This document shows positions 1-64,000 of a stretch of 64,000 nucleotides of DNA, in pieces. Under the pieces are notes generated by a model. That model ran no database searches, was not told the origin of the DNA, and worked only from the letters and a program-made list of their open reading frames with translations. Numbering within the stretch: the first letter of the stretch is position 1; every line of letters starts with the position of its first letter. Origin of the DNA: Bugula neritina (lineage: Eukaryota; Bryozoa; Gymnolaemata; Cheilostomatida; Bugulidae); assembly GCA_964035545.1 (NCBI GenBank), contig OZ037768.1, forward strand, positions 419,501 to 483,500, read 5' to 3'. The position numbers and the translations under genes are program-made.

Positions 1-84
1 CAAACAATTCTGAGTTGTGTTCTCATATTGAGTTGATGTTGAAGTGTGAGTTGAGTTGTAACTACTGACTATCTCTCGACATAC

Positions 85-214
85 CCATGGCTTGAAACCC
101 TCCCGACTTCTTCTTTTTCCTGTTCTGGTCTCGCACCATACTACGAGTCTCCGCATCACTGGACTCCGAGTCACTCTTCATGCCCTCAGTTTCGCGAAGC
201 TCTTCTTCTGTCAT
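85..214 (-). CDS. DDX54: DDX54-like DEAD-box RNA helicase, first coding exon (partial)
   Basis: The ATG at 214-212 opens 43 codons plus one base, ending at a donor (gtatgt read downward from 84). The peptide is acidic/serine-rich (SDSESSDAET), followed by TRSMVRDQNRKKKKSGGFQA and then MG. This matches, nearly residue for residue, the segment just before the Q motif in animal DDX54 (yeast Dbp10), a nucleolar DEAD-box helicase of 60S ribosome biogenesis. The helicase core itself lies outside the window to the left. A short upstream ORF (ATG at 240-238, four codons then stop) precedes the start. The exon is much shorter than the vertebrate N-terminus. The assignment rests on one short but distinctive block. 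The gene is divergent from the neighbour starting at 2035. Confidence 0.8.
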
Positions 215-2034
215 CTTCAGTTTTACTACAGAGCTACCATAGATGCTTAATTTCTAAATTGTTTCTATCAAATTAAATTTAAATTGACAAAATTCAAACT
301 ATGCAATTAAAATGTGCCATGTACTTATGTAATTATCTTACATCAAATGACTAATAATAGCTAAACAGTGATAGTATATAAACATCATTATAGTTATATT
401 AAATATAAGTAACATTATAACTGTAAATAATCATGTATTTATTTATTATAATTAATTAATAATTATTATATAAGCTATAGTTAATTGTTGCATTATGATT
501 ATGATTATAAAGCAAACATCATCGAAACGTATCTAACTCTATAGTTATAGTCTAAATAAATTAAGTTTAGTAAATCAGTGTTAAATTTCAAACTAATAAA
601 TTAACTAATATTATGATTAACAATAACTTAAAGTTAAAGTCAACGAGAGAATATAATCGCTATAAATCTACTTTCTCTCCGACCCAATTTACATTCTCAT
701 TCAGTGATTCTAGTGTTTGTTTTCAAAACAAACTTAAAGCCTAAAGCAAAAAGCAACCGCAAAAGCAAGTTAAACTCAACTATTAGAATATTAATTTAAA
801 TTATAATTTAAAATTAAATTTAATATTAAACTTTTAAAGCAAGATCAAGTTTTATCTTCAAAATCAAAATAATTTTGTTCTTTACTTAACAACAATTATA
901 ATTCAAATTTTTGTACTTGTAGTAGTTAGTTTTACTTCGATCTTACAAGTTAACTAATAAAATCCAATATTCTAAATATCTAAATTAGATCATATAAATT
1001 AAAAAATCAAAATAAAAACTAGTATCTCTCAAAAACCAACATCTATGCGTGACTGAATCTGAGTATAATAGGGATTTTAGATATAGATGCTATAACGTTT
1101 AATACTATTAGTTTTGCCTGCGTCGGTCTAAATTAAGCCAAAACTTTTTAGACCCAGGCTTCAGAAATGGCTTCGCTAATTAATTTGAGCTTCTTATGCG
1201 CCTGAGAGGACAACTCTTATACTTGATAATATTGTTCCAACTCTTCAGATAACATGGTAGTACTTTAAATTAAGAAACGTTTCTTACAGTAATAATTATA
1301 TATGCTCTGATCAAATCATATCATGCATGAAATCAAAACATAATTGTGCTTGCAAAATATTGTCACATTTCACTAAATATTATAAATTAGGGAAAACCTG
1401 GGTGAAAGGGCAAATTGCTAGGATTTTTAACAAGGTCACAAACCAATTAGAAATGTCTAACTTAGACATTGATCTTTTGTCTGACTTTGACATTTGGTCA
1501 ATATAGCTGTAAAAAAACTTCAAATAAAGTGTTATGGATGAGTATTTTAATCAGCATATTATAATCAGCAGCAAAATATTGTCAGCAATTCTAGCTTACT
1601 TAAGGCAAGAGTAATTGCAGCTCTCATGTATAGAATATAGTGTTGTTAAATAACAACATGACACCATAATATTACTGATATAGGTTATAGTAAGTATACC
1701 TATTTTGTTTTTAGTTGTATTATCTATTGTACACTTGCATGCAGAGTCAGAACTAAACAGAGTATGAGTATAAATCAATGAATTAATTAATGTAATGTTA
1801 TTACATAATAATTTAAAAACATGCTTTTTACAACAATGTAATTTCTCAACGTCACACACATGTTTATTAAAACAATTGTTTGTGGCCATTACTTTATGTT
1901 AGTTTGCTTTAACAAAGGAATTTCTTGACAGAGAAGAAAGTGAAACAATAAATTTGCTGAGAAGATGTTAGAAAGCACAGGTTTAATGTGTTCATTATTT
2001 CATCATGACTAAGGCCTGCAGATGACTGACCACA
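215..2034. other. AT-rich intergenic region between divergent genes
   Basis: No exon is supportable here on either strand. The stretch lies between the DDX54-like start (minus) and the membrane protein start (plus), so it should hold both promoters. I see no convincing TATA/Inr pair, only long A/T runs. Confidence 0.5.
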
Positions 2035-3735
2035 ATGCAAGTGTACTCTTCCTTCGTAGGAGTGAATCTTCTTCTTACGTCAGCACTGTCTGCTGCCACT
2101 GCCAACTCAACAACAGGACAGCAGTAAATATTCTCAACCCTCAACTTTATACTTTGGAGTAGTGAACACTAGTTGGGCATAATTATTATGAGTACACGGG
2201 TACTAGATTATACTGCACACAGTGTATACTAGATTATACTGCGCACAGTGTATACTACATTATACTGCACACAGTGCATACTAGATTATACTGCGCACAG
2301 TGTATACTACATTATACTGCACACAGTGTATACTACATTATACTGCACACAGTGTATACTAGATTATACTGCGCACAGTGTATACTACATTATACTGCAC
2401 ACAGTGTATACTACATTATACTGCACACAGTGTATACTAGATTATACTGTGCACAGTGTATACTACATTATACTGTGCACAGTGTAAACTAGACTATACT
2501 GCGCACAGTGTAAAATGTAGTGTAATGTAATACAGCCTATTGCATACAATATACTATAATATGTATATAGTGCTAGTAGTAGTACTATATTATACTATTA
2601 TAGTACTAGTACTATAGTATAATATTATAGTACTAGTACTAGTAAGCAGTACCAGTACTATACTATGTACATAGTAGAGTACTACATATACTGTGTATAG
2701 TACTATATACTACGCAAGGTACTAGTAAATAGTACCTGTACTATATCTTACAACAGACTCAGTGAGTGTGTGTTTGACTCAGACTGTGGACAGAGTCTCT
2801 CAGGGAGAGTCTGTGTGGAAGCAACATGTCAGTGTATGAACTCTGGTGAACTCTGGGATGGAGTGAGTCGCTGTCTAGCAGCAGCTCAAGTTCAAAGGTC
2901 AGCTCTATGTATTACTGTTACATACTCACTACACACTGTATTTTTCTAAAAGATTCTCGAGTTTGGAGTTGGGGTTTTAAATTGGATTTCCGAACCCCCA
3001 ACCTCAAACCCAAGAATCCTAAACTATTGCTCTCAACTCAGAGCTGCTTATAGAATGACTCGTATTTTTCAGCGGCTCAACAATTCTGGATAACCTAAGA
3101 CCAGTGATGGCCATCAGCCTTGCCTTTGGTGTGGCAGTAGGGGTGGCTGTGCTAGCCCTCCTTATTACTCGCTGTCGAAATAACTATAGTCCAGCCCTTT
3201 ATGAACAAAGTTTAGACTTAGCATCTGTTAGGAAACAAAGGTGAAACTTAGGCTATCCAGCCTCCCCTTTCACAACTTTTATATTATTTCCTTCGCCGTT
3301 TGTCCTCAACAATTCAACATTGCAATGTGTGGTATAGTATAATATAGTAATAGTGTTACATAACGTGAAATATTATTCAATCATTCTGTTCCTTTGTATT
3401 CTAGTATTATTTATGGCAGAGCAAGCATTTTTCAACGGAGAGACACTCTATACAATCTGCAGAACAAAGAGAAAGACATCTCTCATAGGAAGGGCAACTC
3501 CACCAGTCACTTCTTTACACACAACTCAACATTTGAATTTACAACTACTCAGAAGGTTGCAGACGCAATAGCAGACAGGAAGTTGAGTAGCGATTCCATT
3601 CACAAACCTATGCCTTCAATCTTCCCACTTTATTCCCTGATGAATAATAACCCACAGAAGGTCATTCGCTACACAAAGCAAAACTACAAAGCTGTGAGAG
3701 ACAGCCATTTCAAACTGATTACTGAAACTCCGTGA
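2035..3735 (+). CDS. Small type I membrane protein with one EB-like cysteine-rich module
   Basis: Four exons, 2035-2123, 2757-2897, 3073-3240 and 3405-3735, give 242 aa. All three introns are phase 2, and donors and acceptors are GT-AG. Residues 1 to about 22 form a signal peptide (MQVYSSFVGVNLLLTSALSA). Residues 34-69 hold six cysteines in the order C-x5-C-x8-C-x4-C-x-C-x12-C, resembling EB or other small disulphide modules of invertebrate surface proteins. Residues 88-109 are a hydrophobic membrane helix (VMAISLAFGVAVG...). About 133 polar, basic residues follow, presumably cytoplasmic, with several Tyr and Ser but no recognised domain. I do not recognise the family. A receptor or adhesion-type role is only inference. 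The modest donors (gtcagc, gtgaaa) are the weakest part, but matching phases support the model. Confidence 0.7.
2201..2512. repeat. 26-bp minisatellite in intron 1 of the EB-module gene
   Basis: About 12 head-to-tail copies with alternating variants (actagatta.../actacatta..., gcgcacag/gcacacag). Two translated frames stay open by chance of the 26-bp period. This is not coding. Confidence 0.95.
2951..3020 (+). other. Imperfect hairpin in intron 2
   Basis: Arms 2951-2976 and 2992-3020 are inverted copies. GATTCTCGAGTTTGGAGTT faces CCTCAAACCCAAGAATC with about 21 pairs in 25 positions, and the loop is roughly 16 nt. It sits entirely inside a 175-nt intron. It could be a mini foldback element or a pre-miRNA-like structure; the sequence alone cannot decide. 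Confidence 0.55.
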
Positions 3736-3854
3736 TTGAATATACAGTCATGTATTAGAGAGTTTTGGTAATTTAATTCAACATTTTATGATATTCTATA
3801 CATGAAGAGCTGCACTATTTACATCTTTGCTATACACACGTGTTGGTAGATAGA

Positions 3855-3860
3855 AATAAA
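3855..3860 (+). terminator. Polyadenylation signal AATAAA of the EB-module gene
   Basis: Canonical AATAAA about 120 nt after the stop codon at 3733-3735, just before the downstream 29-bp array. Confidence 0.6.
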
Positions 3861-3896
3861 CTATGCACCACAATAATTACCATCCGTAATACCAAC

Positions 3897-4437
3897 ATAT
3901 CAAGATATACACATAACACATGTAAATATACTATATAGCGATATACACATGTAAATATACTATATAGTGACATACACATGTAAGTATACTATATAGCGAT
4001 ATACACATGTAAGTATACTATATAGCGATATACACATGTAAATATATTATATAGCGATATACACATGTAAGTATACTATATAGCGATATACACATGTAAA
4101 TATACTATATAGTGACATACACATGTAAGTATACTATATAGCGATATACACATGTAAGTATACTATATAGCGATATACACATGTAAATATACTATATAGC
4201 GATATACACATGTAAGTATACTATATAGCGATATACACATGTAAATATACTATATAGCGATATACACATGTAAGTATACTATATAGCGATATACACATGT
4301 AAGTATACTATATAGCGATATACACATGTAAATATACTATATAGCGATATACACATGTAAGTGTACTATATAGCGATATACACATGTAAGTATACTATAT
4401 AGCGATATACACATGTAAATATACTATATATCAAGAT
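3897..4437. repeat. 29-bp minisatellite downstream of the EB-module gene
   Basis: About 18 tandem copies of a unit containing cgatatacacatgtaagta, differing mainly at gtaagta/gtaaata and agcgata/agtgaca. Each unit holds a gtaag motif, but no exon junction is adjacent. Confidence 0.95.
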
Positions 4438-6091
4438 ATACACCAACTTCCTTAGAGTCTATAACTCAACAGTCTATTATGCAGATGATTTAAGCAATTC
4501 CTTTGAAAGGAGAACTTTCTAGCTTTGAAATATAAAAATTTATTAATTTTCATATCTGAAATGTTTAGCCCGCATATGAACAATCTACTATATATGTAAA
4601 GCAATAGCAGAACAATATATATAAAATGATTATCTCTCTATAAACACTGCCAATATCAAAAACCACAAGTCAACTCTTGCTTGCTTTGTTACTAAACAAA
4701 ATTAATGTTTTACATTCTTACAATATACATGATAATACCTGTTTTAAGTTATAAACAATGTCTAAAATATTCTGCAGTGTCTGCGTATAACTGAGTATAA
4801 CTTCTCACTGGCTCTTCACTTTGTGTGGAAGATTTTAAGCTCCATAAGGGTATAGGTGTAGAAATTATAACGCTTGCAAGCGAAGAGTAGTGGGAGTTAT
4901 CTGTACTTGTCAAGTGACTATGGAGTTACTTTTTCTTACAACTTACAACTTATTGGCTAGTTTCGAAATTGTTAGCAACAGTTTCACCATCAATAATAGA
5001 AAGTAATGCAATGATTATCGTTAGCGCCTCGTTCTACATTCAACCTAGTAACGTTAGACGCTGGGTCTTACTGTCAAGCTTGATTTGATTACAATATAAA
5101 AGTCTGCACCATTGTTGGGACTGACTATTCACCGCATGAATTCTCTCATTTAGTTGTCCGGTTCTTGATAGCTTTGGGATTATAATGAAACTAAGACGTC
5201 TTCATCGCAGCAAATTTGAAGAATATCATAATCACCAAGATTCCTACAAGTTTACTTAGAAAGTCACAGTAAAGCTAGTAGCTCTTGTCCTAACACTTGA
5301 ACTTATTCTTAGGTTGAAGTATCGTTATTTTAAAATTATTAATAACATTATTATTATAATTCATTAATTGGAAGTTAGTGTAAGTGTTACTTGGTAGTTG
5401 TTGTAATACTTTAATAGTGATACTGATAGTAATAGGACACAGTGAAACCACGACTATCCGCGTGGTACATTCACATAATTAGTGACTGCTACTAGCTTTC
5501 TGGAATTTGATTTCAACTTGCAGTTGACTTTGTACTGTGATTTTTGTGTTGTTGCATGAGGGTTTCTACTGCAACTCACTCAGTGTTCACATTTTAGCCG
5601 CACTTTTAAATAAGAAGTTAGTTTTAGTTTAGGTTTGCGTAGCACAAGCCTTAGACTCTCTTGTTAATTTAAAGAGGTTTAAATCTTTAAAATCGTCGAT
5701 ATCTATCATCTATGACACTCAAAGTGAGAAAACAGTATTAGTATTACTACTTGTGTGAACACAAATAGTTAAATTTTATGTGGTTGATCACAACTTTCAC
5801 TCAACTCTACTTCTTCATAACGAAAAGGACAAACAGGTAAGTTTAGCTTCAACTGACGTAATGATAATCATTTGCCAAATTATTTAATTAAAGATTCTGC
5901 TTAGACTGAGAGTAGTTTATTTGAGTCGTCATATTCTGTAAAATTCTTATTCAAATTTAAAAAATACTGAGCATGTGTTCTTTTACTCTATTTTTTACAT
6001 TTTTTATGTCGTTTGGTTTTTGGAAGTCAGTCTTAAGCAGGTTTTCACTAATAGCAATCAACTTTCTAAACCATTCAATCTTGTAGAAATC
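4438..6091 (+). other. Intergenic and 5' region of BCKDK
   Basis: No coding exon is seen. A plausible 5'-UTR exon ends at 5836 before a strong donor (aaacag then gtaagt). A motif agtgatactgatagt near 5415 recurs upstream of RPC4. The coding exon containing the ATG begins somewhere before 6092, with its acceptor not fixed. Confidence 0.45.
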
Positions 6092-9000
6092 ATGAACTTG
6101 GTTACTGCTTCGAACTTCATCCGAATTCGAAAGACACATCTATTTCAACTTAGAAATCCAGAGTTTCCAGCCTTTTTCCAACGAGATCTAACACATTCGT
6201 CTAGTGATAATAAAAATGTTAAATTCAATGTGAATAATGTCTCAAGAAGGCTGGAGAGATCGAGGTCTGTGACATCATACTACTACAACAGTGCTCTGGA
6301 TGCAGCAGCCAGCAAAGTATGTCCCGCCTCTTATGTCCCGCCTCTTTATACCACTGGCTCTGATATAAGTGTGTTAATATCTGATTATGCTGTCTTTATT
6401 ACTTGAAGTTTTGTGAAAATTATTATATTAAGAATTGTTTGTTGAAATAATATATAGTTTTACCTAAATGTATGGATTTCACAGGATTCTGTGCGTTTGG
6501 TGCCCACAACTTTACTCTATACTGGAAAGAAACCAGACGATTCACATATGTTGGTAAGTCTAACTCTCTATGTCTATGGTGGGTATAACTCTCTATGTCT
6601 ATGGTAAGTGTAGCTCTCTATGTCTATGGTAAGTCTAACTCTCTATGTCTATGGTAAGTGTAGCTCTCTATGTCTATGGTAAGTCTAACTCTCTATATCT
6701 ATGGTAAGTCTAACTCTCTATGTCTATGGTAAGTCTAACTCTCTATGTCTATGGTAAGTCTAACTCTCTATATCTATGGTGGGTATAACTCTCTATGTCT
6801 ATGGTAAGTCTAACTCTCTATGTCTATGGTAAGTGTGGCTTTCTATGTCTATGGTAAGTCTAACTCTCTATGTCTATGGTAAGTGTAACATCTACTCTAT
6901 GTACACTATAATCATGCTCCACAACGTGGGGTACAAAGTCCCATTATATTTGTTCATCATTTTGTTGCCACGGTAACAAGATGCCTGAAGTTCTAGCTAC
7001 AGCCTGTCTTACGTAATTCATATTGTCTGATTACGCAATACTCCTGTCCTGAAACAATAACACTTGTTCTGTGTGTACAACAAGCTATAGTTTTCATTTG
7101 TCTATCTTGTATTGTTTTTCTCCATGTATTAGCCTACACAAGTTACTTCATTGTATGTTACTTCATTGTATGTTACTTTATTGTATGTTACTTTATTGTA
7201 TGCTGCCCATTGTATGTTACTCCATTGTGTATTACCTGCACTTAGGTTTGCATTGCATCACTATTATAATACATGCATAGTTGGCTAGTCCCAGAAAATA
7301 TCTTCTCTTGCCTCTACAACACTACATAACATGTAATACTAATATAATATAATACAATACGATATAGCATAATACAATATAATATCATATTATATAATAC
7401 GATATAACATAATACAGTATAATATAATACGATATAACATCATACAGTATAATATAATACGATATAACATCATACAGTATAATATAATACCATATCCTGC
7501 AGATGGGGGCTCAGTATCTGCACAAGGAGTTGCCTGTCCGTATTGCACACAGAGTGGCCGGCTTCAGAGAACTGCCATTCATTGTTGGCTGCAATCCAAG
7601 TATACTGCAAGTGGTAAGTATGTCAGTAATAATACGGTATTACTAGTTGTATAGCACATGGTGTAATACTGTATTACTAGTTGTATAGCACATGGTGTAA
7701 TACTGTATTACTAGTTGTATAGCACGTGGTGTAATACTGTATTACTAGGTGTATAGCACATGGTGTAATACTGTATTACTAGTTGTATAGCACACGGTGT
7801 AATACTGTATTATAATGTGTTACAGCATGAACTCTACATCAGAGCCTTCCAAAAGCTGACAGATTTCCCACCAGTAAGTATCGTCTCTCCAGCATACGAA
7901 TATCTGTATATACTATACACTCTGTACTGTATACTATACTATAGTAACTACTATACTATACACTCTGTACTGTATACTATAGTAACTACTATACTATACA
8001 CTCTGTACTGTATACTATAGTAACTACTATACTATACACTCTGTACTGTATACTATACTATAGTAACTACTATACTATACACTCTGTACTGTATACTATA
8101 CTATAGTAACTACTATACTATACACTCTGTACCGGTAGATTCAAAACCTGGAAGAGGACTCGGAATTCTGCAAGCTGATCCGATCGCTACTTGATGATCA
8201 CCGCGACGTAGTGACATTGCTAGCAGAAGGCTTTAAGGAATGTAAAAAGCACTTACCTGTAAGTATACAGTACCACTTACCTGTGAGTATACGGTGTGAC
8301 TTACCTGTAAGTATACAGTACCACTTACCTGTAAGTATACAGTATGACTTACCTGTGAGTATACAGTATGACTTACCTGTAAGTATACAGTACCACTTAC
8401 CTGTAAGTATACAGTATGACTTACCTGTGAGTATACAGTATGACTTACCTGTGAGTATACAGTACGACTTACCTGTAAGTATACAGTCAGACTTACCTGT
8501 AAGTATACAGTGTGACTTACCTGTAAGTATACAGTATGACTTACCTGTGAGTATACAGTATGACTTACCTGTAAGTATACAGTACCACTTACCTGTAAGT
8601 ATACAGTATGACTTACCTGTGAGTATACAGTATGACTTACCTGTAAGTATACAGTCAGACTTACCTGTAAGTATACAGTGTGACTTACCTGTGAGTATAT
8701 AGTCAGACTTACCTGTGAGTATACAGTATGACTTACCTGTAAGTATACAGTATGACTTACCTGTAAGTATACAGTCAGACTTACCTGTAAGTATACAGTG
8801 TGACTTACCTGTGAGTATATAGTCAGACTTACCTGTGAGTATACAGTATGACTTACCTGTAAGTATACAGTATGACTTACCTGTAAGTATACAGTCAGAC
8901 TTACCTGTGAGTATACAGTATGACTTACCTGTAAGTATACAGTATGACTTACCTGTGAGTATACAGTATGACTTACCTGTGAGTATACAGTCAGACTTAC

Positions 9001-12000
9001 CTGTGAGTATACAGTATGACTTACCTGTAAGTATACAGTATGACTTACCTGTAAGTATACAGTATGACTTACCTGTGAGTATATAGTATGACTTACCTGT
9101 GAGTATACAGTATGACTTACCTGTGAGTATATAGTATGACTTACCTGTGAGTATACAGTATGACTTACCTGTGAGTATACAGTATGACTTACCTGTGAGT
9201 ATACAGTATGACTTACCTGTGAGTATACAGTGTGACTTACCTGTAAGTATACAGTATGACTTACCTGTAAGTATACAGTATGACTTACCTGTGAGTATAT
9301 AGTATGACTTACCTGTGAGTATACAGTATGACTTACCTGTGAGTATATAGTATGACTTACCTGTGAGTATACAGTATGACTTACCTGTGAGTATACAGTA
9401 TGACTTACCTGTGAGTATACAGTATGACTTACCTGTGAGTATACAGTATGACTTACCTGTAAGTATACAGTCAGACTTACCTGTAAGTATACAGTATGAC
9501 TTACCTGTGAGTATACAGTATGACTTACCTGTGAGTATACAGTATGACTTACCTGTGAGTATACAGTACGACTTACCTGTAAGTATACAGTCAGACTTAC
9601 CTGTAAGTATACAGTGTGACTTACCTGTAAGTATACAGTATGACTTACCTGTGAGTATACAGTATGACTTACCTGTAAGTATACAGTACCACTTACCTGT
9701 AAGTATACAGTATGACTTACCTGTGAGTATACAGTATGACTTACCTGTAAGTATACAGTCAGACTTACCTGTAAGTATACAGTGTGACTTACCTGTGAGT
9801 ATATAGTCAGACTTACCTGTGAGTATACAGTATGACTTACCTGTAAGTATACAGTATGACTTACCTGTAAGTATACAGTCAGACTTACCTGTAAGTATAC
9901 AGTGTGACTTACCTGTGAGTATATAGTCAGACTTACCTGTGAGTATACAGTATGACTTACCTGTAAGTATACAGTATGACTTACCTGTAAGTATACAGTC
10001 AGACTTACCTGTGAGTATACAGTGTGACTTACCTGTAAGTATACAGTATGACTTACCTGTAAGTATACAGTATGACTTACCTGTGAGTATATAGTATGAC
10101 TTACCTGTGAGTATACAGTATGACTTACCTGTGAGTATACAGTATGACTTACCTGTGAGTATACAGTATGACTTACCTGTGAGTATACAGTATGACTTAC
10201 CTGTAAGTATACAGTCAGACTTACCTGTAAGTATACAGTATGACTTACCTGTGAGTATACAGTGTGACTTACCTGTAAGTATACAGTCAGACTTACCTGT
10301 AAGTATACAGTATGACTTACCTGTGAGTATACAGTATGACTTACCTGTAAGTATACAGTGTGACTTACCTGTAAGTATATAGTCAGACTTACCTGTAAGT
10401 ATATAGTGTGACTTACTCTCTACTACGCTATATCTGATTCAGGATAGCAGAGTCACCAAGACCTTCCTGGACAAGACGCTGACGTCTAGACTTGGTATTA
10501 GAATGTTGTGTGAATATCATCTGGCGCTGCATGAAGACAAGGTAACCACCTGTCACCACTTTGTGTCATGTGACACTATATGTCACTGTGTGTCACTTGT
10601 CACTTTGTGTCATGTGTTTCTATGTGTCGCATGTCAGTATATGTCACTGTGTGTCACATGTCACTTTGTGACACATGTGTGTTGGTTACTATAAAGTGCC
10701 CAATTCTAGGCTCTCCTAAGAATTCAATTTAATTTTCAACCTTTATTCCCTCACCAACCATAATATGGTGTGTAATTCCTTCACCAACTATGATATGGTG
10801 TGTAATTTATTTGGTAGTTGTGTTACATAAGATTGTAATACATAATTATAGTCTGTCTACATTCTATACGCTGCATGCACACGTTCACACACCGTGCTCA
10901 TCACGTTCACACAGTAGTTGTATCTCATGGTTTCTATGGTAACCTGTTTGCAGAGTTCAGCTTATTAACTTTGAGTTTATAGAGGAAATGCATGGGTTTA
11001 ATATGGTAAATAGTTGGCTACTGCATTATCTCATCTCCTTATTATATCTGAATTATATATGATAGAAAGATAGTAACCACTCGGTGTGTAGTTGAATGTG
11101 GCCCCTTGCCAGGTGGAGCATCGTGTGTTTTAATTTAACTGTTTTCTTTGTTCTGTCAAAATATGGTCGTAGTGATTGGAACAGAGCCAGATTTTTACTT
11201 AAGCAAAGCACATAAACCACTCTAATTACGTATGGCTATACCCAGGGTTTTGGTGAATAACTGGTGTTATATTATATATACCATGTAAGGTGTGATTCAT
11301 TGTTGACACCAGGTCAAATATATGGCAGTGTTTATAAACAATAATTCACTTGATATAATGAGTTGTGCATTCGTTTCCAATTTAGGTGCAGATGAACTTA
11401 AACTGCTCTGCAGTTCTTGTAATCTAGCATAAAATAGATGTTTAAGGTAGCAGCAGTAGTGCTAGTAATAGTAGTAGTAGTAGTAGTACTAGTAGTAGCA
11501 GCAGCAGTAGTGCTAGTAATAGTAGTAGTAGTGCTAGTAATAGTAGTAGTAGTGCTAGTAATAGTAGTAGTAGTAGTGCTAGTAATAGTAGTAGTAGTAG
11601 TGCTAGTAGTGCTGGTGATAGTAGTAGTAGCAACAGTGGTAGTAATAGTCATAGTAGCTAGTGTTATCTTTTACTGTATCGCACTGTGTATAATATTGCT
11701 ACTTTCTCCTTTCAGCCCGGACATGTTGGAATTATATCCGTTAACTTTCAACCTCGAAGACTCTTAGAGAAAAAGGCAGAATTTGCTCAGTAAGTGTTAA
11801 TAAATGTACTGTTAGTCACTCACCTTCAGTCACTCACCTTCAGTCACACTCGCCTTCAGTCACTCACCTTCAGTCACTCTTACCTTCAGTCACTCTTACC
11901 TTCAGTCACTTTCACCTTCAGTCACTCACCTTCAGTCACTCACCTTCAGTCACTCACCTTCAGTCACTCACCTTCAGTCACTCACCTTCAGTCACTCTTA

Positions 12001-14646
12001 CCTTCAGTCACATAAGATATATTTGATTCTCATCCTCTTCAGATGTAGAGATGTGAATTTTCGCGTAACAAGCAAAAAACTTCTCATGTTTCAAATATTT
12101 CTCAGAACTCAAGCTATTCACTGCAGCTACTTCACTTCACTACACTAACACCTTAGTACTTTACTTCACAGTCACTGCTACCACTACTTAGTCACTGTTA
12201 CCACTACTAAGTCACTGTTACCACTACTAAGTCACTGCTACCACTACTTAGTCACTGTTACCACTACTAAGTCACTGTTACCACTACTTAGTCACTGTTA
12301 CTACTACTTAGTCACTGTTACCGCTACTTAGTCACTGTTACTACTACTTAGTCACTGTTACCGCTACTTAGTCACTGTTACCGCTACTTAGTCACTGTTA
12401 CCGCTACTTAGTCACTGTTACTACTACTTAGTCACTGTTACCACTCCTTAGCCACTGTTACTACTACTTAGTCACTGTTACTACTATTTAGCCACTGTTA
12501 CTACTACTTAGTCACTGTTACTACTACTTAGTCACTGTTACTACTACTTAGTCACTGTTACTACTACTTAGTCACTGTTACCGCTACTTAGTCACTGTTA
12601 CTACTACTTAGTCACTGCTACCACTACTTAGTCACTGTTACCACTACTTAGTCACTGTTACTACTACTTAGTCACTGCTACCACTACTTAGTCACTGTTA
12701 CTACTACTTAGTCACTGCTACCACTACTTAGTCACTGTTACTACTACTTGGTCACTGTTACCACTACTAAGTCACTGTTACTCTGTAATATTATACTGTG
12801 TAATATTATACTGTGTGGCGTGTTGCAGGAAGATATGTGAACACAGGTACGGCAAGGCCCCTGCTGTCACTGTGAATGGACACATTAACTCCACCTTCCC
12901 CTACATTGCCGCCCCTCTCGAGTATATCATCATGGAACTACTTAAAAACGCAATGAGGTGATTTATGGCTAGCAGTCCAGCTACAGCTGTGCTACTTACC
13001 TCTGCCACTCACTGTAGAGTGTAGACTGTAGAGTATACCTACTTAGTCTCTAGTTATGTAATAGTGTTGCTGAGGTCCTCTATTGATTCAGGGGTGGGGC
13101 CATGACGACCCCTGAGAATGGTATTACTAAGACATCTGCTAGCATATAATTTAGAGGCAGATTATGTGTCCATTATCTGCTGCTGCTCCAGTGAACTATG
13201 AAATTATGTCCTGCAGTTTAGTATAATGTATACTCTGTACATCATATCTTATAGTTTAGCATAATGTATACTCTGTACACTATATCTTATAGCTTGATAT
13301 AATGTATACTCTATACACTATATCTTATAGCTTGATATAATGTATACTCTATACACTATATCTTATAGCTTGATATAATGTATACTCTGTACACTATATC
13401 TTATAGCTTGATATAATGTATACTCTGTACACTATATCTTATAGCTTGATATAATGTATACTCTATACACTATATCTTATAGCTTGATATAATGTATACT
13501 CTGTACACTATATCTTATAGCTTGATATAATGTATACTCTATACACTATATCTTATAGTTTAGTGTAATGTGTATTCTGTACACTATATCCATGCTGTAA
13601 CAGAGTTAGTGATGCTGTGATATTGCCACTATTCCAGGGCCACGGTGGAAGCTCACAGACATGCGTCACACCTTCCCCCTATAACTGTCACCATCGCCAA
13701 CAACGACGTGGATTTCCTCATCAGGTAACCCACCTAACTCACCTGTTAAGGTGTGCTAGCTCGCCTGTTGAACTATTAGTAACTCACCTGTTGAGGTGTG
13801 CTAGCTCACCTGTTGAGGTGTGCTAGCTCACCTGTTGAACTGCTAGTAACTCACCTGTTGAACTGCTAGTAACTCACCTGTTAAACTATTAGTATTATTA
13901 TCTTGTATTCTCCAAGTTGGAGTTTTCATACTAAAATATTTTCACTGATATTCAGAGTTGCCCTCTCGTCTTTTATGTTCTTCAAAAGGCGCACAACTCC
14001 AGTTTTCCCTCATCTGTACTAACTGCTGCTGTTACTCTCTCGCAGCAGCTAATTTCCTGTTGATGATGTCACTTCCTCTGACTTACAGGATCTCTGACAG
14101 GGGAGGCGGGATTCCACACGAACATATCAACCAAGTCTGGGACTACCACTTTACCACCGCTGACGGGCCAGGTCGCGACCCCCCTGACAATGATGCCGAC
14201 CAAAGTCCATTCCGAGCCATCATGTCTCCCCCTAATCAGGGTTCCCCGTCTGGTGCTATGTTCGGGTGAGTGCAGTACCCCACCCGACCTTGACAGTAAG
14301 CTACGGCATCACGTAGTTATTATATAATATAGTATATAGTTATTATATAATATAGTATATAGTTATTATATAATATAGTATGTAGTTATTATATAATATA
14401 GTATATAGTTATTATATAATATAGTATATAGTTATTATATAATATAGTATGTAGTTATTATATAATATAGTATGTAGATATTATATAATTGTATATACCA
14501 GGTTTGGATTTGGTTTACCTGCGTGTAAAGCGTATGCAGAGTACCTGGGGGGTTGCCTCACCATGGAAACGCTGCAAGGGATAGGGACAGACACGTATCT
14601 TAGACTGAAACACATTGACGGTAAAGGCATGAGCTTCAGGATATAA
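6092..14646 (+). CDS. BCKDK: Branched-chain alpha-ketoacid dehydrogenase kinase (mitochondrial)
   Basis: Eleven coding exons: 6092-6316, 6485-6553, 7503-7613, 7826-7873, 8139-8258, 10443-10541, 11716-11789, 12829-12957, 13638-13724, 14089-14265, 14502-14646; 427 aa, about family length (human 412). It phosphorylates and inactivates the E1-alpha subunit of the branched-chain ketoacid dehydrogenase complex in the mitochondrial matrix. Residues 1 to about 50 are Arg/Ser/Asn-rich with few acids, fitting a transit peptide. [20 protein letters not shown] and [16 protein letters not shown] are near-identical to animal BCKDK. The GHKL ATP site shows the N-box ELLKNAMR (Asn about 289), DRGGGI (about 324-329) and GFGFGLP (about 381-386). 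ATG 6092 is the first in-frame Met; upstream frame lacks an ATG. Exon 5 ends KHLP where vertebrates have KHIE, exactly where the donor repeat array starts. Confidence 0.96.
6547..6892 (+). repeat. 25-bp minisatellite made of donor-site copies, BCKDK intron 2
   Basis: The real junction is ATGTTG followed by gtaagtctaactctctatg. The intron then repeats this 25-bp block, giving about 14 donors in a row, mostly atg followed by gtaagt and two with gtgggt. The array begins at the splice site itself. Confidence 0.95.
7327..7497. repeat. 30-bp AT-rich repeat, 3' part of BCKDK intron 2
   Basis: About five degenerate copies of a unit containing aatacgatataacat, just before the acceptor at 7502. Confidence 0.85.
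7625..7820. repeat. 34-bp minisatellite filling BCKDK intron 3
   Basis: About five copies of a unit containing tactagttgtatagcacatg. It occupies almost the whole 212-nt intron, leaving only the donor gtaagt and the acceptor ttacag. Confidence 0.9.
7915..8132. repeat. 38-43-bp minisatellite in BCKDK intron 4
   Basis: About five copies containing agtaactactatactatac and ctctgtactg, starting some 40 nt after the donor and reaching the acceptor region. Confidence 0.9.
8251..10415 (+). repeat. 24-bp minisatellite, about 90 splice-donor copies, BCKDK intron 5
   Basis: Exon 5 ends in CACTTACCT followed by gtaagtatacag. The intron repeats gACTTACCT-GTAAGT/GTGAGT-atacagtat about 90 times without a break. 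Every unit is therefore a full copy of the exon-intron junction. The unit is 24 bp, so it reads on in the exon frame as an octapeptide like DLPVSIQY; the frame first closes where a unit carries tatatag, near 8698. A block of about 455 bp (8461-8919) is repeated almost exactly at 9565-10023, an offset of 46 units, which shows recent unequal exchange. Confidence 0.97.
11450..11660. repeat. (AGT)n trinucleotide tract, BCKDK intron 6
   Basis: Interrupted agt/aat/gct triplets, giving spurious poly-Val, poly-Leu and poly-Thr frames on both strands. It lies just before the exon 7 acceptor. Confidence 0.9.
11815..12012. repeat. 14-bp minisatellite, BCKDK intron 7
   Basis: About 14 copies of caccttcagtcact and variants, starting some 25 nt after the donor gtaagt. 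Confidence 0.92.
12170..12783. repeat. 20-bp minisatellite, BCKDK intron 7
   Basis: About 30 copies of a unit containing gtcactgttactactactta. It is a second array in the same intron, sharing the gtcact core with the first. Confidence 0.93.
13205..13590. repeat. 38-bp minisatellite, BCKDK intron 8
   Basis: About ten copies of a unit containing agcttgatataatgtatac, ending just before the exon 9 acceptor. Confidence 0.93.
13728..13890. repeat. 22-bp minisatellite at the donor of BCKDK intron 9
   Basis: About six copies built on ctcacctgttgaggtgtg, starting directly after the donor ATCAG-gtaacc. Confidence 0.85.
14315..14490. repeat. 23-bp AT-rich minisatellite, BCKDK intron 10
   Basis: About eight copies of a unit containing tagttattatataatatag. 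Confidence 0.9.
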
Positions 14647-14943
14647 CAAACCTACTTAAACACCTTCACTCGGAGAATTACTTATGCCAGTATGTCTTCA
14701 GTACTCGGGACTTTTTACTATCTCTTTAGTCAGTCTTCATAGTCATATGTTGTTATGTGTTGTATCTACGTGATGATAATACTACAATCTCTATAGTAAT
14801 CTTGTGCCTTTCAATCTCTCTTCACTTTGTATGGCCAGGAACTGGTCCTGCGTATTATATTATATTATATTATATTATATTATAGTTATATATGCTGTGT
14901 ATTGTAGTAAACCAGGTTGTGTGCTTTTGTTATATTATTATAT

Positions 14944-14949
14944 TTTATT
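14944..14949 (-). terminator. Possible polyadenylation signal of the ETS gene
   Basis: TTTATT on the plus strand, AATAAA on the minus, about 240 nt after the ETS stop. If used, the ETS and BCKDK 3'UTRs overlap. Confidence 0.4.
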
Positions 14950-14995
14950 ATATTCTGTTAGAATTTGGTAATATATTTCATTATAAGTATGAAAA

Positions 14996-15001
14996 AATAA
15001 A
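14996..15001 (+). terminator. Polyadenylation signal AATAAA of BCKDK
   Basis: About 350 nt after the stop, within 190 nt of the end of the opposing ETS coding region. A second AATAAA is at 15057-15062. Confidence 0.55.
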
Positions 15002-15186
15002 TATTGTCATAAATCTATAAAAGTTTTCTAGATAGTGTCCATATCTCATTAAAGTTAATAAATATTCATATACAGAAAGAGTGTTTCACATTGACTATAT
15101 TGCACATTAACAACTAGAAAGTATCTGCTTAATATATAAAACACTACTACTGTGTGTAGTCTACTGTTTCTCATAGACTGAGCTCT

Positions 15187-18100
15187 CTATTGGTAATACA
15201 TGGAGTACGGGTTATTCATCATTGCTGTAGAGTGATAGGGTTGGGGTACAACAGGGGGTCCCCCTGGGTTATACTGATTAGCTGATGTAGATGACCAGTA
15301 CTGGTTAGGACGAGCACTTCTAAACAGACCCTGGGCCCCCATGCTGGCCGTGTGTCCAGTTATTAGGTTGCTATGGTAACTGGCCTGCATCAGCAGATCC
15401 TGGTGGTACTGGTAGTTGATGTATGCATTCTCCGTGCTGCTCTGGGGCTGCATTGCCTGGGCCAGCCCAGCAAAGTCAAACTTATACGCATACCTCTTAC
15501 CGTGCACCTTAGTCATGATATTTTTATCATAATAATATCGTAGCGCACGACTCAACTTATCGTAGTTCATGTTGGGTTTGCTCTTTCTCTCCCCCCACCT
15601 GCGCGCTACCTCATCCGGATCTACCAGTTTGAATTCTCCATTCGTTCCCTCCCACGTAATGGACGGAGCATTTCGGCTGTCTGATAGAAGTTCCAGTAAG
15701 AACTGCCACAGCTGGATCTGTCCACTTCCTGTAAGAGAAAAGGTCAGTGTTGTAGCTGCACACTCAATCTATTAATAAATAATAATATAGGGTCAGTGTT
15801 GTAGCTGCACACTCAGTCTATTAATAAATAATAATATAGGGTCAGTGTTGTAGCTGCACACTCAGTCTATTACTATAATATAGGGTCAATGTTGTAACTG
15901 CACACTCAGCCTATAAGGTGTGTATCTTGCCAGCCAGCTCTCCAATAATTTATATTATGCAGTATTATAATTATTATACCATCATATAGTGTATTATATT
16001 ATACCATCATATAGTGTATTATATTATACCATCATATAGTGTATTATATTATACCATCATATAGTGTATTATATTATACCATCATATAGTGTATTATATT
16101 ATACCATCATATAGTGTATTATATTATACCATCATATAGTGTATTATATTATACCATCATATAGTGTATTATATTATACCATCATAATATAGTGTATTAT
16201 ATTATACCATCATATAGTGTATTATATTATACCATCATATAGCGTGTTATATTATACCATCATATAGTGTGTTATATTATACCATCATATAGTGTATTAT
16301 ATTATACCATCATATAGTGTATTATATTATACCATCATAATATAGTGTATTATATTATACCATCATAATATAGTGTATTATATTATACCATCATATAGTG
16401 TGTTATATTATACCATCATAATAATATAGTGTATTATATTATACCATCATATAGTGTATTATATTATACCATCATAATATAGTGTATTATATTATACCAT
16501 CATATAGTGTGTTATATTATACCATCATAATAATATAGTGTATTATATTATACCATCATATAGTGTATTATATTATACCATCATATAGTGTGTTATATTA
16601 TACCATCATATAGTGTGTTATATTATACCATCATATAGTGTGTTATATTATACCATCATATAGTGTGTTATATTATACCATCATATAGTGTATTATATTA
16701 TACCATCATATAGTGTGTTATATTATACCATCATATAGTGTGTTATATTATACCATCATATAGTGTGTTATATTATACCATCATAATATAGTGTATTATA
16801 TTATACCATCATATAGTGTGTTATATTATACCATCATATAGTGTATTATATTATACCATCATATAGTGTGTTATATTATACCATCATATAGTGTGTTATA
16901 TTATACCATCATATAGTGTATTATATTATACCATCATATAGTGTATTATATTATACCATCATATAGTGTGTTATATTATACCATCATATAGTGTATTATA
17001 TTGTTTATTAAATGTAACTAAGTTTTACTTTGCATAACAATTTATTGGCTCGTGTAGTTACAGAATTTGCCAGAGAAATTTCCGATAACATATTATCTTG
17101 AGGTATAATTATATCTATAGGCAGATCTTCAACCTAAACACTTGAAACTGATGATGTGACAGCTCAAAGACAGCATAATACATAGTCAGCAACGCTGCCA
17201 GATTCTAATTACTGTGTCAATTAAATTTCAAGTTCAACTCTATATCTGTAATGGGCAGCAGTTCGTATAACTTCACACCTCCCTTCCTTCCTCGTACTTA
17301 TACGATAATGGAGAGAATTATGATAATTTGGCTAAAATCTAAATTTTTTGCCTAGCAACTGAAAATATTTTCTACATGTGTTAATCAAATGTAAAATAAG
17401 TTTAAACATTCTAAAAGTTGGTTTGTTTTATTTAATATGGAAAATATTCAAAATAATAAGAACAAAACTGCAATATAAAATATATTACGGCACAACCATC
17501 AAATAGCCTAATTTCTTACCAGTTGAAGCGAGACGGCTCGAGGTTGGCCCAAACAGCTGATAGGGATCCTGGGATAGCTGAGTTCCTTTCCAGGGAGATG
17601 TTGGTTCTAGTTTGGGAACTTTTCTCATTAAGGGGAGGTTAGAAGTTTCTACTTTTGGCGAGTTGAAGGCCGGATATGTAGTGTAATCAACGTGCACTAG
17701 AAATTGTAGAAATAGCTCTAATTACTAATTAAAATATTTATCTACTTAAATTCTAGTTTTTCCTGGCATAACACCATAGATGCGATCAGACTTAGACCAA
17801 TACAAACTTAATATAGATGTTTTAAAATAGTTTTACGTTAACATCATAGAATTATTAATTTCATGTTTGTTAAAAACTTGGAGAAATTTTTTTTGTCCAT
17901 TATGGTTCCCTTTGTATATAATCATGGATAATAAATATTCTTCGTATGAAAAATATTAATTCATTAGTTGAGTAGAATATAGGCACATAAATGGAAACCA
18001 GAATAAAATTAATGGAGTCAGAGAGAAAGTTTCAGCAGATGACTTACAGTTGGATGTCGGTGCTGGACAAGTTGGCCACTTGTAGTTGCCGGCAGCAGCA

Positions 18101-18670
18101 TAAGAGTAATCTATAAATTAGTGAACATCATAACTAGTAGGATCTGGTTGATAATATTACATAAGAGACGGCAATATATTCAGTTCCATACTTTATGAGC
18201 TGATTAGTCAGTTTAAATGCATGGTGTAAAACTTGGGTAGCTAAAGCAGTTATAAATAAACTATGTGGATATAATATAATAATCTAAATAAGACATAACA
18301 TAACATAAAATATAAATTATTAATCAAAGCAATTTATAGCAAATATTACGTATTTATTGTAGAACCTAAGGACAATTATAATATTAATATTATTTACAGA
18401 GGGCATTGAATACTGAATGTGTAAACAAGGGAACAAAATAAAGTGATTATATGTAGGTATTTCTGAAGCATATAATACAACTATTCTATAATTTAATATC
18501 AATTATTTTTATTTTCCTAAAACATGTAATACTTGTGAAATAAGACCCACAGTAACATAAATTACATTAAAGAGAATAATTTCAATGTGTTTAATCAAAT
18601 TTTATAGTTAAAATATACCTTGAAACCCGTGTACTCCGTAAGGCTGCATGGCTCCAATTGTTTGCGTCAT
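15187..18670 (-). CDS. FLI/ERG-class ETS transcription factor
   Basis: Four coding exons, in transcript order 18670-18619, 18110-18048, 17696-17520 and 15728-15187. All introns are phase 1. The protein is 277 aa. Residues about 101-183 are an ETS DNA-binding domain ([18 protein letters not shown]..., [20 protein letters not shown]), with both arginines of the recognition helix that contact GGA(A/T). The block [16 protein letters not shown] just before the domain is the FLI/ERG signature (vertebrates: [14 protein letters not shown]), and [10 protein letters not shown] follows it. No pointed/SAM domain is encoded, as in FEV, so the N-terminus (about 97 aa) is short, with Tyr/Pro-rich stretches. 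The tail is rich in Tyr, Gln, Asn and Pro. Expected role: nuclear sequence-specific regulator. The start ATG at 18670 is the first of this exon; an alternative in-frame Met lies seven codons on. Confidence 0.93.
15736..15915. repeat. About 49-bp repeat next to the ETS exon 4 acceptor
   Basis: About 3.5 copies containing gggtcagtgttgtagctgca, starting within 10 nt of the minus-strand acceptor and separated by aataaataataata. Confidence 0.85.
15975..17000. repeat. 25-bp minisatellite in ETS intron 3
   Basis: About 40 copies of a unit containing taccatcatatagtgtatta, with variants gtgtgtta and inserted aat triplets. Unlike most arrays here it lies at the acceptor side; the donor is 500 nt away. 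Confidence 0.95.
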
Positions 18671-21600
18671 CGTCAGCTTAAAGCAGCACTTGGCAGCAAG
18701 ACATACCTTTTATTAAACTCCCAGCTACATGTACAGGTAAAGTCTCCAGCTTCTATTTTGATGACACAAATTTGATTGGTCAATTTCTGGCAGCAAACGC
18801 TTCATTGGTTGAAACTGGCAGCAGTCAATGTGTTATGCTCAATGCGTATCTCTTACCAAGTCACAAAGGCAAAACCTTTTGATCTTTGTTTTGTAATGGT
18901 GTTAGCATAGAGTTGAAATATTGTTGGAATTCAAGAGGTTAAATATAGCATAATATTGGTGTAGTGTAATATCAGGCCGTAGACAATGCAGCACACTCAC
19001 ATAACAAAAACATATTATTTATCTAGCTTCAACTGTTTAATGGTTTAAAGATTTTCATATTTATATAGAAAGGAGATGATGCTATTCCTTCTTATAGGTT
19101 CTATTGTCTCAAAGACTAATATGTGAGTCTAGCACTCAATTTATTCTAAGCGTATTAATCTCTACTATTATATATTTATTTATTTATTAAACGAGTTAAA
19201 AGATGTACCAGTTTGACCTCAGATATGAAAGTGAAGGTCTATTAACAGCTTATAAAAATGTAGATCAACTTCTTCCATAGTAGATACAAATATTTCCATC
19301 TTTTTTTAAAATGTCTGAATGCAAAATTTTTCTGCTTATTATGAAATGGTGAGTTTCAACTCATGAGTTTCAAATTCCAAGCTTGTAGCCTCCGCATGAA
19401 GATTCTGTTTGTTGCATGCCGTAACCTAGTTTCTAGAATATAATATGTGAGAGTTAAATAAAAGTTGTTTAGTTTGTTAATAAAGTTCATTCAGAAAAAA
19501 GCAATTCGCCTTAGGAAATTCTTCACCCCAAAATAGTGTTACCCTACGCATATATGTCTATATTGTGCTATACTCACCAGGCAGCGTTACATATTGCAAA
19601 CAGAATACATATTACTACACCCTGACGTTTATTTAATATACTTTTATAGGTTATTATTAGACAAAATACAGTTAGAATTATATGGGGTTTTAGAACATAC
19701 ATAGAAACAATGCTATGCACAGTGACTTAAGGGGAGTTTATCTCAACTCTTTCAACAAAAGCAACGAGTCTTAGAGAAGAGATATTTTTGAAGTTACAGC
19801 CGTCAGTCCCCTGCCATTTAAATAGAGACAAAAGGATGAAAGACTTCTTATTAACCGAAGAAATGAAATTCTTGGTCTCATTGTTGTGCAGTTGGATGAA
19901 TTAAGTGAAGGTAGGGATTGCGTTATACTAGCTCTACGTTACACAATACACTTTCTCAGTGCATTAATTACCAGGAGAAAAGGGATCAATAACATCATTG
20001 GCTTCAGTCACTTCAAGTAGCAAATCTTTATTCAACTTTATATTTATTTTTATATCTTTTTAATTATTCTTACTTACATTTACTGAACTTAGAATGAGTT
20101 TTGCTGAGAATGCGTATGTCTACATATATGTGAAAGATAGGAGTGAAAGGGCCAGATTGAAAAGCATACGATATTAATCTTTGTTGACCATGTTAATGGT
20201 GAAACTGGATATCTCATGACAATGCAGCTGAAATAATCTATAAGTTATTATAATCTAGAAACTCCAAGGGAAGCTGCAGCTCTTTCAACAGGAAACGTGG
20301 CTTAGAATACACCAACAGGCCATTTCCTGGCTTCACCGATCAACCTATCGATTTCAACTTTAAAATTTGCTTTTAATTTTAACATGTAACAGAGAATGTT
20401 TTGAGATCAATAAGTCAGCGCTGTCGACAGCTGCCTTAGAGGAAGGAACCTAGTCGTCCTGCCACCATTGATACCACTAACTACTTCTATAGCCTAGGTT
20501 CTTTGTCTTATCACAAATATATGGGAGCCGGTCATGTCGTCCCGGTGCTATTGTCTATACTGGTGAAGGCCAACGGTAATAAATTAATAAACAAGTGATT
20601 GTGTTTTCCTTCTTCCAGTTTCCAACATCGAGTAAAGGAATGGTTCAACAATGCCCTTCCCCTCTCTCTTTTTTGTTCCATTCATTTATTTTATTCTTAA
20701 TTTATTTAACAACATCCTACCTTCCAGGAAACAAGCCAACAGCCGACAATTAAATGCTTCCTTTTTAACTGCTAATAGGTTATAATAGATAAATAAATAA
20801 TTTAATTAATAAAGGCCTTAAACCTGGTTTTATATTGAAAAAATTGGTGAGAGATATTTTGAAACAGGTGCAATTGCACTATGATAACAGATTGCTAGGA
20901 TCATTGCCATCCAAACTCTGTTTTGCTCTCAAATATATAGCTGAGAGCAGTCTCTGATGAGACATAGAATACTTTGGTTGCATGTACAGTATAGATGATA
21001 AAAAGGAATTTATTTTCAGCTTTAGAATCACATGACTTCTTTGTACGTTGTCAACTCATTTATCTGTTTCCTGTCAATCTAATTTCTAAAGTGAGAAAGT
21101 GACATATTAAAATGTAGGTTTTTCCTGACAGCCATGAATGCAAATGTGTTAGAAACCGACCAGCAAGCGTTTTATAAATCATGAAAGCAATTGACAGATT
21201 TGTATGATTGTTTACTCAAGAGTTGAAGGTAGAAGCGCTAAATGCTAAGCATAAACACTTGACTGTGATTCATGTATTCTACACACCACGTGCCTCTGTT
21301 TGACCAGGGATAATAGTGTGTGCACAGTTTCAGTGTGTGCCGTCTAACTTCAATCAAATTTGCTCTTTCTTCAGCCAATTGATTTTTTGCAATATCAGAT
21401 GAGAAGGTTTACTCTTCAATAAAATTATGATCGGGATTAGTTTGGTTAGCTAAACAGCAAATGAAACTCCACCAATGAAAGCTTCACTGAAATTTGGTAC
21501 TCGGCTTGTGTTTACTGCAAGCTTGTGTTAGCCGATTCATTTCTACATTCTATGCCCACCAGGCAAAGCAACATTATTATATATCTATATTATGTCATTA

Positions 21601-22130
21601 AACAATTATATTGCTGAGGTTACCTTAGCCCAAAGGCAACAAATATATTTAAATTACTTTATAATTATTTCCTGCTTCAACGTATTATAGTAATAGCTTC
21701 CATTAACCGGTTATTATAGGAACAGACTAATAATTAAAATTAGTTTTATATTAATAACTTTGATTCATAAAATTAAAGAGCATCTAAAGCTAGTATCTTA
21801 CTCTGAAAAGCTATATTATTATGTAACATATTAGCAATTAAATTTTAATATTTCAACCACCACATCATATCCAATATAGATAAATTTATATTACAGGTAT
21901 TTGCTATTTGTTCAAATCTTTTAAAAAATAGCCAACGCAGTGAAAGAAGATTTCACCATATCCAAAAACATATTAAGACAATATTTAGCCCAACATAATT
22001 CTCTAATAACTCAGTGGCCTCCCCATGGCTGTCCCATACCGTAGATCTTCATACCAGGGAATCTAAAGCTACTTATGATATGCAAGTGTTGGTGGCAAAT
22101 GATGGATAAATATTTCGTCAATATATTATA
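18671..22130. other. Intergenic, no gene supported
   Basis: AT-rich unique sequence upstream of the ETS start; presumably its promoter and distal control region. No ORF shows family signatures on either strand. Confidence 0.45.
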
Positions 22131-22137
22131 ATATAAC

Positions 22138-22275
22138 ACATTTATATTATATATTATATAAGCTGTGTCCTATATTATATAAGCTGTGTCCTATATTATA
22201 TAAGCTGTGTCATATATTATATAAGCTGTGTCATATATTATATAAGCTGTGTCATATATAATATAAGTTGGGTCA
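22138..22275. repeat. 21-bp AT-rich repeat
   Basis: About six copies of tatattatataagctgtgtc with point variants. Confidence 0.88.
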
Positions 22276-23000
22276 TATGATATTATATTATATATATTAT
22301 ATAAATTAGTCCATAATAAGGTTAAAATAAGTGAATACTAGAATATGTAAATATGTTTATTATAATATTATAAACTATGCAAAAACATTTTTCTATTCAG
22401 TTTGGCAAATTTCCACCGTAGTACATTATTTTTCTCCATGTATGCAGCTCATTGCCTATGTACACACTTCTGCAGCATTTACGCGCAATATTATAACGGT
22501 AAAGACAATCTCTCTCAGTACAGGTGTACAAACAGCTTTCAGCAATTACTGCTGTGATTACAGTGCATGTTGAAAAACAAACAAAATTTAGTTTTGTAAA
22601 TGGCGAAAAAGTTGCTGAGTTTTTAAGCCTTTTGCTGATTGTAATTGAATCATAATTATTATGTTAGAATAAACTATACGGCCAAGAGCTACACAAGATA
22701 GATCAATGATGAGGCAACTCTGATGAGTGTCATTAGACACTCACTGTAATGCTCAGTGAGGACACAACTTCACCAGCAGCTGCGTGATGTACAGCACAGA
22801 GCTATGACGTACTATACGTCTGCTGCATTATGGGCTAGGGAGGAAATAGTAAACATTGCATTAGGCTGATTAACCTCCTAGCCAACCTTTGCCATATTTA
22901 TACATATGAGTACGTGTTTAGAATATTCATTGAAATACAGTAATTTTACAAAAAAAAACCGATGCATGGGTACCTATAGGATCTTGTAATAACTACCATA
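22276..23000. other. Intergenic, no gene supported
   Basis: Unique sequence. It includes an inverted motif GACGTA-cta-TACGTC near 22807, whose halves resemble CRE cores. No coding signal is seen. Confidence 0.35.
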
Positions 23001-23002
23001 CT

Positions 23003-23115
23003 GGTGGTAGCAGTAGTAGTAGTAGTAGTAATAGTAGTAGTAATAGTAGTAGTAATAGTAGTAGTAGTAGTAGTAATAGTAGTAGTAGTAGTAGTAGTAG
23101 TGGTAGTAGTAGTAA

Positions 23116-23151
<36 letters not shown>

Positions 23152-23235
23152 TAGTGGTAGTAGTGGTAGTAGTAATAGTAGTAGAGTAGTAGTAGTAGTA
23201 GTAGTAGCAGTAGCAGTAGTAGTAATAGTATTAGA
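23003..23235. repeat. (AGT)n trinucleotide tract
   Basis: Interrupted agt/aat triplets producing poly-Tyr, poly-Leu and poly-Val frames. Not coding. Confidence 0.95.
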
Positions 23236-23556
23236 ACTAGTAGCAAATTGCATTTTATTACCTTTTATTTAAATATGAATAAGTTGAAACACAACGCAAT
23301 AGATACAATAAAAAGATTACATCACAGTTAGTATATTTTGTAAAAAAATTGCATTGATTTGGCATGAAAAAAAAGGTGTAATTAACCAAAGATACAACAC
23401 ATAATGCAGTAACACAATCTTGGTTATAAACTGATACTGTTGGGTTCAACAACTATGGATTTAACAGCTTGAATACTTTATAAAAAAACAAGAAAAAATC
23501 TAATAAAATATAGTAAAAAGTTTGTCGGATAAGGATTTGGCTTTTCGCATACAATA

Positions 23557-23968
23557 CATAGACATACTGAGGTGTCCCACAGTAATACTACACATACTGC
23601 GGTGTCCCACAGTAATACTACACATACTGAGGTGTACCACAGTAATACTACACATACTGAGGTGTCCCACAGTAATACTACACATACTGAGGTGTACCAC
23701 AGTAATACTACACATACTGAGGTGTCCCACAGTAATACTACACATACTGAGGTGTACCACAGTAATACTACACATACTAAGGTGTACCACAGTAATACTA
23801 CACATACTGAGGTGTACCACAGTAATACTACACATACTAAGGTGTACCACAGTAATACTACACATACTAAGGTGTACCACAGTAATACTACACATACTGA
23901 GGTGTACCACAGTAATACTACACATACTGAGGTGTACCACAGTAATACTACACATACTGAGGTATCAC
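23557..23968. repeat. 30-bp minisatellite
   Basis: About 14 copies of a unit containing gaggtgtaccacagtaatac. The period is divisible by 3, so four frames stay open for 146-176 codons (for example CVVLLWYTSV on the minus strand). With no flanking exon signals it is non-coding. Confidence 0.95.
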
Positions 23969-23974
23969 ACACTC

Positions 23975-24144
23975 CATATAACACTAGTTTGTGTAGTGGA
24001 GAATACATATAACACTAGTTTGTGTAGTGGAGAATACATATAACACTAGTTTGTGTAGTGGAGAATACATATAACACTAGTTTGTGTAGTGGAGAATACA
24101 TATAACACTAGTTTGTGTAGTGGAGAATACAAACTAGTGTTATA
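23975..24144. repeat. 31-bp repeat closed by an inverted copy
   Basis: About five copies of a unit containing ataacactagtttgtgtag. The last copy (24101-24115) faces a perfect 15-bp inverted copy (24130-24144), giving a stem with a 14-nt loop. Confidence 0.88.
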
Positions 24145-24807
24145 TATTTAAGGTCACGTCCACACATTATTATCACACAAAGCAGCCATTCCTATCAGCA
24201 AACAATCATAACATGATAAGACTGAGTATTCCATCAGCCATTGGCATGTTCATGAAGCTGAGAGAAATAAGACCGTTATCAGTGAACCTTGGCACCCTAA
24301 TTAGCCGTCCTTGAATTTGACACCCATCCTAGTAAAGATAAGCGCAATAAAAATTGAATGCTGCTATAACACATAAACATGAATTACCGGAAAACTTTGC
24401 ATTGTTATGGTGAGAATTGTGAGGGTAGATTTTGATTTCTTAAAACTTAAACTTTCTTCTAATTAGCAATTGCTGTATTTGTGAACTAATTTTAGTTGTA
24501 GGGCTTTAATTTGGATAAAGAAACTAAAAAACAGAACATGTGACAGAGTAGTGGAACTCAACTCTCATGTCTTGTTTCCACTCTGGAGGTGCGAGTAGAA
24601 ACTGGCTCAGAGTATGGGAGTTGTCCTCTCAGCTAACAGCAGGAATACTGTGAGCTGCTCAAGGAGCTTTCCATTGACAGACATGGAAAAGCAGACAACT
24701 CTAAAGATATTTCATCTTCTGAACAACCTACAGATTGCTATTGTTCACTTTACATATGATACTTAGTCAGATGGCATAAGAATTTAAATATAATAAAACA
24801 CTTCAAC
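24145..24807. other. Intergenic, 3' flank of the hydroxylase gene
   Basis: Unique sequence. A TTTAAT at 24505-24510 reads ATTAAA on the minus strand and could be the hydroxylase poly(A) signal. Nothing else is recognised. Confidence 0.35.
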
Positions 24808-27800
24808 TTAAAACTTTTTTTGGCGTTCAACTCGTTTCTTAGCTTCAAACTCAAGAAGTTGGGGGCTCTTGTAGCCACCCGCAGCCATGGGTGGACAGTA
24901 GGTGCCGACGAGCTTGTCCCAAGTGTTGAAGTACGGCTGGAAGTTGGTCATGGGTTTGTAGTGATGCATGTCGTGTTTGGGTGCTCCGCCATAGATGCCC
25001 AGGGGGAACCAGTGATGGGCCGCCCATGGGAAGTCAAATCCTAGAAACACAAGCACAAGTGAGAGAATGAGTCTAGAGTGAGAGACTGAGTCTAGAGTGA
25101 GAGAATGAGTCTAGAGTGAGAGAATGAGTCTAGAGTGAGAGAATGAGTCTAGAGTGAGAGAATGAGTTTAGAGTGAGAGACTGAGTCTAGAGTGAGAGAC
25201 TGAGTCTAGAGTGAGAGACTGAGACTAGAGTGAGAGACTGAGTCTAGAGTGAGAGACTGAGACTAGAGTGAGAGACTGAGTCTAGAGTGAGAGACTGAGT
25301 CTAGAGTGAGAGAATGAGTCTAGAGTGAGAGAATGAGTTTAGAGTGAGAGAATGAGTCTAGAGTGAGAGAATGAGTCTAGAGTGAGAGAATGAGTTTAGA
25401 GTGAGAGACTGAGTCTAGAGTGAGAGACTGAGTCTAGAGTGAGAGACTGAGACTAGAGTGAGAGACTGAGTCTAGAGTGAGAGACTGAGACTAGAGTGAG
25501 AGACTGAGTCTAGAGTGAGAGACTGAGTCTAGAGTGAGAGAATGAGTCTAGAGTGAGAGAATGAGTTTAGAGTGAGAGACTGAGTCTAGAGTGAGAGAAT
25601 GAGTCTAGAGTGAGAGAATGAGTTTAGAGTGAGAGACTGAGTCTAGAGTGAGAGACTGAGACTAGAGTGAGAGACTGAGTCTAGAGTGAGAGACTGAGTT
25701 TAGAGTGAGAGACTGAGACTAGAGTGAGAGACTGAGTCTAGAGTGAGAGAATGAGTTTAGAGTGAGAGAATGAGACTAGAGTGAGAGACTGAGTCTAGAG
25801 TGAGAGAATGAGTTTAGAGTGAGAGAATGAGACTAGAGTGAGAGACTAAGACTATAGGGAGACTGCATAGCATACTATTAGCTGAGAGATATTATACTGG
25901 TTAACTTACACTGTATGACTGGAGAATAAATCAATACGCCTCGACAGCCGAATACCCTGTGGGGTCAATAAGTGGGCCATACGTGTATATGACTAGTCAG
26001 ATGGTCTGATAATATGCTGGGTACTGTGTAGTGTGTAGTGTATACTGTGTAGTGTATACTGTGTAGTGTATACTGTGCAGTGTATACTGTGTGTATACTG
26101 TGTGTGTATACTGTGTGTATACTGTGTGTGTATACTGTGTGTATACTGTGTGTATACTGTGTGTATACTGTGTGTGTACTGTGTATACTGTGTGTGTACT
26201 GTGTATACTGTGTGTGTACTGTGTGTATACTGTGTGTGTACTGTGTAGTGTATACTGTGTGTATACTGTGTAGTGTGTACTGTGTGTGTATACTGTGTGT
26301 AACTGAATGCCAGATAATACCATAATAACTCGCCCTAATTGTTACTCCATAATGCTAAACTTATAAGTGATTAATAGCTTTTAAATGTCTAGTCAAATGA
26401 AGGTGGAAGTTGGTAGTTCAGAGCTGAGACTTTACTACAGTACAGTGAGCTAATGAAGGTGTCAGATAGATGACCTGAGGTGTCAGATAGATGACCTGAG
26501 GTATCAGTTAGATGACCTGAGGTGTCAGCTGGATGACCTGAGGTGTCAGATAGATGACCTGAGGTAACACTCACCGATGTGGGACTCTACAGCCACGATA
26601 ATGTTAAGCAGCATAAAGCTCCAGATGGTGAAGCAGTGACTGTCAAACAACCAGGGGATGAAAGTGGTGCCGAACCCCACAATAATGAGCTCCCAGGGGT
26701 GGAGGTACTGGGTGACCCAGCTGAAGGGGCTGTGGTATTCGTGGTGTATGGCGTGTAGCCATCTGTACAGGAAACGCACCTGTGATCATGCAATATTAGT
26801 ATGAAGGCTGAGTTACATTGTGGTACACACACTACTATGTATGCATATATACTAACTACAGAGTAAATATACTCATACGTGTTGAATTATATGAATATGA
26901 AGTAGAGAGATAACTCTGTAAAGAAACTGGCATGGAGCCAATGAGAAAAGCTTTAAAAGAAACTTGAAGCTAAGCAAACATGGGCTTTATATTTTTGATT
27001 TCTTTGTTAGATTAAATATTCCGGTTTAGCAATGCTGAAGGGGCACGTAGTATAGAGAGTATAGTATAGTATAGAGAGTATATAGTATAGTATAGAGAGT
27101 ATACGGTATAGAGAGTATATAGTATAGTATAGAGAGTATATAGTATAGTATAGAGAGTATATAGTATAGTATAGAGAGTATATAGTATAGAGAGTATATA
27201 GTATAGTATAGTATAGAGAGTATATAGTATAGTATAGAGAGTATATAGTATAGTATAGAGAGTATATAGTATAGTATAGAGAGTATATAGTATAGTATAG
27301 AGAGTATATAGTATAGTATAGAGAGTATATAGTATAGTACAGAGAGTATATAGTATAGTATAGAGAGTATATAGTATAGAGATAGAGAGTATATAGTATA
27401 GAGATAGAGAGTATATAGTATAGTATAGAGAGTATATAGTATAGTATAGAGTATATAGTATAGTATAGAGAGTATATAGTATAGTATAGAGAGTATATAG
27501 TATAGTATAGAGAGTATATAGTATAGAGATAGAGAGTATATAGTATAGAGATAGAGAGTATATAGTATAGTATAGAGAGTATATAGTATAGTATAGAGAG
27601 TATATAGTATAGTATAGAGAGTATATAGTATAGTATAGAGAGTATATAGTATAGTATAGAGAGTATATAGTATAGTATAGAGAGTATATAGTATAGTATA
27701 GAGAGTATAGTATAGTATAGAGAGTGTATAGTATAGTATAGAGAGTATATAGTATAGTACAGAGAGTATATAGTATAGTATATAGAGTATATAGTATAGT

Positions 27801-30800
27801 ATAGAGAGTATATAGTATAGTATAGAGAGTATATAGTATAGAGAGTATATAGTATAGTATAGAGAGTATATAGTATAGTATAGAGTATATAGTATAGTAT
27901 AGAGAGTATGTAGTATAGTATAGAGAGTATATAGTATAGTATAGAGAGTATATAGTATAGAGATAGAGAGTATATAGTATAGAGATAGAGAGTATATAGT
28001 ATAGTATAGAGAGTATATAGTATAGTATAGAGAGTATATAGTATAGTATAGAGAGTATATAGTATAGTATAGAGAGTATATAGTATAGAGATAGAGAGTA
28101 TATAGTATAGAGATAGAGAGTATATAGTATAGTATAGAGAGTATATAGTATAGTATAGTATAGAGAGTATATAGTATAGTATAGAGAGTATAGTATAGTA
28201 TAGAGAGTGTATAGTATAGTATAGAGAGTATATAGTATAGTACAGAGAGTATATAGTATAGTATATAGAGTATATAGTATAGTATAGAGAGTATATAGTA
28301 TAGTATAGAGAGTATATAGTATAGAGAGTATATAGTATAGTATAGAGAGTATATAGTATAGTATAGAGTATATAGTATAGTACAGAGAGTATATAGTATA
28401 GTATATAGAGTATATAGTATAGAGATAGAGAGTATATAGTATAGAGATAGAGAGTATATAGTATAGTATAGAGAGTATATAGTATAGTATAGAGAGTATA
28501 TAGTATAGTATAGAGAGTATATAGTATAGAGAGTATATAGTATAGTATAGAGAGTATATAGTATAGTATAGAGTATATAGTATAGTACAGAGAGTATATA
28601 GTATAGTATATAGAGTATATAGTATAGTATAGAGAGTATATAGTATAGTATAGAGAGTATATAGTATAGAGAGTATATAGTATAGTATAGAGAGTATATA
28701 GTATAGTATAGTATAGAGAGTATATAGTATAGTATAGAGAGTATATAGTATAGTATAGAGAGTATATAGTATAGTATAGAGAGTATATAGTATAGTATAG
28801 AGAGTATATAGTATAGTATAGAGAGTATATAGTATAGTACAGAGAGTATATAGTATAGTATAGAGAGTATATAGTATAGAGATAGAGAGTATATAGTATA
28901 GAGATAGAGAGTATATAGTATAGTATAGAGAGTATATAGTATAGTATAGAGAGTATATAGTATAGTATAGAGAGTATATAGTATAGTATAGAGAGTATAT
29001 AGTATAGTATAGAGAGTATATAGTATAGTACAGAGAGTATATAGTATAGTATAGAGAGTATATAGTATAGAGATAGAGAGTATATAGTATAGAGATAGAG
29101 AGTATATAGTATAGTATAGAGAGTATATAGTATAGTATAGAGTATATAGTATAGTATAGAGAGTATATAGTATAGTATAGAGAGTATATAGTATAGTATA
29201 GAGAGTATATAGTATAGAGATAGAGAGTATATAGTATAGAGATAGAGAGTATATAGTATAGTATAGAGAGTATATAGTATAGTATAGAGAGTATATAGTA
29301 TAGTATAGAGAGTATATAGTATAGTATAGAGAGTATATAGTATAGTATAGAGAGTATATAGTATAGTATAGAGAGTATATAGTATAGTATAGAGAGTATA
29401 GTATAGTATAGAGAGTGTATAGTATAGTATAGAGAGTATATAGTATAGTACAGAGAGTATATAGTATAGTATATAGAGTATATAGTATAGTATAGAGAGT
29501 ATATAGTATAGTATAGAGAGTATATAGTATAGTATAGAGAGTATATAGTATAGTATAGAGAGTATATAGTATAGTATAGAGAGTATATAGTATAGTATAG
29601 AGAGTATATAGTATAGTATAGAGAGTATATAGTATAGTATAGAGAGTATATAGTATAGTATAGAGAGTATATAGTATAGTATAGAGAGTATATAGTATAG
29701 TATAGAGAGTATAGTATAGTATAGAGAGTGTATAGTATAGTATAGAGAGTATATAGTATAGTACAGAGAGTATATAGTATAGTATATAGAGTATATAGTA
29801 TAGTATAGAGAGTATATAGTATAGTATAGAGAGTATATAGTATAGAGAGTATATAGTATAGTATAGAGAGTATATAGTACAGTATATATAGAGAGTATAT
29901 AGTATAGTATAGAGAGTATATAGTATAGTATATAGAGTATATAGTATAGTATAGAGAGTATATAGTATAGTATAGAGAGTATATAGTATAGAGAGTATAT
30001 AGTATAGAGAGTATATAGTATAGTATAGAGAGTATATATAGTATAGAGAGTATATAGTATAGTATAGAGAGTATATAGTATAGTATAGAGTATATAGTAT
30101 AGTATAGAGAGTATATAGTATAGTATAGAGAGTATATAGTATAGTATAGAGTATATAGTATAGTATAGAGAGTATATAGTATAGAGAGTATATAGTATAG
30201 AGAGTATATAGTATAGTATAGAGAGTATATAGTATAGTATAGAGTATATAGTATAGTATAGAGAGTATATAGTATAGAGAGTATATAGTATAGAGAGTAT
30301 ATAGTATAGTATAGAGGGTATAGTATAGTATAGAGAGTATATAGTATAGTATAGAGTATATAGTATAGTATAGAGAGTATATAGTATAGAGAGTATATAG
30401 TATAGTATAGAGAGTATATAGTATAGTATAGAGAGTATATAGTATAGTATAGAGAGTATATAGTATAGAGATAGAGAGTATATAGTATAGTATAGAGAGT
30501 ATATAGTATAGTATAGAGAGTATATAGTATAGTATAGAGAGTATATAGTATAGAGATAGAGAGTATATAGTATAGAGATAGAGAGTATATAGTATATATG
30601 TTGCTATGATACTAATTAGTAGAACAATGGAGTCCTGCACTACCTTATGAAACAGAGTGTGCACAACGTAGTAGTACGTGTCAAATATAGCAAAGCTGAG
30701 CACAATCTGCCATGTGTACTCAAACAGAGTGGGTGCCACCGGATCAAGAGGAAGTGGGGGTTGCCACACCCACTGAGCAACTGAAGCAGGAAGGATGTAC

Positions 30801-31574
30801 ATGACGTGATTCCAGAAGGTCACCCACAGCGTCTGTTTCACCATCGGCCATGTTACCTGCGTTGTAGTAGAGTATGACATATAGTAGTGTAAACTGACAT
30901 ATTGTATATAATACTGCATATAATACTGCATATAATACTGTATATAATACTGTATATAATACTGTATATAATACTGTATATAATACTGTATATAATATTG
31001 TATAGAATACTGTATATAATACTGCATATAATACTGTATAGAATACTGTATATGATACTGCATATAATACTGTATATAATACTGTATATAATATTTACCT
31101 CTTTGCTAGACTGTATCTTGTACCTCTGCACCCAGTGCCACTCCTTGCCGAAGAGATCTATGATCATGAAGGGCAGGACGGCCACAAAGTAGAACGTCAC
31201 CGACATGAAGACGGGGAAGAGAGGGGAGCCGAGGTAGTCTTCTCGGCCATCTTTGATGAACTCCCAGAGTGGTTGGAGGATGCGGTCGTTGGGAATAGAG
31301 TAATTGGCCTGTAGAGTAGGGAGAATCAGCCAATCACAAAGAGGTTTACAATACCAGTTCAATACCTCATACACTTGTATATGCCTGTATCAGCCTAATG
31401 TAACCCACTATCTAGTATGCTGAGCTGTTGTTATTCCTATAGCCTATTTACTCTCTCATCTCAGTCAAGTGTTTACAAGGAAGGGATAATAAAGAGCAAG
31501 CACTAACCATACTGAGTAGTTATACAGATGTCATCAGAGCTGTGATTGGTCCACTTACTCTCAACTGAAAACAT
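24808..31574 (-). CDS. Cholesterol 25-hydroxylase-like fatty acid hydroxylase superfamily enzyme
   Basis: Secure exons in transcript order: 31308-31099 (or extended to 31384), 30856-30644, 26779-26575, 25040-24808. Phases close (0, 0, 1). A candidate first exon 31574-31513 ([20 protein letters not shown]) joins phase 2 to 31384, giving 332 aa in total; the alternative is an unseen first exon joined to 31308. It is a multi-pass membrane di-iron oxygenase of the family that includes CH25H and sterol C4-methyl oxidase, probably in the ER. Histidine boxes: HTLFH (about 182-186), HAIHHEYH (about 196-200) and KHDMHH (about 278-282). [14 protein letters not shown]-like QRYKIQ, DFPW and [12 protein letters not shown] align with CH25H (LFLQPLWDHL, FPW, PYFTHWDKILGT). 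It ends in a basic tail (VERQKKF). Substrate is inferred only: family members hydroxylate sterols or lipids. The intron between 26779 and 30644 carries a 3.5-kb repeat. Confidence 0.85.
25045..25852. repeat. 19-bp minisatellite, last intron of the hydroxylase
   Basis: About 42 copies of tctagagtgagagactgag, with gtt/gac variants. It begins immediately upstream of the acceptor tttctag at 25043-25041 on the minus strand, so it spans the branch-point region. Confidence 0.95.
26025..26303. repeat. (TATACTGTGTG)n short minisatellite
   Basis: Units of 11-13 bp mixing tatactgtg, tagtg and tgtgtac. Several frames on both strands stay open by low complexity. Confidence 0.9.
26455..26568. repeat. 21-bp repeat at the donor of the hydroxylase's last intron
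   Basis: About five copies of gatgacctgaggtgtcagat. On the minus strand the array starts within 10 nt of the donor ATCG-gtgagt. Confidence 0.88.
27045..30597. repeat. 3.5-kb 21-bp minisatellite in a hydroxylase intron
   Basis: Roughly 165 copies of gtatatagtatagtatagag with deletions and tag/tac variants, in higher-order blocks. The minus-strand frame has no stop across the array (ILYTLYT, LYYILSI), and it continues from the upstream exon, giving a 1345-codon open frame at 31063-27026. This is an intron: the conserved exons on each side have proper donor and acceptor sites at 30643 and 26780. Confidence 0.96.
30900..31096. repeat. 12-bp AT-rich repeat in a hydroxylase intron
   Basis: About 16 copies of tataatactgta, starting at the minus-strand donor AAAGAG-gtaaat and filling most of the 242-nt intron. 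Confidence 0.92.
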
Positions 31575-34546
31575 GAAATTGTACTGTTAACAGCTGCAAT
31601 TGTACTCTTAATATATTAAGCTGTACTATTATTAGTTCATATTATATCAGTCAGAACTGTTTTGTCTAGGTGTTCAAATAAATGGCATAAAAATCAATTA
31701 AATATATTGCAAAAAGGGAAAAAATGATGGAACCACGAAAATAAAACAGAGATGCATATTTGCTTCCAGAGCTCCCGCTATGTGATCCGGTGATTATCAC
31801 TTGAATGCCACCACATTCTAATATTTGCCTTTTATTATTTCAAAGTCAATAATGTTTCTATTCAGAAGCCGACTCTCTTTGTTGTATGCCAAACAATTTA
31901 GCTAATTGATTGTAGCACCTCTCAGTCCTAATGGAAGACAATCACACCAGCTGTTGACATGCTATTGGAGTGATGCAAGAATAGCAATTTAGTTAGAATA
32001 AAAGTGGCAATATTGTAATTGTGCAAATATCAGATTATTTTCTAAATAATGTATATTTCTAAATAATGCATCGATGTGTATCGAAATTTGTCAGTTATTC
32101 TGCAATATTTTTAACAACTTTTTCGCTGTGTTATACGCTCCACATCAAAAATCAAAACGCTTTAAAAAATTGCCATATATTTTTAGAGTAACATATGTGG
32201 AACATAATATAAATATTATACAATATTATTAATTGCATATTACTACTAGAAGTAGAGCAAGCTACTTACTTCTAGGTATATGTATGATGTGAATAGTAAT
32301 AACTTATATATACCGGTAAATCATTAACTCCATATGTATATAACTGAACAAAAGGTCACACTTCTGTTACCAGCACCTGCTTAATTTTACTTAATACCAA
32401 AATAAGAATTATCCTCATGAACCCTCAGCCAGAACAATGCTTCATACACAAAGGCACGTCACTTACAGGAGGTGAGCAAGTGAAGGCTACACTGCTAATG
32501 TTAATGTCAATCTGAATGTCAAGTGAAATGGCAATTAGCAAACTAAAAATTTAGTATGACCAACTCATGGTCACAGTGCTTATGGTAGTAGCGTAATCAT
32601 TAAATTAGGACAGTATTATGTTTGTCTTATAATTATCATTATTGTGGCTATAAATCAAACATTAAAACTAATTCTAAATGCACTAAATCTGACAGTAAAT
32701 GTAATACTAATAGTAATAGCAATGGAAATAGCAATACTAACAAACACAGGAACTGTAACACTAACTCAGTAACTGTAAGTGTTGCACTAACCCCAAGTAA
32801 AAATCTAACCCTTACCACAGGCCTTGCCTTTAGCCTTAGGCTAAGTCTAATCACCCATAATAAATAAATAATAAGGGAAATCATTTCAAATTTATAACTA
32901 AGATCAGACATAACACTAACAGTAACACTTACTAAGAGTAAGTCTAACACTAACAGTGTAAAACTAGATGTAATCATGTAAGTCTAACATTAGTAAATTA
33001 ATAAGAGAAAGAATAGAACTAGAAGTAAGTTAATCCCAGACTGAAACCCATAGACTTTAGCTTTACTGCTTTTTTTTTAACTTTACGACTGCAAACTTCA
33101 AGTTCAAATTGTACAACTACTACTTATAGTTATAGTTATACTAGTACTACAAGTTGACGGTTAAATTACGATTGATATCACAATAAATGAATTATTATTA
33201 ACACAATAAATGTTAGGCATCATTGCAATTACAAATATATTAATATTAATTGCAATATCAAAATAAATATCAATATGGATATTCATGTTCAATTTTATCC
33301 ATAAATTGCAATTGATATACTCAAGCTCTTCCTTTGGTAATGAATGACTAAATTAATAGTAAATGAGTATGACCCCGATCTTTTGCAGGAATAATAGCTG
33401 ATAATTATGTCTTACTTTTACTGTAGGAACGAAGTGGCTTTCAAGACACACGTTAAGTTTGACATGTATTGTTGAGATCAATGCTTATACAACAAAAAAG
33501 TTGCCCTATCGAACTTTTAAAGGCAAAAGGTTAAGATAACAAGACAAGTTCGAGTTTAGAGAAGACGACTCTATAATTACAATACCTTCCTTTGATCGCG
33601 GCATTTACAAATAATATTATTATTGTTTGTTTCAGTAATGGTATTACCGCAGCACACAAAGGTCAAGGAAACTCATGGACATCATAAATTATTTTACTTT
33701 ACTAACTTGTGATTTCTAGATTATTTAAATTAATATATTAATATTCTAATATACTTATATATAATATACTATAATATGCTCCCATATATTATAGTGCAAT
33801 ATAATTAATGATAATCATATAAGTTATCATAATATTAATAATCATAATGGCAATACATTTATACTGATTTTTAACTTGAAGTTTTAGTTTAAGTTACTAT
33901 GACTATGAGTATGACTATCACTATCAGTATCACTATCAGTATCACTATGACTATGAGTATGATGAGTATGATACTTTAATAGTGACTATCACTGTGTGAA
34001 TGTCTGTTGAACTTCAACTAAAACTTGAAGTCCAATTGAGGTTGAATTGGTAATGATGCCCATACTGATACTCTTGATGAGTCACTCAGACTGTGATGAG
34101 TGATTACTGATAGTGATACTGATAGAGTGATACTGATAGTGAATCAGTTACTGTTAGTGTTAGACGAACTAACGATCACCGGTTTTGTTCTTTATCTTAT
34201 CAAATAACTATTCAAGTTATAATTAAATTCAATACCATCTGCCTGCCAGCTGACTTAAACTTAGAGTTGGTAATTATTATTATTGGTGTTACATTTTTTT
34301 ATCTTTGAAAATTATATTTTATATTTATTTTTTCTGGATGATAGTTGTTATTATATGTTGCCCAACAAATCACTCACATGGTTGAATTAATATCCATTTA
34401 AATTTTGATGTTGTCTTAGACTTAGTCTTAGACTTATGTGCATCATTTAAATATGGTGAGTTTCAGTTTAGAATTAAATTTTCTGTAAACCTGTTTGAGC
34501 TTTCAAGTTTTAGCTGTTTTAGACGCAGCAGTTAGTAGTGCAACTT
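31575..34546. other. Intergenic region between divergent hydroxylase and RPC4 genes
   Basis: AT-rich; no gene supported. It includes degenerate aatagtaatagcaat repeats (32640-32780) and, at 33895-34145, stretches of cactatcagtat on one side and gatactgatagtg on the other that are inverted copies. A strong polypyrimidine acceptor (gctgttttag) just before 34524 suggests a 5'-UTR intron for RPC4. Confidence 0.4.
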
Positions 34547-37500
34547 ATGTCTTCCAACAACAACAATTCATCCCTGAATGCGAGAGATGCCCCTCCTAAT
34601 GGTTCCGGAGAAAGTCTCCCAAGGGGGTTACTCGGTAAAGATGGTGTTCCGATGTCAAAGTCCACTCGCTTGAAGTCTTGTAAACAGGCTAGAGACCTGA
34701 CTTTAGGAGGTCCGCAGAGAAAAACATTCAAACCTAACATTCCTGTCCGACCACGAGATCGGCCCGGCACTAGCGGGTAACCGGGTGTTGAAATGCAAAT
34801 AATTTGATTTTTGTTGAATACTGATAAAATTTGTTAGTTATTATAAATTATTTCAAGCTATTAAATTTAGAAAACAAAATCATAAATTAATTTTTTTATC
34901 ATTTTAAGCCCGGTAGAGGATAAACTGCAGTTTAAAGAGAAAAAAGTAAAAAAGGAAAAGACAGACAGGCCTGGAGCGGGCGGCAAAGGAGGCCGCCCTA
35001 AAGGGCAGCGCAACTTCATTCAATCTCAGTCTATATTTGAAGCTGGGCCATCAGAAAAAAGCATTAAACGAGGTTTGATTGTAAAATTCTTTACTATTTT
35101 CACTATAACAATTATCATACACGGTATGCCTTTGACAAAACTATTTTGAAAAGAATTTAGATCCGCTGGAGATACAAATCTGGTGGAAAAGTTTTAATAG
35201 AAAGTCATAGCAGAAGTTCATATAGAGCTGGTTTCACATCTGTAGGACAAACTAACTAATATAAATACTTGTTCACTTTTTGGTATAATAACCGAACATC
35301 TAGGTGGTGGTGTGTATTAGTAAAGAGTTTCAAATACACTCAGCGTTTTAGCTCAGCTTATGTCTTGCCATATACTGTAGAGAGTATCTACAGCGGTGGT
35401 GGGGGTGGAGGGGGTGGCCGCAGTGGCGACTCTTACAGAGTATCCACTTCTGTGAAGGATCACAGGCCAACTAAAGCAGAGACTCAGGAAATTCTGGACC
35501 AACTTCTGCGTGACGATGTGAGTTATTACTAAGTAGTATATATAACTAGTATATATAACTAGTATATATAACTAGTATGTATAACTAGTATATATAACTA
35601 GTATATATAACTAGTACGTATAACTAGTACGTATAACTAGTATATATAACTAGTACGTATAACTAGTATATATAACTAGTACGTATAACTAGTACGTATA
35701 ACTAGTATATATAACTAGTACGTATAACTAGTATATATAACTAGTATGTATAACTATTATGTATAACTAGTATATATAACTAGTATATATAACTAGTATA
35801 TATAACTAGTACGTATAACTAGTATGTACAACTAGTATATATAACTAGTACGTATAACTAGTATATATAACTAGTATGTATAACTAGTACGTATAATTAG
35901 TACAACTGTGTCTTGCAGTTCATAGATGACGGAGAAGTAGTGGATATGACAGACCAGCCCGTTACATTACCTCTTCTGAATACGGTGAAGTATGAAGAGA
36001 GTGAGTGTTATATGGTGTCCTGTAATATATCCTCGTATTATGTAATATATGTGACAATGTAATGCAATATACAATCTAATACAACGTAATATATTATTAT
36101 ATGTAAGATAATACACCTAAACGTTGTATTCTAGTATCTAGTTAGTAACCACAACACAATATTGTACTCTGTAGTGATCAAGTCGGAGTTGAATATCGGG
36201 GAAGAGTCCAAGTTGGATCCTACAGACCCCTCCCTCTCGGCTCATGTGGTCAACCATACTGAAGGTAAGTACTGTATACTGAAGGTAAGTACTCTATACT
36301 GAAGGTAAGTACTGTATACTGAAGGTAAGTACTGTATACTGAAGGTAAGTACTGTATACTGAAGGTAAGTACTGTATACTGAAGGTAAGTACTGTATACT
36401 GAAGGTAAGTACTGTATACTGAAGGTAAGTACTGTATACTGAAGGTAAGTACTGTATACTGAAGGTAAGTACTCTATACTGAAGGTAAGTACTCTATACT
36501 GAAGGTAAGTACTGTATACTGAAGGTAAGTACTGTATACTGAAGGTAAGTACTGTATACTGAAGGTAAGTACTGTATACTGAAGGTAAGTACTGTATACT
36601 GAAGGTAAGTACTGTATACTGAAGGTAAGTACTGTATACTGAAGGTAAGTACTGTATACTGAAGGTAAGTACTCTATACTGAAGGTAAGTACTCTATACT
36701 GAAGGTAAGTACTGTATACTGAAGGTAAGTACTCTATACTGTGGGTAAGTACTGTATACTGAAGGTAAGTACTCTATACTGAAGGTAAGTACTGTATACT
36801 GAAGGTAAGTACTGTATACTGAAGGTAAGTACTCTATACTGAGGGTAAGTACTGTATACTGAAGGTAAGTACTCTATACTGAAGGTAAGTACTGTCTACA
36901 GGGGGTAAGTACTGTGTACTGAAGGTAAGTACTGTATACTGAGGGTAAGTACTCTATACTGAAGGTAAGTACTCTGTACTGAAGGTAAGTACTGTATACT
37001 GAGGGTAAGTACTGTATACTGAAGGTAAGTACTCTGTACTGAAGGTAAGTACTGTATACTGAGGGTAAGTACTGTATACTGAAGGTAAGTACTCTGTACT
37101 GAAGGTAAGTACTCTGTACTGAAGGTAAGTACTCTGTACTGAAGGTAAGTACTGTATACTGAAGGTAAGTACTGTATACTGAAGGTAAGTACTGTATACT
37201 GAAGGTAAGTACTGTATACTGAAGGTAAGTACTGTATACTGAAGGTAAGTACTGTATACTGAAGGTAAGTACTCTATACTGAAGGTAAGTACTCTATACT
37301 GAAGGTAAGTACTGTATACTGAAGGTAAGTACTCTATACTGAGGGTAAGTACTCTATACTGAAGGTAAGTACTGTATACTGAAGGTAAGTACTGTATACT
37401 GAAGGTAAGTACTCTATACTGAAGGTAAGTACTGTATACTGAAGGTAAGTACTCTATACTGAAGGTAAGTACTCTATACTGAAGGTAAGTACTCTATACT

Positions 37501-39361
37501 GAAGGTAAGTACTGTATACTGAGGGTAAGTACTCTATACTGAAGGTAAGTACTCTATACTGAAGGTAAGTACTCTATACTGAAGGTAAGTACTGTATACT
37601 GAAGGTAAGTATTGTATACTGAAGGTAAGTACTGTCTACTGTTGCAGAATCTCTGAAGATGATGTTAGTCCAGTTACCTGACTCCATGCCCGGGCTGATG
37701 GCAACGGAGGGTGACCGAGCTCCCCGCACCAGAGTGAAAGCTGAGCCTAAAGTTCCCCAGACTATGTCCACAGAAGCCGACCTGTCTGAGAAGTTGTCCT
37801 CCAAGTGCAGACTATCAGACCTGTCGGAGGGGAAGATTGGCAAACTGCAGGTCTTGTCTTCCGGAAAGATGAGACTTGTTCTTGGAGACATCATGTTTGA
37901 CGTGTCCCGCGGTGCTCCGTGCGGCTTCCTTCAGGTCAGGGGTCATGCAGTTACTATCACCGGCTTTCCATGTATCGATCTCAGCGAGATCGTTCCATGG
38001 ATCGATCTCCAAAGATCGATCTCAGTCGATCTGAGCTGGTCGGTCTGTGGAGCTCGAACTCAGATCGATCTCATGTCAATAAGACCATGGAAAGACGCCA
38101 GATCGATCTGAAAAGTAGAAAAATCTCTGCTCGCTAAAATGTTGTCTGCTAATGAAAATGATGACTTATTGTTAATTACTAAGCAAAGTACTTAATAATT
38201 AAGATAGCCACCTTTTCAGGTGGCAAAACTTTGACTTTCAGTACAATGATTAAGAAAACTCAATTATATGCAGTAAAAGGTAAAAAAAATGGGAGAATTT
38301 AAATTGAATTTAAATGACTATTAAAACTTAGTTTCATTAGCTATTTTCTTTGTAATTTTAAGCTTAACAGTGCTGTGAGTTTATTAATAATCTGCAAGAC
38401 AGCCACTAATTTTATATAAGCTGTCAAGCTAAAAAAATAAAATTAATTATTTTAAATTGGCCAAATTACCATACACTGAAAGCTTTGCTGCGTATAGTTT
38501 ATAGCTGGGATTAAATTTTAGACTACGACCATCTTGTTTACAACAGTAGTAGCTTTAATCACTCAAATAGGTGAACAAATTAGACTTTCAAAGTATCCTT
38601 CACTTAAGAGGAGGCAACTTCGCCGAGATCAATCTGACACTCTCATGGAAAAACGATCGATCTGAGCACATTTCTCAGATCGATCTTAGCGAGATCGATC
38701 TGAGATTGGTACATGGAAAGCCCGTGTATACTACTGTAGTCAAACGTTCAGTTAGATTGACTCCAATGCCATTTGAGGCGCTTCACATTTAAGCACCATT
38801 TATTATTATTTATATGGGATGATAGCTTCTTATGCAATAGACGTCTGCTAGTTAAATACAGCACTCCATCTTCACGTGCAGCTGGTGTCACTGTAGTTGG
38901 AGCATTCGGAGCTCCTGCAAATGTGACACCCTCAGTAAACGTCAAGCGTTTTATGGAGATGAATGAAACATTTTCAGTCATATATTAGCTGTGCAGTGAA
39001 TACTAGTTACGCAGTGAATACTGGACTCGGAAAAATGGATGCCCAGAGCGGTGTTGCTGATATATTTTAGTTTCCAATACGTGTTCTTTGTTTGACCTTG
39101 TTGTCTATGTCAGTTAAACATGTACTACAACAGAGTATCTCCGTATTTCAATGTATTCACTTTAACCACTGTTCTATGCCACTGTTGCTATATTCTTGGA
39201 GGGAATGCATTACCCGTCCCTTATTACAACTATTTCATCACTTGTAGGAATTAGTGTGTGTGGATACTGATGTTCCTGGAGACGGACAGATTGTATGTCT
39301 TGGACCAGTTACAGAGAAACTAGTTGTAGTGCCAAATATTGACAATCTGCTAAATACATGA
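34547..39361 (+). CDS. POLR3D: DNA-directed RNA polymerase III subunit RPC4
   Basis: Seven exons, 34547-34776, 34909-35072, 35381-35517, 35919-36000, 36175-36264, 37648-37934 and 39248-39361, give 367 aa (human 398). RPC4 pairs with RPC5 in the TFIIF-like part of Pol III, acting in termination and reinitiation of tRNA and 5S transcription. Diagnostic blocks: SKSTRLKS...RDLTLGGPQRKTFKPNI near residues 40-65; the basic linker with IQSQSIFEAGP (human IQSHSIFEQGP); ETQEILDQLLRDDFIDD; MLVQLPDSMPG; and the C-terminal domain LSEGKIGKLQVLSSGKMRLV...GAPCGFLQ. A Gly-run near 140 is unusual. Weakest point: the boundary between exons 2 and 3 (donor gtttga; acceptor at 35380), chosen because phase 1 matches. 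Intron 5 carries about 69 copied donors and intron 6 a transposon. Confidence 0.93.
35530..35900. repeat. 13-bp minisatellite, RPC4 intron 3
   Basis: About 28 copies of actagtatatata/actagtacgtata, beginning some 12 nt after the donor GAT-gtgagt and ending near the acceptor. Confidence 0.95.
36257..37640 (+). repeat. 20-bp minisatellite, about 69 splice-donor copies, RPC4 intron 5
   Basis: Exon 5 ends CATACTGAAG followed by gtaagtactgtat. The unit actgaag-gtaagtactgta is repeated about 69 times up to the acceptor gttgcag. Nearly every copy retains AAG-GTAAGT, the consensus donor; a few have GGG-GTAAGT. The array starts inside the exon and fills virtually the whole 1383-nt intron. Twenty is not a multiple of 3 and the frame meets a stop within two units, so use of a decoy would break RPC4. 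Confidence 0.97.
37958..38726. mobile_element. Non-autonomous DNA transposon, EnSpm/CMC-like, in RPC4 intron 6
   Basis: Terminal inverted repeats: left CACCGGCTTTCCATGTA at 37958; right end, read in reverse complement, CACGGGCTTTCCATGTA ending at 38726. TAT flanks both ends (3-bp target duplication). Both subterminal regions hold clusters of the palindrome AGATCGATCT and partial copies, in both orientations, as expected of transposase-binding repeats. No transposase ORF is present. TIR starting CAC, 3-bp duplication and subterminal repeats point to EnSpm/CMC; the family assignment is inference. Confidence 0.7.
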
Positions 39362-39557
39362 GCTCACTGGTACACCTCTACTAAATACATGAGCTCACTG
39401 GTACACCTCTACTAAATACATGAGCTCACTGGTACAGCCCTACTAAATACATGAGCTCACTGGTACACCTCTACTAAATACATGAGCTCACTGGTACACC
39501 TCTACTAAATACATGAGCTCACTGGTACACCTCTACTAAATACATGAGCTCACTGGT
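39351..39557 (+). repeat. 31-bp repeat including the RPC4 stop codon
   Basis: The last codons CTAAATACATGA and the following gctcactggtacacc are repeated about seven times into the 3'UTR. Confidence 0.93.
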
Positions 39558-39943
39558 GTTTGTTTTACTTTAATGTGAAAGTAGATACAAATACTACGTC
39601 TGTATGTAGTTGAGATGATAACTCCTAACTCACTATATTAGACTAAATTTTGTGGAAATAATAACTCTTACTATTCCCTTTACTGTAAGATAAAATGAAA
39701 AGAACTACTAACTCTCTTTGTAGTCAAGATATTACTTTCATGGTCATTTATTTTTCAAGAAGACAGGTTTACTTGCAACATGAGCTGTAATATGTTACAT
39801 TGTCTCCACGTAATAAGCTGTATTCTTATAATGTAATGATGACTTGACAGTGTACTGGTTACATCATGCCAGTCTAATTTGTGCTGAGGTCATAAATAAT
39901 TATTATACTTTTGTATTTTTTGTATATATTTTTGTATATTTTC

Positions 39944-39949
39944 AATAAA
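39944..39949 (+). terminator. Polyadenylation signal AATAAA of RPC4
   Basis: About 580 nt after the stop, followed by a GT/T-rich stretch. Confidence 0.55.
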
Positions 39950-39959
39950 TAGTTTATTG

Positions 39960-41672
39960 GCAATAATATTCTGCATTCTCACTTTTTTTTTAAAAAATCC
40001 ACAGTTGAAGTTGAACATGTTATACTAATAACTAAATTTTACAGTGGCCAAAGCCTTTTTTGGCTGTGAAAGCTAGAAATGGTATTATGTATGTTTAAAG
40101 TTATTGAAACCAGATATTATCTAGCTGCAACAAATACAGCAAGTTAGTATTTGTAGTTGTGCAGTTCAATTTTCTTTTCAGTTTTGCAATCTGTCTACTA
40201 CGAAAAGCAATGTATTATTAGAGAAAATATTATTCTTTTAGAGTTATCTTTCATATAATGTGAGTAGTAGCTCGACTTGTGAAAGGACAACTCTTTGGCA
40301 AGCTCAGCTCTTTACAAACGTTAAAAGAACCTTTTTCACTAACGTTACTGATGTCTCGAATATAAATAAGGATAATCAACTGATGTGATGCTCTGAAGAG
40401 ATACTGGACATGACGTCATTAAGCAATAAATCGTGCGAAGCGAAATTAAAGTTACAATAGCTATAACCGAGCGTATTATTTTCATTTGCTTTCCTTACTT
40501 TGCTTATAAATTTATGTTCAATTAAAAATTGCCACTGAAAGTTTCAACTTTCTGTGTCCTATCTCTAAGATTAAGTAATAATCTAACTGTTTTCTAATTG
40601 AATATAGCCGCTCACATACTAAAATGCAATGTGAATGTGAGCGAGTACAACAACTTAAACTTGAACTTTCACTTTGCGTTTGACTTTCAGTTTGAGTTTC
40701 AGTATGAGTATCATTAACACTCAATTAGTATGAGTTATGAGTATAAGTATCAGTATGACTATCACTATAAGTATAACTTGCTCGGTGTGATGATACTGCC
40801 AACTTTAAGTCTGTGTTTTATTGTAATTGTTTAATTATTAAATTTCATGGTGATACCGATGGTCGTGAGTCATCACTTTTCATTAACTTCAAGTATTACT
40901 ATTAGTATGACTGATCACCAGTTTAAAATCAAATCACATACAATTATGTTGCTTTGCTGAGTTAAAGGCTTTGGCTATTTTATTGGTAGCTGTAATAGTT
41001 GTAGTACAATAGCAGTTATTAATGGTGTACATATGAATCAAATGAAATATGAAAACTTTATTCGCTGATAATAACTGTGCTTTGCTGCAACTTCAATAAT
41101 AATGATAAGTATTTGTATGATTTTTTATATCAGTCATCAACAGTCGCAATAACCTAATTCAAAGTTTAGTTTAGAAACTAATGAATAGCTTAGTCAAAAA
41201 ATTTAAGTAAAGGTAAAATTATTGTGATTGTAAATAATTTAATTACTGTTTATGTTCAGCAACTATACTAAACCTAATACTCTATCATTAATGTGCTAAC
41301 ACTAATGCCAGTAAAGTCTATGTTAAGATTGGATGACAAAAATTATCTTGTGGAAAACTTGAATTAAGTTGGGTTCTGACTTCTGGCAGACCAAATGAAA
41401 AATATTCTCTGATTGAGGAATTAATTATTCTTGTGTTATAAAATTTCGTGCCAATACTTGAACGTTATGCTGTAATCTGTTTTCTTCTGTGCACTTGCTA
41501 ATGTATGTTGCCTATTTTTAGAGTTCTATAATATGTTGGTAGTTGAAACTACAAACTCCAAAAGATAACTATATGAGGTTAAGAAATCAAAGTATATATT
41601 CGACATTCACTGTGATACCTCGACGTATCCAAGTGATAAACTGTAGTATAGATTTAGTAGTTAAGAGAGACC
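39960..41672. other. Intergenic region and CUL1 5' flank
   Basis: No gene supported. Stretches of agtatgagtat / agtatgactatcac at 40690-40780 resemble the motifs upstream of RPC4. Confidence 0.4.
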
Positions 41673-53015
<11,343 letters not shown>

Positions 53016-53099
53016 TAATCTCGCCTAATCTCCTAGATTCTCATTCAGGTTTGTATGGTTAACTTTGGTAGTTCATTGCCCTCTTAACTGATATTGTGT

Positions 53100-53332
53100 G
53101 TGGTGTAGTAGTCCCTTATAGGGTAGTAGTCCCTTATAGGATAGTAGTCCCCTATAGGGTAGTAGTCCCTTATAGGATAGTAGTCCCTTATAGGATAGTA
53201 GTCCCTTATAGGGTAGTAGTCCCCTATAGGGTAGTAGTCCCTTATAGGGTAGTAGTCCCTTATAGGGTAGTAGTCCCTTATAGGGTAGTAGTCCCCTATA
53301 GGGTAGTAGTCCCTTATAAGATAGTAGTACAT
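53100..53332. repeat. 19-bp minisatellite, CUL1 3'UTR
   Basis: About 12 copies of gtagtagtcccttataggg. It starts about 85 nt after the stop codon and before the poly(A) signal, so it is probably transcribed. Its frames (YYPIRD, VVVPYR) are open by chance. Confidence 0.92.
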
Positions 53333-53827
53333 AATAATTAGAAGTGTGAAGTGCAAGTGGAATGTGTAGTAAGTAGACTATATAACCTGAGACCATCTCC
53401 CATTACAGATTGTGTTTCTGAGACCTTCACCTTGAGTCCACGATCTTCACCTTCAGTCCGTGACCTTCACCTTCAGTCCGTGACCTTGAGACTTTGTTGG
53501 CTGATGTGAAGTTGGCCGCTGCCTAGCAGAGGAGACTGCTGCCGCTAATAGATATTCTAATTTATATGCTGAAAGACATTACATGTTGACATGCTGACTA
53601 GATATAGTGTCTTGATTCTCTCCTTTACTTCCAGCTTCTCCGGCTCTGTCTTCAACTCCCGCTCTACTCTCTCACTCTCTACCACCACTCTCTCATTAAC
53701 TTAACAATCCTCTGTATTCCCATTCAGACTGTCATCTCTCCACTTCTTCTATAGTCTATATTATGTGTAGCTTTCTTTATATAGTGTTTGTACTGGTGCC
53801 ACTGGCTACATCTTTATTAGTAATGAA

Positions 53828-53833
53828 AATAAA
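53828..53833 (+). terminator. Polyadenylation signal AATAAA of CUL1
   Basis: First canonical hexamer after the stop (about 810 nt), followed by AT-rich sequence. Confidence 0.55.
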
Positions 53834-53839
53834 GAAATA

Positions 53840-56800
53840 CAGTTATAAAACCAGACTCACGGTTTCTATATTGTGTGGCATGCTCACCCAAAGTATGCAA
53901 TTATGAAATATAAATATCAGTTTTATATTTATTCCATGGATAAAAGCAATGGTCACTTTGATTATGTCTTACCAACCAAATAAAACTTTAGATAAAAGCG
54001 TAAAAATGTTTGGCTTTATTTGTATATAAGTCTGAGTTATAGTGTTTCAATTATAGTGCTTTGTTGTGATAATTGTTACATAAAAACCCAATTGTATATT
54101 GTATTTTAAAATGGCACAATTAAGCCACTCTTACCTATTTAAGAGAATGAGGTGCATGCTAGTGTTGGGGAAGTAGATTTTCTCTTCATTGACTTATTAC
54201 AATTTTGAGAAGAGTTCTAACAAAAAGGACAGCGAACAAGCTGCTAGTCCAAGTAATTATAGATTATCAAATGATTTAAAATTTGATACCGTTTTCAAGG
54301 TTTTTAATTGCAAGTTAAATCATAATCTGTTAAAGCTATTCCAGACATATAAAATAATTTACTAAATATTTTTTTGGTAAAGACCACAATTACTAATATA
54401 GAAACATTGCACAAAATGTTGTTGGGGAGATAAGTCCTATTTTCAGTCTTCGCATAGTGTGTACATCTTGGCAACTTCCGGGGCATGGAAAATATTCTTA
54501 TTGCTTGTAACTGCCATAGGTGTGGTAGTCTCTAGGATTCATAAACCATAGTTCAGCTACTTTTAAATAGAAAGATCTTTTCTGTCAGCTACAAAATAAA
54601 AAAAAAATGTTTGCGCCAGTTGTTGCATAATTTTCCTTAATACTGTACTGGACCTCTTGAACTTATTAGCAAGCTTGCTAACATGCTCAACCACGTGACA
54701 TGCTGTCACGTGACATTCATAGCAGGAAGTACCTGCAGCAGAAGAAGAGGCAATGAGGCGGCAGGTTATTGTGTTCATGTTACAGCTCTGTGGCTTTAGG
54801 TGAAGAAGGTAGGCATTCAAGTGGAAGTTGATGTATTCCAATTCAATGGAAGTAGGAATTAGTTATAACAGGCACGTGATTAACTAATTATTTTTGTACC
54901 TGCAGTCTTAATTTTCCTTTAAAATAAAATTGTTTTATTTGGTATTTAGTTTAAGTTAATTTCAATCCTCAATGCCATCTAGCTCTACTAATCTGTATGT
55001 GATTAAAACTAAAAATATAGATGTATAGGTATTAAAACTAAATACAATAAAATTATTTTTATACTGAATTGGCATAATTAGAGTTGCTACTTTTTAATTG
55101 AGCATATGATTAGAACACTCTTTTAGTGCTACTTAGTCTTATCAGCATTACTATCTGAATCATAATGATAATGACACTCACTCATTTTACATGCAGCCAA
55201 TTGGCAAGCTACTTGAAATGGAGAGCTAATCAATTATTATCATTATGATTAATATAAAACAATAAATATATAAATTATAAAAATAAGCCTACTAAAAGTA
55301 GGCTTACCAGTTAACTTACTGAAGAGTTGATAATTATAATACTAATGTAATAATAATACTGCAATAGCAGTGTTGATATAAATGTCTCCTTTAAAACGAA
55401 TTAAACTACTTTATAGCATAATTGACTTTACAATAAACTATACTTTACTATACTATATAGATCATAACATAATTGACATCGGTAATTATGTAGAAAAATC
55501 ACTTTAGACATGATAAAAATAGTGTAGTTGAATTTTTTCTCTTATCAACAGATACCATGCTATAGTTTTGTTATAAAACTGCCTCGTTTAGTTTTAAGCT
55601 GTTGACCTTTGTCCTATGAACAAGGGAATTATATAATAATAATAATATATGAAAATAATATATAATGCATTTCTGTTATATCTATATATAATATATAATG
55701 TAGTTTATGATATATCTATATATAATGTAATATATAATGCAGCTTGATCATTGCTTTACTTTCAATGGTATGTTAATTTTCATATTTGCACTGAACTGCT
55801 CTAACTACTATTATTAATTTAATATTAATTACAAAGAAAATGTCAGTGAAAATTGGTCACTTCGGGTTTTGATGGCTCATGGAAAATTGTTTATTAATTA
55901 CCTTTTTGTATAAATAATAGTTGCTATGAGTATTTTCTTGTGCAGAATTTTACTTCATGCTTTAGATCTGATCAGTCTGAAGATTCAGATTTTGGAATTT
56001 ATTTTCATGGAAGGCATCAATTTTTTTAGAAAACTATTTTTGAGAGCTGTTTTGAATTTTGATGGCCTGGACATGTTATGCAATTTTATAATTGCAATTT
56101 TTGCTGTCAACTTGGTTTGCTTGTTCTATGTGCGTACTAATTTCTGAGGCGACTAAAATCTAAAACAATGCAGTTCTTAAGGATTATAATCTCAAAGGTA
56201 ACTGGGGCCCAGGATTATTCATAATAGCCCTATACATGTAGTTACACTCATTTGAACTCATCTAATGAGATTTCTTGGTAAAATTAGTCCAATGAATTTT
56301 AGGGCCATCATCTCAATCGGCCGGCCTAGAGATGATGTTCCCCCATGATTTCGGATTATGCATTGTCTTTGCTCATTTTGTGGCAGCCATTTAAATGGAC
56401 TTTTCAAAAGCCGTAATAAATTATCTTATTATATAGTATTAATTAAACAAACCCATGCATTCTGTGAGGTAAAACAAAAACTGGCACTTGAAATGGTTGA
56501 ACTTTGATCTGTTTCTCCAAGCAAGTAGCTCAAGACAACACAGCATTTTAATTAATTATTTAGTTCAATTTAAGTGAAAACCCCGTCAAGTTTTTATAAA
56601 TATAAAATTACCTTTTGAAAGTATATACATAAAGTTAATAATTTCAAAAGCTGAGTTGCTCTCCCCGATGTATGTCAGCAGATCTTAAGGTCAGCAGCGA
56701 CAGTGTTTGGGCGGAGTATGAATGTGCTATTGCGTCAGTCAATATATCCTGAGTTAATGTAGCAAATCTTGATTTATTAGTGGAATTATTGTAATTTAAA

Positions 56801-59800
56801 ATACATATTTCAGCTCGGTCTGTGTACACCTCACATATTTGTGAATCCACAAACCACCAGACCAGTTGCCATCCAACTATTGGTTATTCACCTTCTAAGC
56901 TGTCATCTCTGAAGCCAATAATTTATTCAGCAATTGTTGAACTTTTTGTTCGAAAGATAAAAATACAATAAGCCAGAGTTATTATATTTAACATACTTTG
57001 CAAAAAAACTGCAAATGAAACTGCAAAAAATAAAGATGCTATTAAGGATGTATTTGATTATAGAATTACAATGACCAGTATTATTTTAATATTAATATAT
57101 AAATATAACCACACTAGCATTGTATTTATACCTTATACTTGATCATACCCAGCTTTTACTAGCAGTTACACTTGATCTTGTCATATTGTTTGGCTGCTAC
57201 ATTGGTGTGTGGTGTTGGTAATATTATATGGCTATCAACTAAATTTACCCAACCTTTATTGTAAGCACATAAAGAACTGCAAACAACCGCTGAAAAATAT
57301 CTCCACAATCGTGTAGACATGTGGCATCCAAGTAAAAGCAGTAAACTTAGAAATTATTTACCAAATTCGCAAATGTTTCTGCAGTAAATTGTAGGAATTT
57401 TCTATTTAGTTTGTAGAAGTTATCTGCCCTATAAATAGATAGCTTGTACGTTTTTGTAGTAAACCGCTTCAGCAGCAACTCTCAACTATATAATGCTACT
57501 TTCCACAAATCTGTGCTAATATTGAGAATATTGCAAATTTCAAAACTGTTACATTTTAACCTTTTAGTGACCTTGACATTGTTCAAGATGTATTATATGT
57601 TAACTTAACACCAGAATAGGCTCGATGGCTGAATTGAGTACCAGAAAAACTAAACTGATACCTGTAAGAGGCACCACATGGCTGATACCTGAATCATGCA
57701 CTTTAAATGCTGGCTCAGCACCAGTCTTGCGTATTGGCTGATGCAGTTTGAATGGAGTGTACCAAAGGAGCTAGCCTTCTACCTTCTCCTATATCAGTCA
57801 CAGCTCTGTTAATTCAGTTAGTTTGAGGTTTGAGGCTTGCAAGGAGCTTCTTCTAAGCTACTGATGCTAATCACCAATCTAATAAACTAGCAAATGCAAA
57901 TACTCCTTCTGCTATGACCTATCTAAAGGGTATCAGTTTACTTCACTTAGCTATGCTAGCTTGTCTTAGATTTGTCTTGTAGAAATACTGTTAAAACCTT
58001 TTATCCATACTATATATATGTCTCTCAATACTTTCTGATGTTTGACCAGTCTTTCAATTGTGCACTGTGTTTGCCTAACGCTACATCTCTCTCTTTCAAA
58101 TAGATAGCTCATTGTCATTAGCTAGGATTCCAATCTTCACTAATTAAACTTCTTTTTCTTGTGCTAAAGAAACTTCAATTACTTGATTGTAAATTACAAT
58201 AATTTTTACAAGAGCTACTGAAATGTAAATGATTTGTATTAAGTAATAAAAGTGTTCAAGTTTGAACTGCTTGCTAATTATGATAAGGGTGGGTCTGCAT
58301 ATTATTATGTAATAATTAGAGATTGTGGGTATGTCATTAGTTAGTTTTGATGTGCTCTGCTAATTAATGTCATGTCTTGAAAGGTGTTACCATAACTTAA
58401 TGTCAAGATTAACTGCTTGGAGAAACAGTGACACAATTACATTTAAATTCAGCAAAACCTACGGAGGAGCCACCAGTCGGTTTATTCTCACGCCAACAGT
58501 TTCTTTATCTTTTTACTAGACAGTAAGTCTGTCAGATTTCATGTTACGGGGTGCCATATCAATCTGTTACTAACAACTAACTCTTGAAAATATTGATATG
58601 CTAGTTAGTAGACTATTTTATAGAAATAATAATAAATCTTTTGGCATTTAGTCCACTGGCTTTCATGCATGGGGAGTTGAGAGGCTTCTCGGATATTTAG
58701 CCACCTAGACTGAATTTTATGCCAAAAAATTAAATTTTATCTCTGCTTGACATTCTAATAAATTATCATAATGCAGTGGTGACAGACTGACAAGGTGCTG
58801 GTGTGCCTTACTAAGATATTCTATTAATTGAACTGAGATTTACATTAATTGGGGCTACGAATGGGTCAAAAACTAAGCTTCAGCCACTGGTGATGAAACA
58901 TTACAATCAATTATTTAGTCAGATTGGCGCCTGTTTTTGTACTACTATGCAAAATGTTAAAATGTTATTGTTTAGATTTAATGTGTGACTATTAGCCACC
59001 CAAGGTGTGACACTGTTGCATAACATAATCCTAATTATATATTAACTTTCCATCTAATCATGTAATACTGTCCAAGTGTTACTAATCTGATTGCAGTTCG
59101 TGATTTGAACAAAACACATTTAGGCAATTTTTACAAGTGATTGACAATGAACTGTGTCCTATTGTTTGTGTTTGCTTTTACAGTCGTTCTTTCTTACAAT
59201 CTGCATTCTTACAGTAATTTATCAGTAAAAAGGTCTTTATGTTCATCCTAATGCATTATTGTTTGAAGTGGTTAATTCCACGGACAATAAACCAATGAGA
59301 GTCCGGCTCTCTTATTTCATTAACACGGAGTATATTAGTGAGTAGACCCAAAGCTCCAACTGTCACACATCATATGTTTCTCTTGCTGATTTATAGCACT
59401 CTTCACTCTTGTGTCTTTACTGTTTGTGTCATTTATTCTTGCAATAGCCATTAGCTGAACACATTTCACACGTTTCTTGGTAACTTTAAGAGTACTCTAC
59501 GATTTTATGCCTTTTAATCGGATATAAAGAAACTTGCATGATGTGAGGCTCAGAAACTGTCTCTGTGCTTGTATCAGGTGAGATATTTATTGGATTTCTT
59601 TTCTAAAACAGTATATAAAAGTATATATAATAATAATGCTCCAGGTAGATGTGTCAGTAGAAAGCTTGACTTGAGAGTCCATGCATATTATAGAGTTTTG
59701 CGTACCATAAAGAAAGACAGCCATGTTAAATGGAGGTACCATAGAGCTCTCATTTAACCTTGCATATTGCATTCAGGAGCAGTTTTGTTCTCCAATGTCA

Positions 59801-59981
59801 TGGAGTTATTTTTTTACAACTCTCATACTTTATAGTTAGTTTGTGTCGGCAAATATGTTGTTAAACTCTAGAGATTGTTTATTAGGAACACTTCAGAACC
59901 TGCCAGGAATAAAGTATCCTAGAATAGAGTCTAGAATTATGCCTAATGGTTGCACTAACACATAACTTTAGCACCTCACCA
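53840..59981. other. Intergenic, no gene supported
   Basis: Unique AT-rich sequence without recognisable exons on either strand. Near the right end a possible 5'-UTR exon ends at 59577 (gtatcag then gtgaga), with a CCAAT box near 59291. A small inverted repeat ATCATCTC...GAGATGAT lies near 56310-56335. Confidence 0.4.
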
Positions 59982-60906
59982 ATGGATTCCTCCCCAGCTG
60001 CAGAATTTCTAGTAGCTAAAACTGAGCCAACAGGTATTCTACTATTTTAATGTCTTGTCCAATATGTGAATATACATATTATATTGTAACATCCAGTATG
60101 AAAACAATATACCCTGGCTTATTACCATCCTCATATACAATCTTTGGTTATCATATAGGTGACTTAGGTAGAGCAATGGTAATACGTTGTTCAGAAATGT
60201 TCTATATATTGATTTTACTTGATTATGGTATAACATTTTATCTATTAACGAATATGTAACAATATGATAATTAGCTGCCAACTTCTTCTAATAGTTTGTA
60301 ACTTAGCTGAATTGATGCTTATCAAATATTAATGCTGCTGGTTTGAGTATGTAACTTTAAATAATATTTCAGCTTATACTAAAATTTGCAAAAGAAATTA
60401 TTGTTTGTATAGTTGCACAGAATAAATGAAGTTTTATTTAATAAATAAGCTGAGTGAGATACGGCCTGCCATCTTCTTACGTCTCTACTATCAGCTAAAA
60501 TAGTTTAATTTTATGGATTAGAGAGTTAATGCTGCCTAATTTTCGACAATTTACAATTTAAACTTATCAAAGGTGTAGAATATAGAGCTAACTGTGTAGG
60601 GGAGGGGGGAGGAGGAATTGTATTCTAAAACATGATGTCTTTGCTTGGATGTACTCACTACTTTATCTATAAATCATGTCTATAAAGAATATTTATAGAA
60701 CATATCTATAGAACATATCTATAGAACATATCTATAGAACATATTTTTATAGAAAGTATCTATTGATGATGTTTATTTTGAATATCATATCTATATAGAA
60801 TATCTGTAGAGAATAAATTTAGAAAATATCTATAGAGAATACCTATACAGAATATATATATACAGAATATATATATACAGAATATATATATACAGAATAT
60901 ATATAT

Positions 60907-60970
<64 letters not shown>

Positions 60971-63401
60971 AAATATCTATAGATCCTACTAGGTTATGCT
61001 ATATTATAGCCAACAGATGATAATACTAAAAACTTGGCAATGTCACCAGAAAATAATGTGACACACTTGTCTGTAGTGAACTACTAGCAAAGGCCTTGCC
61101 ATGTTGTAAAGTTTCCACTCTTCCAAGGCCAACCTTTATTTTATGTAATTTGTGCTATTGTGTACTATTTCTTATGAAAATAAGCAGTTATGAGTAATTG
61201 TTGTTTCGCTCTGTTTTATTTTCCTGGAATACATCTTAGCAAAGTATTATTAATATGTACATTTTAAACTCTACAAGTTGGGTTATTAAAGCAAACAAGC
61301 AAAAGAACTGGTTGGTTAAAGGATAAATGTGTGCGTCTAGTGTGTGCTGTGTGTCTATAGTGGGTCACAAGAATGACAGCTCAAATAACATGTCCTACTA
61401 GGATGGTGGTTGTCTACTATTAGTCACTTAATTAATTCTTCCACTATCAAAACTATGAAAAGCCACATTTAACTCATCTTTCCAATGTCAGAAATATCAA
61501 AGAATGAGCAAATGTGTTAAATTCTGCACATTTATACATCATTAAAAGCAATTGGTTCAGCAGAAATTAATATTCAAACATTAACCACACGATGGAATCT
61601 AATAATTGATTATTTCCATCAAGCTGTAGTCATCTGAATGAAGCCCAAGTGCAAACCCCAACCTTATCAGCCGTTTTGTTTACCAGTAATAATTTGATAT
61701 TGTTGTAAACGCACTTTATCCATTAACAACGCATATTAAACATGCAAATCTTTTCCAAGATATTCTAGGATGTTTGTTTTGCAAAATGTGTTATTATTTT
61801 GCATCTAGATGTTAACAAAATTCTGCAATTTTTCTGTCCGGCATTTTTTGAATACGGTTTTTCTCTGTTTGGACTTTCAGATCCTGCCAGGCAAGGTGAA
61901 GCGTTTTTGCATATTCACCCAGTCTAGTAATCTCACACTTTATTTCAATACTAGTTTTTTGAATTGCAGACATGTTATTTATCTCACAGTATTCAACATT
62001 TTCAGCAAAATCACATAACGTGTGACTTGGATTTGTTGTATATACTATAGCATTGATGTCGATTCAGCCTATATGGAGCTCACTAAATATTTAGTTGCAT
62101 AACAATTAGAGAATTTCAAAGATGTTTACAAATTTAGTTTGTATTTAGTATTGGCTCCGTACAGCCTACTGTATGCTAACGTTTGTCTAGTCATATCAGC
62201 TTACAGTGATTTCTATATTTTATTTTATTGTGTATTGATATATTTACAGTTTGAATATTTATAGTACATATATACAATATATTATATATTACATATTACT
62301 TTAATATGTAGTCATTTAATTTTATTGATTTCATTTAGTTGATATGACAGTATCGCCCAGCCGCGAGTTCAAATCTCGGCACTAGCTAGTTGGCCGCTAT
62401 TCTATTGTCAACTGCAGGTTCCCAAACAATTTACATTTTCAATGATTTCTAATTTATGTAAAGTTAATTCAGTTACTCGGACATCAAAAAGTTTTGCGTA
62501 GTTCTTTTCTTCACTTGATTGGTGGAAGAGAGGAACGGTGACAAAAATTCAGTTTATTGTGCAGGTGTCATGCAACCTGTTGGTGTCTCTAGGAGACTTT
62601 ATCCGCTCAAATACTATGATGAAATAAAATAATATATGGGTGGTATAAGAATGTAATATAATAAAACATATAATGAAGTATTATAAAATATATAATTAAA
62701 TATGATAAAATATATAATAACATTATAAAACATATAATAAAGTATTATGAATTATATAATTAAATATAATAAAATAAATATGTATAATAATAAATATTCT
62801 AATTATAATAAATCAATAAGTATTATAAAGCATACAATAAAGTATAATAAATATATAATTAAATGTATTAATATACTAAAGTATTATAAAATACATAATT
62901 AAGTATTATAGACCATAATAATATAAATATATCAGGTAAAATAAAATAGACGGAAATATTTCTCTGGTAACCTCACTCAGTCTAGCATCTTTAGCCTAAT
63001 AGATACTGCATACATAATATTGCACAATATAATTTAGACGATTATACATAAAATATCATATTAAATGTTTTGCTGGAACAGTCTGGCTGACTCCATTTCA
63101 GTCCACCAGCCTTCAGAGTGTATAGAATATTTTCTTCCTTTTTATGTCTCAGAGTCACCCAATACCCAGTGTAAGTCAGATTCCACAAAGTCTAAGATGG
63201 AAGCTGTTGGCGAAGAACCCTCGCCTGTATCAGAACCTAAGCAATCTAAGACAATGGTAGACAGAGGGGTTGGATCAACACCCGTCCCGCCAAATATACT
63301 AGATCTTAATCTACATATAGATGGTAAAAGGCAGTACGCGCCACCACCGCCCCCTTTTCTACCAGCTGGCAGTCCTCTGGACCCATCATCCTACCACCAA
63401 T
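59982..63401 (+). CDS. Unrecognised proline-rich, probably regulatory protein (5' part)
   Basis: Two coding exons, 59982-60033 and 63153-63401, with a phase 1 junction that closes in frame. The gene continues beyond the window after the donor CAAT-gtgagt. The start ATG sits in a good context (caccaATGG). The first 100 residues begin MDSSPAAEFLVAKTEPT, then a Ser/Lys/Glu-rich stretch, then ILDLNLHIDGKRQYAPPPPP and FLPAGSPLDPSSYHQ. This is low-complexity and disordered-looking, with a SUMO-like AKTE motif, as in N-termini of transcription factors. No domain is reached, so I give no family. An internal start at 63197 (MEAVGEEP) is an alternative. The 3.1-kb intron contains only AT-rich sequence and short repeats. 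Confidence 0.6.
60840..60967. repeat. (ATATATATACAGA)n and (TA)n tract
   Basis: Short tacagaatatatata repeats followed by about 55 bp of pure TA dinucleotides, within the long intron of the right-hand gene. Confidence 0.9.
62620..62935. repeat. Degenerate AT-rich repeat
   Basis: Loose copies of aaaatatataattaaatat and aagtattata, within the same intron. Too diverged for a unit length. Confidence 0.6.
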
Positions 63402-64000
63402 GTGAGTATCACTAACTCCCTTGTTAATAGTTGTATGGGTAAATTGTTGCACTCAACTCCTTCTAATCTATTCATCTGGTAACTGAAGCACTGGAGTGTT
63501 TAATCTCATTGTTGTGCGATGAATAACTGCTTAAGTTTTATAAGTAATTTGAAAGAATAATAATTACATAATTTGGATATTTGAATGTTTGCACTATAGT
63601 TTGGACACAGTAGCAGTGTATATGCTGCTCAATGAGAGAATTTGTATATAATAAACCGACAGTTGAATGCTCAATGCTCACACACCTCTGAAGTTGTTAT
63701 ACTAGTAGTTTACTCTAACTCAGTACAAAATATTTTTAGAATTTAAATTTCAAGAAAAAAGTTTAATTTAATGTGCAGGCATTCTAGACCATACAATATT
63801 TTTTGTGCAAACCAACATGCATGTGTATTGATTTGTTCAGAGTTCAGGTAGCAAATACTCTCGCTATACTAAACCATCTGTTATTTACTGCATAGTCTTG
63901 TCATTCGTGTTGCTATAACTTGAGACAAGACAGGTGTCATGGCACAAACATTTTTCTGCAAAAGCAATTTTATCAATGTCTCTAAATTTTGTTAGTTATA
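63402..64000. other. Start of intron 2 of the right-hand gene
   Basis: AT-rich sequence after the donor at 63402; no exon seen before the window ends. Confidence 0.45.

Follow-up and report, generated by a model that had tools for sequence, protein, structure and literature searches.

The window, a stretch of 64,000 nucleotides of the Bugula neritina genome, contains genes for BCKDK, POLR3D and CUL1 in which tandem arrays straddle the edges of coding sequence: four lie across a donor, one across an acceptor and one across a stop codon (Table 1). Tandem arrays are present in 27 of the 34 introns placed in four genes and make up 17,881 of 25,646 bp (about 70%) of their intron bases. The statistics below refer to a table of 32 introns (27 with arrays), from which the POLR3D introns 35073-35380 and 37935-39247, placed later and with no TRF array in either, are excluded; also excluded are introns lying upstream of 31308 and upstream of the Ets gene, for which no donor was found. 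Sequence reading supplied the positions of BCKDK exon 1, the beginning of exon 2, and the introns of POLR3D and the minus-strand gene; BCKDK exon 10 was modelled as one exon (14089-14265), the small intron of the spliced alignment at 14216-14239 being taken as false. The tRNA and Rfam scans gave nothing at their thresholds.

Table 1. Coordinates of BCKDK intron 5 and of the other junction-straddling arrays in the window.
Feature	Position	Strand	Basis and remarks
BCKDK exon 5, end CACTTACCT (H-L-P)	8139..8258	+	spliced alignment to BCKDK guide; ortholog junction of same length
90-copy 24-bp boundary minisatellite, first 8 nt exonic	8251..10416	+	TRF; unit table
Native donor GTAAGT (first copy)	8259..8264	+	spliced alignment, unit table; mid-range donor score, rank 17 of 32
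89 decoy donors at 24-bp spacing; 44 equal to native over -3..+6, 45 with G at +3	8283..10400	+	unit table, donor scoring
Units 8-27, a block of 20 units with an exact second copy in units 54-73 (9523-10002)	8419..8898	+	unit comparison
BCKDK intron 5 tail outside array, acceptor CTGATTCAG	10417..10442	+	sequence, spliced alignment
BCKDK exon 6	10443..10541	+	spliced alignment
BCKDK intron 2 array, 25-bp unit, 14 units (GTAAGT 12, GTGGGT 2); onset 2 nt within exon 2	6552..6889	+	TRF, intron table; inconspicuous in junction-swap test
POLR3D array (POLR3D e), 20-bp unit CTGAAG/GTAAGT, GTAAGT in 69/69 units; onset 9 nt within exon	36256..37641	+	TRF, swap test
POLR3D array across stop codon (CDS end 39361), 7 copies	39346..39557	+	TRF; coding end NLLNT in P0121, NLLKT in Watersipora
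CUL1 intron 4 array across acceptor; TTGTAG/TTGAAC x12 including native (exon VELG)	42855..43111	+	TRF, swap test
CUL1 intron 5 array, 25-bp unit of exon end (VTEYMRK) and donor; 4 donors including native	43245..43360	+	swap test, motif counts

BCKDK intron 5 (8259-10442) consists, over 99% of its length, of a 24-bp tandem array, read here from one assembled haplotype. A previous sequence-only reading had described about 90 tandem copies of the exon 5/intron 5 junction with consensus donors, and this was borne out: TRF reports 90.2 copies with 0% indels (score 3527), and cutting the array every 24 bp yields 90 full units with GT at the same place in 90/90. The donor is GTAAGT in 45 units and GTGAGT in the other 45, so that GTRAGT is found in all 90, and every unit repeats the exon edge together with the donor, beginning with the last 8 nt of exon 5. 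The unit is nearly palindromic (ACTTAC-CT-GTAAGT), and the opposite strand is thus also donor-like. Eighteen of the 24 columns are invariant, and the 90 units belong to only 13 types; the longest repeated block of units in 200 shuffles of unit order was 7, versus the 20 observed. The few unit types and the exact copy of a 20-unit block demonstrate concerted evolution within the cluster. Within the 64-kb window, a 16-base core of the unit occurs 90 times with at most two mismatches, always inside the array (shuffles expect 0.52).

Joining 8258 to 10443 gives KKHLP/DSRV, equal in length to KKHIPDGKL of Watersipora and KHIEDEKL of the BCKDK in PDB 8f5f. The best relative of the product among 120 listed of 1117 matches is that of Watersipora subatra, with 78% identity; no transcript of the window's own BCKDK was found among these (best identity 78%) or in a second search of 46 matches (at most 72%). 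The POLR3D product likewise has ortholog length at its junctions. Its relative P0121, encoded by a 1166-base contig, is 98% identical over 367 aa, while the gene in the window spans 4.8 kb, and the exons of P0121 are joined (...VVNHTE/ESLK...) exactly where, in the window, the 69-copy donor array starts.

The relation of arrays to their own junctions was assessed by a junction-swap test. The own donor junction (16 bases) exceeded all 31 other junctions within its own intron in BCKDK intron 5, CUL1 intron 5 and POLR3D e; in CUL1 intron 4 it was the own acceptor junction that exceeded the others. With exon bases only, 3 of 32 introns were flagged at donors, including CUL1 intron 5 and POLR3D e, and 1 of 32 at acceptors; in BCKDK intron 5, where the exon overlap is short, the 12 exon bases alone match at 10 of 12, a score that the best other junction equals (swap p 0.06). 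CUL1 intron 3 was also flagged (11 of 16 bases, best other junction 10); it is an 81-nt intron without an array, and the result was taken as chance. In the CUL1 units, the exonic letters code for VTEYM and VELG, both present in the Cullin-1 of PDB 1u6g. The copied exon letters are those of conserved residues, and therefore the copying ran from the exon edge into the intron.

BCKDK intron 5 is very probably a boundary minisatellite of the type called "mirage", in which the outermost copy stays the working donor (8259 to 10443). In its favour are the array, its exon overlap, the exact block duplication, the polarity in two CUL1 introns, the ortholog-length product and the POLR3D joint in a close relative. 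It is proposed that tandem duplication carried a short piece of sequence, made up of the 3' end of exon 5 and the start of intron 5, into the intron, and that further copying, including that of whole blocks of units, would have extended the array to 99% of the intron. Either slippage or unequal exchange may have driven the duplication, and units prone to form hairpins could have favoured it. Across 39 arrays the units show a modest excess of hairpin propensity (median z -0.71; Fisher 1.5e-3, KS 1.2e-4), measured against mono-nucleotide shuffles only and with 4 of the 43 arrays of TRF score at least 150 omitted as low-complexity (23007, 43669, 60844 and 62654). In splicing, exon definition or the first-bound U1 would favour the outermost, exon-attached copy, and the inner copies would leave with the intron.

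The debatable issue is whether anything specific to boundaries needs to be assumed. Minisatellites might grow anywhere in non-coding DNA and be trimmed by selection where they overrun coding sequence, a splice site then being one edge among others. That the POLR3D stop codon is straddled as well, that further arrays are scattered through introns and beyond the modelled genes, and that by TRF ends a splice junction is crossed in 5 of 32 introns (the swap test being clear for 4) all speak for this reading. However, in the 32-intron table array starts lie nearer the donor than under random placement (Fisher p 2.5e-4; for acceptors, Fisher 0.18, KS 0.03), and GTRAGT occurs in the sense orientation in 5 of 30 intronic units, compared with 0.3 expected from shuffled units, although it also occurs antisense in 3 of 30. 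We regard growth without a boundary-specific process as a serious possibility that is, on balance, somewhat doubtful. The two explanations describe the same anatomy and depart from each other in cause only. A different origin, in which coding sequence with an AG/GT site was duplicated in tandem and the array so formed became the intron (Rogers-type gain), would suit POLR3D e and CUL1 intron 5, which are almost entirely copies of the exon edge; it is nevertheless unlikely for BCKDK intron 5, whose array ends at 10416 and does not include the acceptor (TCAG, ending at 10442).

If the boundary minisatellite explanation is correct, then the native donor has to be told from its copies. Over nine bases the donor is identical in 45 of 90 units of BCKDK intron 5 and 61 of 69 of POLR3D e, native counted. 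Donor strength was rejected as a discriminator: the native donor only ties for the top score in these two arrays and in CUL1 intron 5, and in BCKDK intron 2 it is outscored by 11 of 13 decoys. RNA structure was rejected as well: the 150 nt surrounding the junction have a better fold than shuffles (z -2.15; equalled in 7 of 200), but the native donor is no more accessible than the decoys in BCKDK intron 5 (rank 27 of 90) and in POLR3D e (rank 33 of 69); in local folding it is the most open in CUL1 intron 5 (of 4) and BCKDK intron 2 (of 14). Neither property accounts for the choice of the native donor in either of the two long arrays. It could also be asked if the decoys are retained for a function of their own, as repeated U1 binding sites aiding transcription or splicing of a long intron. 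G1, T2, G5 and T6 are invariant in three arrays (p ~0.014 by column counting, chosen after the data were seen), and the POLR3D e hexamer is wholly invariant, a level that only 3 of 20 windows reach. On the other hand, whole donor hexamers do not stand out by low variability (17 of 24 windows are as low in BCKDK intron 5 and 17 of 25 in BCKDK intron 2), and block copying accounts for the uniformity; selection on the donor core is not clear, and a function of this kind seems very improbable.

The same reading had proposed either a tolerated splicing burden or a generator of proteins of variable length, noting correctly that the unit is divisible by 3 and the frame open for roughly 18 decoys: the frame out of exon 5 is open until the TAG at 8700, so that the native donor and 18 decoys precede the first stop. 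"Tolerated" is the better of the two, and the variable protein is not supported, given an outermost joint of ortholog length and units of 25, 25 and 20 bp in the other donor-straddling arrays. That splicing draws freely on the inner donors and so inserts from 1 to 18 octapeptides (e.g., DLPVSIQY) between KKHLP and DSRV is hardly credible even with an in-frame unit and 44 decoys that match the native donor, since the units of the other three arrays would shift the frame, the insert would adjoin the invariant D192 and the nearly invariant H189 where none of 13 aligned relatives has one, and a short stop-free unit would keep its frame open without selection.

More generally, it may tentatively be suggested, with more doubt than conviction, that the lineage of this bryozoan has repeatedly copied its coding edges (donors, acceptors and stop codons) outward into non-coding DNA as a major route of intron growth, and that the spliceosome follows a positional rule by which the exon-attached copy wins over dozens of identical sites. 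Studies of how a cell picks one of several equal donors generally use two or three engineered sites. Natural introns of 90 and 69 donors, with sites identical over nine bases, would allow position alone to be tested.

Several known systems resemble these arrays. Introner elements fill introns with repeated sequence, one sequence being found at many loci. BCKDK intron 5 is similarly filled, but within the 64-kb window its unit is private, the core being confined to its own array and no element being found at many loci; the arrays share almost nothing (among 28 compared, any 13-mer is common to 11 of 378 pairs, with at most eight 13-mers). In human segmental duplications, according to the part of the report available, the exon-intron boundaries of recent paralogs carry variable internal tandem repeats that average 4 copies of 30 bp, and 66% of intron modifications have a supporting alternative transcript (PMC2812944); there, too, minisatellite expansion at the boundary is linked to novel introns. 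Intron gain by tandem duplication of AGGT-containing sequence, proposed for amphioxus globins (cited within PMC3087553, available in part), shares the duplicated exon edge with splice signals and an intron made of copies, but the acceptor of BCKDK intron 5 does not derive from the duplicated unit. The closest counterpart contradicts the earlier claim that no intron family of this architecture has been described: amphioxus "mirages" have this architecture. In the accessible parts of these accounts, they are tandem units across the exon-intron boundary, at 5' or 3' ends, in Adh3 and the globins BflGb6 and BflGb9 (PGBD5 and troponin C being likened to them), with many copies bearing AG/GT signals, concerted evolution within a cluster and splicing that is reportedly undisturbed (PMC3087553; PMC3902484). 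BCKDK intron 5 agrees in a unit that spans the boundary, although its exon bases, taken by themselves, do no more than equal the best other junction, and AG/GT signals recur in the copies (GTRAGT in every BCKDK intron 5 unit; in CUL1 intron 4, 12 copies by a pattern that includes AG, in an array of 12.2 copies by TRF). A literature search, its long result lists viewed in part, found no bryozoan report of such arrays, and the words "intron" and "satellite" are absent from the part of the Flustra genome paper that was available. Within the literature searched, what is new is the phylum, the number of copies, their density and the case at a stop codon: compared with the amphioxus cases as described in those parts, there are 90 and 69 copies versus 6 and 3 units in two BflGb6 haplotypes, the donor is kept in every copy of BCKDK intron 5 and POLR3D e, and several arrays, one at a stop codon, occur in a single 64-kb window. 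If such arrays are frequent in bryozoans, they would show how introns lengthen and shift, which the amphioxus accounts, in the parts available, argued from a few genes.

The 24-bp tandem array that starts at the exon 5 edge of BCKDK and fills most of intron 5 (8259-10442) is real and striking. TRF places it at 8251-10416, with 90.2 copies and no indels; cut into 90 units, it has 18 of 24 columns invariant, ACTTACCTGTRAGTATA kept in every unit (90/90), and the donor hexamers GTAAGT and GTGAGT in 45 units each. The array core gives 90 matches in the window at two mismatches or fewer, every one inside the array (0.52 expected). The array coordinates and exon 5 end proposed by the sequence-only reading were confirmed by TRF, the unit table, and spliced alignment, and its number of in-frame decoys (donor copies inside the intron) was right: the native donor at 8259, attached to the exon, and 18 decoys lie upstream of a TAG at 8700. 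The minus strand at 8198-10438 has two long open frames, of 746 and 728 aa, probably a mere consequence of a 24-bp unit without stops.

Gene models, introns, and arrays in window coordinates
Feature	Position	Strand	Details	Source
BCKDK exons flanking intron 5	8139-8258 and 10443-10541	+		spliced alignment
Fatty-acid-hydroxylase-family gene, part		minus		PF04116
21-bp unit array	27048-30596		172 copies, 3.5 kb; intron of the minus-strand fatty-acid-hydroxylase-like gene	TRF
POLR3D	34547-39361	+		gene model
POLR3D stop-codon array	39346-39557		seven 31-bp copies; last codons and TGA repeated	
CUL1	41673-53015	+		gene model
CUL1 intron 4 acceptor mirage	42855-43111		12 copies, native included; acceptor and first exon bases	

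The BCKDK exons were obtained by spliced alignment to a BCKDK guide sequence, and the joined protein (427 aa) matches PDB BCKDK structures with E around 1e-153 to 1e-155. Among the best 120 of 1117 matches in the protein collection, Watersipora subatra reaches 78% identity and the next by score are near 60-63%; for POLR3D, Watersipora reaches 60% and the next 38%, apart from the entry P0121 at 98%. Watersipora is a cheilostome bryozoan, and these matches make it very likely that the window comes from a bryozoan other than Watersipora. At the BCKDK junction the length is the same in all three proteins compared: KKHLP/DSRV in the window (slash, junction), KKHIPDGKL in Watersipora, and KHIEDEKL in PDB 8f5f.

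Judged by ortholog length, homology asks for use of the outermost copy in BCKDK intron 5 and in the POLR3D intron with the 69-copy, 20-bp donor array; in CUL1, the alignment asks for the first donor of intron 5 and the last acceptor of intron 4. Donor strength was scored over nine bases against the window's own donor profile. Equal to the native donor are 44 of 89 decoys in BCKDK intron 5 (45 lower), 60 of 68 in POLR3D (8 lower), and all three in CUL1 intron 5, and 11 of 13 score higher in BCKDK intron 2. RNA openness fails to separate the native donor from decoys in the two long arrays. With mammalian extracts, splicing often favours the intron-proximal donor of an equal pair, so that an outermost rule is less obvious. 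One transcript-like witness is available for POLR3D: P0121 (367 aa) matches the model without gaps and joins VVNHTE to ESLK. It is encoded on a 1166-base contig which, against a genomic span of 4.8 kb for this gene in the window, must be spliced. For BCKDK, no such witness appeared in the full-length search (best 120 of 1117 matches) or in the junction-fragment search. The protein diversity from inner BCKDK donors entertained by the earlier reading appears unlikely.

By TRF ends, four arrays cross a donor (BCKDK intron 2 by 2 nt, BCKDK intron 5 by 8, CUL1 intron 5 by 22, and POLR3D by 9), and the CUL1 intron 4 array extends 9 nt over its acceptor. A further array runs over the POLR3D stop codon. 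A swap test scored how well the junction of each intron matches the interior of that intron, relative to the 31 other junctions. The donors of BCKDK intron 5 (15/16 bases), POLR3D (15/16), and CUL1 intron 5 (16/16) stand out, the best other junction reaching 12 in each case, as does the CUL1 intron 4 acceptor (16/16, best other 11); the BCKDK intron 2 donor is not among them. CUL1 intron 3 was also flagged (11/16, other 10) and was taken as chance. With 12 exon bases alone, CUL1 intron 5 and POLR3D remain distinct, and BCKDK intron 5 ties (10/12, best other 10).

The repeated exon part encodes VTEYMRK in CUL1 intron 5 and VELG in intron 4; the equivalent residues of human Cullin-1 in PDB 1u6g are VTEYMKK and VELG. 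This match shows that the coding copy is original and the intronic copies derived. BCKDK intron 5 points more weakly in the same direction; the H and P at its exon edge are common to Watersipora. Its exon-like unit ending in C occurs as units 1, 3, 6, 14, and 60, the last within a duplicated block: units 8-27 and 54-73 are an identical 20-unit series (480 bp), whereas the longest repeated series in 200 unit-order shuffles is 7. Block duplication thus made part of the array's growth. Since the units of 39 arrays fold somewhat better than their own shuffles, hairpin-assisted slippage may possibly have contributed.

The 32 tabled introns all have GT-AG ends, a condition of their placement. TRF arrays (score at least 50) occupy 17,881 of 24,025 bp in 27 of them; with two array-free POLR3D introns added, 27 of 34 carry arrays, covering about 70% of intron bases. 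Under a simple null (arrays uniform within their own introns, TRF ends taken as given), array starts lie nearer the donor than random placement (Fisher p 2.5e-4, KS p 4.6e-4), and acceptor proximity is weak (Fisher 0.18, KS 0.03); at scores of at least 150, 25 of 32 introns carry arrays, with Fisher values of 2.6e-3 for the donor and 0.07 for the acceptor. The 21-bp array makes up 92% of its intron and has strong GC skew. Arrays in BCKDK introns 7 (11814-12011) and 9 (13734-13884) carry an antisense donor-like GTGAGT, 3916-4443 holds 18 copies of a 29-bp unit whose consensus includes GTAAGTAT, and at 15190-15768 a minus-strand Ets-domain exon (PF00178) has an array that stops about 13 nt before its likely acceptor.

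The interest of such arrays is twofold: they are a natural setting in which to test how splice sites are chosen when the candidates are equal, and they make one way for introns to grow visible. Mirages, minisatellites spanning an exon-intron boundary, were described in amphioxus genes, and PMC3902484 adds PGBD5 and troponin C to the examples. The BCKDK intron 5 array shares the testable structural features of the amphioxus mirages, and a bryozoan mirage is its best classification; within the literature searched, the new elements are the phylum, the copy numbers (90 and 69), the stop-codon case, and how densely the arrays lie in one window.
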